Shown piece after piece: positions 1 through 64,000 of a stretch of DNA of 64,000 nt; position 1 is the stretch's first letter, and the number at the start of each line of letters is the position of its first letter. The translations under genes were made by a program, and so were the position numbers. Origin of the DNA: Natribaculum luteum (GTDB lineage Archaea; Halobacteriota; Halobacteria; Halobacteriales; Natrialbaceae). The notes under the pieces were generated by a model. The model did no database searches. It was not told the origin of the DNA and worked only from the letters and a program-made list of their open reading frames with translations. The stretch covers positions 558,001-622,000 of the forward strand of contig NZ_CP095397.1 in NCBI RefSeq assembly GCF_023008545.1. Reading direction: 5' to 3'.

Positions 1-331
1 CGATGGCCGCGTACGGCGACTCGACGGCCTCGAGGCCGATCCGGATGCCGCCGAGCGGGCCGAGGTCCGGCGTTGGATCGACGGCGAATCGGGCATCGAC
101 CGGCGACGGCTCGAGCGCCTCGTGGATCGGCTCCGTCTGCTCGTCGCGACAGTTGATCACGAGTTCGTCGGTCACGGTCGCCACGCGTTCGGCGACGTGG
201 CGAACCATCGGCTTCCCGCCGAGGTCGGCGACGGCCTTGTCCGCGTCGCCAAAACGCGTCGAGAACCCGCCCGCGAGGACGACGCCGGCGCGCGAGTCGG
301 CCGTGACATCGGGTTCGTCTCTGTCGGTCAT
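1..331 (-). CDS. mobA: Molybdenum cofactor guanylyltransferase MobA, 5' part (runs off the left edge)
   Basis: Reading leftwards from ATG at 331, the product shows the nucleotidyltransferase signature LAGGFSTRFGDADKA at about residues 19-33, followed by a conserved GGKPMV-like segment and DLGPLGGI, the pattern of MobA. The family attaches GMP to molybdopterin in the cytosol to make the guanine dinucleotide cofactor of DMSO reductase-type enzymes. Only about 110 residues are inside the window and the C-terminus is missing. The gene ends at the border, so its operon partners on that side cannot be seen. A related sugar-nucleotide transferase is the main alternative, but the KA after the glycine loop and the short N-terminus favour MobA. 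Confidence 0.8.
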   Translation of the reverse strand, partial: MTDRDEPDVTADSRAGVVLAGGFSTRFGDADKAVADLGGKPMVRHVAERVATVTDELVINCRDEQTEPIHEALEPSPVDARFAVDPTPDLGPLGGIRIGLEAVESPYAAI

Positions 332-337
332 CACCGG

Positions 338-787
338 TTACCGGATCAGCGTCACGCGCATCGGTGCCCGGAACGCGACGGCCTCGGTGACGCTGCCGAG
401 GAGCAGATGGACGTCTCCACCACGGCCGTGACTGCCCATGATGATGTGATCGACGTCGTGAGAATCGGCGTAGTCGACGATCTCCCGGTCTGCACGTCCG
501 GTGACGACCTCGGTCGTGATCGACGCGTCGTGCTCGTCTTCGATCTCCGTCAGCTCGTCGAGCAGATCCGTCGCGAGTTCCTCGGCGCGCTCGTACCACT
601 GCTCGGAGCCGTGACGCGGTTCGACGTCGCTTTGAAACTCCACGCCGGCGACGCTGTAGCCCGGTTCGGTCGGATCGATGACGTGTAATGCGGTGATCTC
701 GGCGTCCGGATACTCCTCGAGTGCGACCTCGAGAGCGCGTCGCGACAGTGGTGAGCCGTCCACCGGCACGAGAATGTGGTCTCCCAT
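338..787 (-). CDS. Universal stress protein (UspA family)
   Basis: This 149-residue protein begins MGDHILVPVDGS and ends with the ATP-binding motif G-x2-G-x9-G-S (MGSHGRGG...LLGSVTEAV), so it should be a nucleotide-binding UspA domain of standard length. The ATG at 787 gives the family's usual N-terminus. A longer upstream frame exists but overlaps the divergent usp gene and has non-haloarchaeal composition. It lies 6 nt downstream of mobA in the same direction and may be co-transcribed with it. The role is inferred only from the family: cytosolic stress or signalling protein with unknown partner. Confidence 0.85.
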   Translation of the reverse strand: MGDHILVPVDGSPLSRRALEVALEEYPDAEITALHVIDPTEPGYSVAGVEFQSDVEPRHGSEQWYERAEELATDLLDELTEIEDEHDASITTEVVTGRADREIVDYADSHDVDHIIMGSHGRGGDVHLLLGSVTEAVAFRAPMRVTLIR

Positions 788-982
788 ACTCGAAGGTACG
801 TCCGGCAGCAAGAAAAAGGTGGACCGCGGATTCCAGTCCGTGAGGTTCCGATCTCGGATCCCCGGTCCCTGCCTTCCTCTTTCACCGTCGCCGTTTCCCT
901 CGTCCCCCACAGTTAAACCCACGGCCACGCTATCGCCGGGAGAGTGCGGGACCGGGAGGCCGCCTCGAGGCAGGGAAGTCAG

Positions 983-1414
983 ATGTACGATACGATTCTG
1001 GTCGCGGTCGACGACGGCGATACGGCACGGGAGACGCTCGAGCACGCGGTCGCGGTCGCCGAACGGCTCGGGGCGACGCTCCACGTCGTCACCGTCGTCG
1101 AACCGCCCGGGAGTCCGATGCGATTCGGCGTCGAGGAGGTCGACGCCCTCAATCGCGCGGCGACGACGCTCGTCGACGACCTCGTCGCCGCCTACGCCGA
1201 CCGCGACCTCGAGGTCCACGGCGACGTCCGCCGGGGCAAACCTGCCGAGCAGATCCTCGCACGCGCCGAGGAGGTGGACGCCGACATGATCCTCGTCGGC
1301 CGCAGCGAGGCGAGCGAACTCGAGTCGGCGATCCTCGGTAGCACGCCCGACCGCCTCGTCCGGCTGTCGTCGGTTCCGGTCGCGATCGTGCCGGAACCGG
1401 ACGCAGACGAGTGA
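983..1414 (+). CDS. Universal stress protein (UspA family) with altered ATP motif
   Basis: This 143-residue UspA domain starts MYDTILVAVDDGD and is divergent from the usp gene at 338-787. The ATG at 983 fits the family N-terminus; an upstream ATG at 944 would add 13 uncharacteristic residues. The C-terminal nucleotide loop reads VGRSEASELESAILGST, so the second glycine of G-x2-G-x9-G-S is replaced by glutamate. This suggests weaker or no ATP binding, an inference. Its TGA stop forms the first base of an 82-bp palindromic repeat. Confidence 0.85.
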   Translation: MYDTILVAVDDGDTARETLEHAVAVAERLGATLHVVTVVEPPGSPMRFGVEEVDALNRAATTLVDDLVAAYADRDLEVHGDVRRGKPAEQILARAEEVDADMILVGRSEASELESAILGSTPDRLVRLSSVPVAIVPEPDADE

Positions 1415-1495
1415 TAATGGTGGCTGTGACTGGTTGCCGACGCAACCGCACGATAGTTCGCGGTTGCGGCGGTAACGACTCACAGCCATCGTTAT
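1414..1495. repeat. 82-bp imperfect palindrome, family A copy 1
   Basis: The arms are about 38 nt and near complementary: ATAATGGTGGCTGTGA... pairs with ...TCACAGCCATCGTTAT, and the core is GCAACCGC / GCGGTTGC. The repeat begins on the last A of the usp stop codon. Near-identical 82-bp copies lie at 4547-4628 and, inverted, at 8984-9065. It could be a MITE/REP-like mobile repeat or a structured 3' UTR. Confidence 0.85.
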
Positions 1496-1589
1496 GGGCG
1501 CGTCCACACGACGACGAACAGTTCACTTTCGCTCCGGCCGGTTCCGCAACCGACAACCCTTCATTTCTGCGGTTGCTGGCTGCCTCTAG

Positions 1590-4547
1590 ATGAGCAAGGA
1601 GTACATCGAGGTGCGGGGTGCACAGGAGCACAACCTGAAGGACCTCGACGTCTCGATCCCGCGCGAGGAGTTTACCGTCGTCACCGGCCTTTCGGGGTCG
1701 GGGAAGTCCTCGCTCGCGTTCGAGACGGTCTACGCGGAGGGCCAGCGCCGGTACATCGAGAGCCTCTCGGCGTACGCCCGGAACTTCCTCGGGCAGATGG
1801 ACAAACCCCAGGTCGAGACCGTCGAGGGGCTGTCCCCGGCGATCTCGATCGACCAGAAAAACGCCGCCAACAACCCCCGATCGACGGTCGGCACGGTGAC
1901 GGAACTGCACGACTACCTTCGCCTGCTGTACGCCCGCGTCGGCACGCCCCACTGCCCCGAGTGTGGCCGGGAGGTCGGCGAGCAAAGCGCCCAGAACATG
2001 GTCGAGCGCATCCTCGAGTTGCCCGAAGGGACGAAGGCGAAGCTCGCCGCGCCCGTCGTCCGCGACCAGAAGGGTGCGTTCGAAGACCTCTTCGACGAAC
2101 TCGTCTCGGAGGGCTACTCGCGGGTCGAGGTCGACGGTGAAGAACACGACCTCACGCTCGAGCCGCCGGAGCTCGACGAGAACTACGACCACACGATCGA
2201 CGTGATCGTCGACCGCGTGAAAGTCAGCGTCGAGGACCGCCCGCGGATCGTCGACAGCGTCGAGACGGCGCTCGACGAGGCCGAGGGTATCCTCAAGGTG
2301 ATCCTCCCCGATCCACCGGCGGACGCAGACCTCGGCGAGGAGGCCCGATCGACCGGCGCACTGGGCGACGAAGCGACGGACGACGACCGCGTCGTCGTCG
2401 AGTTCTCGAAGGACCTCGCGTGTACCCACTGCGGGATCGACGTTCCGGAGATCGAGACCCGCTCGTTCTCCTTCAACTCGCCACACGGCGCCTGTCCAGA
2501 GTGTGAGGGTCTCGGCGAGACGAAGGAAGTCGACGAAGACCTCGTGATCCAGGACCCATCGAAGCCGCTAAAACACGTCTTCGAACCCTGGAGCTACAAT
2601 CGGTCGTACTACCAGACGCGACTCGACGCGGTCGCCGAACACTTCGACGTCTCACTCGAGACGCCGTTCGAAGACGTAGACGAGGAGATCCAGCGGGCGT
2701 TCCTCTACGGCACCGACGGGCAGGTGCTGTTCAAGCGGAATACGAAAAACGGCACCCGTCGGAAGAAAAAACGCTTCGAGGGCGTGATCCCGAACCTAGA
2801 GCGACGCTACCTCGAGACCGACTCCGACTCCACCCGCGAGCACATCGAGGACTACATGTCGGTCACGGAGTGTCCGGACTGTGACGGCACGCGCCTGAAA
2901 CCCGCCTCGCGTGCGGTGCTGGTCGACGGGACGTCGATCACCGAGATCAACGCGATGAGCATCGGCGACGCCCTGAAGCACTTCGAGTCGATGGAGGCCG
3001 ACCTCACCGAGCGCGAGAAGGTGATCGCCGAGGAGATCTTAAAGGAGATCCGCGCCCGCCTCGGATTCATGTGCGAGGTCGGCCTCGAGTACCTCACGCT
3101 GGACCGGGAAGCCTCTACCCTGTCGGGTGGTGAGAGCCAGCGCATTCGGCTGGCGACGCAGATCGGCTCCGGACTCGTCGGCGTCCTCTACGTGCTCGAC
3201 GAGCCGTCGATCGGGCTCCACCAGCGGGACAACGACCGCCTGCTGAACACCTTGGAGGAACTCCGGGACCTCGGGAACACCCTGCTCGTGGTCGAACACG
3301 ACGAGGAGACGATGCGCCGGGCGGACACCGTCATCGACATGGGTCCCGGTCCCGGCAAGCGCGGCGGCGAGGTCGTCGTCAACGGGCCCGTCGAGGAGGT
3401 CAAAGCCTGCGAGGAGTCGATCACGGGCGACTACCTCTCCGGGCGCGAGCAGATCCCCGTCCCCGACGAACGGCGCGACCCCGACGGCGCACTGACGATC
3501 CACGGCGCGCGCCAGCACAACCTCGCGAACGTCGACGTCGACGTCCCGCTTGGCTGCTTTACGGCGATCACGGGCGTCTCGGGTTCGGGGAAGTCGACGC
3601 TCATGCACGAGGTTCTCTACAAGGGGCTGGCTCGCGAGATGAACGACAACACCTCGGTGATTCCAGGCGACCACGACGACCTCGAGGGACTCGACCGGAT
3701 CGAGACCGTCCGACTGATCGACCAGTCGCCGATCGGTCGCACGCCGCGCTCGAACCCCGCGACCTACACCGGCGTCTTCGACTACGTCCGCGAACTGTTC
3801 GCCGAGACGAAACTCGCCAAACAGCGGGGCTACGAGAAGGGCCGGTTCTCCTTTAACGTCAAGGGCGGCCGTTGCGAGGAGTGTGGCGGACAAGGGACGG
3901 TGAAAATCGAGATGAACTTCCTGAGCGACGTGTACGTCCCCTGTGAGGAGTGCGACGGCGCACGCTACAACGACGCCACCCTGGACGTCACCTACAAGGA
4001 CAAGACCATCGCCGATGTCCTCGAGATGTCGGTCGAGGAGGCCTACGACTTCTTCGAGTCCTCGAGTCAGATCCGCCGCCGGCTCAAACTGCTGAAGGAC
4101 GTCGGCCTCGATTACATGAAACTCGGCCAGCCCTCGACGACGCTGTCGGGCGGCGAGGCCCAGCGGATCAAACTCGCCGAGGAACTCGGCAAGCGCGACA
4201 CCGGCGACACGCTCTACCTGCTCGACGAGCCGACGACCGGCCTCCACAGCGAGGACGAGCGCAAACTCATCGACGTCCTCCACCGGCTGACCGACAACGG
4301 CAACACCGTCGTCGTCATCGAGCACGAACTCGACCTCGTGAAGAACGCCGACCACGTCATCGATCTCGGTCCCGAGGGCGGCGAAAAGGGCGGCGAGGTC
4401 GTCGCCACCGGGACCCCCGAAGAAGTGGCCCGCCTCGAGGAGTCCCACACCGGCCGCTATCTCCGGGATCTGCTCCCGAAGGTCGACCTCGAGGGACCAC
4501 GCGGCCAGCGCGTCGAACCCGTGACCGCACCGACCGACGACGACTGA
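1590..4547 (+). CDS. uvrA: Excinuclease ABC subunit A
   Basis: This 985-residue protein is full-length UvrA, the damage-recognition ATPase of bacterial-type nucleotide excision repair that haloarchaea share. It has two ABC modules: Walker A GLSGSGKS at residues 33-40 and a second GVSGSGKST near residue 663, with signatures LSGGESQRIRLA and LSGGEAQRIKLA. Zinc-binding clusters are visible as CPECG near residue 120, CPECEG near 300 and CEECGGQG...CEECDG near 760-785. An acidic insertion rich in D/E is normal for a halophile. It is bracketed by two copies of the family A palindrome, which marks both ends of its transcription unit. uvrB and uvrC are not in the window. Confidence 0.98.
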   Translation: MSKEYIEVRGAQEHNLKDLDVSIPREEFTVVTGLSGSGKSSLAFETVYAEGQRRYIESLSAYARNFLGQMDKPQVETVEGLSPAISIDQKNAANNPRSTVGTVTELHDYLRLLYARVGTPHCPECGREVGEQSAQNMVERILELPEGTKAKLAAPVVRDQKGAFEDLFDELVSEGYSRVEVDGEEHDLTLEPPELDENYDHTIDVIVDRVKVSVEDRPRIVDSVETALDEAEGILKVILPDPPADADLGEEARSTGALGDEATDDDRVVVEFSKDLACTHCGIDVPEIETRSFSFNSPHGACPECEGLGETKEVDEDLVIQDPSKPLKHVFEPWSYNRSYYQTRLDAVAEHFDVSLETPFEDVDEEIQRAFLYGTDGQVLFKRNTKNGTRRKKKRFEGVIPNLERRYLETDSDSTREHIEDYMSVTECPDCDGTRLKPASRAVLVDGTSITEINAMSIGDALKHFESMEADLTEREKVIAEEILKEIRARLGFMCEVGLEYLTLDREASTLSGGESQRIRLATQIGSGLVGVLYVLDEPSIGLHQRDNDRLLNTLEELRDLGNTLLVVEHDEETMRRADTVIDMGPGPGKRGGEVVVNGPVEEVKACEESITGDYLSGREQIPVPDERRDPDGALTIHGARQHNLANVDVDVPLGCFTAITGVSGSGKSTLMHEVLYKGLAREMNDNTSVIPGDHDDLEGLDRIETVRLIDQSPIGRTPRSNPATYTGVFDYVRELFAETKLAKQRGYEKGRFSFNVKGGRCEECGGQGTVKIEMNFLSDVYVPCEECDGARYNDATLDVTYKDKTIADVLEMSVEEAYDFFESSSQIRRRLKLLKDVGLDYMKLGQPSTTLSGGEAQRIKLAEELGKRDTGDTLYLLDEPTTGLHSEDERKLIDVLHRLTDNGNTVVVIEHELDLVKNADHVIDLGPEGGEKGGEVVATGTPEEVARLEESHTGRYLRDLLPKVDLEGPRGQRVEPVTAPTDDD

Positions 4548-4628
4548 TGATGATGGCTGTGGCTGGGTGCCGACGCAACCGCAAGACGGGTCGCGGTTGC
4601 GGCGGTAACGACTCACAGCTATCGTTAT
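4547..4628. repeat. 82-bp imperfect palindrome, family A copy 2
   Basis: Same length and orientation as copy 1, with the core GCAACCGC...GCGGTTGC and outer arm TCACAGCTATCGTTAT. It begins on the last A of the uvrA TGA stop codon, exactly as copy 1 does behind usp. Its right end overlaps an ATG at 4627 that I do not accept as a gene start. Confidence 0.85.
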
Positions 4629-4701
4629 GAGCGACGGGGGTCGACGTCTGTCCGGCGCGCCGAAACGACTATTGCTCGAGGTACTGTCTCTCGGCCTACA
4701 G

Positions 4702-5106
4702 ATGAGCGAACGCCGGGAGACGTTTCGTCACGGTCTCACCGTGGGCGGAGTGGCGATGCTGGCAGGGATGGGGCTGCTCCTCTTTGCGTTCGGCGTCCCG
4801 GGCGACCTCGAGTCGCTCGCGACGATCGGCGTGCTCACGCTCGTCGCCCTCGCGTTACTGCTCGCCGGTCTCCGGGAACGGATCTCACTCGGCGTCGTGA
4901 CGGTCCCGTGGACCCGGCTTGCGGCGCTCGCTCTCGGCTCTGTGGCGTTCTTCCTCGGCGTCGGTGGACTCGTGGCCCTGCTCGAGGGATCCGCCACGGT
5001 GTGGACCCTCCTCCTGCTGGTCGTGGTGCCGTACGCCGCGTGGCTCGCCGTCGAGTGCTGGGTCGGCGGACGGTACCTGGATCGCGAGACGTTCGCTCTC
5101 GAGTAA
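4702..5106 (+). CDS. Small four-helix membrane protein of unknown function
   Basis: The 134-residue product MSERRETFRHGL... has four hydrophobic segments (about residues 10-28, 36-54, 66-90 and 98-118) and a short acidic tail. I do not recognise a family. The open frame extends up to an ATG at 4627, but those 25 residues are basic and that ATG belongs to the palindromic repeat, so I prefer 4702. It lies between uvrA and an ABC exporter locus without a clear functional link. Confidence 0.6.
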   Translation: MSERRETFRHGLTVGGVAMLAGMGLLLFAFGVPGDLESLATIGVLTLVALALLLAGLRERISLGVVTVPWTRLAALALGSVAFFLGVGGLVALLEGSATVWTLLLLVVVPYAAWLAVECWVGGRYLDRETFALE

Positions 5107-5221
5107 CTGCCCGCTCGCGAGCGCCCTATAACAGATATTCTTTCTGTCGCGTCCCTGGAGAGTCCGTCAGAACGCCAGCGGACGACGCAACTATAAACGC
5201 CTCGCGATCCATCGTTTTACC

Positions 5222-6181
5222 GTGTCCGACTCGAGCGCGCCGCCGATCGAGGTCGAGGGCCTGACGAAGTACTACGGCGACGTGCGCGGCGCCGAGGACC
5301 TCACCTTCACCGTCGAGCGCGGCGACATCTTCGGTTTCCTGGGACCGAACGGCGCGGGCAAGTCGACGGCGATCCGCGTCCTGCTCGGCCTGCTGGCTCC
5401 GACCGAGGGCGACGCCTGGCTCTTCGGCAACGACGTGACAGACCGGGCGGAACTCCTCGAGGCCAAACGCCGTCTCGGCTACCTGCCGAGCGACGTCGCC
5501 TTCTACGATCGGGTCTCCGGCGAGGAGATCCTCGACTACTTCGGTCGGATCCGCGGCGACGACCGTCGCGAGGAACTCCTCGAGCGCTTTCCCGTACCCC
5601 TCGAGCGCGACGTCAAGGCCTACTCGAGCGGGAATCGCCAGAAACTCGCCATCGTGGCGACGTTCATGCACGATCCCGACCTCGCGATCATGGACGAGCC
5701 GACCGCCGGACTCGACCCACTGGTGCAAAACGAGTTCTACGAGTTCCTCGACGAGCGCCAGGCCCAGGGGAAGACGAGTTTCCTCTCCTCGCACGTCCTG
5801 AGCGAGGTCCGGCGGATCTGCGACCGCGTGGGGATCATCCGCGAGGGGCGACTGATCGCACTCGAGGAGGTTGGAGAGCTGCTCGCCGAGAGCGGGACGG
5901 TCGTCCACGTGCGCCTCGCAGAAGAGCCGCCGCTCGAGGCGCTCGAGTTTCCGGGCGTCTCGAGCATCGACCGCGACGGCGACGCCTACCACCTCGTCCT
6001 CTCGCGGGAGTACGACGCGCTCGTCGACCGACTCCACGAGTACACGGTCGAGGACCTCGAGGTCCGCGAGGCGTCGCTCGAGGACGTCTTCATGCACTTC
6101 TACGGCGGTGAGGACGAGAACGAAGACGAGGACGTACCCGACGGCGACGTCGAGCCCGCGGCGACGGACGGCGGTGGGTGA
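5222..6181 (+). CDS. ABC-2 type exporter, ATP-binding protein
   Basis: The protein has 319 residues, starting at GTG 5222 (MSDSSAPPIEVEGLTKYYGD). Walker A is GPNGAGKST at residues 41-49, the signature is YSSGNRQKLAI, a variant of LSGGQ typical of ABC-2 exporters, and Walker B is LAIMDEPTAGLDP. A C-terminal domain of about 90 residues ends in an acidic tail. It should power the permease at 7507-8301, separated from it by a convergent gene for a membrane-anchored surface protein. The substrate is unknown; family members export drugs, peptides or polysaccharide precursors. Confidence 0.93.
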   Translation: MSDSSAPPIEVEGLTKYYGDVRGAEDLTFTVERGDIFGFLGPNGAGKSTAIRVLLGLLAPTEGDAWLFGNDVTDRAELLEAKRRLGYLPSDVAFYDRVSGEEILDYFGRIRGDDRREELLERFPVPLERDVKAYSSGNRQKLAIVATFMHDPDLAIMDEPTAGLDPLVQNEFYEFLDERQAQGKTSFLSSHVLSEVRRICDRVGIIREGRLIALEEVGELLAESGTVVHVRLAEEPPLEALEFPGVSSIDRDGDAYHLVLSREYDALVDRLHEYTVEDLEVREASLEDVFMHFYGGEDENEDEDVPDGDVEPAATDGGG

Positions 6182-6230
6182 GGAGCGACGGAGACGACGT
6201 CGCGGTCGCGGTCGAGAGCCGACGCCGAGG

Positions 6231-7319
6231 TCAGCGCCGCCGAAACCACCAGACGGCGGCGAGAACGAGCACGAGTCCGACGACGACGAACGGGAGCAGC
6301 GTGTCGACGTCCGTCTCGTCTTCGTCTTCGGTGATCGTGACCGGCACCAGCTTCGGACCGGTGGTCGTCCGCTCGTCGGTTCCCGCGGCCGTCTCGTAGC
6401 CGAGCGTGATCGCGACGCTGTCTCTCGTCGCGACGGCGTCCTCGGACACCTCGAGTGCGAACCGGGCCGTTCGCGACTCGCCAGGACCGAGCGTGCCGAC
6501 GTACGCGGTCGGCGACGCACTCGACAGCGGCGGCGCGGTCGCCATCGTGGCGACGACGCCCGTCACCGCCTCGTCGCCCTCGTTGGTGATCCGGACCGCG
6601 TAGACGCTCTCGCTGTCTATCGTGACCCGCCGGGTGACGTTCTCGACGCGGAACTCGCGTTCTTCGTCGACTTCGACGCCGAGAGCCGTCGGCCCGCCGA
6701 CCGTCGGCTCGTCATCGTCGTCCTCGACGTACTCGACGGTTGCGAACAGCGGATACGTTCCGGCCCCCGTTCGGGTCGTCCCGACGTCGACCTCGAGCGT
6801 CTCCGTCTCCTCTTCGACGAGTTCGTCGACGTAGATCGACCGGGTCGACTGCGGATTCGACGGGGAGCCGAGGTACAGCGGCGATCCGGCCTGGAGCGTC
6901 ACGACGACGTCCGTCACCTCGTCGTTCTCGTCGTTCGTCACCTCCAGCTCGACCGCCTCGGCGTCGCCGGCGGTGATCGCCTCGTCGTCGTCCTCGAGAT
7001 CGACGGTGACGTCGGCCTCGGGGCCTTGCTGTGGCACCGGCTCCGCCGGCTCCGGCTCTTCGACCGGTGCCTGTGGCGGTTCTTCGGGTGGCTGTTCCTG
7101 TTCCTGTTGTTCGGGTACTGCCGTCTGGTCGTCCTCCGTGACGTTGGCTGGCACGACGACCTCGTCGGACTCGTTCTGGGGTTCGGAATCCTCGACGGCA
7201 CGACTCCCGTCCTGCGCCGTTGTGCTGACCGGAGCGCCGATCGCGAGGACGACGACCAGCGCGGCGACGACCGCACCGGTCCGCCGAGAGGGGACCGCTG
7301 AACCCGCCCGAGCTGTCAT
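6231..7319 (-). CDS. Secreted, membrane-anchored surface protein (COG1361/NEW3-like)
   Basis: The protein has 362 residues from ATG 7319. It has an N-terminal hydrophobic signal (AVVAALVVVLAIGAPVSTTAQ), a Pro/Gln/Glu-rich linker at about residues 50-95, two beta-sandwich-like repeats with the pattern 'ITAGDAEAVELEVTNDENDEV...' and 'RVTIDSESVYAVRITNEGDEAV', and a C-terminal membrane helix followed by WWFRRR. That fits haloarchaeal COG1361-type extracellular proteins, often encoded with ABC-2 exporters. It sits opposite and between the ATPase and the permease of one exporter, so it may be an accessory subunit. Family assignment is from domain pattern only. Confidence 0.7.
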   Translation of the reverse strand: MTARAGSAVPSRRTGAVVAALVVVLAIGAPVSTTAQDGSRAVEDSEPQNESDEVVVPANVTEDDQTAVPEQQEQEQPPEEPPQAPVEEPEPAEPVPQQGPEADVTVDLEDDDEAITAGDAEAVELEVTNDENDEVTDVVVTLQAGSPLYLGSPSNPQSTRSIYVDELVEEETETLEVDVGTTRTGAGTYPLFATVEYVEDDDDEPTVGGPTALGVEVDEEREFRVENVTRRVTIDSESVYAVRITNEGDEAVTGVVATMATAPPLSSASPTAYVGTLGPGESRTARFALEVSEDAVATRDSVAITLGYETAAGTDERTTTGPKLVPVTITEDEDETDVDTLLPFVVVGLVLVLAAVWWFRRR

Positions 7320-7506
7320 TCTCGAACACGATGGGTCCGATCGGCGATAAACGACCGCGGCCGTTCCGGGCTGTACGGTGGCCCTACCACGACGTGGCTC
7401 GCTCAACGGCTGATTGACTCGCGCTCGCGACGCGAGGGGGTCGTCGAACGCCCGTCTGGTTTACGTTCCGGCGTGACCACCGTTCCGGTACGGTCCCTGC
7501 CGACGC

Positions 7507-8301
7507 ATGCTCGAGATCACGACCTTCGAGACCGAACGACGACTGCGCGGCTCGCTGTTACTGTCGGCTGCGCTGATCGCCCTGATCGCGCTCACGGTGG
7601 GGCTCTTTCCGTCGATCCAGGAGGCGGGCGTCGACTTCGACGCCTACCTCGAGTCGCTGCCGGACGAGGTCTCGCGGGCGTTCGTCGGCAACGTGACGAC
7701 GCTGACGACGATCGAGGGCTACCTCGTCTCGCAACTGTACCAGTTCGGCTGGGTGCTGCTGCTCGCGATCTACTACGCCTACGCCGCCGCCTCGACGATC
7801 GCGGGCGAGGTCGAGCGGGGGACGGCCGACGTGACGCTCTCGTTGCCGATCACCCGGACCCGGTTCGTCGTGGGGAAGTTCCTCGCGTTGTTCCCGAACG
7901 TCGTCCTCGTGAACGCGGTGACGTTCGTGGCAGTCTACGTCAGCGTCGTGTTCGTCGGCGAGACGATCGACACGATCGACCTGTTCGTCGTCCACGCCTA
8001 CTCGATCGTCTACCTGCTGGCCTGCGCCGGGATCGGCCTCCTCGCGTCAGCCGCGTTCGACTCCATCCGCCGGGCCCAGACCGTCGCCATCGGCGGCGTC
8101 TTCGGCATGTTCCTGCTCGACACTCTCACGTTCGACACCGACTACGACTGGCTGGGCGATCTCGCGTTCTCGCGGTACTTCGACCCCGGCGCGATCCTCG
8201 TCGACGGCGACGTTTCCTGGAACGACTTCGCGCTCCTTCTCGCCGCAGTCGTCGTCCTCGTGATCGTCGCCGCCGAACTGTTCGAACGGCGTGACGTCTA
8301 G
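7507..8301 (+). CDS. ABC-2 type exporter, permease
   Basis: The 264-residue protein starts MLEITTFETERRLRGS and has six predicted membrane segments. The region IAGEVERGTADVTLSLPITRTRFVVGKFLA near residues 97-125 is the cytoplasmic loop characteristic of ABC-2 permeases (the 'E-x-G-T-x...L-P-x-x-R' pattern). It matches the ATPase at 5222-6181, with the surface protein gene between them on the other strand. The substrate cannot be inferred. Confidence 0.9.
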   Translation: MLEITTFETERRLRGSLLLSAALIALIALTVGLFPSIQEAGVDFDAYLESLPDEVSRAFVGNVTTLTTIEGYLVSQLYQFGWVLLLAIYYAYAAASTIAGEVERGTADVTLSLPITRTRFVVGKFLALFPNVVLVNAVTFVAVYVSVVFVGETIDTIDLFVVHAYSIVYLLACAGIGLLASAAFDSIRRAQTVAIGGVFGMFLLDTLTFDTDYDWLGDLAFSRYFDPGAILVDGDVSWNDFALLLAAVVVLVIVAAELFERRDV

Positions 8302-8374
8302 CAGTGACCTACAGTGTGCCAGAGTATGACACACCAGACGAAGCGTAAAGGTGGGGTAGCCAGAGAGTCACCGT

Positions 8375-8842
8375 ATGGAACTCGTCGAGGCCACTGCCGC
8401 CGACCTTCGTGCACTCGTCACCCGCTGGTACGACCTCGCGAAAGCGATGGAAGCGTACTCCGAGCTGAACGAACTTGCCTACGCGGACGTCGACGAGGTT
8501 CCCGACGACGGCTTTCGCGCTCACCTCGACGACGAGGACACCACCGACTACCGCATCGTCCACGACGACGAGACGATCGGCTTCGTCACCCTCCGTGAGG
8601 GCCACCACCCCTCCCGGCAGTACTCGCAGTACCTCCGCATCGTGAACCTCGTCGTCGACGACGCCTACCGGAGCAACGGCCACGGCACAGCGGTCATCGA
8701 GCACGTGAAAGAAATGGCTCGCGAGCGGGGCTGTGACCACCTCAAGGTCTCCTGTGAGTGGCAAAACGAGGGCGCACGTCGGTTCTACCGCGACACGGGC
8801 TTCCAGCCGAAGCAAGTCGACTACGTACAGCCGCTAGAGTGA
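8375..8842 (+). CDS. GNAT-family N-acetyltransferase
   Basis: The 155-residue protein has a GNAT fold: motif A LRIVNLVVDDAYRSNGHGTAVIEHVKEMA carries the acetyl-CoA pyrophosphate loop R-x2-G-x-G, and motif B WQNEGARRFYRDTGF follows near the C-terminus. It is a cytosolic acetyltransferase with an unknown acceptor (amine or protein N-terminus). It begins 73 nt after the ABC permease and may have its own promoter. A short inverted repeat GTGTG...CACAC lies in that gap. Confidence 0.88.
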   Translation: MELVEATAADLRALVTRWYDLAKAMEAYSELNELAYADVDEVPDDGFRAHLDDEDTTDYRIVHDDETIGFVTLREGHHPSRQYSQYLRIVNLVVDDAYRSNGHGTAVIEHVKEMARERGCDHLKVSCEWQNEGARRFYRDTGFQPKQVDYVQPLE

Positions 8843-8890
8843 GTTCAGATAGCGCGTTCGGTGGTGTGACACGAGTGAGAACACCACGAA

Positions 8891-8980
8891 AGCCCCTGGC
8901 TCGCTCGACTCCCAGGTCTCGCTGCGCGCCGCCTTCGGCGGTGCTTGCGTCGCCCGGGTTCGTCGAGCGAGCCAGCCCCT
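8891..8980. repeat. 90-bp palindromic element flanked by 7-bp direct repeats (family D)
   Basis: TGGCTCGCTCGAC at 8897-8909 is perfectly complementary to 8962-8974, with an inner GCCGCC-TTC-GGCGG hairpin. The outermost bases AGCCCCT occur as a direct repeat at both ends (8891-8897 and 8974-8980), which looks like a target duplication. It lies immediately beside family A copy 3 in a 364-bp stretch without a gene. I see no protein-coding signal here. Confidence 0.7.
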
Positions 8981-8983
8981 TTC

Positions 8984-9065
8984 ATAACGATAGCTGTGAG
9001 TCGTTACCGCCGCAACCGCGAACCGTCGTGCGGTTGCGTCGGCAACCAGTCACAGCCATCATTAT
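8984..9065. repeat. 82-bp imperfect palindrome, family A copy 3 (inverted)
   Basis: The reverse complement of this segment aligns over all 82 bp with the copies at 1414 and 4547, with only a few mismatches. Unlike the other two it does not touch the stop codon of a credible gene, though its outer end also reads TGATAATG. It sits 4 nt from another palindromic element. Confidence 0.85.
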
Positions 9066-9206
9066 CAGTCCCACCCGTGTCGGTTGGTCGGGAAGTCACT
9101 GCCGGCGAGATTGGACGGGGCTGCCGGCATTCGGGAGGACGGCCGATGCACGCCGCAACATACAGCGACGAGAACGCTTGTCACCCTCGAGCGCGTACGC
9201 ACTCGC

Positions 9207-10202
9207 ATGACGACGGTCCACGCCGCACTCCGGAACCGACTGCTCGTCTGCCGGGGGTCGGAAGTCGACGACTGGGAGACGACCGAACGGCTCGAGGGGT
9301 ACGACCTCGAGTGCGTCGCGGTCTCGCCGGCCGCTCCCGATCGACTCTTCGTCGGCACGTTCGAGGATGGTCTCTTTCGAAGCACCGACGGCGGCGAGAC
9401 GTTCGGCGCGCTCGAGGCTGGCTTCGAGAGCGAGGCGGTGATGTCGCTCGCGATCAGTCCCCACGACCCCGACGTCGTCTACGCCGGGACCGAGCCGAGT
9501 CGGGTCTACCGCTCGACGGACGGCGGCGACTCCTGGACCCACCTCGAGGGGCTGACCGACCTGCCCTCGGAGCCGGAGTGGTTCTTCCCGCCGCGGCCGT
9601 ACACCCACCACATCCGCTGGATCGAGGTGGACCCGTTCGACCCCGACCGGCTGTATCTCGGGATCGAACTTGGCGCGCTCGTCGTCAGCGACGACGGCGG
9701 CGAGACCTGGCGCGAACGTCCGCCGGGCTCGCGGCGAGACAACCACAGTCTGGCGACTCACCCCGACCGCGAGGGCCGCGTCTACTCGGCTGCGGGCGAC
9801 GGCTACGCCGAGAGCGACGACGGCGGCGACTCCTGGTCTCACCCGCAGGATGGTCTCGAGCATCGGTACTGCTGGTCGGTCGTTCCCGACCCCGTCGATC
9901 CCGGCCGGGTGCTCGTCTCGGCGGCGAGCGGCGCACGGTCTGCGCACACGGCCAGCACCGCCGACTCGTACGTCTACCGGCGCGATGGCGGCACGTGGAA
10001 CCGACTCGACGGACGCGGTCTCCCGATGGGCGAGGGCGTCGTCCGGGCGGTGTTCGCGACGACGGAGACGGCCGTCTACGCCGTGAACAACCGCGGCCTG
10101 TTCCGCTCGAGCGACTTCGGCGACTCGTGGGAGCGACTCGCGATCGACGTCGACGACGGCCTCGAGACGGTGACGCCGCGCGGACTGGTCGCCCTCGAGT
10201 AG
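9207..10202 (+). CDS. Beta-propeller protein with BNR/Asp-box repeats (sortilin/Ycf48-like fold)
   Basis: The 331-residue protein has at least five Asp-box repeats of the form S-x-D-G-G-x-(S/T)-W/F: STDGGETF, STDGGDSW, SDDGGETW, SDDGGDSW and SSDFGDSW, each with the preceding 'DPDRLYVGT'-type strand. No signal peptide is visible, so it is probably cytoplasmic. I chose ATG 9207 (MTTVHAALRNRLLVCRG), where the propeller pattern starts; upstream codons of the open frame overlap the family A palindrome. Enzymatic activity is not predictable: such propellers include sialidase-like and Ycf48/HCF136-like scaffolds. Confidence 0.8.
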   Translation: MTTVHAALRNRLLVCRGSEVDDWETTERLEGYDLECVAVSPAAPDRLFVGTFEDGLFRSTDGGETFGALEAGFESEAVMSLAISPHDPDVVYAGTEPSRVYRSTDGGDSWTHLEGLTDLPSEPEWFFPPRPYTHHIRWIEVDPFDPDRLYLGIELGALVVSDDGGETWRERPPGSRRDNHSLATHPDREGRVYSAAGDGYAESDDGGDSWSHPQDGLEHRYCWSVVPDPVDPGRVLVSAASGARSAHTASTADSYVYRRDGGTWNRLDGRGLPMGEGVVRAVFATTETAVYAVNNRGLFRSSDFGDSWERLAIDVDDGLETVTPRGLVALE

Positions 10203-10337
10203 CGTCGGACGACGGTCGACTCGAGTGACCAAATCGGCCGTTTCGACCCATCGATCGGCCACGGGAGTGGCTGCCGGTGGCTGGTTCGAAATCCTTTTAC
10301 ACGCTACAAATGGATAGTAGAGTAACTGAGTGATATC

Positions 10338-10652
10338 ATGGACGTCGACATCATCTCCGAGGAGGAGAACCCCATGTTGCACCGAACGGACGTCACGTTC
10401 GAGTTAACCCACGACGAGGCGACGCCGTCCCGTCTGCAGGTTCGTGACAGTCTCGCCGCGAAACTGAACAAGGACGCAGACGAGGTCGTCGTCCGCAAAC
10501 TCGACACCAAGTTCGGCATGCGAAAGACCGTCGGCTACGCGAAAGTCTACGAATCGGCCGACCACGCCACCGACGTCGAACAGGAACACATGCTCGAGCG
10601 CAACAAGATCGCCGCCGAGGAAGAAGCCGAAGCGGAAGCGGAGGAGGCGTAA
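10338..10652 (+). CDS. rps24e: Small-subunit ribosomal protein eS24
   Basis: The 104-residue protein has the S24e core: [44 protein letters not shown], then [23 protein letters not shown]. The tail is extended by acidic [11 protein letters not shown], usual in halophiles. It is a component of the 30S subunit. Four bases separate it from the eS31 gene, so the two are translated from one message. The order eS24-eS31-kae1/bud32 is a conserved euryarchaeal arrangement. Confidence 0.97.
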
Positions 10653-10656
10653 ACCG

Positions 10657-10791
10657 ATGGCACACTACGAACTCTACAACGACGACGGGACGACCGACCG
10701 CGAACTGTGTCCCCGCTGCGGTGACAGCTTCCTCGCAGACCACGGTGACCGCGTCCACTGTGGCAAGTGCGGCTACACCGAGTGGGAGTAG
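10657..10791 (+). CDS. rps27ae: Small-subunit ribosomal protein eS31 (S27ae)
   Basis: This is a 44-residue zinc-ribbon protein, [22 protein letters not shown]...[11 protein letters not shown], with the four zinc ligands CPRCG and CGKCG. The sequence and length match archaeal S27ae, which lacks the ubiquitin domain of the eukaryotic homologue. It follows eS24 by 4 nt. Confidence 0.97.
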
Positions 10792-10913
10792 CGAGACGTC
10801 GAAATCGAGATGTCTCGGAATCGCAACCGGGGAGCGAAGCGACCGGCAGACAGACGCCGTGAGCGTCCGCTCACCCGCGCAGTGCTCGCACGCGCGATGG
10901 GCGCCCTCGAGCC

Positions 10914-12554
10914 GTGAGCTCCGCCGTCCGCGTGCTCGGAATCGAGGGCACCGCATGGGCGGCCAGCGCGGCCGTGTACGATTCTGACGACGAACACGTT
11001 TTCATCGAAACTGACGCCTACCAGCCCGACAGCGGCGGCATTCACCCTCGAGAGGCCGCCGAGCACATGCACGAGGCGATCCCGCAGGTCGTGGCGGCGG
11101 CACTCGAGCACGCCCGCGACCTCGACGATTCGGAGGGGCCGCCCGTTGATGCCGTCGCCTTCTCCCGTGGCCCCGGTCTCGGTCCCTGTCTGCGCGTCGT
11201 CGGCACCGCCGCCCGCGCGCTGAGCCAGACCCTCGAGGTGCCCCTGGTCGGCGTCAACCACATGGTCGCCCACCTCGAGATCGGTCGCCACACGTCGGGA
11301 TTCGACTCGCCGGTCTGTCTGAACGCCAGCGGGGCAAACGCCCACCTGCTCGCGTACCGCAACGGCCGCTACCGCGTCCTCGGAGAGACGATGGACACCG
11401 GCGTCGGCAACGCGATCGACAAGTTCACGCGCCACGTCGGCTGGTCCCACCCCGGCGGGCCGAAAGTCGAAGAAGCAGCGAAAGAAGGTGAGTACGTCGA
11501 CCTCCCCTACGTCGTCAAGGGGATGGACTTCTCGTTCTCGGGGATCATGAGCGCGGCCAAGCAGGCCACCGATCGGGGGACGCCGGTCGAGGACGTCTGT
11601 TACTCCCTCCAGGAGAATATCTTCGCGATGCTGACCGAGGTCTCCGAACGCGCGCTCTCGCTGACCGGCAGCGACGAACTCGTCCTCGGCGGCGGCGTCG
11701 GGCAGAACGCCCGCCTCCGTGAGATGCTCGCGGAGATGTGCGAGGCTCGAGGCGCACGATTTCACGCACCGGAACCTCGATTCCTGGGGGACAACGCGGG
11801 GATGATCGCCGTCCTCGGCGCGAAGATGTACGCGGCCGGCGATACGCTCCCGGTTGCGGAATCCCACGTCGATCCCGACTTCCGGCCCGATCAGGTTCCC
11901 GTGACGTGGCGGACGGGTGTGGACCTGACGCTCGGCCGTGACGGCGACGACGGCGAGATCGAGGGTGCCGAGGCCGTCGTCGAACTCGAGCCCGACCGCG
12001 GCCGGGTCTACAAACGTCGCCTCCCCAAGTCCTACCGGCACCCCGACCTCGACGCCCGACTGCGACGTGAACGGACGACGCTCGAGGCGCGCCTCACGAA
12101 CCTGGCTCGCCGCGAGGGCGTCCCCACGCCGGTCGTCTACGACGTCGACCCGGTCGAGGCGACCCTCGAGTTCGAGTACGTCGGCGAGGCGGAACTGCGG
12201 GCCAACCTCTCGCTCGAGTACGTTCGCGACGTGGGTCGCCACCTGGCGACGATCCACGAGGCGGGGTTCGTCCACGGCGATCCGACGACACGAAACGTGC
12301 GCGTGGCACCCCGGGAGGAGCGGACGTACCTGATCGACTTCGGACTCGGCTACCACACCGACCACGTCGAGGACTACGCGATGGACCTCCACGTCTTCGA
12401 CCAGAGTCTCGTCGGCACCGCAGACGACCCCGAACCGTTACGCGAGGCCGTCCACGAGGCCTACCGGACGGTCGGCGATTCGGCGGTCCTCGAGCGACTC
12501 CGGGACGTCGAGGGACGTGGTCGGTACGTCGGCGACGGGACGGACGTGCCGTAG
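10914..12554 (+). CDS. Fused Kae1-Bud32: tRNA threonylcarbamoyladenosine transferase and regulatory kinase
   Basis: The 546-residue protein starts at GTG 10914. Residues 1 to about 325 form Kae1 (ASKHA fold) with the metal-binding histidines in NHMVAHLE and the phosphate loops SFSGIMSA and LGGGVGQNARL. Residues about 355-546 form the small kinase Bud32 with HGDPTTRN as catalytic loop and DFGLGYHT as metal-binding DFG. Together in KEOPS it makes N6-threonylcarbamoyladenosine at position 37 of ANN-decoding tRNAs. The fusion is common in euryarchaea. Partners Pcc1 and Cgi121 are not in this window. Confidence 0.96.
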   Translation: MSSAVRVLGIEGTAWAASAAVYDSDDEHVFIETDAYQPDSGGIHPREAAEHMHEAIPQVVAAALEHARDLDDSEGPPVDAVAFSRGPGLGPCLRVVGTAARALSQTLEVPLVGVNHMVAHLEIGRHTSGFDSPVCLNASGANAHLLAYRNGRYRVLGETMDTGVGNAIDKFTRHVGWSHPGGPKVEEAAKEGEYVDLPYVVKGMDFSFSGIMSAAKQATDRGTPVEDVCYSLQENIFAMLTEVSERALSLTGSDELVLGGGVGQNARLREMLAEMCEARGARFHAPEPRFLGDNAGMIAVLGAKMYAAGDTLPVAESHVDPDFRPDQVPVTWRTGVDLTLGRDGDDGEIEGAEAVVELEPDRGRVYKRRLPKSYRHPDLDARLRRERTTLEARLTNLARREGVPTPVVYDVDPVEATLEFEYVGEAELRANLSLEYVRDVGRHLATIHEAGFVHGDPTTRNVRVAPREERTYLIDFGLGYHTDHVEDYAMDLHVFDQSLVGTADDPEPLREAVHEAYRTVGDSAVLERLRDVEGRGRYVGDGTDVP

Positions 12555-12626
12555 GTTCGTCGAGGTCACGATCGAGACGGAACAAAAACGAGCCGTCGGT
12601 TCGAAACAGGCGAATCGGGAGGGGAG

Positions 12627-13859
12627 TTACTGCGTCGGTGCCAGTTCGTCGAGGTCGACGCTCTTCTCGAGGAGGACCTCTTTCTGGTCGGCGACGGTAC
12701 GCTGTTCGCGCATCAGCTGTTTGAACTTGCTCTGCGGGGAGAGGTCGCCGATGAGGACGCCGCCGACGATCTTGCCGTCCTTGAAGGCGACACGTCGCCA
12801 CTCGGTGTCGCTGTACTTGCGCTCGGCGTACTCGTCGCCAATCGTCGGATGGCCAAAGGAGAGGAAAGGGAAGTCGAAGTGCGTGATCGAGTACGAGGAG
12901 ACCCACTGGAACGCCTCGGCCTCGTCGCCGGCGGCCATGTTGACGCCGGCGATCCGACCCTGTTCTTTCGCCGAGCCCCACGAGCCGTTCTGGGCCTGCT
13001 CGCCCAGGATGACGTCGTAGAAGCGCGTGATGTCGCCGGCGGCGTAGACGTCCTCGAGGTTGGTCTGCATGTACTCGTCGACGACGATGCCGCCGTCTTC
13101 CTCGATGCCGGTCCCCCGGAGGTACTCGGTGTTGAAGTTGAGGCCGATGGCGACGCCGGCGAAGTCACACTCGTAGCGGTCGCCGTTGGGGTCGACCGCA
13201 GCGGTGACGTGGCCGTCGTCGTCGGTCTCGAAGTGGTCGACGCCGCTGTCGAAGACGGGTTCGACGTTCTTCGAGCGCAGTCCCTCGTGGATGATCTCCG
13301 CGCCGTCTTCGGAGAGCGCGTAGCGCCACCAGCGGTTGCCCCGCATCAGGTACTTCCCTTCGATGCCCTGTGCGCCACAGACGGCGGCGAAGTCGATGCC
13401 GAGCAGTCCGGCCCCGACGACGACGCCGGTCTCCGATCGCTCGGCGTGCTCGCGGATACCGCGGGCGTCCTGGAACGTCCAGAAGTGGTGGATGCCGTCG
13501 GCGTCGCTGTTATCGACGGGGAGTTGCGTCGGGGTACCACCCGTCGCGATCAGCAACCTGTCGTAGGAGACGTCGTCGCCCTCGTGGGTGTGGACGAGCT
13601 TCTCGTCGACGTCGACCCCCGTGACGTGCGTGTTCAACGAGAGTTCGATGTCGCGCTCGTCGTACCACTCCTCGTCGTGGATCGAGATGGGTGCCTCGGG
13701 GAGTTTGCCTTTCGCGTGTTCTTTGATGAGAATGCGATTGTACAGGGGCTCCCCCTCATCGGTGATGACGGTAATCTCCGACTCCGGGTCCTCCTCCCGA
13801 AGCGTCTCGGCAGCCGAACTGCCGGAGATTCCGTCGCCGATGATGACGTACTCGGTCAT
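12627..13859 (-). CDS. FAD-dependent pyridine nucleotide-disulphide-type oxidoreductase
   Basis: The 410-residue protein begins MTEYVIIGDGISGSSAAETL, the FAD dinucleotide fold GxGxxG/S. A second fold, GVVVGAGLLGIDFAAVCG near residue 146, would bind NAD(P)H, and the FAD-binding box DVYAAGDITRF lies near residue 269. No redox-active CxxC is present, so it belongs with rubredoxin/ferredoxin reductase or NirB N-terminal-like enzymes (class III fold). The physiological acceptor is unknown. It is convergent with kae1/bud32 (72 bp apart) and divergent from the gene at 14005. Confidence 0.88.
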   Translation of the reverse strand: MTEYVIIGDGISGSSAAETLREEDPESEITVITDEGEPLYNRILIKEHAKGKLPEAPISIHDEEWYDERDIELSLNTHVTGVDVDEKLVHTHEGDDVSYDRLLIATGGTPTQLPVDNSDADGIHHFWTFQDARGIREHAERSETGVVVGAGLLGIDFAAVCGAQGIEGKYLMRGNRWWRYALSEDGAEIIHEGLRSKNVEPVFDSGVDHFETDDDGHVTAAVDPNGDRYECDFAGVAIGLNFNTEYLRGTGIEEDGGIVVDEYMQTNLEDVYAAGDITRFYDVILGEQAQNGSWGSAKEQGRIAGVNMAAGDEAEAFQWVSSYSITHFDFPFLSFGHPTIGDEYAERKYSDTEWRRVAFKDGKIVGGVLIGDLSPQSKFKQLMREQRTVADQKEVLLEKSVDLDELAPTQ

Positions 13860-14004
13860 GTCCGAAAGGTTCGCAACGGGGGTTAAAGTGGATTGCTATC
13901 TCGTCCATTCGAGCAGTCGATTCCTCGAGTCGTCGATTCTCGACCTCCCAAACCGCTCCCGACCTGCCAAACCGCTCTTTAGGTTCGCGTCCGTACGGAC
14001 GGGT

Positions 14005-14598
14005 ATGAAGATCCGCCAGAACGTCCGCCACTTCGCCTCCCGGAAAGCACTCGAGACGCCAGTCGTCCGCTCGGTCGCCGTCTCGGGGCTGGTTCGCCTC
14101 CACACCAAGGTCTTCCTCGACAAGGCAGACGCCGCCCACAGAGACGAGCGCAAAGCGCACCTGGACGCGTTCTTCGAGTGTACGATGGACACGTACCTGC
14201 AGGCGCTCACCGAGGGCTACTCCGAGGCCGAAGCCCGCGAGATCACCCACATTCAGGCCAACTTCGACTTCTACAACCACGGCTGGACCGAGATGATGGA
14301 GTTCCCGGCCGACGAACTCGAGGACCACTACGACCGCTACCGGGACTTCTTCGAGACCTGGGGGATCACCATCGACGACCCGCTCGGGGAGTTTCGCGAC
14401 CGCGAGATCCCGGCGGCCCCCTCGACGCCCGAAAAACTCGACGATCCCGAACACCCCCACGCCGTGGGCGGCTTCGCCGACGACGTCTACGTCGAAGGCC
14501 CCGACGGCGAACTTCGTGTCGGCGGCCAGGACGAGCCAGAAGACGTCGACGTCTCGAAGGCCGTCGGCGTCGACGAGGACGACCTCGAGGAGCAGTGA
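14005..14598 (+). CDS. Conserved haloarchaeal protein of unknown function (possibly DUF6149)
   Basis: The 197-residue protein starts MKIRQNVRHFASRKALETPVVRSVAVSGLVRLHTKVFLDKAD. The frame is open further upstream, but ATG 14005 is where acidic haloarchaeal composition begins. It is rich in helices and aromatic/His residues (HIQANFDFYNHGWTEMMEFP) and has an acidic tail. I believe it matches a haloarchaea-only family but cannot assign a role. It has no membrane segment or signal peptide. Confidence 0.7.
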   Translation: MKIRQNVRHFASRKALETPVVRSVAVSGLVRLHTKVFLDKADAAHRDERKAHLDAFFECTMDTYLQALTEGYSEAEAREITHIQANFDFYNHGWTEMMEFPADELEDHYDRYRDFFETWGITIDDPLGEFRDREIPAAPSTPEKLDDPEHPHAVGGFADDVYVEGPDGELRVGGQDEPEDVDVSKAVGVDEDDLEEQ

Positions 14599-14654
14599 CG
14601 CCGGTCGATCGGTCCCACCACCAGGATTAATACCACCCCGTCCGCTGTCGACGT

Positions 14655-14969
14655 ATGGCGAGGATCGACGCGAGCGAACTGCTGCCGGCAGAACGACTGC
14701 GAACGGGCGTCCTCGAGGGCGAGATCACGCAACTCCACCGGGGTGACAGACACGCATCCGAGGGAGATACGTTCGCGATCGAGGGGACGACTTTCGAGGT
14801 CGTCGACGTCCGCGAGCGACGTCTCGGCGAACTGACCGACGACGACGCACGCGCCGAGGGATCGCCCGACCTCGAGTCGTACAGACGGCGGATCGAACGC
14901 ACGCACGACCTCGAGTGGGACGACGACGACACTGCCGTCCTCCATCGATTCGAGCGCAGTTCGGAGTGA
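14655..14969 (+). CDS. ASCH-domain protein
   Basis: This 104-residue single-domain protein has an ASCH/PUA-like pattern: ITQLHRGDRHASEGDTFAIEGTTFEVVDVRERRLGELTDDDARAEGSPDLESYRRRIE. The closing 'LGELTDEDARAEG' helix is typical of ASCH domains, which bind RNA or nucleotide ligands; some bacterial members are RNases or amidohydrolases. It lies 56 nt after the gene at 14005 and could share its transcript. Confidence 0.78.
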   Translation: MARIDASELLPAERLRTGVLEGEITQLHRGDRHASEGDTFAIEGTTFEVVDVRERRLGELTDDDARAEGSPDLESYRRRIERTHDLEWDDDDTAVLHRFERSSE

Positions 14970-15085
14970 CACCCGACACGACGCGTATTTTCTCGACTGC
15001 TGTCGTCGGACGGTCTCGTCTCTCGCCAGTTTCCAAGCCGCTAAGTACGCAGAGCGTCGCCATGTTTCTACAGACTACTCGAGAC

Positions 15086-16345
15086 ATGGCACTGGATGCA
15101 AACGACCGGTCGATCGCTGCTTTCACGATGAGCGGACACGCGCTCGTCCACTGGTTCGAGACGTCGATTCCGATCTTCCTCGTCGTCTGGCTCGCGGAGT
15201 TCGACGTCACGCTTCTGGGAATCGTCGTCGCGCTCGGGTACGCCCCCTTCGGCATTGGGGCGCTCCCGGGCGGGGTTCTGGCCGATCGATTCGGTCCGAA
15301 GCGGCTCGTTCTGGCCTGTCTCGGCGGCATGAGTCTCTCGTTTCTCGTCCTCTCGCTGGCCACGTCGATCTACGCCATTGCAGCCGGACTGATTCTGTGG
15401 GGGATCGCCGCGAGCGTTTACCACCCTGCGGGCCTCTCGCTGATCAGCACCGGCGTCGAGGAACGAGGGACGGTCTTCGCCTGGCACGGCATTGCGGGGA
15501 ACGTCGGCATCGCGCTGGGTCCGTTCGTCGCCGCGACGTTACTCGTCGTCCTCGAGTGGCAGGTCGTCGCCGCCGTCCTCGCCGTGCCGGGGCTGGTGGC
15601 GGCCGGCTACGGACTGCGGGCGAACTTCGATCCGACGGCTGCCGTCGACGACGACGTCTCGGCTAGCTCCGAGGAGGCGCTCTCGCTTTCCGACCTCGTC
15701 TCGAACTCCCGGACGCTGTTCGCAAGCGCTTTCGCCGCCGTCTTCGTCATCGTCACCGTCGAGGGGCTGTTCTACCGCGGGATGTTGACCTTCCTCCCCA
15801 ATATCCTCCACGGACTGCCCGCGATGGACGGACTCACCTTCTCGGCCGGCCTCGAGGGAATCGAACCGGCCGATTACATCTACGTCGGCCTGCTGGTCGT
15901 CGGAATCGCCGGCCAGTACGCCGGCGGCAAACTCACGAATCGCGTCCCTGCCGAGCGAGGTCTGATCGCCATCTTCGCCGTCCTCGCGGTCCTCGCGCTC
16001 GCGTTCGTTCCGGTGACGTCGATGGGGCTTGCGCCCGTGCTCGTCCTCTGTGTCCTGCTCGGCTTTTTCCTGTTTGCCATCCAGCCGTTCTACCAGGAAG
16101 CCGTCGCGGTCCACACGCCGCCGGACACGCGCGGGCTCTCCTATGGCTACACGTACCTCGGCGAGTTCGGGTTCGGCTCGGCGAGCATCGCGATCGGTGG
16201 CTTCGTCCTCGGGTCGTTCCCGCTTGCGGCCTTCTTTGCGATGCTAGCGACGTTCGCGCTGACCGGTTCGCTGCTCGCGGCGGGGCTGTCGGTCGCACTC
16301 GATCGCACCGACGCGGCGGACGCGCGACCGGCCGCCGACGATTGA
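15086..16345 (+). CDS. Major facilitator superfamily transporter
   Basis: About 419 residues with 12 predicted membrane helices. The MFS loop motif GGVLADRFGPKRLVLACLGG lies between helices 2 and 3, and a longer charged loop sits in the middle (FDPTAAVDDDVSASSEEALSLSDL). The overall pattern, including HALVHWFETSIPIFLVVWL at the start, is that of drug/sugar-exporter-like carriers such as the fosmidomycin-resistance group, but the substrate is unknown. The start may be ATG 15086 or ATG 15062; I prefer 15086 (MALDANDRSI). Confidence 0.88.
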   Translation: MALDANDRSIAAFTMSGHALVHWFETSIPIFLVVWLAEFDVTLLGIVVALGYAPFGIGALPGGVLADRFGPKRLVLACLGGMSLSFLVLSLATSIYAIAAGLILWGIAASVYHPAGLSLISTGVEERGTVFAWHGIAGNVGIALGPFVAATLLVVLEWQVVAAVLAVPGLVAAGYGLRANFDPTAAVDDDVSASSEEALSLSDLVSNSRTLFASAFAAVFVIVTVEGLFYRGMLTFLPNILHGLPAMDGLTFSAGLEGIEPADYIYVGLLVVGIAGQYAGGKLTNRVPAERGLIAIFAVLAVLALAFVPVTSMGLAPVLVLCVLLGFFLFAIQPFYQEAVAVHTPPDTRGLSYGYTYLGEFGFGSASIAIGGFVLGSFPLAAFFAMLATFALTGSLLAAGLSVALDRTDAADARPAADD

Positions 16346-16668
16346 TCGGTGCCGTCGATCGAGTCCATTTCACTCACCCGCTCGACCTCGAACGCCGCCG
16401 GCGAGGCGTTCCCGTTCGGCGTCGTGTCTCACCCTCACTCGAACTGAACGTTCGTCGACCGTTCCGGCTGCCATTTTCGGGTCCGTATCTAGTCTATAAG
16501 TACATATCTCGAATCGTGACTATAACTAGATTTATATCGAATAAATCGAAAATCACGATTGCGTGACCATGTGGCCGAACGACGGTCAGATCCGGCGGTC
16601 ATTCCGCCGATGCACTCATACCGCCGCCGGATCGTGGCCACGCGACGCGACAAACAAGACAACTACCA
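16346..16668. other. Gene-free AT-rich gap
   Basis: No credible gene is found. Positions about 16485-16565 are unusually AT-rich for this chromosome (TATAAGTACATATC, ATTTATATCGAATAAATC). They contain TATA-like words that could serve the small zinc-ribbon gene at 16669, although they are 100 nt or more upstream of it. Confidence 0.5.
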
Positions 16669-16848
16669 ATGAGGGTCGAAGATAGCATTCGAGAGCAGTT
16701 CACCGACGAGCAATCCAGCGGAGGAACAGGCCTGAACCGACTATTCGAGTGTCGCCACTGTGGATACAAATCGAGTCGCCCGACGATCTGGTGTCGGATG
16801 TGCGGTTCGATCGAGATCGCACGGTACACCTTCCGAAACTCGGAGTGA
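16669..16848 (+). CDS. Small zinc-ribbon protein (59 residues)
   Basis: The product MRVEDSIREQFTDEQSSGG... contains CRHCG (residues 28-32) and CRMCG (42-46), two CPxCG-like half sites that should bind one zinc ion. Such small zinc-finger proteins are frequent in haloarchaea and often act as regulators or interaction modules. The body is less GC-rich than its neighbours. The start ATG follows an AT-rich stretch and no other ATG is in frame nearby. No partner can be inferred; thrB starts 128 nt downstream. Confidence 0.7.
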   Translation: MRVEDSIREQFTDEQSSGGTGLNRLFECRHCGYKSSRPTIWCRMCGSIEIARYTFRNSE

Positions 16849-16976
16849 GCAGAGACGGTGCCGGTCGCCGTCCGGCACCGGCACGGACGAACGCACGGGC
16901 ACTCGCGGCGGGACCGTCCCGCTGCGAGTCTCGACGGTTCGCTACCTTTTTGCCCGCGCTATAGAAAGCAATCGGC

Positions 16977-17855
16977 ATGCTCACCGTGCGGGCCCCGGCG
17001 ACGAGCGCGAACCTCGGTAGTGGCTTCGACGTCTTCGGTGTCGCGCTCGAGCGACCCGCCGACGTGATTCGCGTCGAGCGCGCGAGCAAAACCACGATCA
17101 CCGTCACCGGCGTCGGCAGTCAGTACATTCCCGAGGACCCCGCCAAGAACACCGTCGGGGCAGTCGTCGAGGAACTCGACGCTCCCGCACACATCCGGAT
17201 CGACAAGGGCGTCAGGCCCGCGTCGGGGCTCGGATCGTCCGCCGCGAGCGCCGCCGCCGCCGCCGTCGCGCTGAACGAACTGTACGATCGCGGTCTCTCG
17301 AGGGAGGAACTCGTCCCCGTCGCCGCCGAAGGGGAGGCGCTCGTCTCCGGGGAGGCCCACGCCGACAACGTCGCTCCCGCCTTGCTTGGCGGCTTTACGA
17401 TCGTCACCGACGACGGGGTCACGCAGGTCGACGCCGACGTCTCGCTCGTCGCCTGCCTTCCCGAAATCTCGGTCTCGACCAGGGACGCACGCGGCGTCGT
17501 CCCCGAGTCGGCGGCGATGGACGACGTCGTCGACACCGTCGGCCACGCGGCGACGCTCGCCGTCGGGATGACTCGCGGCGACCCCGACCTCGTCGGTCGC
17601 GGCATGGACGACGGCATCGTCACGCCCGAACGCGCCGCACTCATCGACGGCTACGAAGACGTCCACGAGGCCGCACTCGAGGCCGGCGCGACCGGCGTCA
17701 CCGTCAGCGGCGCGGGGCCGACCCTGCTCGCGGTCTGCCGTCGGTCCGATCGGCGGGCCGTCGCCGCCGCGATGGTCGACGCCTTCGACGCGATCGGCGT
17801 CGAGAGCCGGGCCTACCAGACGGCCGTCGGCGACGGGGCGACGATCCACCGCTGA
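16977..17855 (+). CDS. thrB: Homoserine kinase
   Basis: The 292-residue GHMP-family kinase begins MLTVRAPATSANLGSGFDVFG, the typical ThrB N-terminus, and has the ATP loop PASGLGSSAASAAAAAVALN at about residues 81-100. The C-terminal motif GVTVSGAGPTLLAV is the third GHMP motif. It phosphorylates L-homoserine for threonine synthesis in the cytosol. A membrane protein gene follows after 2 nt and is probably co-translated. Confidence 0.95.
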   Translation: MLTVRAPATSANLGSGFDVFGVALERPADVIRVERASKTTITVTGVGSQYIPEDPAKNTVGAVVEELDAPAHIRIDKGVRPASGLGSSAASAAAAAVALNELYDRGLSREELVPVAAEGEALVSGEAHADNVAPALLGGFTIVTDDGVTQVDADVSLVACLPEISVSTRDARGVVPESAAMDDVVDTVGHAATLAVGMTRGDPDLVGRGMDDGIVTPERAALIDGYEDVHEAALEAGATGVTVSGAGPTLLAVCRRSDRRAVAAAMVDAFDAIGVESRAYQTAVGDGATIHR

Positions 17856-17857
17856 GG

Positions 17858-18199
17858 ATGGGCGCGCGACGAGACGGCACGCTCGCGCTCGTCTCGCTTC
17901 TCGCGTTCGTCACCGCCGTCGCCCTCGTGGACGCGTCGCTCTCGCCGCCCGCGCTCGCGCTCGGCGGGATCGGGACGGTCGCATTCGAACTGCTGGCGAC
18001 TCGAGATTCCGATCTCGTTCGCCGACACTGGGAACGGCCGGCCGTACAGGGCATAGCGCTCGCGGCGGCGGTCGGCGTCGCAGCCGTCGGCGCTCGAGTC
18101 GCACCCTCGCTGGTACTCTCTGCCGGAATCGGGGCGCTCGTGGCGTACCTCGTCGTGCTCGCCTCTGTTCTGGGCGCGGCTTCGGTCGGCCGTTCGTGA
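17858..18199 (+). CDS. Small membrane protein of unknown function
   Basis: This 113-residue protein has about four hydrophobic helices (LALVSLLAFVTAVALVDA, PPALALGGIGTVAFELL, GIALAAAVGVAAVGARVA, LVLSAGIGALVAYLVVLASV). It starts 2 nt after the thrB stop, so it is very likely part of the thrB transcript. I do not recognise a family, and nothing in it suggests a role in threonine synthesis. Confidence 0.6.
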   Translation: MGARRDGTLALVSLLAFVTAVALVDASLSPPALALGGIGTVAFELLATRDSDLVRRHWERPAVQGIALAAAVGVAAVGARVAPSLVLSAGIGALVAYLVVLASVLGAASVGRS

Positions 18200-18248
18200 T
18201 CGGACCCGCACGAAACCTGACGGTCCAGCCCGTAGAAACTCGAGGAGT

Positions 18249-18848
18249 ATGCGAGCGATACTCTTCGATCTCGACGGGACGCTCCTTCGGCTCACTCGCG
18301 AGTACCACGACCTGCTGGCCGAGACGTTCGAGACGGTGTGTGGCACGGTCGACGACGGGTGGCTCGAGGCCTACGACGAGGCGTTCTACGACCTGTTCGC
18401 GGCCTGCGAACCCGACCCCGTCCGACGGGCGTTCGATCGCGTCGAGGGGGCGTCTGATCCGGACGCGCTGGCGGCGACGCTCCGCGAGCGGGAAGCCGAG
18501 GCCTGCGAACCGCCGGCGGGTGCCGCGGCGGATCTCGAGCGGCTGGCGGCGAGTTACGACCTCGGCGTGCTCACGAACGGCGTTCCGGAGTGGCAACGGT
18601 ACAAGCTTCGGGCGCACGACCTCGAGCGCTACGTCGACGTCGTCGTCAGTTCCTACGAGGCGGGCGCGCACAAGCCGAACGTCGCTCCCTATCGGCTCGC
18701 CGAGCGCCGGCTTCCGGCGGACGCCCACGCGATGGTTGGCGACGCCGATGCGGACGTCCGTGGGGCACAGAAAGCGGGCTGGGCCGCACACCGATACGAC
18801 GGAGGGGGGTTCGGTGACCTCCCCGACACGATACGGTGGGAGCGGTGA
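18249..18848 (+). CDS. HAD-superfamily phosphatase-like hydrolase
   Basis: This 199-residue protein starts MRAILFDLDGTLLRL, the HAD motif I with nucleophile Asp8 and Asp10. Motif II is LTNGVP, the conserved Lys is in AGAHKPNVAPY, and motif IV is VGDADADVRGAQKAG. The helical cap between motifs I and II makes it a subfamily IA enzyme, such as a phosphoglycolate- or pyrimidine-nucleotidase-like phosphatase. The substrate is not predictable. Confidence 0.9.
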   Translation: MRAILFDLDGTLLRLTREYHDLLAETFETVCGTVDDGWLEAYDEAFYDLFAACEPDPVRRAFDRVEGASDPDALAATLREREAEACEPPAGAAADLERLAASYDLGVLTNGVPEWQRYKLRAHDLERYVDVVVSSYEAGAHKPNVAPYRLAERRLPADAHAMVGDADADVRGAQKAGWAAHRYDGGGFGDLPDTIRWER

Positions 18849-18924
18849 TCGGTCCGTCCTCTCGCTGCGGCGGCAGATTCCTGGTCCTCGAAGCGGCCGT
18901 CACTGCGGGGTGACGAACTGCCGT

Positions 18925-19833
18925 TTAGACGCCCCGTCCCTGCAGCTTCTCCTCTTCGGGGAGGTCGACGTTCGCGTCGCCTTTCATCCCCTTGCCGATG
19001 TTCTTCGAAATCTCGGCCAGCGCTTCGGGATCGTCCCAGTTGTTCGTCGCGTTCACGATCGCCTCACCCATGGCTACGGGGTCCTCCGCGCCGAAGATGC
19101 CGCTGCCGACGAAGATGCCGTCGCACTCGTGGTGCATCATGAGCGCGGCGTCGGCGGGCGTCGCGATGCCGCCGGCTGCGAAGTTCACGACGGGTAGCCG
19201 ACCCATCTCGGCGGTCTCGTGGACGAGTTCGGCGGGCGCTTCGATCTCGCGGGCGTAGGCCTCGCGTTCCTCGTGGGTCATCCCCTCGAGTTTGCGGATC
19301 TCGCCTTTGATCGTGCGCTGGTGGTGGACGGCCTGGTTGACGTCACCAGTGCCCGCTTCGCCCTTGGTTCGGATCATCGCCGCACCCTCGCCGATCCGGC
19401 GCAGTGCCTCGCCGAGGTTCCGTGCGCCACAGACGAACGGCGCGGTGAAGTCGCGTTTGTCGATGTGGTAGGCGTCGTCAGCGGGCGTCAGCACTTCCGA
19501 CTCGTCGACCATGTCGACGCCGACGGCCTCGAGAATCTGGGCCTCTTTGGTGTGCCCGATCCGTGCTTTGCCCATCACGGGGATCGAGACCTCCTCGATG
19601 ATCTCCTCGACGTCCGCGGGATCGGCCATCCTGGCGACGCCGCCCCGTTTCCGGATGTCGGCCGGGACGGCCTCGAGTGCCATCACCGCGACTGCGCCGG
19701 CGTCTTCGGCGATGCGCGCCTGCTCGGGGTTGACGACGTCCATGATGACGCCGCCTTTCTGCATTCGGGCGAACCCGCGCTTTACCAGATCAGTTCCGCG
19801 TCGAAGCTCCTCGAGATCCGTGCTCTCGGCCAT
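18925..19833 (-). CDS. pdxS: Pyridoxal 5'-phosphate synthase, lyase subunit PdxS
   Basis: The 302-residue (beta/alpha)8 protein has [26 protein letters not shown] near the N-terminus, with the catalytic Asp, and [17 protein letters not shown]. The Schiff-base lysines lie within [14 protein letters not shown]. It condenses ribose 5-phosphate, glyceraldehyde 3-phosphate and ammonia to vitamin B6 phosphate. Ammonia comes from the glutaminase PdxT, which is not in this window. Length and motifs are complete. Confidence 0.97.
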
Positions 19834-20039
19834 GCGACGTCGTTAGAATCGATCACACTTACGCGTGTCTTTTCCCCACTTCTCTGCCGTCGTCGCCGGC
19901 GCCTCGCTTCGTCTCACTGTCGGTCGTGTCGAAACGGTTATAATGATAAATGTCCTGTAGGTTGTCACGGGTTTATCCCGGTCGGTAGGTGGTGGTTTCG
20001 GGAGACGCGCTGGACCGTTCGGCTCACCCCGGTCTCGGT

Positions 20040-20798
20040 TCAGTCGTCGGTACTCCTGCGTGATTTGCCGTCGAACAGCCGCGCCCGAACCCGCGAACCG
20101 TACACGCTTGCGAGCGCCGAGGCGCCGCTCGTCAACTCTCGGAGGGCGCCTGCCGCCTCGCCCCACTCGACTCTCGCACCGATCCCTGGTCGAAGCCCGA
20201 TTCGACCGCTGAGGTCGGCACGTGTGCGGAGGAGGTCGCCGTCTTTCGTCGTGTAGCTGTGTGTCGTCCACTCGCGCTCGCGGTCACGGACTCGCGGGGC
20301 CTCGAGTCGGAGGACTCGGTCGTCGTCGGTGTCGACGACGGTCCTGATGCCGTCTGGCCCGTCGGTGACGGTCACGTCGGCGCGCTCTTTCGGGTACCCC
20401 CAGATCTCGCGTCCGAGCGCGACCGACGCGTCGGTCGTCACCGGGAGCCAGTGGACGTATCCGCCGACGTCGCCCGCGAGCTGGACGAGCGGCAGGTCGA
20501 CGCGAGCCCCGGCGACGGCCGGGACGATCACGCCGAACTCGTCGTACGGCTCGAGACCAGTCGCTCCCTCCGCAGCGTCGGCCGCGTCAGGCTCTGGGCC
20601 GCCGACGCAGTGGTACTGGATTCCGACGAGGATCACACAGCCGATGCCAGGTGCGATCGCGAGCGGTGACAGCGCCGACGGAAGGATGCGGGCCAGCCGT
20701 CGCCGGCGGGCCGGGAGGACGACGCCACCTATCGCACACGAGAGCTCGAGCGGGAGGGTGACCTCGTGACCAGTCGAGAGTCGTCGTCGGCTTCGCAT
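20040..20798 (-). CDS. Acetoacetate decarboxylase family protein
   Basis: This 252-residue protein has the acetoacetate-decarboxylase-like fold pattern: YDEFGVIVPAV...GGYVHWLPVTTDASVALGREIWGYPKERADVTV. The lysine of GYPKE corresponds to the region of the family's Schiff-base lysine. Haloarchaeal homologues are mostly uncharacterised, so decarboxylase activity is not certain. The start ATG 20798 is supported by a TATA-like box 24-33 nt upstream, implying a leaderless transcript; ATG 20825 would lie inside that box. Confidence 0.72.
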   Translation of the reverse strand: MRSRRRLSTGHEVTLPLELSCAIGGVVLPARRRRLARILPSALSPLAIAPGIGCVILVGIQYHCVGGPEPDAADAAEGATGLEPYDEFGVIVPAVAGARVDLPLVQLAGDVGGYVHWLPVTTDASVALGREIWGYPKERADVTVTDGPDGIRTVVDTDDDRVLRLEAPRVRDREREWTTHSYTTKDGDLLRTRADLSGRIGLRPGIGARVEWGEAAGALRELTSGASALASVYGSRVRARLFDGKSRRSTDD

Positions 20799-20820
20799 AC
20801 GGGAACCGACGGATGCCGAA

Positions 20821-20831
20821 CGCATATACTT
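20821..20831 (-). promoter_or_regulatory. TATA-like box of the acetoacetate decarboxylase-like gene
   Basis: On the minus strand the sequence reads AAGTATATGCG, centred about 27 nt upstream of ATG 20798. This spacing is standard for a haloarchaeal leaderless promoter and decides the start of that gene. Confidence 0.5.
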
Positions 20832-20888
20832 CGGCGGACGACGAGAGACCGCTATCGTTTTGCACCTGCCGTTCGTCGCCGTGGACGA

Positions 20889-21587
20889 ATGACGACGACT
20901 GGGCTGCCCGACCGGGATCGACTGCCGACGTACCTGGCTCCAGTTCCGAAGAAAATCGAGGACCTCGGCCTCCGGTACGCCTGGCTCGTCGTCGCGGTCA
21001 ACCTGGGCGGGACGGTCTTTGGCTTCTGGTACTACCGCCACCAGTTCGCGGAGACGACGACGGTCATGTGGCCGTTCGTCCCCGACAGTCCCGTCGCCAC
21101 GCTGTTGATCGCACTCGCGATCGCGAGCTGGAAGCTCGGTCACGAGCGACCGTGGCTCACCGCGCTCGCCTTCTTCGGTAACGTGATATTGGGGCTGTGG
21201 ACGCCCTTTACCCTGCTCGCGTTCTTCGACGCCTACGCGTACTTGCATCCGGTAATGTATCACTTCCTCTTCTGGAGCCACCTTGCGATGGTCGTCCAGG
21301 CGTTCGTCCTCCACCGGATCACGAACTTCCCGGTCGGCGCCGTCGCCGTCGCCCTCGCGTGGTACGGGGTTGGCCTGATCGTCGACTACTCCGTGCCGAT
21401 CGTCGGCGATCCACACCACACGCTCATCCCCGTCGCCCGCGACACGCCGATGTTCCTTGGGGCCGACGCCCTCGGCGTCGTCGCGGCCGGCGAGACGGCC
21501 TTCACGCTGCTGGCGCTCTTCCTGGCACTCTCGACGCGCGTCAAAAAGCTCGAGGCGATCGCGGGTCCGTTGCCGGACGACTCCTAA
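20889..21587 (+). CDS. DUF1405 family membrane protein
   Basis: This 232-residue protein has about six membrane helices: ...YAWLVVAVNLGGTVFGFWYYRHQFAETTTVMWPFVPDSPVATLLIALAIASWKLG... . The block 'FGFWYY..Q......W.F.PDSP.ATL' is the signature of DUF1405 (YpjA-like) proteins found in Bacillus and haloarchaea; their function is unknown. ATG 20889 gives the usual N-terminus. The TAA stop overlaps the first base of family B repeat copy 1. Confidence 0.82.
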   Translation: MTTTGLPDRDRLPTYLAPVPKKIEDLGLRYAWLVVAVNLGGTVFGFWYYRHQFAETTTVMWPFVPDSPVATLLIALAIASWKLGHERPWLTALAFFGNVILGLWTPFTLLAFFDAYAYLHPVMYHFLFWSHLAMVVQAFVLHRITNFPVGAVAVALAWYGVGLIVDYSVPIVGDPHHTLIPVARDTPMFLGADALGVVAAGETAFTLLALFLALSTRVKKLEAIAGPLPDDS

Positions 21588-21696
21588 TACTACTGGACAA
21601 CACGATTCACACATCGATCGCACGCGAACGGCCGTCGCCGCTGGCGACGGACCGTGAGACGCGATCGAGTGTTCAGTGACCGTCGTCCGGCAGTAT
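21587..21696. repeat. 110-bp imperfect palindrome, family B copy 1
   Basis: The ends ATACTACTGGACAACA and CGTCGTCCGGCAGTAT are inverted repeats. Inside lie ATCGATCGCAC and GCGATCGAGT, and a central GTCGCC-GCT-GGCGAC hairpin. It starts on the last A of the upstream TAA stop codon. Related copies are at 22365-22474 and 28917-29022. Confidence 0.85.
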
Positions 21697-21714
21697 ACCG
21701 TCTCGCGTTCGCGT

Positions 21715-22068
21715 TCACCGATCGGAATCGGCGACGAGGTCGAGGTGTGGCTCGAGTTGTCTCGCCGCCGGCAGCAGTTCGACGGTGTCCCTGCTCGGAT
21801 GGTAGCGGGCGACCCGCGCGTCCGTCAGCCTGGGAACGTGGTTGTGATGAAGTTCGATCCGGACGCACTCTCGCCTGCTCTCGGTGGGTTTTCCGTCCCA
21901 TCGCGCGAGCCGGTCGGCGAGTTCCTCGAGTGAGACCTCCCCGACCGTCTCGAAGAGGTAATACAGCACGTACCGTCTGTGTCGGTCGAGTAACAGCTCG
22001 AAGACGGTACTCGCCGGGAGGGACGGATCGGTACTGGCTGGCTCCACGTTCGAGGTATCAATTGTCAT
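21715..22068 (-). CDS. Haloarchaeal winged-helix regulator (DUF7344-like)
   Basis: The 117-residue protein reads ...LPASTVFELLLDRHRRYVLYYLFETVGEVSLEELADRLARWDGKP...RRECVRIELHHNHVPRLTDARVARYHPSRDTVELLP. The order 'RRRYVLYYL - ELA - LHHNHLPKLxxxGxVxYDxxxxxV' is the hallmark of the small haloarchaeal HTH family (DUF7344-like). It is probably a DNA-binding regulator. The ATG at 22068 (MTIDTSN) is preferred because the 21 residues above it are basic and poorly conserved in type. It lies between two family B repeats. Confidence 0.75.
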   Translation of the reverse strand: MTIDTSNVEPASTDPSLPASTVFELLLDRHRRYVLYYLFETVGEVSLEELADRLARWDGKPTESRRECVRIELHHNHVPRLTDARVARYHPSRDTVELLPAARQLEPHLDLVADSDR

Positions 22069-22364
22069 TGTGTCCCATACTCGGCTGACGCGACGACTGT
22101 GCTGCCGGAGGTTCCGACTCCGATAGCGCACGACTCGTCATCTCGAGGCGACTTCAGCAGAGCACGACCGACGGTTGGGCCGACGAAACCATAAACATTT
22201 TGTTAATTCCCCAGGATCGCCTGACTATATGGGTAAATGGTCTATTTCCCTCTGCTATCCTGTCCGTTTGTGGTCCGATTGACTCCTCGAGTGTTCGAAC
22301 GTGATCCCGACCGGGTGCGTCCGTCGAGTCGGCCCTGACGTGCCGGGAGGAGCGAGGTGGACGT

Positions 22365-22474
22365 ATACTGCCGGATAACACGGTTCAGCCATCGATCGCA
22401 CTCGAGACGCTGTCGTCGCTGACGACAGCCGTCGAGACGCGATCGAGTAGTCACTGACTGTCGTCCGGTAGTAT
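22365..22474. repeat. 110-bp imperfect palindrome, family B copy 2
   Basis: The ends are ATACTGCCGGATAACA and CTGTCGTCCGGTAGTAT, with a central GCTGTCGTC...GACGACAGC hairpin. The right end overlaps the last base of the valS stop codon (TAA on the minus strand), mirroring copy 1. Confidence 0.85.
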
Positions 22475-25152
22475 TACCCGACGATGACGACCGCCGACTC
22501 CGTCTCGAGCATCTCGCCGTCACCAGAGTACGTCCGTTCGACCTCGACGTCGAACAGGTCGTCCTCGAGTTCCTCGCCGGCGACGCGCAGGACGCCCGCG
22601 TCGTCGTCGATCTCGTACTCACCGTCGTCGATCGCGGCGTCGATCTCGCCGACTTTCGAGCCGAACTTCGGTCCGAGCGTCGCGTAGTCGAGGTCGATCG
22701 AGGCGACCTCGGTCGTGATCTCCGGCTGTTCGTCGAGGACCTCGAGGTCGTCGACGTGCATCACGTCCCGGATCGCTTCCTCGAAGCCGTCGATGGAACC
22801 GTACACCGAGACGGACTCGAGTTCCGCGTTGAGCGGAAGCTGGCGTTTGCTCTTGTACCGCCGCAGCGCGGAGATGACCTCCATCCCGGTCTCGCCGGCC
22901 TCGAGGTCGGCCTCGTAGCCTCGCACTGCGGGCCAGTCTTCGGTGTGGACGCTGTCGAACTCGGCTGTGTCGTCTCTCGGCTCGCCATCCGCGTACGTCG
23001 CCTGCCAGATCTCCTCGGTGGCGTGGGGCAGGATGGGCGCCCACAGCAGGAGGAAGGTCCGGTGGGCGATCCGCAGAGTGTACTGGGTCGAGGGATCGTC
23101 CTCGCGGGTCTTGGCGATCTCGAGGTAGTCGTCACAGAACGTGTTCCAGAAGAACGTCCGGAGGTGGTTGCGAGCCTTGGCGAACTCGTAGGCCTCGAAG
23201 TGCTCGGTGAGGGTGTCGATCGCGTCGTCCAGTTCCGCGAGCAGCCAGCGATCGATCGCCTCGAGTTCCTCGGGTTCCTCGGGATCGGCGGGCGCAATCG
23301 TGTCGACCAGTTTCGAGGCGTTCCAGAGCTTCCGGAGCAGCTTCTCCCCGGCGACGATGTCCTGCTCCTGATAGGGGAAGTCGTCGCCGACGGCGGCACT
23401 CGCTGCCCAGAAGCGCACGGCGTCGACGGGGTACTCCGCGATGACCTCGGCGGGTTCCACCACGTTCCCCCGCGATTTGGACATCTTCTCTCTGTTCTCG
23501 TCCAGGACGTGGCCGTTGATCATCGTCGCGTCGAACGGCACCTCGCCGGTGTGTTCGTAACACTTGACGATGGTGTGGAACAGCCAGAAGGAGATGATGT
23601 CGTGGCCCTGGGGACGGAGGTCGAACGGGTAGAGTTCGGGGTGGTCCATCGTGAACTCCTCCGCGTCGTCGTCCCAGTCCCAGCCGGCGTTGATGAGGGG
23701 GGTGAGCGACGAGGTCGCCCAGGTGTCGAAGACGTCGTCTTCGGGCTCGAACGCGTCGTGGCCACACTCCGGGCAGGCGTCGACCGGCGGGTCGTCGCTC
23801 AGGGGATCGACCGGCAGGTCCTCGCGCTCGGCCACGATCGGGTGGTCACACTCCTCGCAGTACCAGACGGGGAACGGAATGCCCGAGTCGCGCTGGCGGG
23901 AGATCAGCCAGTCCCACTCGAGGCCCTCGATCCAGTGTTTGTACCGGGTGAACATCTTCTCCGGGTACCAGTCCATCTCCTGGCCGGCCTCGAGGTACTC
24001 CTCTTTGTGGTCCAGGATCTCGACGTACCACTGTTTGGAGACGCGGAACTCGACGGGCGTGTCACAGCGTTCGTGGACCTGCACCGCGTGGGTAATCTCC
24101 CAGCGATCACGCAGGTAGCCCTCCGCCTCTAGGTCCTCGACGATGGCCTCGCGGGCCTCCTCGGTCGACATCCCTTCGTAGTCGCCGGCGAGGTCGGTCA
24201 TCGTCGCGGACTCGTCGATGGCCACGCGCAGCGGGAGGTCGTGGGCCTGGTACCACTCGATGTCGTTCTGGTCGCCGAACGTACAGCACATGACGACCCC
24301 GCTTCCTTTCTCCATGTCGACGCGCTCGTCCTCGATGATCGGCACCTCGTGGCCGAAGATCGGGATGCGGGCGGTCTCGCCGACGAGATCCTCGTTGTCC
24401 TCGTCGTCCGGGTGGACGAACACCGAGACGCAGGCCGGCAGAAGTTCCGGACGCGTCGTGGAGATGACGAACTCCTCGCGCGGGGCGTCTTCCCCCACTA
24501 TCTCGAACGCGATGTCGTTGAAGTGCGACCCCTTCTCCATGTCCTCCATCTCGACCTGCGAGATCGCCGTCTCACACTCGGGACACCAGATCGCTGGCGC
24601 TTTCTTCCGGTACTCGCGGCCCTGCTCGTAGAGGTCGAGAAAGGAGAGCTGGGAGATCCGCTGGACGCGGGGCTCGATCGTCTTGTAGGTGTTGTTCCAG
24701 TCGATCGAGCAGCCGATCGACTGCATCTTCTCGGTGAACTCGGCCTCGTAGTCCTGGCAGACCTCCCGACAGAGGTTCTGGAACTCGCGGCGCTCGTACT
24801 CCTGGTGGCGAATGTCCAGTTCCTTTTCAGTCAGCCGCTCGGAGGCGATCCCGTTGTCGTCGTAGCCGAAGGGGAACAACACGTCGCCGTCGGCCATCCG
24901 CTGGAAGCGCGCCGCGAAGTCCTGCAACGTGTGGCCGTAGAGGTGGCCCATGTGCAGACTCCCCGAGACCGTCGGCGGCGGCGTGTCGATGGCGTAGACG
25001 GTGTTCGGGTCTGTCTCGGCGTTGCCCTCGTAGGCGTAGGTCTCCTCGTCGACCCACCGGCGCTGCCACTTCGATTCGACGGCCTCGGGGTCGTAGCCGC
25101 CCTCGAGGCTGGCAGCCGGCTCGTCAGCCTGCTCTTCGGCGTCCATGCTCAT
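22474..25152 (-). CDS. valS: Valine-tRNA ligase
   Basis: The 892-residue class I aminoacyl-tRNA synthetase has the HIGH-type motif PPPTVSGSLHMGHLYGH near residue 60 and the KMSKS motif ENREKMSKSRGNVVEP. The editing domain segment ISTTRPELLPACVSVFVHPDD and the anticodon-binding C-terminus are present. Two zinc-binding-like pairs are seen (CPECET; CEECDHP...CPECGHD). It charges tRNA-Val. The start is placed at ATG 25152 (MSMDAEEQ), with ATG 25146 an alternative; the frame stays open further upstream without typical sequence. Confidence 0.97.
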   Translation of the reverse strand: MSMDAEEQADEPAASLEGGYDPEAVESKWQRRWVDEETYAYEGNAETDPNTVYAIDTPPPTVSGSLHMGHLYGHTLQDFAARFQRMADGDVLFPFGYDDNGIASERLTEKELDIRHQEYERREFQNLCREVCQDYEAEFTEKMQSIGCSIDWNNTYKTIEPRVQRISQLSFLDLYEQGREYRKKAPAIWCPECETAISQVEMEDMEKGSHFNDIAFEIVGEDAPREEFVISTTRPELLPACVSVFVHPDDEDNEDLVGETARIPIFGHEVPIIEDERVDMEKGSGVVMCCTFGDQNDIEWYQAHDLPLRVAIDESATMTDLAGDYEGMSTEEAREAIVEDLEAEGYLRDRWEITHAVQVHERCDTPVEFRVSKQWYVEILDHKEEYLEAGQEMDWYPEKMFTRYKHWIEGLEWDWLISRQRDSGIPFPVWYCEECDHPIVAEREDLPVDPLSDDPPVDACPECGHDAFEPEDDVFDTWATSSLTPLINAGWDWDDDAEEFTMDHPELYPFDLRPQGHDIISFWLFHTIVKCYEHTGEVPFDATMINGHVLDENREKMSKSRGNVVEPAEVIAEYPVDAVRFWAASAAVGDDFPYQEQDIVAGEKLLRKLWNASKLVDTIAPADPEEPEELEAIDRWLLAELDDAIDTLTEHFEAYEFAKARNHLRTFFWNTFCDDYLEIAKTREDDPSTQYTLRIAHRTFLLLWAPILPHATEEIWQATYADGEPRDDTAEFDSVHTEDWPAVRGYEADLEAGETGMEVISALRRYKSKRQLPLNAELESVSVYGSIDGFEEAIRDVMHVDDLEVLDEQPEITTEVASIDLDYATLGPKFGSKVGEIDAAIDDGEYEIDDDAGVLRVAGEELEDDLFDVEVERTYSGDGEMLETESAVVIVG

Positions 25153-25394
25153 GCTTTCACCGCCCCGGACGGGCGTGGTCGATTCCGCGTACACGTCGGT
25201 CGCGAACGTCGCTCGTACATTGGTGATACCGGTCGTTGCTCGATGAATACTGGTCGGACACAATACATCCGTCGAAACGGGGTGGGTGATGCGGGGCTAG
25301 AAGGCCCCTACGAAAACGGCGTCGTGTGGGCCGTCGAGACGGTCGCCTGCAGCCACGACGGACGTCATACGTACTGATACTCCGGGCAGGCGTG

Positions 25395-26048
25395 TTAGGT
25401 GTTTCGCGTCTCGTCGTCTCCCTCCCAGTGTAACACTGCCAGCGAGTCGTTCGCGTAGCGAACGTCCGCCTCGAGGTACGCCGCCAGGCGCTCGACGTGG
25501 TCGCGGCCAGTCTCGTCGGCGAGTCGAAGCCTGATCCGGTCGTGGACCGCGACGTCGCGGCCGTGCTCGACGACCAGCGAGAACAGCTCTCGCGGCGTCA
25601 CGGGCTCGCCGTCGGCCAGCCGGGACTGGATCCCCTCGAGCGTCGACTCGACGGTCGTCTCGACCTCGAAGGTGACGTCGACCGAAACCTTCGTCGACGA
25701 CTGATCGACGGCGTACACCTCCTCTGCGCTCTCGACGGCGGGGACGAGCACCTGCTCGAAGTCGACGCCCTGCTCGCGCAGTCCGATGTACGCGAACGCG
25801 AGCATCGCGGTGAGGCCGTCGACGAACGCCTCGTCGGTCGTCGCCCGCTCGAACACCTGCTTGCGGTCCGTGCGCTCGAGGTAGTGGACGAGGAGGTCGA
25901 AGTCGAGGATGCCGTCGACGACTCGCCGTCGGATCCGTGCCTCGGCGTTTCGCTTCGACTGTTCGTGGCTCATCTCCGCCTCGCCGAGCAGGTACGTCCG
26001 GTCCGCTCGAGAGAGGATTCCCCGGTCGCGGTTGGCATCGACGTTCAT
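25395..26048 (-). CDS. Conserved haloarchaeal protein, possible regulator
   Basis: This 217-residue protein begins MNVDANRDRGILSRADRTYLLGEAEMSHEQSKRNAEARIRRRVVDGILDFDLLVHYL. The 'GILSxADRxYLxGE...QSxRNAxxRIRxRVxxGxLDFxLL' segment is a recurrent haloarchaeal N-terminal module. The rest is acidic, helical and unrecognised, ending with a short beta segment (ADVRYANDSLAVLHWEG). There are no membrane helices. The gene is divergent from the MMPL transporter 190 bp away. Confidence 0.65.
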   Translation of the reverse strand: MNVDANRDRGILSRADRTYLLGEAEMSHEQSKRNAEARIRRRVVDGILDFDLLVHYLERTDRKQVFERATTDEAFVDGLTAMLAFAYIGLREQGVDFEQVLVPAVESAEEVYAVDQSSTKVSVDVTFEVETTVESTLEGIQSRLADGEPVTPRELFSLVVEHGRDVAVHDRIRLRLADETGRDHVERLAAYLEADVRYANDSLAVLHWEGDDETRNT

Positions 26049-26238
26049 AATCGGATTTGGATTATACGACACTGGGTTCTATGCGAAGCTATATCAGCGA
26101 ACGGGTTCGACCGACACGTCGATGACACGCCACGGGGTCGTTCGCCGCTCGTCGAAGGCGTCGGAGCACCGCCGCGGGACCGTTCGCTCGCCCATCGCCG
26201 GGGAGACTGGACGCGCCAGTCCGGAGGGGCCCTGACCG

Positions 26239-28887
26239 ATGGCTGGCGGTCCCGTCGACCGGTACGCCGACGTTCTCGTCTCGCGGAGCCGTCTCGTGAT
26301 CGTCCTCGCACTCGTGCTGACGGCGCTCGTCGCCGCCGGTGCCGTCGTGGGCGAGAGCGAGGACGGAGAGATCGGCCAGTTCGAGACCGACTCCGCAGAG
26401 CGCGACGCCCTAGAGGAGATCGAGGCGACATACGGCACCGACGACGCGGTCGTCGCCCAGCTCGTCGTTCGCGAGGAAGGCGGCGACGTCCTCACCCGCG
26501 AGTCGCTGCTCGAGAGCCTGCGACTCCAGCGCGAGGTCCGCGAGAACGAGACGCTGAACGCGACGCTTCGCGAGGAAGGATTCGTCGGCCTCGAGAACGT
26601 CGTCGCGACGGCGGCGGTCCACGAAGACCGGTTCGCCGGACGGACCGGCCCGCCCGGTAACGACACGACGACCGGGCCCACAAACGCCAGCGACACGTCC
26701 GACCGTGGCGACGAGAACGGCAGCACCGCGCCTCCGCAGACGACCGACCAGTTCGCGTCGCCGACGCTCGAGGATCAGATCGAGGCCCTCGAGTCGCGGT
26801 CGGACGCCGAGGTCGAGACCCTCCTCGAGCGGGTTCTCGACCCCGACGCGGAGACGCCCGGCGGCGATCCCTACGAGTTCCTGCCGTCTGACTACGAACA
26901 GGGGGCGACGACCGCCGACGCCCGGATCACGTTCGTCTTTCAGGTAAACGACGGCGGCCCCGACGAAGACCCGCAAGACGCGTACGACGCCCAGGTCGCG
27001 ATCGCCTCGCTGGTCGAGGAGCGATTCGACGACGCGTTCGTCTTCGGGCAGGGGATTACCGACGACGCGTCCACACGAGCCGTCGGCGATAGCTTCGCGA
27101 TCATCACGCCCGTCGCGCTCGTGCTCGTGCTGGTCGTCCTCGGCTTTGCCTACCGCGACCTCGTCGACGTCCTGCTCGGCGTCTTCGGCATCGGCGTCGT
27201 GATGGCGTGGCTCGCCGGCATCCAGGGCTGGCTCGAGATCCCCTCGAGTCAACTCCTGATCGCGGTGCCGTTCCTGTTGATCGGGTTGAGCATCGACTAC
27301 TCGCTGCACGTCGTGATGCGCTACCGGGAGGCCCGAGAGGGAACGCTCGAGGCCGACGACGGCTCCGTCGACCGGCGTGATCCGACGACGGCCATGCGGC
27401 TGGGCGTCGCGGGCGTCGTCCTCGCGCTTGCGGCCGCCACGTTCTCGACGGGGGTCGGTTTCCTCTCGAACTACGTCAGCCCGCTCGCTGCCGTCCGCGA
27501 CTTCGCCGTGTTGAGCGCCGGCGGCATCTTCGCGACGTTTCTCGTCTTCGGCGCGCTCGTACCGGCGGTCAAACTCGAGGTCGAACGCCTCTTCGACCGG
27601 TTCGGACGCGAGCGGCGCAAACCGGCGGTCGGGGTCAGCGCGGGTCCGATCAACCGCGCCCTCTCGACGGTCGTCTCGCTGGCCACGCGAGCGCCGGTCG
27701 TTGTCGTGGTCGTCGCGCTCTTGCTCGCGTCGGCGGGAGCCTACGGCGCGACCGGCATCGACACGGAGTTCAACCAGGCCGACTTCCTGCCCGAGGACGC
27801 GCCGGCGTGGGCGAAGTCACTGCCCGGCCCGCTCGCACCCGGCGACTACGACGTCCGGGAGAACGTCGCCTACCTCGGCGAGAACTTCCGCCAGCGAGGC
27901 GAGGGGTCCGAAGCCCAGATCCTGTTACGCGAGGACGTGACCGATCCGGCGACGCTCGAGGCCGTAGACGACGTCACGCGCGATTTCGACCGCGACGGGA
28001 CGATCGTCCCCCGTCCGGACGGGACGGCGGCGATCGAGAGTCCGGCGTCCGTCCTCCGCGAGGTCGCCGACGACGAACCCTCGGTCGCGGCGGCGATCGA
28101 CCAGCGAGACGCCGACGGCGACGGCTTGCCCGACGAGGACGTCGCGGCAGTCTACGACATCCTGTTCGACGTCGCTCCCGATCGAGCCTCGTCGGTGCTG
28201 TACCGGACCGACGACGGCACCTACGAGTCCGCCCGGCTGACGGTCGGCGTGCAGGGCGACGCCCCAGCACAGACGATCGCCGGGGACGTCCGGGACGTCG
28301 CGTCGACGATCGAAACGAACGCGCCCGTGACGGCGGTCGCCACCGGCGGCCCCGTCGTCACCGCCGTAGTCCAGGATGCGTTGCTCGAGACGCTCGTCCA
28401 GGCGTTCGCCGTGACGCTCGTCGTCATCCTCACGTTCCTCGTGGCGCTGTACTGGTGGCGTCACCGCGCCCCCGGCCTGGGCGTCGTGACGCTCGCCCCG
28501 GTGGTGGTCGCGCTCGCCTGGCTGCTCGGCACGATGGCCGCCTTCGACGTTCCGTTCAACAGCGAGACGGCCGTCATCACGAGCCTCGCGATCGGCCTCG
28601 GCGTCGACTACAGCATCCACCTCGGCGAGCGTATCGTCGACGAACGCGCCCGTCGCGAGGAGATCGGCGACGCCCTCGAGGCGGCGGTCACCGGGACGGG
28701 CGGTGCCTTGCTCGGCAGCGCGGCGACCACGGCGGCCGGCTTCGGCGTCCTCGCGCTCGCGCTCGCGCCGCCGCTCCAGCGGTTCGGTATCGTGACGGGA
28801 CTGAGCATCGTCTACGCCTTCGTCGCCTGCGTGACGGTCCTGCCGAGCGTCTTCGCGCTGCGCGAACGCTTCCTCGAGCGCCGGTAG
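26239..28887 (+). CDS. RND-superfamily (MMPL type) membrane protein
   Basis: The 882-residue protein has twelve predicted membrane helices in two MMPL halves. Each half carries the G-x-x-x-D-Y motif used for proton relay: GLSIDYSLHVVMRYREARE near residue 350 and GLGVDYSIHLGERIVDERARR near residue 790. Two large extracytoplasmic loops (about residues 35-285 and 510-710) contain acidic, Thr-rich sequence. It should be a proton-driven exporter of lipids or hydrophobic compounds; the cargo is unknown. The start at ATG 26239 precedes MAGGPVDRYADVLVSRSRLVIV, a standard cytoplasmic N-terminus. Confidence 0.9.
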   Translation: MAGGPVDRYADVLVSRSRLVIVLALVLTALVAAGAVVGESEDGEIGQFETDSAERDALEEIEATYGTDDAVVAQLVVREEGGDVLTRESLLESLRLQREVRENETLNATLREEGFVGLENVVATAAVHEDRFAGRTGPPGNDTTTGPTNASDTSDRGDENGSTAPPQTTDQFASPTLEDQIEALESRSDAEVETLLERVLDPDAETPGGDPYEFLPSDYEQGATTADARITFVFQVNDGGPDEDPQDAYDAQVAIASLVEERFDDAFVFGQGITDDASTRAVGDSFAIITPVALVLVLVVLGFAYRDLVDVLLGVFGIGVVMAWLAGIQGWLEIPSSQLLIAVPFLLIGLSIDYSLHVVMRYREAREGTLEADDGSVDRRDPTTAMRLGVAGVVLALAAATFSTGVGFLSNYVSPLAAVRDFAVLSAGGIFATFLVFGALVPAVKLEVERLFDRFGRERRKPAVGVSAGPINRALSTVVSLATRAPVVVVVVALLLASAGAYGATGIDTEFNQADFLPEDAPAWAKSLPGPLAPGDYDVRENVAYLGENFRQRGEGSEAQILLREDVTDPATLEAVDDVTRDFDRDGTIVPRPDGTAAIESPASVLREVADDEPSVAAAIDQRDADGDGLPDEDVAAVYDILFDVAPDRASSVLYRTDDGTYESARLTVGVQGDAPAQTIAGDVRDVASTIETNAPVTAVATGGPVVTAVVQDALLETLVQAFAVTLVVILTFLVALYWWRHRAPGLGVVTLAPVVVALAWLLGTMAAFDVPFNSETAVITSLAIGLGVDYSIHLGERIVDERARREEIGDALEAAVTGTGGALLGSAATTAAGFGVLALALAPPLQRFGIVTGLSIVYAFVACVTVLPSVFALRERFLERR

Positions 28888-28916
28888 GCCTCGCGTCGCG
28901 GCCGAGGCGACTCGTC

Positions 28917-29022
28917 ATACTACTGGACAACAGTCAGTGACTACTCGATCGCGTCTCGACGGCTGTCGTCAGGACAGCGTCTCGAGTGCGATCGATGGCT
29001 GAACCGTGTTGTCCGGCAGTAT
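28917..29022. repeat. 106-bp imperfect palindrome, family B copy 3
   Basis: The ends are ATACTACTGGACAACA and TGTTGTCCGGCAGTAT, with a central GGCTGTCGTC-AGGACAGC hairpin. The interior is the reverse complement of copies 1 and 2. The right end overlaps the last base of the TGA stop codon of the HFX_2341-type gene on the minus strand. Confidence 0.85.
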
Positions 29023-29933
29023 CACTCCTCGCGTCGGTCCGAGTCCGCGTCGGAGTGTGCCCGCACCCACAACTCGCCGATCCTCGAGAGTCGGGTCCGG
29101 TACGATTTCCCGTGTTCTTCGCGCTCGATGTACCCCTTCCCGCCCGGTCCGAGTCGGTCGACGTTGTAGATGACCTTCGAGCGGAAGCTGTCGGTGTACT
29201 CCTCGTTGAGTTCGCGTGCGAGCGCCTCGGCGAGTTCCGAGACGGAGTCGAACTCGCCGTCCTCGCCGAGTTTGTACAGGATGAGTTCCTCGAAGGGCTT
29301 GACGTTCGAGAAGGAGGCGACGGGCAGTTCGACGATGTGGTCGCCGTCGATCTCCTTCGCGCCGATCGTGGTCCCGCGCTCGTCGAACTCCGCGAGCAAC
29401 CCGCGGGCGCTCTCGAGTCGGTCCTCGATCCGGTCGTCGGCGACTGCCCCCTCCTCGAGCAGGTCCTCGAGTAGCGCCGCCCCATCGCGCAGTTCCTCGG
29501 CGAGCTCCGTCTCGAGGTACTTCTCGGGGGCGGTGTAGTAGGTGTGGATCTGCTCGCGGTCCTCCTGGCGCTCGACCATCAGCGAGTGGGCGGCGTTCGC
29601 AAAGGCGAAACTGACGGTCCGGGGCATCGCGGCGACGTTCACCCAGACTTCGTTTCCCCGGTCGAGTTCGGCGTTGATCAGGTCGTAGGCCTGCTCGAAC
29701 GCCCCGTCGTAGTCGTAGACGTCCTCGAGGACGAACCGTTCGGTCGCCGCCCCCAGCAGGTTCCGAAAGTCCGTCTCGAGCTTTCGCGAGAGGTGACGGG
29801 AGTACTCGACGTTGGCCTCGCTGCCGACCGCCCCCTCGAGGAGGACGACGCGGTCGACGTCGATCTGATCGCGCACGAGGGGGGCGATCAGCCGGTCGTA
29901 GTCGAACCCGACCGGGACGATGTGGGTCTGCAT
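29022..29933 (-). CDS. HFX_2341-type regulator: CARF-like sensor with winged helix; 5' end replaced by the integrative element
   Basis: The 303-residue protein begins MQTHIVPVGFDYDRLIAPL. Residues 1 to about 140 look like a Rossmann/CARF-like fold, with VWVNVAAMPRTVSFAFANAA at the ligand loop. Residues about 210-300 form a winged helix (FEELILYKL...VSELAEALARELNE...SKVIYNVDRL...YIEREEHGKSYRTRLSRIG). It resembles haloarchaeal HFX_2341-type (DUF6293-like) transcription regulators. The first 19 codons and the promoter lie on the element side of attL, so the gene is now a host/element chimera. ATG 29933 is supported by TTTATATAAA 22-31 nt upstream. The stop overlaps family B repeat copy 3. Confidence 0.8.
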   Translation of the reverse strand: MQTHIVPVGFDYDRLIAPLVRDQIDVDRVVLLEGAVGSEANVEYSRHLSRKLETDFRNLLGAATERFVLEDVYDYDGAFEQAYDLINAELDRGNEVWVNVAAMPRTVSFAFANAAHSLMVERQEDREQIHTYYTAPEKYLETELAEELRDGAALLEDLLEEGAVADDRIEDRLESARGLLAEFDERGTTIGAKEIDGDHIVELPVASFSNVKPFEELILYKLGEDGEFDSVSELAEALARELNEEYTDSFRSKVIYNVDRLGPGGKGYIEREEHGKSYRTRLSRIGELWVRAHSDADSDRREE

Positions 29934-29937
29934 ACGC
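29884..29937 (-). other. attL: 54-bp attachment repeat covering the 5' end of the HFX_2341-type gene
   Basis: It matches 44040-44093 at 49 of 54 positions, including an uninterrupted 20-base block CCGACCGGGACGATGTGGGT. All five differences fall at third codon positions of the minus-strand reading frame (for example CAG/CAA, GGG/GGC, CTG/CTC) and none changes the peptide MQTHIVPVGFDYDRLIAPL. The match ends 4 nt upstream of the start codon. Confidence 0.85.
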
Positions 29938-29954
29938 GGGACAACGGGCTGGCG

Positions 29955-29964
29955 TTTATATAAA
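29955..29964 (-). promoter_or_regulatory. Strong TATA box supplied by the element
   Basis: TTTATATAAA is centred about 27 nt upstream of ATG 29933, the ideal position for a leaderless haloarchaeal message. It lies outside the att repeat, so it belongs to the element. In the circular form the same promoter would point through attP into the integrase gene. Confidence 0.6.
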
Positions 29965-30208
29965 GCACCAGTTTCGATACCGTTGTTATGCACATCACCG
30001 ATGTTTGCCGCCGCGCCCTCGTGGGCTTTCGTGAAAACGTAGGGGCTGTGGCTCCTTCAGTTCTTTCCTGATGTTGGGATGAATAGCGGGAGTTGCGTAT
30101 TCAGCGTGGATTTTTCGGTGGAAACGGCTATCGCTGATTTCCGACAGCGTGTGAATAACTGGTCTTCGCTATCGTTATCGTGAAAACCGCGAGTGTCCAT
30201 CTACTCTT

Positions 30209-30583
30209 ATGCTCGATGGTCTTCCCGACCGCCCACTCTTCGAGTCGGAGTTAGCGGCGTTCACCGAGAGCGAAGCGATACGGTTCGCGTTCCCTGCGAC
30301 ACCCGAGAGCATGGACACCGACGACGATGGTCGAAGGCGTATCTACGACCTGTTGTTGTTCCTTCCCGTGTCGGTCGCCGTTCTTGCTTACGAGGGCGAC
30401 GGTGAGGGGTGGACAGTCGTCGCCAATGAATCCGGGGACGAACCATATCGCGCGGCGATTGACGCTCTCATTGAACACAGGGACTACGAACTCGAAGAGG
30501 AAGGTGCTGTCCGCGAGTTGGTCGAAAAGTTCTACGGGGTGACAGAGGAACACCTCGGAATCGGAGACGGTGCCAACGGGTAG
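30209..30583 (+). CDS. Hypothetical protein of the integrative element
   Basis: This 124-residue acidic protein (MLDGLPDRPLFESELAAFTESEAIRFAF...) has one moderately hydrophobic stretch, IYDLLLFLPVSVAVLAYEG, too short and polar-flanked for a confident membrane helix, and a helical acidic C-terminus. I recognise no family. It is the first gene inside attL and is read away from it. Composition is lower in GC than the host, like the next gene. Confidence 0.55.
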   Translation: MLDGLPDRPLFESELAAFTESEAIRFAFPATPESMDTDDDGRRRIYDLLLFLPVSVAVLAYEGDGEGWTVVANESGDEPYRAAIDALIEHRDYELEEEGAVRELVEKFYGVTEEHLGIGDGANG

Positions 30584-30646
30584 CACTCGGCGATTTTCTC
30601 CCACCGACCCGCATGATTTTACGCCTGCTATGTCCTATCCACGCCT

Positions 30647-31636
30647 ATGACCTTCGGCTCTACGTGGCAGAATCTCATTGAGAACGTCGAAGAACTCCCA
30701 TCGGACGCGACACTCGTCACACCACTCTCGCGCAAAGCCTTCCGCGTGACCGACGTACAGGAACCTCGTATCTTGATTCAGTACCGGGACGACGACGAGA
30801 CGATACCTCTACAACGCGACCAGTTCGAGACGCTTCACCGCCGTATCCAAGACGCACATGGCGAGTTCGAGTTAGACCGACTCCCACCGGACGCCGAACC
30901 CTATGCGACAGTGCTGTCCTTACATCCGCGTTTCGAGGTAGACGACCGAGAGGGAACGCTGACCGAGAGCGAGACGCCGACAGGCTCGCCGCTGGTGGAC
31001 GCGACCGAAGCCACCGACGACGGCGACGAAGAGCGGGAAGAGCCGGATGTGGACGTGTATGCGGACGCTCTGTTGCTGATTGACGCCCTCGAACGCCACG
31101 ACGTGACCACACTCGAAGACGTAGAGACGCCCGCTCTGGTGAACCTCTACACTCTGCTGTCGGACGTACAGCGCAATGCCAACGACCTACGCCAAGACGT
31201 GCGGGCTGTCCTTCTCGACAGACTACACCACGACCAGCCGGTGAGCGGTCAGTTCGGGTCGGTACAGCGAACCTCGCGCCGGAACCGGTCGCTCAAAGAC
31301 GATGAACTGGTGTTGAACGCCTTTGAGGCCGTAGGTATCGAACGAGAACGACTGACCACGGTGGATTCGAGTATGGTAGACGAAGCGCTTGAAGTCACGG
31401 AACTGTCCGAGAGCGACGTGTACGACGTGCAAGAGTCCGAGTACGTCCGGAAGGCCGACGTGGACGAAGACGAGAAGGAGACGCGCCTACAGGGACTCAA
31501 AGACCAACTCGCGGCCACCGAAGGCGAGGAAGCCGACGCACTCCGTGAGGAAATCGAAGAACTCGAAGACCGGATTGACGAACTGACCGAGTTCCGAAGC
31601 GGTCGGTCGTTCCACACGTCTGCTGGTGGGCAGTAA
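30647..31636 (+). CDS. Hypothetical acidic protein with C-terminal coiled coil
   Basis: The 329-residue protein has an N-terminal compact region with a PLSRKAFRVTDV...ILIQYRDDDETIPLQRDQFETLHRRI pattern (residues 25-70). An acidic linker covers about 100-135, a helical middle 140-210, and a coiled coil the end (KETRLQGLKDQLAATEGEEADALREEIEELEDRIDEL). No catalytic motif or membrane helix is visible and I do not recognise the family. The gap of 63 nt from the preceding gene suggests a common transcript. Confidence 0.6.
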   Translation: MTFGSTWQNLIENVEELPSDATLVTPLSRKAFRVTDVQEPRILIQYRDDDETIPLQRDQFETLHRRIQDAHGEFELDRLPPDAEPYATVLSLHPRFEVDDREGTLTESETPTGSPLVDATEATDDGDEEREEPDVDVYADALLLIDALERHDVTTLEDVETPALVNLYTLLSDVQRNANDLRQDVRAVLLDRLHHDQPVSGQFGSVQRTSRRNRSLKDDELVLNAFEAVGIERERLTTVDSSMVDEALEVTELSESDVYDVQESEYVRKADVDEDEKETRLQGLKDQLAATEGEEADALREEIEELEDRIDELTEFRSGRSFHTSAGGQ

Positions 31637-31666
31637 CGCGTCGGTTCAAATGTCGAAAAGGGGGCG

Positions 31667-32158
31667 TCAGAACCCGGTCGAAACCTCTACCTCGTAGGTG
31701 TCGATACGGCTTGCGTCCTGCCCGGTGAACATACAGTCGAACTCCCACTCACGCCCACCAGCAAGGTCGCTCACGTTGTCGAGTCCTTCACCTATCTGCG
31801 TACCTTCCGAGTCGAGAAACGTCGCGGTCGCCTCGACGTAGCCGATTTCACTGTCGGTATTGTTGACGGCGGTGCCACGGACGCCCGACGAGAACTCTTC
31901 CTCGTAGAACTCGTGGTTCAGGATTTCCACGTCGGGCTGGTCGTTGCCACCACCGTCTCCGCTGTTCTCGTCGTTGCTGTTTCCACTGTTACTGTCGCCG
32001 CCACTGTTGTCCGAGTTACCGTTACTGCTGTCGCCGCTGTTGTCGTTCGCGTCTCCGCCACCGGAGTCTCCCGAGTCACTTTCTGAACAGCCCGCGAGGG
32101 CGAGAGCGCTGGCGGTCGTTCCGAGCGTTACGAGGTATCGTCTCCGATTCAGTTCCAT
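31667..32158 (-). CDS. Secreted lipoprotein with Ser/Asn/Gly-rich linker and FxLYD-like domain
   Basis: The 163-residue protein starts MELNRRRYLVTLGTTASALALAGCSESD, a twin-arginine signal followed by the lipobox LAGC, so it should be exported folded and lipid-anchored at Cys23. Residues about 25-75 are a low-complexity D/S/G/N linker. Residues about 77-163 (VEILNHEFYEEEFSSGVRGTAVNNTDSEIGYVEATATFLDSEGTQIGEG) match the FxLYD-type beta domain. The role is unknown. It is divergent from the winged-helix gene and shares the operator region at 32204-32235. Confidence 0.78.
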   Translation of the reverse strand: MELNRRRYLVTLGTTASALALAGCSESDSGDSGGGDANDNSGDSSNGNSDNSGGDSNSGNSNDENSGDGGGNDQPDVEILNHEFYEEEFSSGVRGTAVNNTDSEIGYVEATATFLDSEGTQIGEGLDNVSDLAGGREWEFDCMFTGQDASRIDTYEVEVSTGF

Positions 32159-32203
32159 TGCAATATGGCAATTAAGCGGCAACTACTTATATCGTTCTCA
32201 TAG

Positions 32204-32235
32204 TCACGCTACGTGACCTATATCACGATTCGTGG
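32204..32235. promoter_or_regulatory. Two palindromic operator sites around a TATA box
   Basis: TCACG-CTA-CGTGA (32204-32216) is a perfect palindrome and TCACG-ATT-CGTG (32223-32234) is nearly the same motif, 19 nt further on. Between them CTATAT (32218-32223) is a good TATA box for the rightward winged-helix gene. Binding here would block that promoter and probably the leftward lipoprotein promoter (GATATAAG at about 32188-32195, minus strand), as expected for an autoregulated repressor. Confidence 0.6.
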
Positions 32236-32267
32236 GTGCTATCGCCTAACGACGCTATATTCCGGCA

Positions 32268-32534
32268 ATGCGCCTTTCGGCGGAATGGACGACCCTTGCG
32301 GACGAGCGTATCTTGGAATATCTACGGGAGAACAAGAGCGGGACGCCGACAAAAATGGCGAACCACGAGAATATCCATTTCTCGCGGTCGTATCTATCCA
32401 AGCGGTGCAAGGTGCTGGTAGACCACGGGCTAATCGAGGACTACGGTAACGCGGTGTTCGTTCTCACCGACGAGGGAGAAGCGTACCTCACTGGCGAACT
32501 GAATCTTAACGAACTCGAACCCGACGAAGAGTAA
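32268..32534 (+). CDS. Winged-helix repressor, phiH1 repressor-like
   Basis: The 88-residue protein reads MRLSAEWTTLADERILEYLRENKSGTPTKMANHENIHFSRSYLSKRCKVLVDHGLIEDYGNAVFVLTDEGEAYLTGELNLNELE. The order 'W.T..DERILE.L...G..tp..iA......S..YvS.R...L...GLi...G.g.Y.LTd.G..YL.GeLD' is characteristic of haloarchaeal phiH1 repressor-like regulators, common on viruses and integrative elements. Two palindromes flanking its TATA box suggest autorepression and control of the element's lysogeny-like state. Confidence 0.8.
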   Translation: MRLSAEWTTLADERILEYLRENKSGTPTKMANHENIHFSRSYLSKRCKVLVDHGLIEDYGNAVFVLTDEGEAYLTGELNLNELEPDEE

Positions 32535-32878
32535 CGCCGGTCGTTCCCTAAACCGGAACGAGAAGCGTTCTGCCCCGCCTTTCGATGGTGGCCGTGCCAC
32601 CAGCAAGCCGAGAGACGGCGTGAGTTGTGCGTGAGTGCGGTCGAAGCGCGACCGAGTAGATTGGACCGTCGTTTCTAACAGCCGTTCTGCGGCTCTGTGC
32701 GGCTGTGTGAGCGTGTTCTAATTCCCCAAAGTAATCTTGAACTACTTATTAATGCCCAAGAATAATAAGATTATGGAACGTAGGATATAGTAGGTACACT
32801 GCCTCTCCGGGGCTATTTCGACAAAAGCCCGCCTGTTAGAGCAGGCAGGCAGTGGCCTTCTGAAGGTGCCAGAAAGCC
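32535..32878. other. 344-bp gap with promoter-like and hairpin sequences
   Basis: No gene is seen. An AT-rich stretch at about 32725-32775 (CTACTTATTAATGCCC) may be a promoter for the SWIM gene. A strong hairpin GCCCGCCTG-TTAGAG-CAGGCAGGC at 32827-32851 lies 28 nt before its ATG, in what would be the 5' leader, and could modulate its translation. Confidence 0.4.
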
Positions 32879-33304
32879 ATGTCCAAATCCGTTATCGAGA
32901 CTCTTGACGCTAACGAACAGGTAGAGAAACGAGCGCAATGGGAAGCCTTCGAGTTCACCGTCCACGGTGACGGCGACGTAGAAATGGTCAACGACTCCCA
33001 CGCGGACGCCGACGACCACACCTACACCGTCCACGTCGAGGGCGGAATCCCATCGGACTGTGAATGTCCTGCGTGGGAATACCAGCCCGGTGCGTGCAAG
33101 CACATGGTTGCGGTAGCGATTCGAGAGCCGGTTCTCGAAGCGGCCAGCCGGGAACAGCCCGTCCGTGCTGACGGTGGTGTCACCCTCGCGGAGTTCACTA
33201 CCGAGGACGACGACGAAGGCGGGTGCTGGTGTGACGACCACTCATTCCCGTGCTTCGGGTGCTACAACGACGGTCGGCGCGACCTGCCGGGTGAGGACGA
33301 ATGA
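32879..33304 (+). CDS. SWIM zinc-finger protein
   Basis: The 141-residue protein has the SWIM motif C-x-C-x9-C-x-H as CECPAWEYQPGACKH (residues 61-75), which binds zinc and often mediates DNA or protein contacts. A second cysteine cluster lies near the C-terminus (CWCDDHSFPCFGC, residues 116-128). Similar small SWIM proteins occur widely on haloarchaeal plasmids and integrative elements, with unknown role. Its TGA stop overlaps the ATG of the next gene (ATGA), so the two are translationally coupled. Confidence 0.8.
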   Translation: MSKSVIETLDANEQVEKRAQWEAFEFTVHGDGDVEMVNDSHADADDHTYTVHVEGGIPSDCECPAWEYQPGACKHMVAVAIREPVLEAASREQPVRADGGVTLAEFTTEDDDEGGCWCDDHSFPCFGCYNDGRRDLPGEDE

Positions 33305-33573
33305 CCCGACCGTCCCCGGCGGCGGCGCTGAACGGCGTACAGGTGGGTAACATCTGTGACCGGTGTAATAGGGGTATCAGAACGGGCGACAAAGCCGTAG
33401 TCTACGCGACCTACTACGACTCCGATGGGTGGGTCGTCCGGCGGGTGATGTGCGATTGCGGAAGCAGAACTATCGGACTGCCGACTGACGGTGCCGACGA
33501 GGTGATTGTCGAAGCCGTGTACTGGCGTGGTCGGCTCGTCGGCGTCAATACCGTGTGCCGGAGTCGGCCCTGA
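33301..33573 (+). CDS. Small zinc-binding protein coupled to the SWIM gene
   Basis: This 90-residue protein contains NICDRCNRGIRTGDKAV near residue 18 and VMCDCGSRTIGL near residue 50, four cysteines that could hold one zinc. The first ATG overlaps the SWIM stop by 4 nt. Comparable pairs of a SWIM gene and a short cysteine protein occur on haloarchaeal mobile elements, which suggests a joint function. No catalytic site is visible. Confidence 0.65.
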   Translation: MTRPSPAAALNGVQVGNICDRCNRGIRTGDKAVVYATYYDSDGWVVRRVMCDCGSRTIGLPTDGADEVIVEAVYWRGRLVGVNTVCRSRP

Positions 33574-33609
33574 CCAGCGTAGGAATTTTCAACCAGATGG
33601 GCCTCTCTT

Positions 33610-34731
33610 ATGCTAATGTCTCGCCTTATCTACCATTCCGAGGGTGGTTATGCCCGTGCTGAATCGTCATTCGACAGAGCGATACGAGAAACAGCCGACG
33701 CCGAAAGCGTTCGGGTTGTCTGTCCGTACATCAGCCCAAGTTATCTGAAAACCGTCCTTGACCCTGCTGACGAGTGGCGGATTGTGACGGACGTGGAAGC
33801 GTGGATTGGAACGTTCGGTGGCAGTACGAGGGACGTGATACACGAGTTGATAGCGACGAACCGCGAGCGGATTCACCACTTCCCCGATGTTCACGCGAAG
33901 GCCGTCCTATCCGATGATTCGGCTGTCGTCGGCTCGGCCAACCTCACGGAGAAGGGCGTGGTCGGTCGGACAGAGATGGGGGTTCGGTTCACCGACGGCG
34001 CGAAGGTAGATGAACTGAACAGGTGGTTCACCCGACTCTGGTCTGAAAGTGGCCCCGTCGATAGCGAGGAATTGGACGAGTTCGTGGAATCGTCGCCCTC
34101 GACACCAACGACTCATGCCGGGTCTGGTACCTCGCTTTCCTCTGACGCCCCACGAGTGAGCGCGACCTTCGTAGACGATACCGAACCTACCACTGAAGAC
34201 GTTGACGCCAACGAAGAGGCACACGAGACGCTGGTACAACGCGTTCAACAAGCCCCGAGCCGAGAATGGGCGACTGACTTCTTCGACCTGCTGAACGACC
34301 TGATAGCCGCGACTGGCCTTGCTGAAGACGACGCACGGCTGGTCACGTCCATCGCCCAAAGCGACCGAATCGCAGTGTCCATCAACAATCGCTACGTCTT
34401 CGGTGCGTTCTTTTCAGGCGAACCGACGACCGGGTTCATCGTCGGTGCCGACACCGAGAACGTAGACGAACTAATTGAGACTGCCGACGAACACATGGCG
34501 TTCAATGCCCTTTCTGGCGAAGCCACCGACGATACCCCCCATTGGGTCGAGTTCACCGAAGAGCCGGAACGAATGGTGTCACAGTCATTCCGTCGAGCGT
34601 GGATTAGCGCGGTCTACAGCGAGTTAGAGCGTGCGAGTGGGTCGCCATATCAGGACTCGCATGAGCCACTTGTTCACCGGGTGGCAGTTGATAAAAAGTA
34701 TCGAAATAAGGTGCTTCAAGAATCATTTTAA
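33610..34731 (+). CDS. PLD-family phosphodiesterase-like protein (single HKD motif)
   Basis: The 373-residue protein has an N-terminal phospholipase D-like domain with one motif, H95-x-K97...S109-x-N111 (HAKAVLSDDSAVVGSANLTEKG). This matches the nuclease branch of the family, where two chains form one active site. Residues about 150-210 are a Ser/Thr/Glu linker, and the C-terminal 170 residues are an unrecognised alpha/beta region. Standalone PLD proteins on mobile elements are frequently defence nucleases. It converges with the propeller-Mrr gene, stops 40 bp apart. GC falls noticeably in the last 100 nt. Confidence 0.75.
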   Translation: MLMSRLIYHSEGGYARAESSFDRAIRETADAESVRVVCPYISPSYLKTVLDPADEWRIVTDVEAWIGTFGGSTRDVIHELIATNRERIHHFPDVHAKAVLSDDSAVVGSANLTEKGVVGRTEMGVRFTDGAKVDELNRWFTRLWSESGPVDSEELDEFVESSPSTPTTHAGSGTSLSSDAPRVSATFVDDTEPTTEDVDANEEAHETLVQRVQQAPSREWATDFFDLLNDLIAATGLAEDDARLVTSIAQSDRIAVSINNRYVFGAFFSGEPTTGFIVGADTENVDELIETADEHMAFNALSGEATDDTPHWVEFTEEPERMVSQSFRRAWISAVYSELERASGSPYQDSHEPLVHRVAVDKKYRNKVLQESF

Positions 34732-34770
34732 ACCCAATTAGAACTGACAAAATCCAACTAAAACCCACAT

Positions 34771-37533
34771 TTAGTCTCTCGGCGGTTGGATATAGGAATC
34801 AGTAAGCATTTCTAATAACCCCTGTTGGCCAATCAACTTCATTCTCTCTCCATATGACTGTGCTTCTTGGACAGCATTCTTTGTGAACGTGCTACTGGTC
34901 ACAATAACTGAATGAGTGGCATTCCCTTTTGCTAAAGGACTTGCCATTTCCCTAACAGTCGATGGGGTGACTTTACTCTTGCCGGGTGTATACTGCTTAA
35001 CCTGAATTGCTACGATTTCATCGCCATTTTTAGCATATACATCAACACCCTCGTCTCCACTCTTGGAAGATACTTGAGTCGAATACCCGTAGTTCTCCCA
35101 CAATTGAGCCACGAGTCTTTCAAACTGGTAGGGTGAATACTCAAACAAATCATTAGGTTCCCAGACCGTGTTAGAAATACGCTCTATTCGATTGTTCAAC
35201 TCTCTTATTATTTCGGGGTCGCCTTCGGTGATTGCGGATTGTATTTTCTCTTGAGCCTCGCTCTCCACAATATCAGTTTGACTTATGTCAACGCTTCGTA
35301 GGAAATCCCGGATATTCTTGACTCGGTCACGGAGACGCTGATGTTTTTCAACTTCTTGCCTAATCTCACCAATAGCGATTGAATCAGGCGTAGATTCTAA
35401 TTCTTGGATTATCTTATTCTTTGTCGCTTCGGTTGGGACTCTCCTGTTCCATTGTTGGATTTTATTCAACTCGATAGAGCAACTACGTAGTTCTCGAATT
35501 TTATTTGTATGTTCGATAGCGGAATCAGGCTTCGTATACGGGTCTGTCCTTTCTATAGCGGTATAAAAATGACTTTTAGAGACAATTCCGGAATCATCCT
35601 CAATATCGTCCAGTAATTTCTCTTTTTTCTCGATGCCATCTACTATCTTTTTTGACTTCTTTATTTCCGATTCATAACTACCTATCTGCAAGAAGTCACT
35701 CTGTTGAACGTCCTCAATTGTGTTCTTGAGTGGGTTCTCATACTCACCATTACCCACAGATTCTAACCTATTTTCAATTTCTCTATATTTATCATTTATC
35801 TTTGATATGCTCTCTAAACTATTGGTCACACTATTAATTTCCTCTTCAGCCTGCTCAATAGAATCATAGTTACTCGGGTCTACTGTTCTGATTCCATTAG
35901 ATAGTGATTCAGTCTCTCCCGGATACGAATTGAATATGTCTTCAGACCTCGAAATTAAATCCCGATATTCCTGTTTGACCTTATGCCACTTGTACCTATC
36001 AAATCCTTTTTTACTACCAACTATTGAGGCAATCCCTGTACTGCTGACAACGGTACCCGTGATTATATCATCCGCAGTTTCTATTTTGTTTATAGACTTT
36101 CTGGCAAGTCGTTCAGATTCTTCGTACTTGGCCTGATTGTACGCCTGTTCGGCTCTACGAAGTAGGTCATCTCGACCAAGAAAGTTTGAGACAGAACGTT
36201 TTACTCCAAAGTATCCTCGTGCTTGTTTAGCCCGTTGTATCAACGTGTAGGCTCTTGACCCTTTAGGCCCAAAGGCGTGGACGACCCCTTTATTGTCAGT
36301 AACAAACAAATATTCACCAGCAATGACTGGCGAAGATGAAATTGGCGTACCAACGTCATATTGCCAGCGTGTTCCCCCATTCTGCTTATTCAATGCATAG
36401 ACATTCCCGTTTTTAGAGCCTATAAATACAGTATTATCGTATACGATAGGGGACGAAATCAACTCTCGCAGTCCTTGTTTTTCCCACTGAACCCCACCTT
36501 GCTCTGTATCGAGAGCATAGAGAGTGCCACTTTCATCACCGCTAACTCCAATATATAGCGAATCTGAATCTACAGCAGGTGAAGATACTATCCAAGAATT
36601 GTACTGTTCGGGATTTTTCATCCACTCTATATTCCCGGAATCTGAATCAACACTAACGATATTTCCACTATCATCCCCGAAATATATTGAACCATTCTTT
36701 ATTGCTGGCGAGGAAATGATACGGTCTACTTCCCTATTTTCCCAGACCGTTCTGGCCCCACCCTCATTTATTTCAAATTTCCCAATGCCTTCGTCAATAG
36801 GGGCATACAAGTATTCAGAATCATGGGCGGGAGTGGAAGTAGCACTGAAAAGTCCTGAAGAAGCAGAAGGTACTATTGAAAAGGATTTTTCGCCGGTCTC
36901 TGAATCGTAGGCATGATAGCCAGTTCCATCCTCATCACTACCGCCGATAATCACAAACCCAGAACCATCTGATTGTATATACTTTGGCGAACTCTCTTTG
37001 CTATTATCGGGATTATCGCCTTCAGTCCAACTCACGGTGCCGGAAGAAGATTGGATTTTTATTGTTGCCGCATATTGATTTGTTGAACCAACGTAGAGTG
37101 AGTCTCTCCATACTACGGACGAAGAGAATAATCTTCCATACGACTCCATATCATATTCCCAAATTTCTCTTCCGGTTGTTGCGTCTAACGCAAATACACC
37201 CCCTTGATACACGGGTGCATAAACAGTCCCGCCAACGACTGATGGTGACGGAGTGATAACCCGGTGATATGTATACCCTTCTTCGTATTCATTTGGGTTA
37301 TCTATCTTACTACCACCGTCAAACGACCATGCCAACTCAAGAGGGAAATCCGAAGGCCCTACGTCCGACGATTTGACCCCTGTATTCTGTTTGTTCCCTC
37401 TAAATTCGGGCCAGTCCGACGCAAGCGAAGGGCCGGACAGTTCATTGCTTCGTTGTGCTGGCGAAATATCAGCAAGCGATACTCCAGAGGCGAATAACCC
37501 CAAAATAGACCTTCGAGAGAAACCCTCTGGCAT
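34771..37533 (-). CDS. Tat-exported PQQ-type propeller, membrane helix and Mrr-type nuclease in one chain
   Basis: This 920-residue protein starts MPEGFSRRSILGLFASG, with a twin-arginine-like signal. Residues about 38-425 hold roughly eight PQQ-type blades (for example VYAPVYQGGVFALDATTGREIWEY, IYFGDDSGNIVSVDSDSGNIEW, VFIGSKNGNVYALNKQNGGTRWQY). A helical stretch follows. Residues 489-506 (DIITGTVVSSTGIASIVG) could cross the membrane, with KKGFDRYKWHKVK behind it as the inside-facing side. Residues 515-790 are coiled coil. Residues about 798-908 are an Mrr-type nuclease with catalytic D831 and Q844-x-K846 (GVDVYAKNGDEIVAIQVKQY). It is the most AT-rich gene in the window. ATG 37533 is preferred over TTG 37587. 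Confidence 0.8.
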   Translation of the reverse strand: MPEGFSRRSILGLFASGVSLADISPAQRSNELSGPSLASDWPEFRGNKQNTGVKSSDVGPSDFPLELAWSFDGGSKIDNPNEYEEGYTYHRVITPSPSVVGGTVYAPVYQGGVFALDATTGREIWEYDMESYGRLFSSSVVWRDSLYVGSTNQYAATIKIQSSSGTVSWTEGDNPDNSKESSPKYIQSDGSGFVIIGGSDEDGTGYHAYDSETGEKSFSIVPSASSGLFSATSTPAHDSEYLYAPIDEGIGKFEINEGGARTVWENREVDRIISSPAIKNGSIYFGDDSGNIVSVDSDSGNIEWMKNPEQYNSWIVSSPAVDSDSLYIGVSGDESGTLYALDTEQGGVQWEKQGLRELISSPIVYDNTVFIGSKNGNVYALNKQNGGTRWQYDVGTPISSSPVIAGEYLFVTDNKGVVHAFGPKGSRAYTLIQRAKQARGYFGVKRSVSNFLGRDDLLRRAEQAYNQAKYEESERLARKSINKIETADDIITGTVVSSTGIASIVGSKKGFDRYKWHKVKQEYRDLISRSEDIFNSYPGETESLSNGIRTVDPSNYDSIEQAEEEINSVTNSLESISKINDKYREIENRLESVGNGEYENPLKNTIEDVQQSDFLQIGSYESEIKKSKKIVDGIEKKEKLLDDIEDDSGIVSKSHFYTAIERTDPYTKPDSAIEHTNKIRELRSCSIELNKIQQWNRRVPTEATKNKIIQELESTPDSIAIGEIRQEVEKHQRLRDRVKNIRDFLRSVDISQTDIVESEAQEKIQSAITEGDPEIIRELNNRIERISNTVWEPNDLFEYSPYQFERLVAQLWENYGYSTQVSSKSGDEGVDVYAKNGDEIVAIQVKQYTPGKSKVTPSTVREMASPLAKGNATHSVIVTSSTFTKNAVQEAQSYGERMKLIGQQGLLEMLTDSYIQPPRD

Positions 37534-37809
37534 TGGTATATAACTAACTTCGGACGGAGCGATATGATATTTATGACTGATTAGCAAGTCAACCTCAAAT
37601 AGGGTGTATGTGTGATTCCAATAGCCCTATCAGAGAACTCTATACGCTCGTGTGAAGCCTTGAGGTACGCCTGTGCGACCGTTTTTGTGTTCCGAGAAAG
37701 TAGGTGAACCAACCACACGACACGCACCGCTATTCGTTCGGTTGCGAGAAAGAGGGAAGGGTCGTCCGGCCAAGGTCGTCCTTCCCCTGTCGTGGAAGAG
37801 GCTACGACA

Positions 37810-39606
37810 ATGCAAAGTAGGAACGCTATCAGTAAGAATCCACCGTATCGGCCACCCACCTTGGACGGCGTTCGACGCCGCGTGGAACGAGCAATCAGAG
37901 GAATCTACAATGGACACGAGAACGTGCTACTCGAAGCCCTGCCGGTCGCAGGGAAATCCTATTCGGCCCTGAAAATCGCCAGCAAGAACGAGACGCCGTT
38001 GCTCTACCTCGCGTCCCGAGACTATCTGAAGCGGGACGCTGAAGAGTTGTGCGACACGTTTGGACTCACTTACAAGCGGATTCCCACTCCGTACAAGCAC
38101 TGCCCTGCCTTCGATAGGAGCGACCAAGACCATTACGACGGTCGGGCAGTGAAATCATATGAGAACGGCGTTGGTGGTCGGGAAATCCATGAGCGACTTG
38201 ACGACATACGGTGCGGCGGGGACTGTGGGTATCTTGACCTGCTTGACTTCGACCCGTCGGTACCAGACGTTCTAATTGGCGACCCGAGCCATGCCTACCG
38301 AGACGAGTACTTGAAGGGACGATTCGTGGTGAAAGACGAGTTCTCGGTGGGTGAGTTTGAAACCGAGTTCGAGAACCCGGAACAGGTCGTTGACTGCTTC
38401 CTTCAGCACGTCACCCTACGCTACGACAGTTATCAGGACGTACTGAACGCAAAGCCCGACAGCGACAGGTATGCCGACGCCCTCGATTGGTTCCGAGAAC
38501 ACGGCCTCTATCAGGACACCAGCAACGTTCTCAAATCTCCGAACGAAGAGTACCATGCACTCGCCCCAACCCTGACATTCGCGCTACTGGCCGGGCATGA
38601 GTTAGGGAATGAGTGGGAACGGCTACCTGTCTCGGATTGGGCTGACTTGCATGGTATCGACGCCTCGGGTATCAACTCGAACGCCATCTGCGTGCGCGAC
38701 CGAGACGAAGATACGATGTACCTTCTCAATCCACCGAACTTCGATATTGGCGACGGCTTCCTCGGTTTAGACGGGACTCCGACGCCCGCGATGTGGCGAA
38801 TAGCGACCGGCCTTGACCTTACGCACCGAGACGTTCTCGAAGACCGTGAGAAGCGAAAGTACGTCTCGGACGTGCTGAACCAGACCATCATTCGGACAAA
38901 TGACGACCTAAAGCCATACCAGAACGACGCAGAGGGGCGTATTACGGCTCCGAAAGACACCCAAATCGCGCATTGGATACACCGGAAAGAAGGCGAGAAG
39001 CCCGGTCTAATCACCAGCAAGAAAGCGATTGACAACGTGTATCCGGAGTACAACGACGGTGAGTTGTTCAACCACGTTGGCACCTCTCGGAACTTCAGCA
39101 ACGTCTTGAGTTACCAAGGCTTCGCGGACAAGCACCTCGGGTTCGTCTCCGGCTCTCGACACTACGGCGACCCCTACATCAAGAAATGGGGTGCGTATGC
39201 CGGAGAAGTCGTCACATCGAACGGTAAGCGGGGGACAGCGAAGAGTTACGGCGAGTTCGGCAACAAGATTCACCGACATATGAGGCGGCAGACGCTTCAG
39301 GACGTGCTTCGGTTCGGACGAGATACCAAACCTACGACGGTCTACGTGAACACGGCGGCGCTTCCCGAATGGGTGCCGAGCGAAGCGGCACACCTCGTTC
39401 TGTTCAGCGAAGACGCCCGAGAGGTAGCCGAGTATCTTCAGGAAAGGGGTGGCGAAGGTGGTCAAGTGAGTGAAATCGAAAATGGGACGAAAGTTAACGA
39501 GCGAAGCGCCCGGAAGAAGGCCGAAGCGCTCGCAGAGAACGGATTCGTGACCAAGTACGACGACCTTCCCGACGCGGCGGCGTATGTGTGGAACGACGCA
39601 GAATAA
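37810..39606 (+). CDS. SF2 helicase-like replication protein of the element
   Basis: The 598-residue protein has a degenerate Walker A, ALPVAGKS (residues 43-50), then PLLYLASRDYL (motif Ia type), KDEFSVG (DE box type), FLGLDGTPTP (like the DATPT motif III), and near the end QDVLRFGRD, a QxxxRxGR-type motif VI. A C-terminal helix-turn-helix-like region follows (EIENGTKVNERSARKKAEALAENGFVTKY). The pattern fits plasmid or virus replication helicases of haloarchaea, although I cannot name the family. The large dyad 190 bp downstream could be its origin. ATG 37810 is preferred over GTG 37792. Confidence 0.65.
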   Translation: MQSRNAISKNPPYRPPTLDGVRRRVERAIRGIYNGHENVLLEALPVAGKSYSALKIASKNETPLLYLASRDYLKRDAEELCDTFGLTYKRIPTPYKHCPAFDRSDQDHYDGRAVKSYENGVGGREIHERLDDIRCGGDCGYLDLLDFDPSVPDVLIGDPSHAYRDEYLKGRFVVKDEFSVGEFETEFENPEQVVDCFLQHVTLRYDSYQDVLNAKPDSDRYADALDWFREHGLYQDTSNVLKSPNEEYHALAPTLTFALLAGHELGNEWERLPVSDWADLHGIDASGINSNAICVRDRDEDTMYLLNPPNFDIGDGFLGLDGTPTPAMWRIATGLDLTHRDVLEDREKRKYVSDVLNQTIIRTNDDLKPYQNDAEGRITAPKDTQIAHWIHRKEGEKPGLITSKKAIDNVYPEYNDGELFNHVGTSRNFSNVLSYQGFADKHLGFVSGSRHYGDPYIKKWGAYAGEVVTSNGKRGTAKSYGEFGNKIHRHMRRQTLQDVLRFGRDTKPTTVYVNTAALPEWVPSEAAHLVLFSEDAREVAEYLQERGGEGGQVSEIENGTKVNERSARKKAEALAENGFVTKYDDLPDAAAYVWNDAE

Positions 39607-39794
39607 CCCACAGTGATAACCGTATCAGAATATATTATCGCGTCCGAACAGCCCTACTCATAGTTGTTATTAGAGGGTGCGTTCGACCCTGTTAATAGAA
39701 GTGGGTGTTAGGATTACCAAGAGTTATTCGACGGTAGCGACTCTCGGATTGAGGTGTCGGAGTCCCTTCGACGCTGGTGAGCGAAGTATCCCGT

Positions 39795-39881
39795 GTCATT
39801 CCAAGTCAGGGGATGAATCAAACCTCGAATCTTCTGTGAGAGTTTGATTCTCTCTGCGGTTATTCCCCATTTCGGAATGAC
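39795..39881. repeat. 87-bp nested inverted repeat
   Basis: GTCATTCC (39795-39802) pairs with GGAATGAC (39874-39881), GGGG (about 39809-39812) with CCCC (39865-39868), and GAATCAAAC (39815-39823) with GTTTGATTC (39842-39850), leaving an 18-nt loop. It is neither family A nor B. Confidence 0.75.
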
Positions 39882-40085
39882 CCCCGAAACAGGAGAAAAC
39901 CGGGTTTAAATACTTCTAACAGTGTTTTAGACGGCGTGAGTGGGTCGTACCACCACTCTACGAACGTGTGGGCCTGTCTCTGGTGGGGCCAGCCCGACTC
40001 GTCCACTTGCCTACACACTCGCACAGCAGAGACAGGCACCAGCAGAGCGCACAGAGAGGCAGGGGTGTGGTGAGGATACCCCTGA

Positions 40086-40192
40086 CGGGCCGGGTGGATT
40101 GGTGGGGGTACGAGAGGCCGGGGGGACTGGCCCCGGTGGGGGTCGGTCGGGCCGGGACAGTCGGGGGCAGGGGCAGGGGTTCGAGAGGGGTG
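40086..40192 (+). other. G-rich tract with repeated runs of three or more G
   Basis: About 100 nt of the plus strand hold a dozen runs of three to six G with few C (for example GGTGGGGGTACGAGAGGCC, GTCGGGGGCAGGGGCAGGGG). G-strings accompany several haloarchaeal replication origins, and the tract could also fold as G-quadruplexes. Confidence 0.5.
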
Positions 40193-40503
40193 GTGATTTT
40201 CTCTGAAGCCCTCTCCGGCTCTCTCGATGTTGCATTTTCGAGGGTGAATCGAGCGCGTTCGTGCCGCTCTACTGGCCCCGTGTCGGTCGTGAGCGTCGTC
40301 CCTGTCGGCGCGAGTCATGCGTCGGCGTCGTGTCTCAAACCCGAGAGTAGTGAACTGGTGGCCGAGAGAGGGCGAGATTCCGGTGGTCGCCACCCCTGTT
40401 TTGTCGCAGTGAACATGACCACGCTGGGATAAATTTTATAACTATCGCGCATTTCAACTCTTTCCCTGATTCGGCGGTCTACAATGGGACGAGCAACACG
40501 CTG

Positions 40504-40623
40504 ATGGTCGGAACGTCCCACAAAACTAACATTATCTGTCCTATCTGTGGTAGCGAAGTCAAGGGGGACACGGACACCTACCCTAACTTCGTCTGTAAGG
40601 ACGGCGACCATGACATACTATGA
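40504..40623 (+). CDS. 39-residue zinc-ribbon-like protein
   Basis: The product MVGTSHKTNIICPICGSEVKGDTDTYPNFVCKDGDHDIL has CPICG and a later Cys/His pair (C31, H36), enough for one zinc site. An AT-rich word AAATTTTATAAC at about 40434-40445 is a suitable TATA box for a short-leader message. It is probably a small regulatory or nucleic-acid-binding protein of the element. Confidence 0.5.
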   Translation: MVGTSHKTNIICPICGSEVKGDTDTYPNFVCKDGDHDIL

Positions 40624-40673
40624 CCAGTCTACCGTAGAAAGAACTATTTGTAGGGACTGCTGGCGTGGCTATC

Positions 40674-40841
40674 ATGGTTGGCGTCGTCAGTGTTGTCTAC
40701 CGGTGGGCAATCCGCTATGACCCCGGCGGCCCCTTCTTGGATGTTCTCTCGGCAGTTGGTGCGACCGGTGCTGTTGCACTGGCCCTTCTCGGCGGTGGTC
40801 TGCTGGTCGCAATCAGTTGGTTAGTCGCACAACTTCAATAG
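40674..40841 (+). CDS. 55-residue single-pass or two-pass membrane protein
   Basis: The product MVGVVSVVYRWAIRYDPGGPFLDVLSAVGATGAVALALLGGGLLVAISWLVAQLQ has one clear membrane segment of about 28 residues at the end. No family is recognised. It lies 50 nt after the small zinc protein and may share its message. Confidence 0.45.
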   Translation: MVGVVSVVYRWAIRYDPGGPFLDVLSAVGATGAVALALLGGGLLVAISWLVAQLQ

Positions 40842-41034
40842 ACGACATAGAAGTTTTGTGTACCCTCAACCAAATCTCTCTTCATCAGCGTATGCTGTAC
40901 TCAATTCTCCCCAAATAGTCATTTTGCCACTCCCCGAGGAAGTCTGAACTCGAACACGACCGATAGTTATGGGATTGCCTTCATCGACATCTCGCTCAAT
41001 AGCCTTCTCATCAACAGCGTCCCAAATTATAGAT

Positions 41035-41978
41035 CGCTCATCTCGATAAGTCGTAACATCAATTTTCCTTACTCTCCAAGTGTCTTCCAAGATGGACGAG
41101 AAGTCTGCGCAAGTGTTCCTTCCACCACGTGAGCGGTGCTTTGAACGTCTCCGTCTCGCCCGCTTCGGCGAGACGGTGACGTGTGTCCATTGCGAGAGTG
41201 ACGACGTTGTCAAGCGCGGAACAACCGGAAAAGACGCCCAGCAGTACTGGTGCAAGGGGTGTGAGACGTACTTCAACGACCTCACAAACACGATCTTCGG
41301 CCAACATCGCTTCGAACTGGAAGAGATGTTCTATATCGTCAAGGAGATGCGATCTGAGCCGACCGCTCAGATCGCTCGTGACCTTGGCCGAGACTACGAA
41401 GCTGTTCTCAACTTCGTTCACAAAGTCCAGGATGTGAGCGGGGAGATCGATGAATTTGAGCTGTACGATGTCTGTGAAGCTGACGAGATCTACGTAACAG
41501 CTGGTGAGAAAGGGATCGAAGACGAGGATCAGAGTCCGCGCAAGCGCGGACTCAAAAAAAGGGACGAGGACGATTCGAATCAGACAAACCACCGGTGTTG
41601 ACACTCGTCCGTCGGGATGACGGACGAGTTCGGTTTCTCGTCTGCAAGGATCTCCAAGACGCCGACGAAGACATCGCTGAATACGGTGATGGAAGCGTCA
41701 TCCTCTGTACCGATGATTACACAATCTACGACGAGATCGAGGAGAAGGAGGGGGTGGACGGCCATCTGGCCGTCACCCACTCCGACACCTACGTCATCGG
41801 CGATGCCCACACGAACACCTGTGAGAACCGCCACAGCTTCCTTCGCCAGTGGCTGGCGAAGTTCAGAGGTGTCTCAAAACATCATCTCCAACGGTATCTC
41901 AATTTCCTTGAACTGAAACTCAATGAACCAGATAGCTGGTTCGAGAAACTCCTATGTTACAATGTATCGGGATGAGCG
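41035..41978 (+). mobile_element. IS1595-type insertion sequence (944 bp) with target duplication
   Basis: The ends are inverted repeats: CGCTCATCTCGATA on the left and CGCTCATCCCGATA read inward on the right, followed by GTAACAT on both sides after a 4-5 nt mismatch. The direct repeat ATTATAGAT (41026-41034 and 41979-41987) is the target duplication, 8 or 9 bp, since the last base is ambiguous. It carries one frameshifted transposase. Confidence 0.85.
41092..41975 (+). pseudogene. IS1595/ISXO2-like transposase, frameshifted
   Basis: The first part (from ATG 41092, or GTG 41080) has a zinc ribbon CVHCESDD...QYWCKGC and the first catalytic Asp in CEADEIYV. The second part contains the DDE region LCTDDYTIYDEI...YVIGDAHTNTCENRHSFLRQWLAKFRGVSKHHLQRYL. 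The frame breaks at the run of seven A followed by GGG (41554-41563). One extra G there would restore KKRGRGRFESDKPPVLTLV. A -1 slip at this run could also join the two parts, so limited activity cannot be excluded. Confidence 0.8.
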
Positions 41979-42339
41979 ATTATAGATTTGACTTCTTCCT
42001 CGGGGCCGCCTTCAGGTATCCCCATGTGGTTTTCATCATCTGTGAAAGAGAGCGTTGTCTCACTCTCATATACAAAGAAGACAACATCTTGTTCTGTATT
42101 GAACTCATACCCTGACGCCTCATCAGGCAGAGGCACCTTTAGTTGGATTGGGTTGGTATCTATGGGGTCTGGCATAGGGTCATTGAGCATACATGACCGA
42201 ATACACGGCAGACATATAATCGTTCATCACAGCCAAATCAGAATTGGGGGTAGTACTGAATGTGACCGAGAATGTAAAAGCATAGTTCAGTTTCACCACA
42301 CGGCTGACTCCTATACCTCGCACACCGGATGAACAAGAT

Positions 42340-42780
42340 ATGGCAGACCCTTCAGCGGCTCTCGGCCCACTCTCGAAGTTGGTAGACGGTGCGTCCGACT
42401 ACTACGAGTTTTGGAAGGACTACAAAGGTGAGGAAATCCTGATTCGGACGCACTCGGTAGCAGTTGGGGGCGACTCTGGTGACAGGGGAAACATCCGGCA
42501 AAACTCATACGTGATTCGGGGAACTGTTTCAGACGTTACATCTTTTCCACCGGGATTTCTGCTTGAGGATGTTGAAGAGTACGTTGAATTGAGTGACGCG
42601 AGGTTGATGTGGGGCGCGGGGCCGGAACCAATTGACGCTGTTGAGGGTAACAGGGGAAAGCAAACGCTTCGAGAGATAGATGAAAAGTATGTCTCCTTCA
42701 ACGCGATTGAAGAGTTAGAACGTGCCGAAGCCGCTGATTCGGCAACAGAGCCTTTCAGAGAAGACGAAGAAGGAGATTAG
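42340..42780 (+). CDS. Hypothetical protein of the element
   Basis: The 146-residue protein MADPSAALGPLSKLVDGASDYYEFWKDYKGEEILIRTHSVAVGGDSGDRGNIRQNSYVIRGTVSDVTSFPPGFLLEDVEEYVELSDARLMW... probably forms a small beta-barrel-like domain (EEILIRTHSV...YVIRGTVSDV...FLLEDVEEYVEL) and has an acidic tail. The stretch resembles Sm/LSm- or OB-type small barrels only in a general way; I assign no family. It lies between the IS-split gene and the integrase. Confidence 0.55.
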   Translation: MADPSAALGPLSKLVDGASDYYEFWKDYKGEEILIRTHSVAVGGDSGDRGNIRQNSYVIRGTVSDVTSFPPGFLLEDVEEYVELSDARLMWGAGPEPIDAVEGNRGKQTLREIDEKYVSFNAIEELERAEAADSATEPFREDEEGD

Positions 42781-42792
42781 CACTCGTACTCG

Positions 42793-42939
42793 TCAGTCGA
42801 TAAGGCGCTTCTGCGCCCGGATTAGGTTGCGCTTCTGGTCGTCCAACTCTTCGTCGTCGTCCATGTCCTCTTCGACCATCGCCACGGCGTCGTCTTCGCT
42901 CTCGGGGATTCGGACAGGTGGGTTCTTGTCGTCGCTCAT
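42793..42939 (-). CDS. 48-residue acidic protein downstream of the integrase
   Basis: The product MSDDKNPPVRIPESEDDAVAMVEEDMDDDEELDDQKRNLIRAQKRLID has an acidic middle and a basic C-terminal helix. It starts 43 nt after the integrase stop, on the same strand, and probably shares the integrase message. Small proteins in this position can be directionality factors, but this one has no clear helix-turn-helix. Confidence 0.5.
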   Translation of the reverse strand: MSDDKNPPVRIPESEDDAVAMVEEDMDDDEELDDQKRNLIRAQKRLID

Positions 42940-42981
42940 ACCAGTTCAATCAGGCGCAAAGCGTGAATCACTTTGGGTGGC

Positions 42982-43998
42982 TTACACCCCTTCGAGGTAG
43001 CCACGACGTTGTTCGACCTTCACCTCCTCGTCCCGCCGGTCGTAGTGTGCTTCAAGCACCTCACGAGAGACGTTCATCCTGTCGGACACCACGTCCACCG
43101 GCACATCTTCGGTCAAGTGGTGGGTAATCGCACCACGACGCCACGCGTGGGGACTCCGAGACGAGGGACAGACTGACGGGGCTTTCTCCGGTGGGTTCAG
43201 TGCTTGGCAGGTGTCGGTGTCCCGACTGTGGGGACAATGCCCGCCGTTGTACTGACAGGGGTGCGTCCACCGATAGCAGGTTTCTCGAATGGTTGATTTC
43301 GAGACGCGCCCGAACTGCGTAGTCAGTAGCGGCTCCCGTCCCCGCTCGTCGGTCACGTCTTCGCGGTTGTGGTCGATGTAGTCATTCAGGACTTGGCACA
43401 CGTCGGAACTCAAGGCGATTAGCCGCTCGCCCTTCTCCTTGTTCTTCAGGGGCGTCTCGGGTCGGTGCTTTGCGCGGAGCCACTGGTTCTCTCGGTCGTA
43501 GTCTCGCAGGTCGAACGACCGGACAGTCCCCGACCGCGCCCCACAGCGCCACAACAAGGTCAAGAGCGCGTGCTGTAGTGACGCGTACTCGAACCGCGCG
43601 AGGTGGTCGAGTATGTCCGTCGCGGCGTCGGGGGCAAGTAACACGTCGCGCTCTCGGTCGCCATCGTTCAGCGAAGGCGAGAGAACCTTGTTGTGTAGGT
43701 CTTGCTTGACGGCGTCGATGGACTCGCACCATTTCACAAACGCCCGCAGAGCGTCGAGTTGGCCCTTGAGGGAAACGCTGTTCAGGTCTTGAGCGCGGTA
43801 CTGCTTGAATCGAAGCAGGTCACGCCCCGAGAGCGAGTTCAGGTTCTCTACGTCTTCCGCTTCGCACCACTCTACGAACTTTTCGAGTTTGTAGCGGTAA
43901 GAGTCGATGGTGGCGTCGGCTAATTCGTTCTGACGGTCACGCAGGTAGAGGCGAACTGCCTCGTCCGGAGCGATGGGTTCGAGCGTGGTTTCGGGCAT
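42982..43998 (-). CDS. Tyrosine recombinase (integrase) of the element
   Basis: The 338-residue protein has an N-terminal SAM-like core-binding domain (residues 1-100: VRLYLRDRQNELADATIDSYRYKLEKFVEWCE) and a catalytic domain with R155 (RCGARSGTV), a lysine in the KNKEKGERLI beta-hairpin, H284-x-x-R287 (HAWRRGAI) and nucleophile Y319 (EAHYDRR). A Cys/His-rich insertion (C241, C248, H254, C255, H257, C264) precedes the HxxR box, as in many haloarchaeal integrases, and may bind zinc. It lies 42 nt inside attR and is read away from it. In the integrated state the former host promoter lies directly upstream. Confidence 0.92.
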   Translation of the reverse strand: MPETTLEPIAPDEAVRLYLRDRQNELADATIDSYRYKLEKFVEWCEAEDVENLNSLSGRDLLRFKQYRAQDLNSVSLKGQLDALRAFVKWCESIDAVKQDLHNKVLSPSLNDGDRERDVLLAPDAATDILDHLARFEYASLQHALLTLLWRCGARSGTVRSFDLRDYDRENQWLRAKHRPETPLKNKEKGERLIALSSDVCQVLNDYIDHNREDVTDERGREPLLTTQFGRVSKSTIRETCYRWTHPCQYNGGHCPHSRDTDTCQALNPPEKAPSVCPSSRSPHAWRRGAITHHLTEDVPVDVVSDRMNVSREVLEAHYDRRDEEVKVEQRRGYLEGV

Positions 43999-44039
43999 TG
44001 GTGAACATCTCTGAAAGCCCGACAGAGGCCGCGAGCGGC

Positions 44040-44093
44040 GCGATGAGCCGGTCGTAGTCGAAGCCGACCGGGACGATGTGGGTTTGCATACGC
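44040..44093 (-). other. attR: second 54-bp attachment repeat
   Basis: It encodes the same start MQTHIVPVGFDYDRLIAPL as attL on the minus strand and then diverges (AASVG...), reaching a stop within about 30 codons, so it is an orphan 5' end. It marks the right boundary of the element and retains the host's former upstream sequence on its right side. Confidence 0.85.
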
Positions 44094-44110
44094 TATACTT
44101 CGGCGGCGTC

Positions 44111-44118
44111 TTTATCAA
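44111..44118 (-). promoter_or_regulatory. Former host promoter of the HFX_2341-type gene (TATA-like)
   Basis: TTGATAAA on the minus strand lies about 25 nt upstream of the orphan ATG at 44089. It is weaker than the element's TTTATATAAA. After integration it points through attR towards the integrase gene at 43998. Confidence 0.45.
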
Positions 44119-44260
44119 TCCCCTCAAGTAGGGTAGCGTTCAGTTGTAGATTTCGTTTGTTTGTATCTTCTCCATCACAGGATTCACGAGAATCGTCACA
44201 CGCTCCCGTCGTTTTCGGTGCCAAACAATTAAGAGACCACAGCAGGTATCTGCAGACGAG

Positions 44261-44380
44261 ATGGCTAAGAAACGCGACGTTCCCACGGCTGAGAAGGTCG
44301 CTACAGCAGTTGATGGTGACGTAGTGACCGCTCAGCGGGCGCTCCGTGCTGTCAAGTTCAACGACGACACGGACGAATAG
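44261..44380 (+). CDS. 39-residue basic/helical protein upstream of the R-x4-H protein
   Basis: The product MAKKRDVPTAEKVATAVDGDVVTAQRALRAVKFNDDTDE is mostly helical, with a short helix-turn-helix-like pattern (PTAEKVATAVDGDVVTAQRALRAV). It lies 10 nt before the 222-residue gene, so the two form one transcript. Size and position are compatible with an antitoxin or small regulator, but nothing proves it. Confidence 0.5.
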   Translation: MAKKRDVPTAEKVATAVDGDVVTAQRALRAVKFNDDTDE

Positions 44381-44389
44381 CGGCTTTCT

Positions 44390-45058
44390 GTGTCTTCTGA
44401 TTTTCCTTCATCCGAGTTCGAATTCCAAATACAGGAGATTGTCGGAGAAACCGTACATCCGAAGAGAGGTATTAACGGCGGCAACCGAACACGTCTGAGC
44501 GTAGCCAAACGTACTCTCGATCAGAATTATTTTGAGATAGACGAGTATATCGACGGCGATCTTGAGACGAACCCGGTATTCATCTGCCACAATAAGAAGC
44601 GAGAAGAGGAAGGTTTTGAGGCACTTCGACTTCTCCACAATTATCTCGCATCCCTCTATTCGTTCAACGAAACCATCCGCGTTCTCTTCAATCAGCATTC
44701 CCCCGATGGGATCTCGGTCTCGAGTAGCGATTTCACACCTTCCTCAGGGGGAACAGATCGACTACATTACAGCAGGAAGTTAGCGTTTCTTCGCGGCTTG
44801 AGGACTGATTTCCAACACGGTGGCTTCTCATGTTTCGAATTCAATAAGACAGGAACGCTGGGAGATTTCGCCGGGTATCACATCATCTTTGATCGAGACG
44901 CGTTCATGGATGACAGCGGTCTGCATGACCCAAACCGCTTCTTACGACACAGTAACACAAGTGAACAGCAGTATCCCCTGTGCTTTCTTGGACGATTCCA
45001 CAAAAACACGCTTCAGGCCTTCTATGAGGATACCGAAGCGTGGTTCGATTCGTACTGA
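44390..45058 (+). CDS. Protein with R-x4-H motif, possibly HEPN-like
   Basis: The 222-residue protein starts at GTG 44390 (MSSDFPSSEFEFQIQEIVGE). Its helical middle contains LRGLRTDFQHGGFSCF, that is R138-x4-H143, the arrangement used by HEPN ribonucleases and by the 'LRN-x-x-QH' proteins of bacterial defence islands. The rest is unrecognised. GC is much lower than in the core to the right. It lies just outside attR and may be a remnant of another element. HEPN assignment is an inference from one motif. Confidence 0.5.
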   Translation: MSSDFPSSEFEFQIQEIVGETVHPKRGINGGNRTRLSVAKRTLDQNYFEIDEYIDGDLETNPVFICHNKKREEEGFEALRLLHNYLASLYSFNETIRVLFNQHSPDGISVSSSDFTPSSGGTDRLHYSRKLAFLRGLRTDFQHGGFSCFEFNKTGTLGDFAGYHIIFDRDAFMDDSGLHDPNRFLRHSNTSEQQYPLCFLGRFHKNTLQAFYEDTEAWFDSY

Positions 45059-45256
45059 GCGTATTTCGCCTATCACTCTCCCTCTCTGCGCGGATATCAC
45101 CTGATAACGTATGCTGTAGGCCATTTCCGAAGCAACCACGAGCCGACCGGCGGTGTTCCGAACACAGTTACAGCAGGCATTGTGAGATGGTGGTTTTGCT
45201 TATAGTCAGCTTACAGATACAAGAAATCACATCGACTCGCGTCTCGTCGTCTCGAG

Positions 45257-45886
45257 CTAGCTCTCGTCGCCGTCGTCGGACTCGGAACCGATCTCGAGCG
45301 TTCGCACGACCTCGAGGATCGTCTTCCGGTCCCGTTCTGGGTCGACCGCGAGGTCGGCCTCGAGTTCGGCCGGGGCCTCGAGTGGCAGCGTGCCGCCGGC
45401 CATCCCGTAGTCGGTCTCGGTGGGCCAGACGGCGACGTGGGTTTCGGCGGTGATCGCCTCTGCGTCGTCGGACGAAAGCGCAGGGTCGACGGGGCAGGCG
45501 GTCTCGAGGACGTACCGCTTGCCGGTGGTGCCGTCGGCGCGTTCGAACCGCGTCGACTCGCGTTCGCCCTCGACGATCAGGCCGTCCCCCTCGACGCTCT
45601 CGACGAACTGGCCTTTCGCCTTCGAGGCGGCCATCCCGAGGACCGTCCCCGGAGCGACGCCCAGCGATGTCAGCGACGGCCGAATCGACAGGTCGATCGC
45701 GAACAGCGACCTGACGGGGATCTCGACGCCGTCCGTGTCGAGCGCCTCGAGCGCGTCGGCAGTCGGGACGTGTTCGTACAGCGTCGTCTGCGAGGTCGTC
45801 GAGACCAGTCCCAGTCGGCTTTTCTGGGTGCGGGTTCCGACGACGCGCCACGTCTCGCGGTGGGCCGGGGGCAACTCGATCGGCAT
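45257..45886 (-). CDS. Conserved haloarchaeal protein of unknown function
   Basis: The 209-residue protein begins MPIELPPAHRETWRVVGTRTQKSRLGLVSTTSQTTLYEHVPTADALEALDTDGVEIPVRSLFAIDLSIRPSL. It has alternating beta segments and loops and an acidic C-terminus, without signal peptide or membrane helix. GC returns to the chromosomal level here, so it marks the end of the accessory region. I do not recognise a functional domain. Confidence 0.65.
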   Translation of the reverse strand: MPIELPPAHRETWRVVGTRTQKSRLGLVSTTSQTTLYEHVPTADALEALDTDGVEIPVRSLFAIDLSIRPSLTSLGVAPGTVLGMAASKAKGQFVESVEGDGLIVEGERESTRFERADGTTGKRYVLETACPVDPALSSDDAEAITAETHVAVWPTETDYGMAGGTLPLEAPAELEADLAVDPERDRKTILEVVRTLEIGSESDDGDES

Positions 45887-46671
45887 CGACCTCGAGTTCG
45901 CGGTCGATGGCCTTCGAGGTGGCGATCTCCCGCGGTCGAGAGGGACGCGTCGCGTATCCGTGGCGACCGTCTCCGAGACGGTTGCCGGCCGAGTCCTCGA
46001 GGGCTCCAGGGACGGGTCACGACTCCTGTCGGCGGGGAACCCACCGATAAGCGGTATCTTCTCTCGACGCCGGACAGTAGATTTATCTCGCTACAGGTCA
46101 ACGATCAGAACGGAAGCCGCTCTCCGAGGGGACACGAATCGAAGTGTCCCGGGTGTGGCCGCACCCGAGACTGGCTTCCAACCCGCGAGGGTTCGAAAGC
46201 CATGCCCGGATTCGTCCTACCGAGACATAAACGTCTCGCACGACCGACGTATCGCCGTCGAGTGACGACGCCGAACGCGACTCGGTGTCGAGACGGCGGC
46301 CGTGACGGTCGCTGGACCGTCCGGTGTGCCGATCCACGTGGCTGTCGGACCCTCGAGACACTCGCATCGAGCGACTGACCACCCTCGAGGGCGACCACCA
46401 CTATCGGCGATCCACCACCATCCACCGTTCGAAGCCGCGTCCTCGAGGTCTCCGTTCTTCGGTATCCAGCAATACGTGCACGCTCGAGCGAGACAGAAGC
46501 GGCGGCTCGACTCGATCTCTTTCTCTCGACACTCCCGAAGACGGGCGACTGTCTGGAGATGGCTGTGTAGCGCTCTTTCCGATAGCGCAACGATCGGGAG
46601 ACGTGCTCGTTTTTAAGGACGCACAGCGGTCCGTATCGATGTGGCCTCGAGTCTCGATACGCGGCTGGCCG
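45887..46671. other. 785-bp region without a convincing gene
   Basis: Several open frames cross it but all are arginine- and serine-rich and unlike haloarchaeal proteins. An imperfect hairpin GTGTCCCGGGTGTGGCCGCACCCGAGAC-type sequence is present at about 46143-46170. No tRNA can be folded here and no repeat copy was found. It may hold promoters for the genes on both sides or an unrecognised RNA. Confidence 0.4.
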
Positions 46672-48141
46672 TCAGTCGGCTCCGAGTCCGTCGAAGTAGA
46701 TCGCCCGCCGTTCGTCCGCGGCGGGCGAGGTGACCGCGGAGACGCCGACGGTGAGGACGAGTCCGAGCAGCATGCCGACGATACCGGCCGTCCAGCCGGC
46801 GTAGCTGGCCGGAACCGCGTCGACGAAGAGACTCGAGAGGTAGAACGCCTGGCTGGCGACGACGCCGACGAGGATGCCGGTTCGGGTCGTCCGTCGCCAG
46901 TAGAGGGCGACCATGACGGGCAAGGCGAGCTGTGCGAACCCGGAGAACGCCGCGTCGCCGAGTTCGAACAGCGTGGCGGGGTTGACGAGGCTCGCGAGGT
47001 ACGCCGCGACGGCGAAGACGACGACGCCGGCGCGGGCGAGCAGGTCCTCACGGCGCGCGGGGAGGTCCGCCTCGACGAAGGGACGGTAGAGGTCTCGGGT
47101 GAAGTACGACGACCCCGACAGCAGCATCGAGTCCGAGGAAGACATCATCGCGGCCATCGCGCCGGCGACGACGACGGCGGCGAACCAAAGCGGCGTGTAC
47201 TCGGCGAGGATCAGCGGCAGGACGTTCTCGCCCACTGCGGCCTCGATGCCGAGTCCGCGAGCCCACGCGCCGAGCATGAACGCGGGGACGAAAAGCAGGA
47301 CACAGAGGATCGGCCAGAGCGTAAACGACCGTTTGAACACCGTCTTCGACCCGGCGACGAAAAACCGCTGGTTGACCTGCGGGAACATCGCGACGCCGAA
47401 GCCGATCGTGATCGCCGTCGAGAGCATCCACTGTGGCGTGTACAGTCCGCCGCCGAGCGCGAGGTGCTCCGCGGCGGCCTCCTCGAGTCCCGCCGTCGCG
47501 ACCTCGGGGCCGCCGACGGCCGCGAGCACCCACAGCGTGGCGGCCCACGTCACGAGGAGCATGAACGCCCCCTGGAGGGTGTCGGTCCAGGCGATGCCGC
47601 GCATCCCGGCGAGGACGACGTAGACGATCATAAACGCCGTAATGAGGCCAGCTCCGGCCGCATACGAGACGGCACCGTCGGTCAGCGCCTCGAGTGCGGT
47701 CCCGGCCCCGACCTGCTGGAGCATCACGTACGGGAACAGCCAGAGGAGGCTGATGCCGGCGACCAGTCCCCGGAGGGTCCGGGAACCAAAGCGGTCGCCG
47801 AGCATCTCGCCAAGGGTGACGTAGTCGTACTGGCGGCCGAGCAGCCACTGTTTGTAGCCGACGACGTACCAGAGGATCGCGAAGATGATCCCGTCCATCA
47901 CGCCCATGACGAGGATCCACTCGGGCCCGTTGTGGTAGGCAAGGTTCGGCCCGGCGAAGAACGTAAACGCCGACAGCAGGGTCGCAAACGTCGTAAACAG
48001 GAGCACGACGGTCCCGAGCGTGCGACTCGCGAGGTAGAAGTCCTCGGCGGTGCGGTCTGTCATCCGGTAGGCGACGAGGCCGACGAGGAGCGCGAGCACG
48101 AGGTAGCCGACGACGATCCCCAGCTGGAGCGAGAGGCTCAT
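46672..48141 (-). CDS. Sodium:solute symporter (SSS family)
   Basis: The 489-residue protein has about 13 membrane helices: MSLSLQLGIVVGYLVLALLVGLVAYRMTDRTAEDFYLASRTLGTVVLLFTTFATLLSAFTFFAGPNLAYHNG. The 'DFYLASRxLG' loop and the later 'AAMMSSSDSMLLSGSSYFTRDLYRP' are signatures of the SSS family (PanF/PutP type); the latter forms the sodium site. Co-substrate is unknown. Its ATG overlaps the stop of the DUF3311 gene by 4 nt, so the pair is translationally coupled. Confidence 0.92.
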   Translation of the reverse strand: MSLSLQLGIVVGYLVLALLVGLVAYRMTDRTAEDFYLASRTLGTVVLLFTTFATLLSAFTFFAGPNLAYHNGPEWILVMGVMDGIIFAILWYVVGYKQWLLGRQYDYVTLGEMLGDRFGSRTLRGLVAGISLLWLFPYVMLQQVGAGTALEALTDGAVSYAAGAGLITAFMIVYVVLAGMRGIAWTDTLQGAFMLLVTWAATLWVLAAVGGPEVATAGLEEAAAEHLALGGGLYTPQWMLSTAITIGFGVAMFPQVNQRFFVAGSKTVFKRSFTLWPILCVLLFVPAFMLGAWARGLGIEAAVGENVLPLILAEYTPLWFAAVVVAGAMAAMMSSSDSMLLSGSSYFTRDLYRPFVEADLPARREDLLARAGVVVFAVAAYLASLVNPATLFELGDAAFSGFAQLALPVMVALYWRRTTRTGILVGVVASQAFYLSSLFVDAVPASYAGWTAGIVGMLLGLVLTVGVSAVTSPAADERRAIYFDGLGAD

Positions 48142-48377
48142 CGGGTATCACCCCGGCTTGTCGGGCTCGTTTCTCCGGTTTCGATGCCGATTCCCCACGC
48201 TCGAGTCGCGAACAGCCGGAAGACCGCCGACGCGAGCACCATCCAGCCGACGTGCCACCACACCCACACCGGCAGTCCGGCGACGACCGTCGCCGTTCCC
48301 CACAGGAACCACGGGATCGACAGGGCGACGAGAACCACCGCGATGGCGATCCACACTCCGAGTTCGACGCGACGCAT
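48138..48377 (-). CDS. DUF3311 small membrane protein, partner of the symporter
   Basis: The 79-residue protein has two membrane helices (WIAIAVVLVALSIPWFLWG and PVWVWWHVGWMVLASAVFRLFA). The 'P-W-F...G-x-P-x-W-x-W-x-x-x-W' pattern is DUF3311, which is regularly encoded directly upstream of an SSS transporter and probably acts as its small subunit. The overlap ATGA with the transporter supports this. Confidence 0.85.
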   Translation of the reverse strand: MRRVELGVWIAIAVVLVALSIPWFLWGTATVVAGLPVWVWWHVGWMVLASAVFRLFATRAWGIGIETGETSPTSRGDTR

Positions 48378-48557
48378 GGTGACAGGTGACCACTCGAGGT
48401 GCGTAATTGTTTCTATTCGGACCCAGGTATTGAAGACATTTCTTCATCACACTGCCTGGCTGTTCGATCGAGGAGTCGCCTTCGGCAAGGTAAAAGGACG
48501 ATTTTACCTATAGAAAGGAGTATACGTGTCGTCGAACGAACTCGAATAGCATCCACT

Positions 48558-49547
48558 ATGGCCCGTCTGTTCCCCCTTCGGTCGGACACCTCTGCTTCGG
48601 AGGGACAGCCGCGGGTCGTCGACCTGGAGGACGAGGACGCCGACGCGGTGTTTGGCGCACTTTCGTCGACGACGGCTCGCCAGATTTACGCCAGGCTGGA
48701 CGACGAACCCGGGACGCCGAGCGACGTCGCCGAGGCGATCGACTCCTCGATCCAGAACGTCCGCTACCACCTCGAGAAACTCGAGGACGCGGGGCTGGTC
48801 GAGGTCGTCGACACCTGGTACTCCTCCCGGGGCAACGAAATGAGTGTCTACGCGACGGCCAACGGTCCGTTGATCGTCACGAGCGACGAGTCGCGGGCCG
48901 CGAAGCTGAAAGATGCGATCTCGCGGTTTCTCGGCGGCGTCGTGGCCCTGCTGGGGGGCAGTCTGCTGGTCCAGTACATGGCCTACCGGTTTTTCAGTCC
49001 CGCGGGAACGGGGGCGGGGACCGGATCCGAGACAGATTATACGTTGCAAGGGGGTGACGATGCGGCCGATTCCGGCGGTGCCGACGCCGGTGGGACGGAC
49101 GACACAGCCGACGCCGGTGAGACGGACGACGCGGCCGACGCTGACGGCACGGACGACCAGACGGACGCAGAGCAAGAGCAGATCGACGAGGAGTCGGCAG
49201 ATGGGGACGAGGGAGACGTGACAGCCGACAGTACGGACTCGGACGGCAGTGACGGTGACGACGTCGGAACGTTCGACTCCGAGGACGCGGAACCGACGTC
49301 GGACGCCGGGAACGACGCCGGCGGTGGCGCTGCCGACTCGAGCCCCGAGCACGACGCCGCCCCGGACAGCGCGGACGGCGTCGAGAACGGTGCCGACCAG
49401 GCGACAGACGTCCTCGATCAGACGACCGACGTCCTCGACGCTGCGTCGACGCTCCCGCCCGGCCTCCTCTTTTTCCTCGGCGGCCTGGTCGTCCTCACGA
49501 TCGTCGTGGGTTACTGGTACTGGTCGTCCCAGCGAGTTGCCCGATAA
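48558..49547 (+). CDS. Membrane-anchored ArsR-type winged-helix regulator
   Basis: The 329-residue protein has a winged helix at residues about 25-100 (VFGALSSTTARQIYARLDDEPGTPSDVAEAIDSSIQNVRYHLEKLEDAGLVEVVDTWYSSRGNEMSVYA) and a hydrophobic helix at about 125-147 (FLGGVVALLGGSLLVQYMAYRFF). A long Asp/Thr/Gly-rich low-complexity region follows (about 155-290), and a final membrane helix (LPPGLLFFLGGLVVLTIVVGYWYW). It probably senses a membrane or external state and regulates DNA from the membrane. ATG 48558 is chosen because residues upstream are basic and untypical. Confidence 0.82.
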   Translation: MARLFPLRSDTSASEGQPRVVDLEDEDADAVFGALSSTTARQIYARLDDEPGTPSDVAEAIDSSIQNVRYHLEKLEDAGLVEVVDTWYSSRGNEMSVYATANGPLIVTSDESRAAKLKDAISRFLGGVVALLGGSLLVQYMAYRFFSPAGTGAGTGSETDYTLQGGDDAADSGGADAGGTDDTADAGETDDAADADGTDDQTDAEQEQIDEESADGDEGDVTADSTDSDGSDGDDVGTFDSEDAEPTSDAGNDAGGGAADSSPEHDAAPDSADGVENGADQATDVLDQTTDVLDAASTLPPGLLFFLGGLVVLTIVVGYWYWSSQRVAR

Positions 49548-49704
49548 CGCCACCGCTGGTGACCCTGGCCGACGTCGAGACGATCCGGTCACGATCCGCT
49601 TGCGTGTGTCAACAAGTATTTGCCACTGACGAACCAATTTTTGTCTAGAGGGTCTATGAACGCGTCTCTCGCGTCATCGAGCCCCACGTCGGGGCAGATC
49701 TCCC

Positions 49705-51021
49705 ATGGAAGATACGTCGAAATATCTCATTCACGCGAACGTCACGGCCGACGGGGTGGTCGAACGGAGTGACGTCGTCGGTGCCATCTTCGGGCAGACC
49801 GAAGGGCTCCTCGGCGACGACCTCGACCTCCGCGACCTGCGCCAGTCACAGAAGGTCGGCCGCATCGACGTCGACGTCTCGAGCACGCACGGACAGTCAC
49901 ACGGACACCTGACGATCGCGACGAGCCTCGACAAGGTCGAGACCGCGACGCTCGCAGCCTCCCTCGAGACGATCACTCGAGTCGGCCCCTGCCGGGCGGA
50001 CATCGAGATCACGGAGATCGAGGACGTCCGGGCGGCCAAGCGAAAGGAGGTCGTCGAACGCGCCAAGGAACTCCTGCAGACGGGCTTCGACGACTCCGTG
50101 ATGTCCTCCGAGGAGATTCTGGCGGAGGTTCGCCAGCACGTCCGCGTGGAGGACATCACCGAGTACGAGGGGCTGCCTGCGGGCCCCCGCGTGACGGACA
50201 GCGACGCGATCATCGTCGTCGAGGGACGAGCGGACGTCCTCACGCTGCTCAAGTACGGCATCAAAAACGCCATCGCGGTCGAGGGGACGAACGTGCCCGA
50301 GGCCGTCGCCGACCTCACCGCCAACCGAACCGTCACCGCGTTTCTCGACGGTGATCGTGGTGGCGATCTCATCCTGGAAGAACTCTCGCAAGTCGGCGAG
50401 ATCGACCACGTGGCGTTCGCTCCCGCCGGCACCTCCGTCGAGGACCTCGATCACCACCAGCTGTTTGCCGCCCTGCGAAACAAGGTCCCCTACGACGCCG
50501 TCTCGGGGTTGAACGCACCCCGCGAAGCCGTCGCCGCGACGGACGGGAGTACGACGCCCGCGCCGCCACCTTCCGAGGACGTCGTGACGCCGTCAGTCGA
50601 CGAATCGACGTGTGACTCGAGTGAGGGCGTCGACGCGACAGACGGCGAGCGCGGCGAACCGGTTTCCGAGTCGGAGCCGGAACCAGAACCCGAGTCGGAA
50701 CCGGAACCAGACACGATCTACGACCACGCGACGGCGATCGTCCGCGAGGGGACCGACCGCGTCCGATTCCTCGACGACGAGAACGGCGTGCTCGAGGAGA
50801 CGGACGCCGTCGACACCTACGACACGCTCTCGACGCTCGAGTCCGCACCGTCGGCCGTCGTTCTCGACGGCATCCTCGATCAGCGAGTGCTCGATCTGGC
50901 CGCGGATCGCGGCGTCGACCGGATCGTCGCGCGGTCGCTCGGGCAGTTCACGAAACGGCCGACGGGCGTTCAGATCCACGCGATCGACGACGTCGCCGAG
51001 ACGCCCCCGGACTCGACCTGA
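49705..51021 (+). CDS. dnaG: DNA primase DnaG (archaeal)
   Basis: The 438-residue protein starts MEDTSKYLIHANVTADGVVERSDVVGAIFGQTEGLLGDDLDLRDLRQSQKVGRIDV, the archaeal DnaG N-terminus. The TOPRIM domain has the glutamate of IIVVEGRADVLTLL near residue 175 and the D-x-D of TAFLDGDRGGD. A Glu/Pro/Ser-rich linker precedes the C-terminal domain. In archaea this protein is found with the exosome as an RNA-binding, poly(A)-favouring subunit and has weak primase activity. Confidence 0.96.
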   Translation: MEDTSKYLIHANVTADGVVERSDVVGAIFGQTEGLLGDDLDLRDLRQSQKVGRIDVDVSSTHGQSHGHLTIATSLDKVETATLAASLETITRVGPCRADIEITEIEDVRAAKRKEVVERAKELLQTGFDDSVMSSEEILAEVRQHVRVEDITEYEGLPAGPRVTDSDAIIVVEGRADVLTLLKYGIKNAIAVEGTNVPEAVADLTANRTVTAFLDGDRGGDLILEELSQVGEIDHVAFAPAGTSVEDLDHHQLFAALRNKVPYDAVSGLNAPREAVAATDGSTTPAPPPSEDVVTPSVDESTCDSSEGVDATDGERGEPVSESEPEPEPESEPEPDTIYDHATAIVREGTDRVRFLDDENGVLEETDAVDTYDTLSTLESAPSAVVLDGILDQRVLDLAADRGVDRIVARSLGQFTKRPTGVQIHAIDDVAETPPDST

Positions 51022-51036
51022 TCACGCTCCTCGTTC

Positions 51037-52368
51037 TCACCAGAAGACGGCAGCCGAGAGACCGAGCGCCAGCAGCGCACAGACGACCGCTCCCGAGAGC
51101 GTCGCGAGGAAGTTGACGCCCTGGTTGCCGAGCACCGACCCCTCGAGCGTCGCGCCGAGGAGGCTGTCGACGGTCATCCCGACGACGCCCGCGGCGACGA
51201 TAACGACCGCGCCGACCGCGCCGACCTCGGGGAAGAAGCCGTAGGCGATCCCTGCGACGACGCCCGCGCCGGCGATCCCTGCGAGTTCTCCCTGCCAGGT
51301 CACGCCGCCGTCGGTGCCCGGATCGACGGGTTCGAGCGTGGTAATAAGCCGGGGCTGATCGAAGACGCCGCCGATCTCACTCGAGAGGGTGTCGCTCATC
51401 GCGGTGGCGACGGAGCCGGCGAAGGCGAACAGGAACAGGTCGGCCCCGCCGGGGAGCAGTTCGGCAGAACTGGCGGCGTAGCCGAGGACGGCCGTGAGGG
51501 CGACGGCCGCGTTCCCGAGGACGTTCCCGCTCCCTCGTGCGCCGTCGTTGTCCTCGGCGACGCCGCGTGCTGCTTTCTCCTCGTAGCGGAACTTCGTCGA
51601 GAGGCTCCCGATGGCGAAAAAGGAGATGAGGACGGCGAACCAGTCGTAGCCGCCGAAGACGATCGTCAACAACACGAGCAGGATACCGGTGAGCATTCCG
51701 GCGACGGAGGCGGCCCCGAGCGCGTAGGAGGCGTAGCCGAACGCGACGGTCACGACGAGCGCGATGGCGATGACGGTCGCGCCGATCTCGGGCTCGAGTT
51801 CCGCGAGCAGCCACGAGAGGAGGCCGACGGAGAGCATGACGATGGGATCGTCGTAGAGCAGCAGTACGTCACGCAGGAGGGCGGCGAGAAGCGCGCCGCT
51901 GACAGCGAGAAAGACGATCGACGGGAAAGCGCCCTCGAGCGACGTTCCGAGCAGAACGAGCGTCGCCGTCTGGCCGACGACGGCCGCGAGGCTCCCGCCG
52001 ACACAGAACGCGCTCGCGTGGACGACGGCCGCGTCGGTTCGCACTCGAGTGAGTTGTTCGGCGAGGTTGCCGTAGCCGATGAGGAGGACGCTGCCGACGA
52101 AGATCGAAAGAGACATCGACGACGTCACCGCGATGACGCCGAGCGCAGTTGCGGCGAGGACGAACGTGATCAGTCCGTAGAGGCGTTCGTCCTCGTAATC
52201 GTCGGGAAACGCGAAGAGGTCGAACAGGGGGCCGCCGCTGACGACGAACGCTGCCAGCAACACGACGGCAGCGACAGGTGCGGCGGCCATCGGTCCGAAC
52301 AGCGGAACGGCGAGTGAAAGCGTACAGAGCGCGGCAAACGCCCCTGCTCGCCGAACTGGCGATGTCAC
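51037..52368 (-). CDS. DUF92 family integral membrane protein
   Basis: The 443-residue protein has about twelve membrane helices and ends with the DUF92 block: SDTLSSEIGGVFDQPRLITTLEPVDPGTDGGVTWQGELAGIAGA...DSLLGATLEGSVLGNQGVNFLATLSGAVV. DUF92 proteins include phytyl-phosphate kinase VTE6 of plants and a cytidylyltransferase-like group, so a role in isoprenoid or lipid phosphate metabolism is possible. The N-terminal half is unrecognised. The cis-prenyltransferase genes nearby may be functionally related. It converges with dnaG, 15 bp apart. Confidence 0.85.
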   Translation of the reverse strand: MTSPVRRAGAFAALCTLSLAVPLFGPMAAAPVAAVVLLAAFVVSGGPLFDLFAFPDDYEDERLYGLITFVLAATALGVIAVTSSMSLSIFVGSVLLIGYGNLAEQLTRVRTDAAVVHASAFCVGGSLAAVVGQTATLVLLGTSLEGAFPSIVFLAVSGALLAALLRDVLLLYDDPIVMLSVGLLSWLLAELEPEIGATVIAIALVVTVAFGYASYALGAASVAGMLTGILLVLLTIVFGGYDWFAVLISFFAIGSLSTKFRYEEKAARGVAEDNDGARGSGNVLGNAAVALTAVLGYAASSAELLPGGADLFLFAFAGSVATAMSDTLSSEIGGVFDQPRLITTLEPVDPGTDGGVTWQGELAGIAGAGVVAGIAYGFFPEVGAVGAVVIVAAGVVGMTVDSLLGATLEGSVLGNQGVNFLATLSGAVVCALLALGLSAAVFW

Positions 52369-52563
52369 GATATCGGTTCCTTTCTGCGGGGGTCACTTTA
52401 ACGTTAGCAAGCAAAATTCCTCGCGTCACCGCGCTGGAGCGGACGGCTCAGCGGCACGAGACGACAGACCAGGGATTGCGGCCGCCCGATCGCCAGTGGT
52501 CGCGGCGTCGACAGCCAGCGCAAAGTCGTAACGGTTAGGCAGGTTGGGTGGGAAACTCGACCC

Positions 52564-53169
52564 GTGGGACTGTACGAACAGTATCTCGCCGTTCGAATTC
52601 GCCGCCACGACGGTGAGCGGCCCGACCACGTCGCACTCATCATCACCGAACGAGACCTGCTCGAGCAGGGCGCATACGAGACGCTCACCGACTTCTTCGA
52701 GTGGGCATTCGAGTACGCAACGCGCGTGACGGTCTACGTGAGCGTCCTCGACGCCGCCGCGGTGCCGACGCTCCGGCGACAACTCGAGGAGATCGACGCA
52801 CCGCGTGCCGTCGACGTTCGCGGTCCCGACGACCGTGATCGGGCGGACGCACCGATTCGAATCGGCATCGGTCTCGGCGGGAAACACGAGTTTACGAGCG
52901 CCGTCCGGACGCTCGCGGAGGGCGTCGACGCTGGCGACCTCTCGCCGGAAGACATCGACGACGAGGACGTCGAACGGCACCTGATCTTTCCCTCTGAACC
53001 CGACCTCGTCATCAAGACCGGGGCGGAACGGCTCTCCGATTTCATGATCTGGCAGTCGGTCTACTCCGAACTCTACTTCACCGACGTCAACTGGCGGGAC
53101 TTCCGGAAGCGGGACTTCCTGCGGGCGGTCCACGAGTTCTGTAACCGCTCTCGCCGGTTCGGTCGCTGA
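52564..53169 (+). CDS. Cis-prenyltransferase homologue lacking catalytic residues (possible non-catalytic subunit)
   Basis: The 201-residue protein starts at GTG 52564. Its C-terminal half aligns with undecaprenyl diphosphate synthases: DLVIKTGAERLSDFMIWQSVYSELYFTDVNWRDFRKRDFLRAVHEFCNRSRRFG parallels '[32 protein letters not shown]...RRFG'. At the N-terminus, where the active enzyme has HVAVIQDGNRR, it reads HVALIITERDL, so the catalytic Asp and the N-x-x-R-R loop are absent. The RTGG arginine is Lys. The enzyme with intact residues is encoded 0.5 kb away at 53676-54611. Confidence 0.82.
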   Translation: MGLYEQYLAVRIRRHDGERPDHVALIITERDLLEQGAYETLTDFFEWAFEYATRVTVYVSVLDAAAVPTLRRQLEEIDAPRAVDVRGPDDRDRADAPIRIGIGLGGKHEFTSAVRTLAEGVDAGDLSPEDIDDEDVERHLIFPSEPDLVIKTGAERLSDFMIWQSVYSELYFTDVNWRDFRKRDFLRAVHEFCNRSRRFGR

Positions 53170-53250
53170 CACCGTCGGATGTGGCTGTGTTCCGACGCGC
53201 TCGATGGGTAGCTGGCATATCGGCACTTGACTCACGGCCGTCGTTACGAC

Positions 53251-53622
53251 CTACCGGGACGTCGCGCTCTCGACGTTCACGCCTTCGAACGGTTCGGAGT
53301 CCGTCTCCAGACGCTTCTCGACGGTGACGCTTCCCGTCGCCGGGTCGAACGCGAGCAGGCCCGCGTCCTCGAGTCTCGGCAGAACGACGTGAACGAGGGC
53401 GATCCGGACTTCGGTGGTCGTCCGTTCGTCGGGTTCGTCGCGTTCGAGTCGCGCGACACCCTCGACCAGCCGCTCGAGCGTCACCGGCGGGTCGAAGGTC
53501 GAGAGCACGGTCAGCGTCCGTCGCGTCCGGCCGCTCGCGAGGAGTGCGTACGCGTCGTCGAGCGAGATACCAGTCGCCTGTGCGAACCGTTCGACCGATC
53601 CACCACCATCGAACATATCCAT
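53251..53622 (-). CDS. Haloarchaeal winged-helix regulator (DUF7344-like)
   Basis: The 123-residue protein reads ...SLDDAYALLASGRTRRTLTVLSTFDPPVTLERLVEGVARLERDEPDERTTTEVRIALVHVVLPRLEDAGLLAFDPATGSVTVEKRLE. The 'LLASxRRRxxLxxL - LHHVHLPRLxxxGLxxxDxxxxxV' order matches the same small HTH family as the gene at 21715-22068. It sits between the two cis-prenyltransferase genes and on the strand of the catalytic one, so it may regulate them, an inference from position. Confidence 0.75.
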   Translation of the reverse strand: MDMFDGGGSVERFAQATGISLDDAYALLASGRTRRTLTVLSTFDPPVTLERLVEGVARLERDEPDERTTTEVRIALVHVVLPRLEDAGLLAFDPATGSVTVEKRLETDSEPFEGVNVESATSR

Positions 53623-53675
53623 TAGTTATTACTCGACATCAATAAATCCTCGCGCGAGAAATTCTTGACCCGGAC

Positions 53676-54611
53676 TCAGTCGGCGGCGCGAGTGGACGAG
53701 TCGGTGTCGGCGAGTTCGTCGGCGTCGGGGCGTTCGGCGATCGGCAGCGAGTCGCGAAACCGACTGGCGACCGCACGGGCCTCGGCGAGTTCCGGTTCGC
53801 TTACTGCACGCAACAACGCGAGCGCCCGGCGTGCCTTGGTGCGCCGCCAGGACGCCTCACGGTGTTCGTAGGTTCGAATCCCGCGCAGGAAGTCCGCCTT
53901 GGAGAACTCCGGCCAGTACGGTGCACAGAAGAAGACCGCCGCCTCGTTGCCGTTCGCGTGCCACGGCAGGAAGTTCGAGGTTCGTTCGTCCCCACCTGTC
54001 CGAATGATGAGGTCGACGTCCCGGACGGGGCGTTCGTACAGTCGATCTTCGATCGTCTCGACGTCGACGTCCTCGGGCGAGAGGTCGCCGCGTTCGACGT
54101 CGCGGGCGACGCTGCGGGTGGCGTAGAGCAGTTCCGAGCGGCCGCCGTAGGCGAGTGCAATGTTGAGCACGAACTGGTCGTACTCCTGGGTCCGTCGTTC
54201 GGCGTAGCGGACGGCTTCCTGGACGCGATCCGGGAGCCGGTCGACGTCGCCCAGAATCCGAATGCAGACCTCGTTGTCGTGAACTTTCTCCGCGTCGGCG
54301 AACTCGAGGAGTTTCTCCTGGAGGAGGTCGAACAGCGCCTCGCGTTCTTCGGGCGGGCGGTCGAAGTTTTCCGTCGAGAACGCATAGAGGGTGAGTTCCT
54401 CGATGCCGATCTCCTGGCACCACTCGAGGACGCGCTCGGTCGTCTCTGCACCGGCCCGGTGGCCGTCTGGCGCGTCCGCTCCCCGCTGTCGCGCGTACCG
54501 ACGATTGCCGTCCTGAATCACTGCGACGTGTGTCGGCGCACCCGAAATCTCACGGGCGAGCAGTCGCTCGTATGCCGACCTGACGCGCTTTCGGAACCAC
54601 CCACTCATCAT
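53676..54611 (-). CDS. uppS: Polyprenyl diphosphate synthase (cis-prenyltransferase)
   Basis: The 311-residue protein has all motifs of the family: HVAVIQDGNRRYARQRG (catalytic Asp34 and substrate loop), GHRAGAETTERVLEWC, LYAFSTENFDRPPEE, IALAYGGRSEL and LIIRTGGDERTSNFLPWHANGNEAAVFFCAPYWPEFSKADFLRG. It extends isopentenyl units in cis to make the polyprenyl phosphate carrier used in S-layer glycosylation. The C-terminal 60 residues are basic/acidic and family-specific. ATG at 54611 or 54608. Confidence 0.95.
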   Translation of the reverse strand: MMSGWFRKRVRSAYERLLAREISGAPTHVAVIQDGNRRYARQRGADAPDGHRAGAETTERVLEWCQEIGIEELTLYAFSTENFDRPPEEREALFDLLQEKLLEFADAEKVHDNEVCIRILGDVDRLPDRVQEAVRYAERRTQEYDQFVLNIALAYGGRSELLYATRSVARDVERGDLSPEDVDVETIEDRLYERPVRDVDLIIRTGGDERTSNFLPWHANGNEAAVFFCAPYWPEFSKADFLRGIRTYEHREASWRRTKARRALALLRAVSEPELAEARAVASRFRDSLPIAERPDADELADTDSSTRAAD

Positions 54612-54742
54612 CTAAGCAGACAGTAGCGATCACTATGTGTCTTGTGTGTCAGTCGCCGTCTGTGATGTGTGTTATCGAGATTCTTTCCGCTATCGGTGCC
54701 GAATCGTGACGGCTATCCGTTTCCGCCACCTGGTTTCGCTCG

Positions 54743-55147
54743 ATGGCAGACGTGATCGACGAGGACCTCTACAGGCGGACGAAGGCGTTGCTCGAACCCG
54801 GCGAGATCCAGCTCAACGGCGCGATCGTCCACACGGAGTACGGCTCCCAGGAGGACGTCCAGATGATGCAGGCGACGATCGACGTGGGCGACATCATCGC
54901 GGAACACGCCGGCTACGATCCCACGGACTGTTACGTCTACTCCGGCAACGACGACACCGACTTCTCCTCGAACCAGCACCAGGGGCTGACCCTCGAGGAC
55001 GAGGAGTTCGTCTGGGAGTGCCAGCAGCTTCTGCGCGATGGGACGTTCGACATCGTGATCTACTACGAGGCGAGCGCAGACCACGAGGCGATCCTCGAAG
55101 ACGTCCGCGACCTCGGGTACGAGGCCACCGGCGTCGAAGGCGAGTGA
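54743..55147 (+). CDS. DUF5778 family protein
   Basis: The 134-residue protein MADVIDEDLYRRTKALLEPGEIQLNGAIVHTEYGSQEDVQMMQATIDVGDIIAEHAGYDPTDCYVYSGNDDTDFSSNQHQGLTLEDEEFVWECQQLLRDGTFDIVIYYEASADHEAILEDV is highly conserved in haloarchaea. The conserved acidic/aromatic pattern and D-T-D-F resemble a family with unknown function. There is no membrane helix. It lies between the cis-prenyltransferase and hemA without an obvious link. Confidence 0.78.
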   Translation: MADVIDEDLYRRTKALLEPGEIQLNGAIVHTEYGSQEDVQMMQATIDVGDIIAEHAGYDPTDCYVYSGNDDTDFSSNQHQGLTLEDEEFVWECQQLLRDGTFDIVIYYEASADHEAILEDVRDLGYEATGVEGE

Positions 55148-55471
55148 TACCGATCCACGTGGCGAGCCGCTTATGTCAGGCCGGAACGAACGTTTTCACA
55201 TGAACACGGTGTCGACCGATGCGATCGCGGACCGGTCGTCGACGCTCCAACGAGTAGGTCTCTCGCGGCACCGTTCGCGCTCTCGGCGACCGCGACGCGC
55301 CGAGGTGGGACCGGCGCGAGCGCCGCCGCTCGTCTTCGACCGCGGGCCTCTCCGTGTTGCCTCCGTCGAACCTTCGTCGGATTGGACAGCTTTACGTACC
55401 GGTACTGCCAACCCCCGACGAGTGATCGAGGACGTGTTCGTCGAAAATCTGTGTTCGGAGGGTGAGACGCC

Positions 55472-56785
55472 GTGACCGACACGGGCGTCGTCACCAGCGC
55501 TCGAGTGACCCACGAGACCGGCAGCGTCGACGACCTCGCCGCGGCCAGTCCCGACAGCCAGCGAACCGGCGTCGCCAGCCTCCGCTCACTTCCAGACGTC
55601 GACGAGGCGTTCGTCCTCTCGACGTGCAACCGCGTCGAAGCCTACGTCGTCGCGTCCGAGACCGCCGTCGGACGAGCCGCACTCGAGGAGTTCTTCGCCG
55701 ACGTCCGCGAGGATGCAGTCGTCTGGAGCGACCACGACGAGAGTCTCCGACACCTTCTGTCCGTCGCTGCCGGCCTCGACTCGGTTGTCGTCGGCGAAGA
55801 CCAGATCCTCGGCCAGGTTCGATCCGCTTACGAGGACGCCCGCACGACCGGCGGCATCGGCCCCATGCTCGAGACGGCCATCACGAAGGCCCTCCACGTC
55901 GGCGAACGCGCCCGCACCGAGACGGCGATCAACGAGGGCGTCGTCTCGCTCGGCTCTGCTGCCGCGAAACTCGTCTCCGAGACCGTCGGCGTCGACGGCG
56001 CGACCGCGCTCGTCGTCGGCGCAGGCGAGATGGGACAGCTCGCAGCGCAGAGTCTCGTCGACTACGGCGTCGACGAGGTAGTCGTCGCGAATCGGACCGT
56101 CTCCAACGCCGAAGACGTCGTCGCCGACCTCGATGCTGACGGGAGCACGGTCTCCCTGGACGACCTCGAGACGGCGGCGGCCCGCGCCGACGTCGTCGTC
56201 GCGGCCACGGGCAGTCCGGAGCCGGTACTCGAGCCCCACCACCTCGGCGAGCGCGAACAGGTCGTCGTCGACCTCGGCCAGCCACGAGACGTCCGTCCCA
56301 GTGCGGCGGCAGCTCCCGACGTGACCGTCTACGACCTCGACGACCTCGAGACGGTCACCCAGCGGACCCGCGAGCAGCGAGCCGACGCCGCGGACGAGGT
56401 CGAGGCGATGATCGACCGCGAGTTCGACCTGCTCTGCGAGCAGTACAAGCGAACCCGTGCGGACGAGGTGATCGCCGCCATGTACGAGAGCGCAGAACGG
56501 GTCAAACAGCGGGAGGTCGAAACCGCCCTCTCGAGGCTCGAGTCGGCCGACGATCTCTCGGAGGACCAGAAGGAGGTCGTCCGATCGATGGCCGACGCGC
56601 TCGTCGGCCAACTGCTCGCTCCGCCGACCAAGAGCCTGCGAGAGGCCGCTGCAGAAGACGACTGGGAGACGATCAACACCGCCTTGCAACTGTTCGATCC
56701 CGAGTTCGGTCCCGAACCCCTGATCTCGAACGTCGGTGAGGAGAACGGACTCGAGGGTGCCGTCGGCGCGATCGACGACGATTGA
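55472..56785 (+). CDS. hemA: Glutamyl-tRNA reductase
   Basis: The 437-residue protein starts at GTG 55472. It has the catalytic Cys52 in LSTCNRVEAYVV, the GEDQILGQVRSAYEDA motif of the glutamate-binding domain, an NADP fold ALVVGAGEMGQLAAQSL near residue 180, and a C-terminal dimerisation helix. It converts glutamyl-tRNA-Glu to glutamate 1-semialdehyde, the first step of haem and cobalamin synthesis. In many haloarchaea a siroheme-synthase-type gene precedes it; here that position holds about 320 bp of unconvincing sequence. Confidence 0.96.
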   Translation: MTDTGVVTSARVTHETGSVDDLAAASPDSQRTGVASLRSLPDVDEAFVLSTCNRVEAYVVASETAVGRAALEEFFADVREDAVVWSDHDESLRHLLSVAAGLDSVVVGEDQILGQVRSAYEDARTTGGIGPMLETAITKALHVGERARTETAINEGVVSLGSAAAKLVSETVGVDGATALVVGAGEMGQLAAQSLVDYGVDEVVVANRTVSNAEDVVADLDADGSTVSLDDLETAAARADVVVAATGSPEPVLEPHHLGEREQVVVDLGQPRDVRPSAAAAPDVTVYDLDDLETVTQRTREQRADAADEVEAMIDREFDLLCEQYKRTRADEVIAAMYESAERVKQREVETALSRLESADDLSEDQKEVVRSMADALVGQLLAPPTKSLREAAAEDDWETINTALQLFDPEFGPEPLISNVGEENGLEGAVGAIDDD

Positions 56786-56895
56786 GGCACGTAACGCCGG
56801 AATACGGACCCTGTCGACGAGATCGTGATCGACGACGCTGACGTTCTATCCTCGTGGACACAACCATTATTTAACTGGGTCGCGTTCGCCCACGC

Positions 56896-57177
56896 ATGGC
56901 AGAGCTTCTTTCCGACGAGGAGATCGCGAACTCCCTCCCCGACGCGTGGGGGCGCGAGGGCGACGAGATCGTTCGAGTCTACGAGTTCGACGACTACCTC
57001 CGTGGCGTCAACTTCGCCCAGATGGTCGGCGAGATCGCGGAAGCCCAGTACCACCATCCGGAGATGATCGTCCGCTACGAGGAAGTCGAGATCCGACTCA
57101 CCAGTCACGAGGAAGGCGGGATCACGGACGCGGACGTTGAGATGGCCGAACTGATCGAGTCCGAACGCAGGACCTGA
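56896..57177 (+). CDS. Pterin-4a-carbinolamine dehydratase
   Basis: The 93-residue protein has the dehydratase signature with the active-site histidines: EAQYHHPEMIVRYEEVEIRLTSHEEGGITDADVEMAELI, that is [EDKH]-x3-H-H-P-x5-[YW]-x9-H-x9-D. It dehydrates 4a-hydroxytetrahydropterin in the cytosol. Haloarchaeal copies may act on other pterins, because phenylalanine hydroxylase is present in only some species. It is followed by the LWR-salt gene after 2 nt. Confidence 0.92.
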   Translation: MAELLSDEEIANSLPDAWGREGDEIVRVYEFDDYLRGVNFAQMVGEIAEAQYHHPEMIVRYEEVEIRLTSHEEGGITDADVEMAELIESERRT

Positions 57178-57179
57178 GC

Positions 57180-57560
57180 ATGGACGCCCGCTACGCCTTC
57201 CGGGTCCGGTTTCGCCTCGAGCCAGCGGCCGCGGACGTCAGCGTAGCGCCCGACACGTTCGAGACGACCTGCTCGCTCGCGGCGGCCGAACCCGGCACCG
57301 AGGGCTGGCTGTTCTTCCGCGACACCCTCTGGCGCGGGGAGGTCGGCGACCCGGCACACGCCCGCCGGCTCGTCGAGGAGAAACTCCCCGTTCCGGTCGA
57401 GAACGTCGAGTTCGCCGCCTTGCACACCGACGAGGAGTATCTCGAGGCGCTGAAAGCGGAGATCGCAGCCGACCTCGAGCCGTTCAAGGCCGACGACGTG
57501 ACCGAAGTGCTCTCGAAGTACTTCGGCTCGTCGCTGATGGTCGAGAGCACAGACGAGTAG
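57180..57560 (+). CDS. LWR-salt protein
   Basis: The 126-residue protein has the family's name-giving segment WLFFRDTLWRGEVGDPAHARRLVEEKLPVPVENVEFAALHTDEEYLEALKAEI and the closing YFGSSLMV. It is a haloarchaea-specific family without known function. The ATG follows the pterin dehydratase stop by 2 nt, so the pair is one transcript. It is short and soluble. Confidence 0.82.
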   Translation: MDARYAFRVRFRLEPAAADVSVAPDTFETTCSLAAAEPGTEGWLFFRDTLWRGEVGDPAHARRLVEEKLPVPVENVEFAALHTDEEYLEALKAEIAADLEPFKADDVTEVLSKYFGSSLMVESTDE

Positions 57561-57678
57561 CACCGCCGACCGTCGCGCTGGCCGGAGAATCGCTGTCACA
57601 AACCGGTCTGACGGCCTGACGTTCTCGTCCACGAAAGACCGTGATAAAACTATACCGCTCGCGAACGTAGCCGCAGGT

Positions 57679-58206
57679 ATGACCGGGGAAACCGAACACG
57701 CCACGAGGAGCGTCGGCGTCTGGGGCGGTGGCATCGTCGGTGGCCTCGTCGGGGGCGTCGGGATGGGAATCGTCCTCCACGCCGGGGCGCTGATACCGAT
57801 CCTCGGCGTCCTCGTGGGGGATCCGACGGCGCGGGGCGGCTGGATCGTACACCTCCTGCTCAGCGTCTTCTTCGGGCTGGTGTTCGCTGCGATCGTCTCG
57901 CGGCCGGCACTCGCGGAGTTCACGGAGACGTTTCCCAGCTACCTCGGGTTCGGGTTCGCCTACGGCGTCGTACTCGGGTTGTTCGCCGGCGGCTTCCCGT
58001 TTCCGTTCGCGCTGGACCTGCTCGGGGCGAGTACGTTCCCGGTGCCGTTCCTCCCGCTTCCGGGAATCGCCGCCGAGCTCCTGGCTGCGCTGTCGTTTAC
58101 GGTCGCACACCTCGTGTACGGGCTCCTCCTCGGGGCGGTCTACGCTGCGGTCAACGGACTGGCACCCGAGACGGTGACCGAGCGGGTTCCGGCGATCGGA
58201 CGGTAA
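57679..58206 (+). CDS. Membrane protein of unknown function (four helices)
   Basis: This 175-residue protein has Gly-rich helices: GVWGGGIVGGLVGGVGMGIVLHAGALI, WIVHLLLSVFFGLVFAAIV, YLGFGFAYGVVLGLFAGGF, and ELLAALSFTVAHLVYGLLLGAVYAAV. The recurring G-x-x-x-G and 'HLVYGLLLGxVYA' resemble the small haloarchaeal DUF1440/YagU-like membrane proteins. No transport motif is visible. Confidence 0.65.
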   Translation: MTGETEHATRSVGVWGGGIVGGLVGGVGMGIVLHAGALIPILGVLVGDPTARGGWIVHLLLSVFFGLVFAAIVSRPALAEFTETFPSYLGFGFAYGVVLGLFAGGFPFPFALDLLGASTFPVPFLPLPGIAAELLAALSFTVAHLVYGLLLGAVYAAVNGLAPETVTERVPAIGR

Positions 58207-58275
58207 GCGAGCGCCGGACCGGCGGACCCCGACGCCTGCAGCCGACAAGCACTTGGTTTCGAACGTCGTATTCGA

Positions 58276-58914
58276 GTGTCCCCGATGGTCTCCGAATACG
58301 ACTTCTGGCTGCTCGACCTCGACGGGACCCTCGTCGACGTCGAGTGGTCGTACACCCGCGACGTCTTCGACAGGGTCGGCGACCGCCTCGGTCGCCAGTT
58401 CACGGATCGGGAGGCCGACGTCATCTGGAACGGACTGACAGGCTCGAGGGACCACCAGCTCCGGGAGTGGGGCGTCGACCCGACCGAGTTCTGGGAGGCG
58501 TTCCACACCGAGGAAGATCCGCTCGTGCGAGCCGAGCAAACCTACCTCCACGACGATGCCGGGTTCGTCGCCGATCTCGAGGAACCCGTCGGACTCGTCA
58601 CGCACTGCCAGCGGTACCTGACCGAACCCGTCCTCGACAACGTCGACATCCGCGACTGGTTCGACGTCGTCCTCTGTTGTACCGACGAGACGGGCTGGAA
58701 ACCCGACCCGATGCCCGTCGAACGGACGATGACCGAACTCGGCGTCGGCGACAACGGGCACCGGGGTGTCCTCGCCGGCGACGGGGCGAACGACGTCGGG
58801 GCCGCCTGGAACGCCGGGATCGACGCGATCCACGTCGAACGGGTCGGCCACGACCGACGCGGGCAGTGCGTCCTCGGCGACTATCGCGTCTCCTCGTTCG
58901 ACGAACTTCAGTGA
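58276..58914 (+). CDS. HAD-superfamily hydrolase
   Basis: The 212-residue protein has YDFWLLDLDGTLVDVEWSY (motif I with the two Asp), a helical cap (IWNGLTGSRDHQLREWGVDPTEFWEAFH), VTHCQ (motif II), GWKPDPMPVERTM (motif III Lys) and GDGANDVGAAWNAGIDAIHVER (motif IV). It is a soluble phosphatase or dehalogenase-like enzyme with an unknown substrate. The start may be GTG 58276 or ATG 58285. Confidence 0.88.
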   Translation: MSPMVSEYDFWLLDLDGTLVDVEWSYTRDVFDRVGDRLGRQFTDREADVIWNGLTGSRDHQLREWGVDPTEFWEAFHTEEDPLVRAEQTYLHDDAGFVADLEEPVGLVTHCQRYLTEPVLDNVDIRDWFDVVLCCTDETGWKPDPMPVERTMTELGVGDNGHRGVLAGDGANDVGAAWNAGIDAIHVERVGHDRRGQCVLGDYRVSSFDELQ

Positions 58915-58951
58915 ACGTCACGTCTACCGATCGCTCGAGTAGCGTCCCCTG

Positions 58952-59599
58952 TCAGGCGGAGCTATCGCTCGCCGGCTGTAGCTCCGAGTCCACGAGCGTC
59001 TCGTAGGCGCGGCGAAGCCGTTCGGACAGCGCCTGGTGGGAGATGTCGAGTTCGTTGGCCAGCTCCTCCATCGAGATTCCACGCGGGATGTCGAAGTAGC
59101 CACACTCGAACGCGGCCGCGAGTGCCTCCTGCTGTTCGGGCGTCAGACGGGTGTGTGCAGCCGTCGTCTCCGTCAGGTCGGTGACGCGCTGAATGTCGGC
59201 GTTGACGCCACGTGCGGCGAGTTCGTCGTGGGCCTGACAGAGGGCGTCTCGGTCGCGAAACCGCATCCTGACCTGCCACCAGCCGTTCATTCCTCGCATC
59301 TCGAGTAGCGATCCGCCCCCGGTGAGCAACAGGTCACAGAGCTGGGTGACGTCGTCGATGAACGTGACGTCGTAGAGGTACCGTCCGTCGGTCTCGACGA
59401 GCAACTCGGCCGACTCGACGGTCGGATCCGCGTCGAATCCCGCCTCGAGGTCGACTCGATCGACGTCGGCGACCCACAGACACGGGAGCGTCTTCGAGAC
59501 CGACGACTCGAACCTGACCGTCGCGTTCGGTGTGCGATCGAACGTCTCCGCGAGCGCGACGTCTTCGGCCGGAAGGCGAAACTCCGCAATCGTCGGCAT
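58952..59599 (-). CDS. Bacterio-opsin activator-type HTH_10 regulator
   Basis: The 215-residue protein has an N-terminal beta-rich half without a named domain (MPTIAEFRLPAEDVALAETFDRTPNATVRFESSV). It has a C-terminal HTH_10 domain: LTPEQQEALAAAFECGYFDIPRGISMEELANELDISHQALSERLRRAYETLVDSEL. This matches the Bat-type regulators of haloarchaea, which recognise DNA through this helix-turn-helix. The ligand is unknown. It is convergent with the HAD gene (37 bp gap). Confidence 0.87.
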   Translation of the reverse strand: MPTIAEFRLPAEDVALAETFDRTPNATVRFESSVSKTLPCLWVADVDRVDLEAGFDADPTVESAELLVETDGRYLYDVTFIDDVTQLCDLLLTGGGSLLEMRGMNGWWQVRMRFRDRDALCQAHDELAARGVNADIQRVTDLTETTAAHTRLTPEQQEALAAAFECGYFDIPRGISMEELANELDISHQALSERLRRAYETLVDSELQPASDSSA

Positions 59600-59663
59600 T
59601 AGCGGTGGTACACCGTTCGGCGGTAAAAGTTGCGTTTCCGCTCGAGCGGACAGTCAGCGTCGA

Positions 59664-61538
59664 CTAGGCGTCGCTGCCAGCGACCGCGTCGACGTCATCG
59701 TGGCGCTCGAGGACCGCCTCGAGTTCCCGGACGCCCGGCTTCTCGCGTCGATCCGGATCGACGAGCACCTGTACCTCCTGCTCGCCGAGCGGAACGAACC
59801 CCAGATCGAGGCGTTCGGCCGTCTCCCGGAGCCCGAGGCCGGCGTCCGCCTCGCCGTCGATCACTTTCCGTGCCGGGCTCTCGTGAGCGCGCAGACCGAG
59901 TTCGAAGCCGTCGATCGCGGAGACGACCTCGTGGCGCTCGAGACTGCGCCTCTCGGCGAGGTCGGCGACGGCGTTCCCGAGACTCGTCCGCAGGCCCGAA
60001 TCAGTCGTCCGGTTGACGAGGCGGAGGTCGCGGTCGACGAGGTCGGCGAGCCCCTGGATCTCGTCGGGGTTGCCCGCCCGGACGACCAGCCCCCACTCGC
60101 GTCGCCACCGCCCGAGCACGTCCCCGTCGTCCGGTGCGAGTGGGCCAGCGACGACCGCGACGTCCGGGACGCCCTCGCGCAATCGCCGCAGCGCGGGTCG
60201 CGATCCGATCGCGAGGTAGCGGGGGTTCTCGAGGCGATCCAGCAGTCGGTTGAACGTCGGATCGTCCTCGCCGACGCCGAACAGCGTCGGCGGCCGGACG
60301 TCTGGCGAGAACAGCCGCACCGTCACGGACTCGCCCTCCTCGAGGTAGTCCGTGTCGGGGTCGACCTCCACGACGCCGTCGGCCTCCGCGAGGCTCGTCG
60401 TCGCACCGCTGCCCTTGTCGACGGGGTAGACGAGTGTCTCGCCGTCGCCGTCGTCGACGAGGCCGACCGGCATGAGTCGCATCCGGCCCTGGCTGTACCG
60501 CTCCTGGACCGCCATCGTTCCCGAGACGGTCGTCGCGGCGGGTTCGGGCAGTCCCGCGGCCTCGCGGATCGCCGGCGCGACGAACGTTCGAAAGACCATC
60601 ATCGCCGAGACGGGGTAGCCGGGGAGGCCGACGTACGCCGATCCCTCGAGTCGGCCGACGAGCATGGGCTTGCCCGGCTTGACGCTCACGCCGTGAAGCA
60701 GCAGTTCGCCCTGCTCTTCGACGACGCGGTAGATGACGTCGACGGCGCTCGCGCTCGTCGATCCCGACGAGAGCACGAGGTCGCACTCGTCGGCGGCCTC
60801 CCGGAGAATTCGCTCCATCTCCTCCGGGTCGTCGCCAGCGTGCGGGTAGAGCACCGCCTCTCCGCCCGCGTCCTCGACGCCTGCGGCGATGGTGTAGCTG
60901 TTGACGTCGTAGATCTCGCCGCGGTCGCTCGCTACGTCCTCGCCCGGCCGAACCAGTTCGTCGCCGGTCGAGACGATGCCGACGCGTGGCCGCGACCGGA
61001 CGGGAACCTCGTCGACGCCGAGGGCCGACAGCAGGCCGATCTCGCGGGGCGTGATCCGCGTCCCGGGTCCGAGCGCGCGCTCGCCCGCCGCGACGTCCGC
61101 GCCGGCGAACATCACGTTGTCGCCGGGCGCGACGCTCGTCCGAACGAGTACGTCGTCGCCGTCCGCGTCGGTCCGCTCGACGGGAACCATCGCGTCCGCC
61201 CCCGACGGCATCACTGCGCCGGTCGAGATCTCTGCTGCCTGGCCCTCGCCGACGTCGACGCCCGGTCTCTCACCAGCGTGTACCTCGCCGACGACCTCGA
61301 GGCGGGCGGGTTCGGCCTCGTCGGCACCGAACGTGTCCCGCGCGCGCAACGCGTAACCGTCGAGGCTCGCCCGGTCGAAACCGGGGACGTCGAGTTCGGC
61401 GTCCAGCCGTGCCACCAGCACTCGCCCGCGCGCGTCGGCGAGCGGGACGCGGTCGATGCCACCCTCCAGCGAGAGCGATCGGATCGCCTCTCGTGCCTCC
61501 TCCGGCGAGGCGAGGTCGCGAAACTCCTTGCGGTCCAT
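59664..61538 (-). CDS. MoeA-type molybdotransferase fused to a periplasmic-binding-like domain
   Basis: The 624-residue protein has a MoeA domain (residues 1 to about 405) with the family elements IDRVPLADARGRVL, GFDRASLDGYALRARDTFGA, EISTGAVMPSGADAMVPVE, VLSSGSTSASAVDVIYRVVEEQGELLLHGVSVKPGKP and LPGYPVSAMMVF. Residues about 425-624 form a type II periplasmic-binding-like domain (PTLFGVGEDDPTFNRLLDRL...VVAGPLAP...WGLVVRAGNPDEIQGLADLVDRDLRLVNR...GLGLRETAERLDLGFVPL). MoeA inserts molybdenum into molybdopterin. The added domain may sense molybdate or tungstate. Confidence 0.92.
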   Translation of the reverse strand: MDRKEFRDLASPEEAREAIRSLSLEGGIDRVPLADARGRVLVARLDAELDVPGFDRASLDGYALRARDTFGADEAEPARLEVVGEVHAGERPGVDVGEGQAAEISTGAVMPSGADAMVPVERTDADGDDVLVRTSVAPGDNVMFAGADVAAGERALGPGTRITPREIGLLSALGVDEVPVRSRPRVGIVSTGDELVRPGEDVASDRGEIYDVNSYTIAAGVEDAGGEAVLYPHAGDDPEEMERILREAADECDLVLSSGSTSASAVDVIYRVVEEQGELLLHGVSVKPGKPMLVGRLEGSAYVGLPGYPVSAMMVFRTFVAPAIREAAGLPEPAATTVSGTMAVQERYSQGRMRLMPVGLVDDGDGETLVYPVDKGSGATTSLAEADGVVEVDPDTDYLEEGESVTVRLFSPDVRPPTLFGVGEDDPTFNRLLDRLENPRYLAIGSRPALRRLREGVPDVAVVAGPLAPDDGDVLGRWRREWGLVVRAGNPDEIQGLADLVDRDLRLVNRTTDSGLRTSLGNAVADLAERRSLERHEVVSAIDGFELGLRAHESPARKVIDGEADAGLGLRETAERLDLGFVPLGEQEVQVLVDPDRREKPGVRELEAVLERHDDVDAVAGSDA

Positions 61539-61589
61539 GAACGTCTTTCGAACCTCGAGGGCAAAAACGTCCCCCGAACTCGCGGCTCC

Positions 61590-62273
61590 CTAGACGCCGA
61601 GTTCCGCGGCGAGGTCGTGGAACGTCTCGACGGTGAGGTCGGGGTCCGGCCCGAACGACTCCCACGGCTCGCCCTTCCGGTCGGCCCGGACGCCCTGCAT
61701 GCCCGCGTGGATCGCACCCTGGACGTCGAACCAGAGGGCGCTCACGTGGGTGATTTCCTCGATCGGCGTCCCCGTTCGGCCGGCGGCGTGACGGTACAGT
61801 TCGACGTCGGGTTTGAACGTCTCGACTTCGTGGGCGCTGATCACGCCGTCGAGGAGGTCGCCGATCCCGGCGTGGGCGACCATCGACTCGAGCATCTCCG
61901 GGTTCCCGTTCGAGAGGACGTAGACGCCGTAGCCGCCCTCGCGCAGTCGCTCGATGCCGTCTCGCACGTCGTCGAAGACGTCGAGTTCGTGGTAGACCGC
62001 CAGGATCTCGTCGCGTTCCGCAGTGGAGACGTCGGCGTCGTGGGCGTCCAGCGCGTGCTGGAGGGCATCGCGGTTCATCTCGTAAAATGGCTGGTAGGCG
62101 TCGAGATGGTTCGCCACCATCGTGTACTCGAGCGAGCGGGCGCGCCAGCGCCGCGAGACGGGTTCGGGGTCGTCGACGCGGTCGGCCAGCGCGCGTTCGG
62201 CGGCGTCGACGTCGACGAGCGTGCTGTAGGAGTCGACCGTGATCGTCGAGACGCGATCGGGTTCGAAGCCCAT
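61590..62273 (-). CDS. HAD-superfamily hydrolase, haloacid dehalogenase type II-like
   Basis: The 227-residue protein starts MGFEPDRVSTITVDSYSTLVDVDAAERAL. Motif I reads VDSYSTLVD, with Asp15 as nucleophile and Ser/Tyr replacing the second Asp, as in type II haloacid dehalogenases. Motif II is LSNGNPEML, the Lys is in EVETFKPDVELY, and motif IV region WFDVQGAIHAGMQGVRADR. A helical cap (residues 20-95) is present. Dehalogenase activity is unproven. It lies between two moeA genes. Confidence 0.83.
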   Translation of the reverse strand: MGFEPDRVSTITVDSYSTLVDVDAAERALADRVDDPEPVSRRWRARSLEYTMVANHLDAYQPFYEMNRDALQHALDAHDADVSTAERDEILAVYHELDVFDDVRDGIERLREGGYGVYVLSNGNPEMLESMVAHAGIGDLLDGVISAHEVETFKPDVELYRHAAGRTGTPIEEITHVSALWFDVQGAIHAGMQGVRADRKGEPWESFGPDPDLTVETFHDLAAELGV

Positions 62274-62347
62274 GTGTGTCGGTATCGCACACTACGACCG
62301 TAATCGCTCCGGTACCGGCGACGGGTTACCGCGGGGTCGCCGTTTCG

Positions 62348-62426
62348 TACGGACTACTGTACGTCGTTTCCGGTGCAACCGCAGGGTGGTCGCGGTTGCA
62401 CCGGTAAATCGGTACAGCAGACCGTA
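62348..62426. repeat. 79-bp palindrome with the family A-type core
   Basis: TACGGACTACTGTAC...CCGGTGCAACCGC pairs with GCGGTTGCACCGG...GTACAGCAGACCGTA. The central GCAACCGC/GCGGTTGC is shared with family A, but the outer arms are unrelated. It lies directly against the TGA stop codon of moeA on the minus strand, another repeat placed at a gene end. Confidence 0.8.
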
Positions 62427-63668
62427 TCAGGCAGGCAGCTCCCAGTCTTCGACGGCGACCGTCTCGCCCGCCGGAATTCCCTCGCGGGACTCCTCGACGA
62501 CCACCCAGCCGTCCGCGAGCGCGACGCTCGAGAGCACGCCCGACCCGCTTGCCCGCGTCGGGATCGCCACGCGCTCGCCGTCGCGCTCCTCGAGTCGGAC
62601 CCGCGCGAACGTCCGGGTGCCGGGTTCGCTCGGAATCTTGCGCTCGAGGCGGGCCTGCGTCGTCGGGTGTGGTTCGAGGGGCGCACCCTCGAGCCACCGG
62701 ATCGTGGGCCGGAGGAACTGGACGGCGTTGACGATGCAGGCGACGGGGTAGCCCGGCAGCGCGAGTACGGGCGTGTCCTCGACGATGCCCAGGCAGACGG
62801 GGTGGCCGGGTTTCAACGCGACGCCGTGGACGAGCACCTCCCCGAGGTCGTCGATCACTTCGGGCATGAGGTCGCGTTTCCCGACGGACGAGCCGCCGGT
62901 GGTGACGACGACGTCTTTCGTCAGGTCGCGCTCGATCGCGACCCGCAGCGCCTCCCTGTCGTCGGTCACGACGTCGCGGTAGGTCGCCGCCCCGCCCCAC
63001 CGCTCGACCAGTCGCGAGATCGTCAGTCCGTTGGTCTCGATCACCTCGCCCGGGTCCGGATCGTGGCTCACGAGCTCCTCGCCGGTCGGGATCACGCCGA
63101 CGGTCGGCCGTTCGGCGACGACCACGCGCTCGCGGCCGACCGACCGGAGGAGGCCGAGGTCGGACGGTCGCAGTCGGTGTCCCGGCTCGTACAGGTGCTG
63201 TCCCTCCTCGACGTCCTCGCCCGCAGGCGCGACGTTCTCCCCTTCGGCGACCGCGTCCGTGATCTCGACCTCGCCCGTCGCCTCGAGCGTCTCGGCGTGT
63301 TCGATCATCACGACGGCGTCGCCGCCCTCGGGGACTTCGCTGCCGGTGTGGACGCGAACCGCGGTCTCGGGCGCGACGTGGTCGCTCTCTGCGACGTGGA
63401 CGACAGCGGGGGAGCGATCGTTCGCGCCGAACGTGTCGCTGGCCCGGACGGCGTAGCCGTCCATCGCCGCCCGATCGTAGTGGGGGACGTTTCGGGCCGC
63501 CGTCACCGACTCGGCGAGCACCCGGCCGTCCGCTCGCTCGAGTGCGATCCGTTCCGTTCCCGGCCCCTCGACGGCCGTCACTGCCTCGCGGAGGATTTCG
63601 CGGGCGTCAGCGACCCGCGTTCGCTGTTTGAAGCCCGCTTCCGTTCGATCCCGGTCGGCTCCTTCCAT
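62427..63668 (-). CDS. moeA: Molybdopterin molybdotransferase MoeA (gephyrin-like)
   Basis: The 413-residue protein has domain II/I elements (VPHYDRAAMDGYAVRASDTFGA, VRVHTGSEVPEGGDAVVMIEHAE), the MPT-binding domain TTGGSSVGKRDLMPEVIDDLGEVLVHGVALKPGHP, LALPGYPVACIVN and the C-terminal barrel. ATG 63668 gives MEGADRDRTEAGF. It catalyses molybdate insertion into adenylylated molybdopterin in the cytosol. A second moeA with a fused binding domain lies 0.9 kb downstream, so the two may serve different metals (Mo, W) or pathways. Confidence 0.95.
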   Translation of the reverse strand: MEGADRDRTEAGFKQRTRVADAREILREAVTAVEGPGTERIALERADGRVLAESVTAARNVPHYDRAAMDGYAVRASDTFGANDRSPAVVHVAESDHVAPETAVRVHTGSEVPEGGDAVVMIEHAETLEATGEVEITDAVAEGENVAPAGEDVEEGQHLYEPGHRLRPSDLGLLRSVGRERVVVAERPTVGVIPTGEELVSHDPDPGEVIETNGLTISRLVERWGGAATYRDVVTDDREALRVAIERDLTKDVVVTTGGSSVGKRDLMPEVIDDLGEVLVHGVALKPGHPVCLGIVEDTPVLALPGYPVACIVNAVQFLRPTIRWLEGAPLEPHPTTQARLERKIPSEPGTRTFARVRLEERDGERVAIPTRASGSGVLSSVALADGWVVVEESREGIPAGETVAVEDWELPA

Positions 63669-63810
63669 ACCGTATCTCGGGTGTGCCGACGGCAAAAACG
63701 TGCGGGACGTTCGGTGGCCGTTCGCCATCGTCGGCAGTGCGTCACGACCGGGCCGAACTCGAGATCTACTGGATGAATACACTTTTCACGAGAGCGTGCG
63801 ACGGCTGGGT

Positions 63811-64000
63811 ATGCGAGTCGGACGTGCCGTGGGGATCGTCCTGTTGAGCGTCGTCGACGCGTTCGTGCCAACGGCGGTCGTCACCGGTCTCGTCTTCGTT
63901 TTCGTGACCGAACCGTTCGTGAGCGTCGACCGTCCGGTGGTCGTGACGGCGCTCGTCGCCACCCTCGTCTTCGCAGTCACGATCGGCTTCGGACTCGCCA
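63811..64000 (+). CDS. Membrane protein, 5' part (runs off the right edge)
   Basis: The first 63 residues, MRVGRAVGIVLLSVVDAFVPTAVVTGLVFVFVTEPFVSVDRPVVVTALVATLVFAVTIGFGLA, hold two membrane helices. The gene continues past the end of the window. No family can be assigned from this part. It is divergent from moeA with about 140 bp between. Confidence 0.6.
   Translation, partial: MRVGRAVGIVLLSVVDAFVPTAVVTGLVFVFVTEPFVSVDRPVVVTALVATLVFAVTIGFGLA

Follow-up and report, generated by a model that had tools for sequence, protein, structure and literature searches.

A conserved non-coding block behind different replication-type genes of haloarchaeal integrative elements, possibly a replication or maintenance control region

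Introduction

Does the gene-free DNA behind the helicase gene of a haloarchaeal integrative element serve the replication of that element, and which part of it is conserved among relatives? The question is raised by a 64-kb stretch (C1:558001-622000; here, the window) of the 4.6-Mb genome of Natribaculum luteum, with low GC at about 30-45 kb. A sequence-only reading proposed a replication origin of the usual haloarchaeal kind at 39607-40503, made of a nested dyad, an AT-rich word and a G-rich tract. In the portions of two papers drawn on here (PMC3936714, PMC3528665), haloarchaeal origins are described with G-strings that end the Orc1/Cdc6-binding ORBs, beside an orc1/cdc6 gene.

Results

The integrative element and its relatives

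Positions 29876-44093 are a 14.2-kb site-specific integrative element: terminal direct repeats and a tyrosine integrase gene (Table 1) were found, together with an unoccupied site elsewhere. At that site, in the same-genus genome G208, the gene body, the att sequence and the native upstream DNA are continuous; some 395 bp of that genome's own DNA lie about 50 bp further upstream. The gene bearing attL belongs to family NF051475 (above cut-off).

Sixteen loci, from 14 haloarchaeal genomes, were followed for the non-coding block described below. They count as about 15 independent ones, L096 and L097 having nearly the same sequence in the block. L101 (G473) has a weak profile match (22 bits) and was kept because palindrome P1 and a neighbouring gene of the 127-aa type are present. 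Of the 16 locus stretches, several not spanning the whole element, 7 have terminal direct repeats (32-67 bp). Their targets are an HFX_2341-type gene (three) or overlap tRNA genes by coordinates (four: Phe, two; Ser; Pro). An integrase of the window's family was found in 9/16 loci, and a diverged one, itself part of the profile used, in L069.

Cargo was scanned with ten proteins from six loci, one protein giving no match. The matches are type I restriction-modification (RM) subunits and a weak DarG-like match (L067), type IIG-like (L061), type II RM/PglX-like (L069), HEC-06/Orf5-like (L060), HEC-05-like (L101), and an Mrr-type nuclease with a weak DrmC-like protein (window). The block is kept across elements with differing cargo, and it is also present where no integrase of the window's family was found. 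RM-carrying integrase islands of Halorubrum ezzemoulense (PMC11078007) are alike in their integrase, deviating G+C and some RM genes. In the part of that text drawn on, a conserved non-coding block or replicase slot is not mentioned and the word 'noncoding' is absent.

Several features of the window element are recorded in passing. The nuclease is the C-terminal Mrr-type domain of a 938-aa protein (34771-37587) that also carries PQQ-type beta-propeller repeats. The protein has a counterpart of 98% identity in Halorientalis persicus and is possibly a defence protein with a sensor-like propeller. To the right of the block (41080-41975) lies an IS1595-type transposase split into two frames. At this place seven aligned relatives encode a conserved protein of about 127 aa (weak HTH and HNH matches), which is missing from the window.

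An HFX_2341-family regulator gene (29022-30010 and 44032-44140) has received the element at its start codon; the elements L062 and L065 use the same target. At its left end the element brings a promoter-like TTTATATAAA that closely resembles the sequence upstream of the gene in genome G416; the DNA natively upstream, seen in G208, now lies at the right end. According to the portion of PMC11434293 cited here, HFX_2341 represses cas genes when over-expressed; the element may therefore set the level of a CRISPR regulator.

The helicase upstream of the gap

No family was found for the 604-aa product of 37792-39606 in Pfam, NCBIfam or PHROG at the thresholds used. Its AlphaFold model (pLDDT 88, pTM 0.83) has the predicted fold of an XPD/DinG helicase: the best Foldseek match is XPD (3crv, E 1.6e-11), and VIA-align with 6nmi chain B gives Z 20.6 (rmsd 4.5, 444 aligned). 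XPD/DinG helicases have a four-cysteine iron-sulphur site; against these four, three cysteines (104, 141, 145) are invariant in an alignment of 26 sequences. The claim that this is the only replication-like gene holds within the recognised proteins of the element; outside it, a DnaG-like frame was recognised from its translation at 49705-51021.

Matches of the helicase were found in 104/392 genomes of the order. Several homologues form part of longer frames (about 1,200 aa) whose contigs measure 8.9-10.8 kb; one of them, L017, has a DNAG_N match below the family cut-off. The block adjoins three helicase places at at least 89% identity, plus a weak relative (the 670-aa protein of G304:C21); at the other helicase places no core-profile match was found nearby. 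The dyad had been expected beside homologous helicases if the region were an origin; it is absent beside most of the distant homologues and not beside the close ones (at least 89% identity).

Anatomy of the block

The helicase gene stops at 39606, and the long frames in the gap behind it are mechanical. Homologues of the gap are related as DNA, with indels of many lengths, and their translated matches contain stops. A conserved protein in the gap was considered and rejected, the frames from the translated search carrying stops and indels. The 0.9-kb region is gene-free, as had been proposed.

Table 1. Features of the window element and of its non-coding block (positions in the window)
Feature	Position	Strand	Remarks
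attL, 62-bp direct repeat	29876..29937	none	spans the start codon and first codons of the HFX_2341-family gene
XPD/DinG-like superfamily 2 helicase, 604 aa	37792..39606	+	predicted from AlphaFold model, Foldseek, VIA-align
Palindrome P1, copy 1	39797..39815	none	CATTCC-N7-GGGATG
Inner inverted repeat between P1 copies	39816..39849	none	AATCAAAC/GTTTGATT
Palindrome P1, copy 2	39861..39879	none	TATTCC-N7-GGAATG; 64 bp from copy 1
TATA-like word TTTAAATA	39905..39912	+	at this place in the window element only (1/16 loci)
Palindrome P2	39915..39931	none	TCTAA-N7-TTAGA
Palindrome P3	39946..39962	none	CGTAC-N7-CTACG; family form CGTAG-N7-CTACG
Best-conserved core of the block	39970..40108	+	region of sequence model R1
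G-rich tract	40095..40195 (about)	+	strand-biased G runs, 16/16 loci
Region B, second conserved non-coding segment	40230..40500	none	DNA and translated comparisons of relatives
Tyrosine integrase, next to the right repeat	42982..43998	-	family matches; mechanical frame extends to 44127
attR, second copy of the 62-bp repeat	44032..44093	none	92% identical to attL

The three sequence features named in the earlier reading are all present. The 87-bp nested dyad (39795-39881) has perfect 8-bp outer arms (GTCATTCC...GGAATGAC) and a perfect inner repeat (starting at 39816 and 39842). As single-stranded DNA, it folds better than 200/200 dinucleotide shuffles on each strand (z -3.2 and -3.6). The nested form alone is weak evidence, because the window has others like it: counts of nested pairs of 8-bp repeats (within 90 bp) are 14 for the 64 kb and on average 2.25 for 20 mononucleotide shuffles. 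In the general repeat search of the window (shortest arm reported, 12) the dyad was not among the repeats, and no strong iterons were found. The dyad consists of two copies of a 19-bp palindrome, P1 (CATTCC-N7-GGAATG), whose outer arms can also pair mutually. The inner repeat is AAAC/GTTT in the window, and arms that are C-rich/G-rich by eye occupy the same place in several other loci; a hairpin may be kept there across loci.

The AT-rich word TTTAAATACTT (39905-39915) is the single match in 64 kb (at most 1 mismatch; 0.05 expected; a match in 5/100 shuffles). As an AT-rich opening element it was rejected, being found in 1/16 loci. The G-rich tract includes the G-run maximum within 24001-50000: segments of 120 bp starting at 40061-40101 contain 7 runs of at least 4 G.

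A palindrome with the N7 spacing of P1 (CGTTCC-N7-GGAACG, 32542-32560) lies directly behind a winged-helix gene near the left end of the element; similar sites were seen in L067, L069 and L096.

Conservation across the family

By sequence comparison, the conserved unit is a family-wide non-coding block of about 0.6 kb rather than a dyad linked to the helicase. A DNA search with 39607-40503 gave matches in 20/392 genomes, 11 of them strong (own genome included); the other nine (31-62 bp, E 1e-4 to 1e-3) were excluded from membership. A sequence-only profile of the core matched 12/392 genomes, and family-wide searches, which overlap this set, matched 7/125, 5/146 and 1/28 genomes.

At least one P1 copy (at least 10 of 12 letters) was found 120-300 bp upstream of the core in 12/16 loci; at the same threshold it is missing in L063, L066, L096 and L097. 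By mononucleotide shuffling, 12.9 matches of such quality are expected by chance across all 361 kb. Two copies are present in 5/16 loci, 103 bp (L062), 63 bp (L060, L101) or 64 bp (L064, window) apart. Conservation of the dyad in related elements is found for P1 as such, the paired form being restricted to these five. P2 is kept in 9/16 loci (at least 9 of 10 letters; the L061 copy displaced by about 10 bp) and absent in 7; P3 is kept in 11/16 (at least 8 of 10 letters) and absent in 5. In all 16 loci one strand is G-rich: G4+ runs number 5-10 and C4+ runs 0-3. In L065 and L070 the last third of the block has given way to an insert that contains a small reading frame; the frame is on the minus strand and 82% identical between the two loci over 76 residues.

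The block might be a relic or recombination hot-spot, that is, a flank for swapping cargo and replicase modules that has no other function. Mosaic matches among related elements, the different modules found at the same edge and the insert at two loci agree with this. It is very improbable: specific palindromes are kept, with a spacing of 63-64 bp in four loci, while the neighbouring sequence has diverged.

No DNA match was found in phage or plasmid records, and no relative of the helicase, integrase or 127-aa protein was confirmed in IMG/VR. Eleven pattern matches in IMG/VR were dropped, the sequence model not bearing them out. In the open-access literature no paper describing the block was found, as judged by title or abstract start.

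The position upstream of the block

In 8/16 loci the core is preceded by a replication-type gene of the same orientation, which stops no more than about 0.5 kb away from it. These genes are of three unrelated kinds at one position. Directly upstream, four loci (window, L060, L061, L003) have the 604-aa helicase and two (L063, L065) a 670-aa P-loop protein, whose L063 version aligns weakly with the helicase (23% over about 220 residues); L064 has a P4/D5 primase-helicase and L070 a Prim-Pol. In the remaining 8/16 loci no replicase was recognised directly upstream, part of the frames of the replicase-less elements having been scanned against Pfam and the contig of L068 starting about 1.5 kb upstream of the core. 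Searches by tblastn with four replicases, which covered the replicase-less loci except L097, found no replicase relics. Co-inheritance of the block with a single Rep family was not observed, the neighbour being one of three unrelated kinds of replicase or none recognised. Because half of the loci lack a recognised upstream replicase, the block cannot rely on a single Rep protein.

Where other elements have the replicase, four of these loci (L062, L066, L068, L069) share about 1 kb of conserved non-coding DNA (66-78% pairwise identity). A DNA search with this stretch matched 9/384 genomes. The four strong matches (query's own included) are these same loci; the other five (G020, G225, G335, G350, G363) are short and were inspected and not counted. 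The stretch carries many hairpin-like boxes. A CCCCTATAGTCCCCTTTC-like box recurs in four other genomes; in L113 and L116 it lies behind a frame resembling, by eye, a tyrosine integrase.

Folding of the block and of the 1-kb stretch

The block could be the gene of a structured non-coding RNA, the 1-kb stretch being part of the same RNA or a second RNA. This is unlikely, although a long conserved non-coding sequence is compatible with it and some counts of paired columns are raised. In 11 loci (L003, L066 and L096 dropped), 189 helix stacks were found against 80-142 in 12 column shuffles, and 20 stacks with at least two covarying pairs against 8-18. Read as RNA in the same number of loci (8 shuffles), there are 67 stacks on the plus strand (26.9+-10.9 in shuffles) and 37 on the minus strand (22.6+-5.8). 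Such counts are inflated by G and C runs. RNAalifold (12 loci) predicted 27 pairs, 6 of them changed on both sides, with an unfavourable covariation term (+0.62). No 120-column consensus fold is better than z -1.4 on either strand (14 loci; z is defined for 8/12 alignment windows per strand, the others having zero energy).

Single sequences fold weakly as well. The z scores for the window are -0.91 and -0.55. Over 15 loci (controls between -0.47 and 0.50) they are mild on both strands, about -1.1 to -1.2 in the P1-P3 part, where foldability is about equal on both strands, as for DNA palindromes. In the G-tract part the mean z is -0.52 (plus) against -1.30 (minus), the C-rich strand folding somewhat better. 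The 1-kb stretch has local conserved hairpins and some minus-strand segments with z -3 to -5.9; z below -2 was obtained for 2/35 segments on the plus and 5/35 on the minus strand, and the extreme values (-11 and -7) belong to segments with tiny energies. In Rfam no family reached the gathering score, matches below it being at chance level or none. The restriction of the TATA-like word to one locus also speaks against an RNA gene.

Phages and mobile elements encode large non-coding RNAs such as GOLLD and ROOL. Like them, the block is long, conserved and non-coding and lies in a mobile element; unlike them, it has no demonstrated conserved fold and no Rfam match.

Comparison with known origins

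An Orc1/Cdc6-type origin was rejected: there is no orc1/cdc6 in the window and no ORB-like site in the dyad or G tract. The 22 matches of orc1/cdc6 (TIGR02928) in the genome include none within C1:558001-622000. The sequence TTCCANTGGAAAC is taken here to be the ORB core; ORBs of other origin families differ, and a variant is possible. With at most 3 mismatches it has 28 matches in the window against 25 expected; the only one in 39607-40503 (40477-40489, 3 mismatches) lies outside the dyad and the G tract. On these grounds the block is not filed under the usual haloarchaeal origins. Of the proposal of an origin of that type, the place directly behind a replication-type gene is retained for 8/16 loci and the type is not.

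Compared with origins of the oriC1 type, the block is alike in being non-coding, with G-rich runs and inverted repeats beside a replication gene. It is unlike them in that the window has no orc1/cdc6, the dyad and G tract have no ORB-like repeat, the TATA-like word is not conserved and a helicase or primase gene, or none that was recognised, stands beside it. With the origins of plasmid and phage replicons that use a P4/D5 primase-helicase the block shares, in one member, a P4-family primase-helicase directly upstream; unlike in such replicons, the same block follows unrelated replicases or none, and strong iterons were not found. The minimum of the cumulative GC skew was also tried as an origin mark and rejected, lying at most 1 kb upstream of the block (block left out) in only 3/7 delimited elements.

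Discussion

The preferred reading, held tentatively and at somewhat less than an even chance, is that the block is a cis-acting replication or maintenance control region of haloarchaeal integrative elements, probably an origin. A link to replication is likely because the block lies directly behind replication-type genes of three unrelated kinds in 8/16 loci. A DNA control region is favoured because unrelated replicases occupy one place and because the P1 pairs, with their repeated spacing, stand beside a G-rich strand. What weakens the origin reading most is the half of the loci in which no replicase was recognised directly upstream.

Another cis-acting site, such as the operator or promoter of a regulator, a partition site, or a site of helper-driven transfer or packaging, is rather unlikely. 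It would account for a block that is kept irrespective of the replicase and even in loci lacking a recognised integrase of the window's family, for the paired palindromes, and for the P1-like palindromes that several elements have near their left end (in the window at 32542-32560, after the winged-helix gene). It would leave unexplained the repeated place behind replication genes. Partition, relaxase and terminase genes were not noticed in an unsystematic look at the proteins scanned, and the lack of confirmed IMG/VR relatives and of phage or plasmid DNA matches also speaks against this reading.

Under the control-region reading, a dimeric protein encoded by the element or by the host would bind the P1 palindromes, about six helical turns apart, and perhaps also P2 and P3. 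The adjacent G-rich strand would favour local opening, through a G-quadruplex or, if transcribed rightwards, an R-loop. After excision of the element, the exchangeable upstream replicase (DinG/XPD-like helicase, D5 primase-helicase or Prim-Pol) would extend or prime from this site.

It is quite improbable that the 1-kb non-coding module replaces the replicase, as an RNA-primed R-loop origin or a large functional RNA acting on the G-rich block. If it did, these replicons would be maintained without a Rep protein of their own, an unusual kind of archaeal replicon, and the block would mark a replicase slot in a new family of defence-carrying elements.

If the block is a control region, elements that move restriction and defence genes among haloarchaea would share one conserved and testable maintenance locus. 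Its cis site would stay while the replicase is exchanged or missing, the opposite of the usual tight pairing of Rep and ori.
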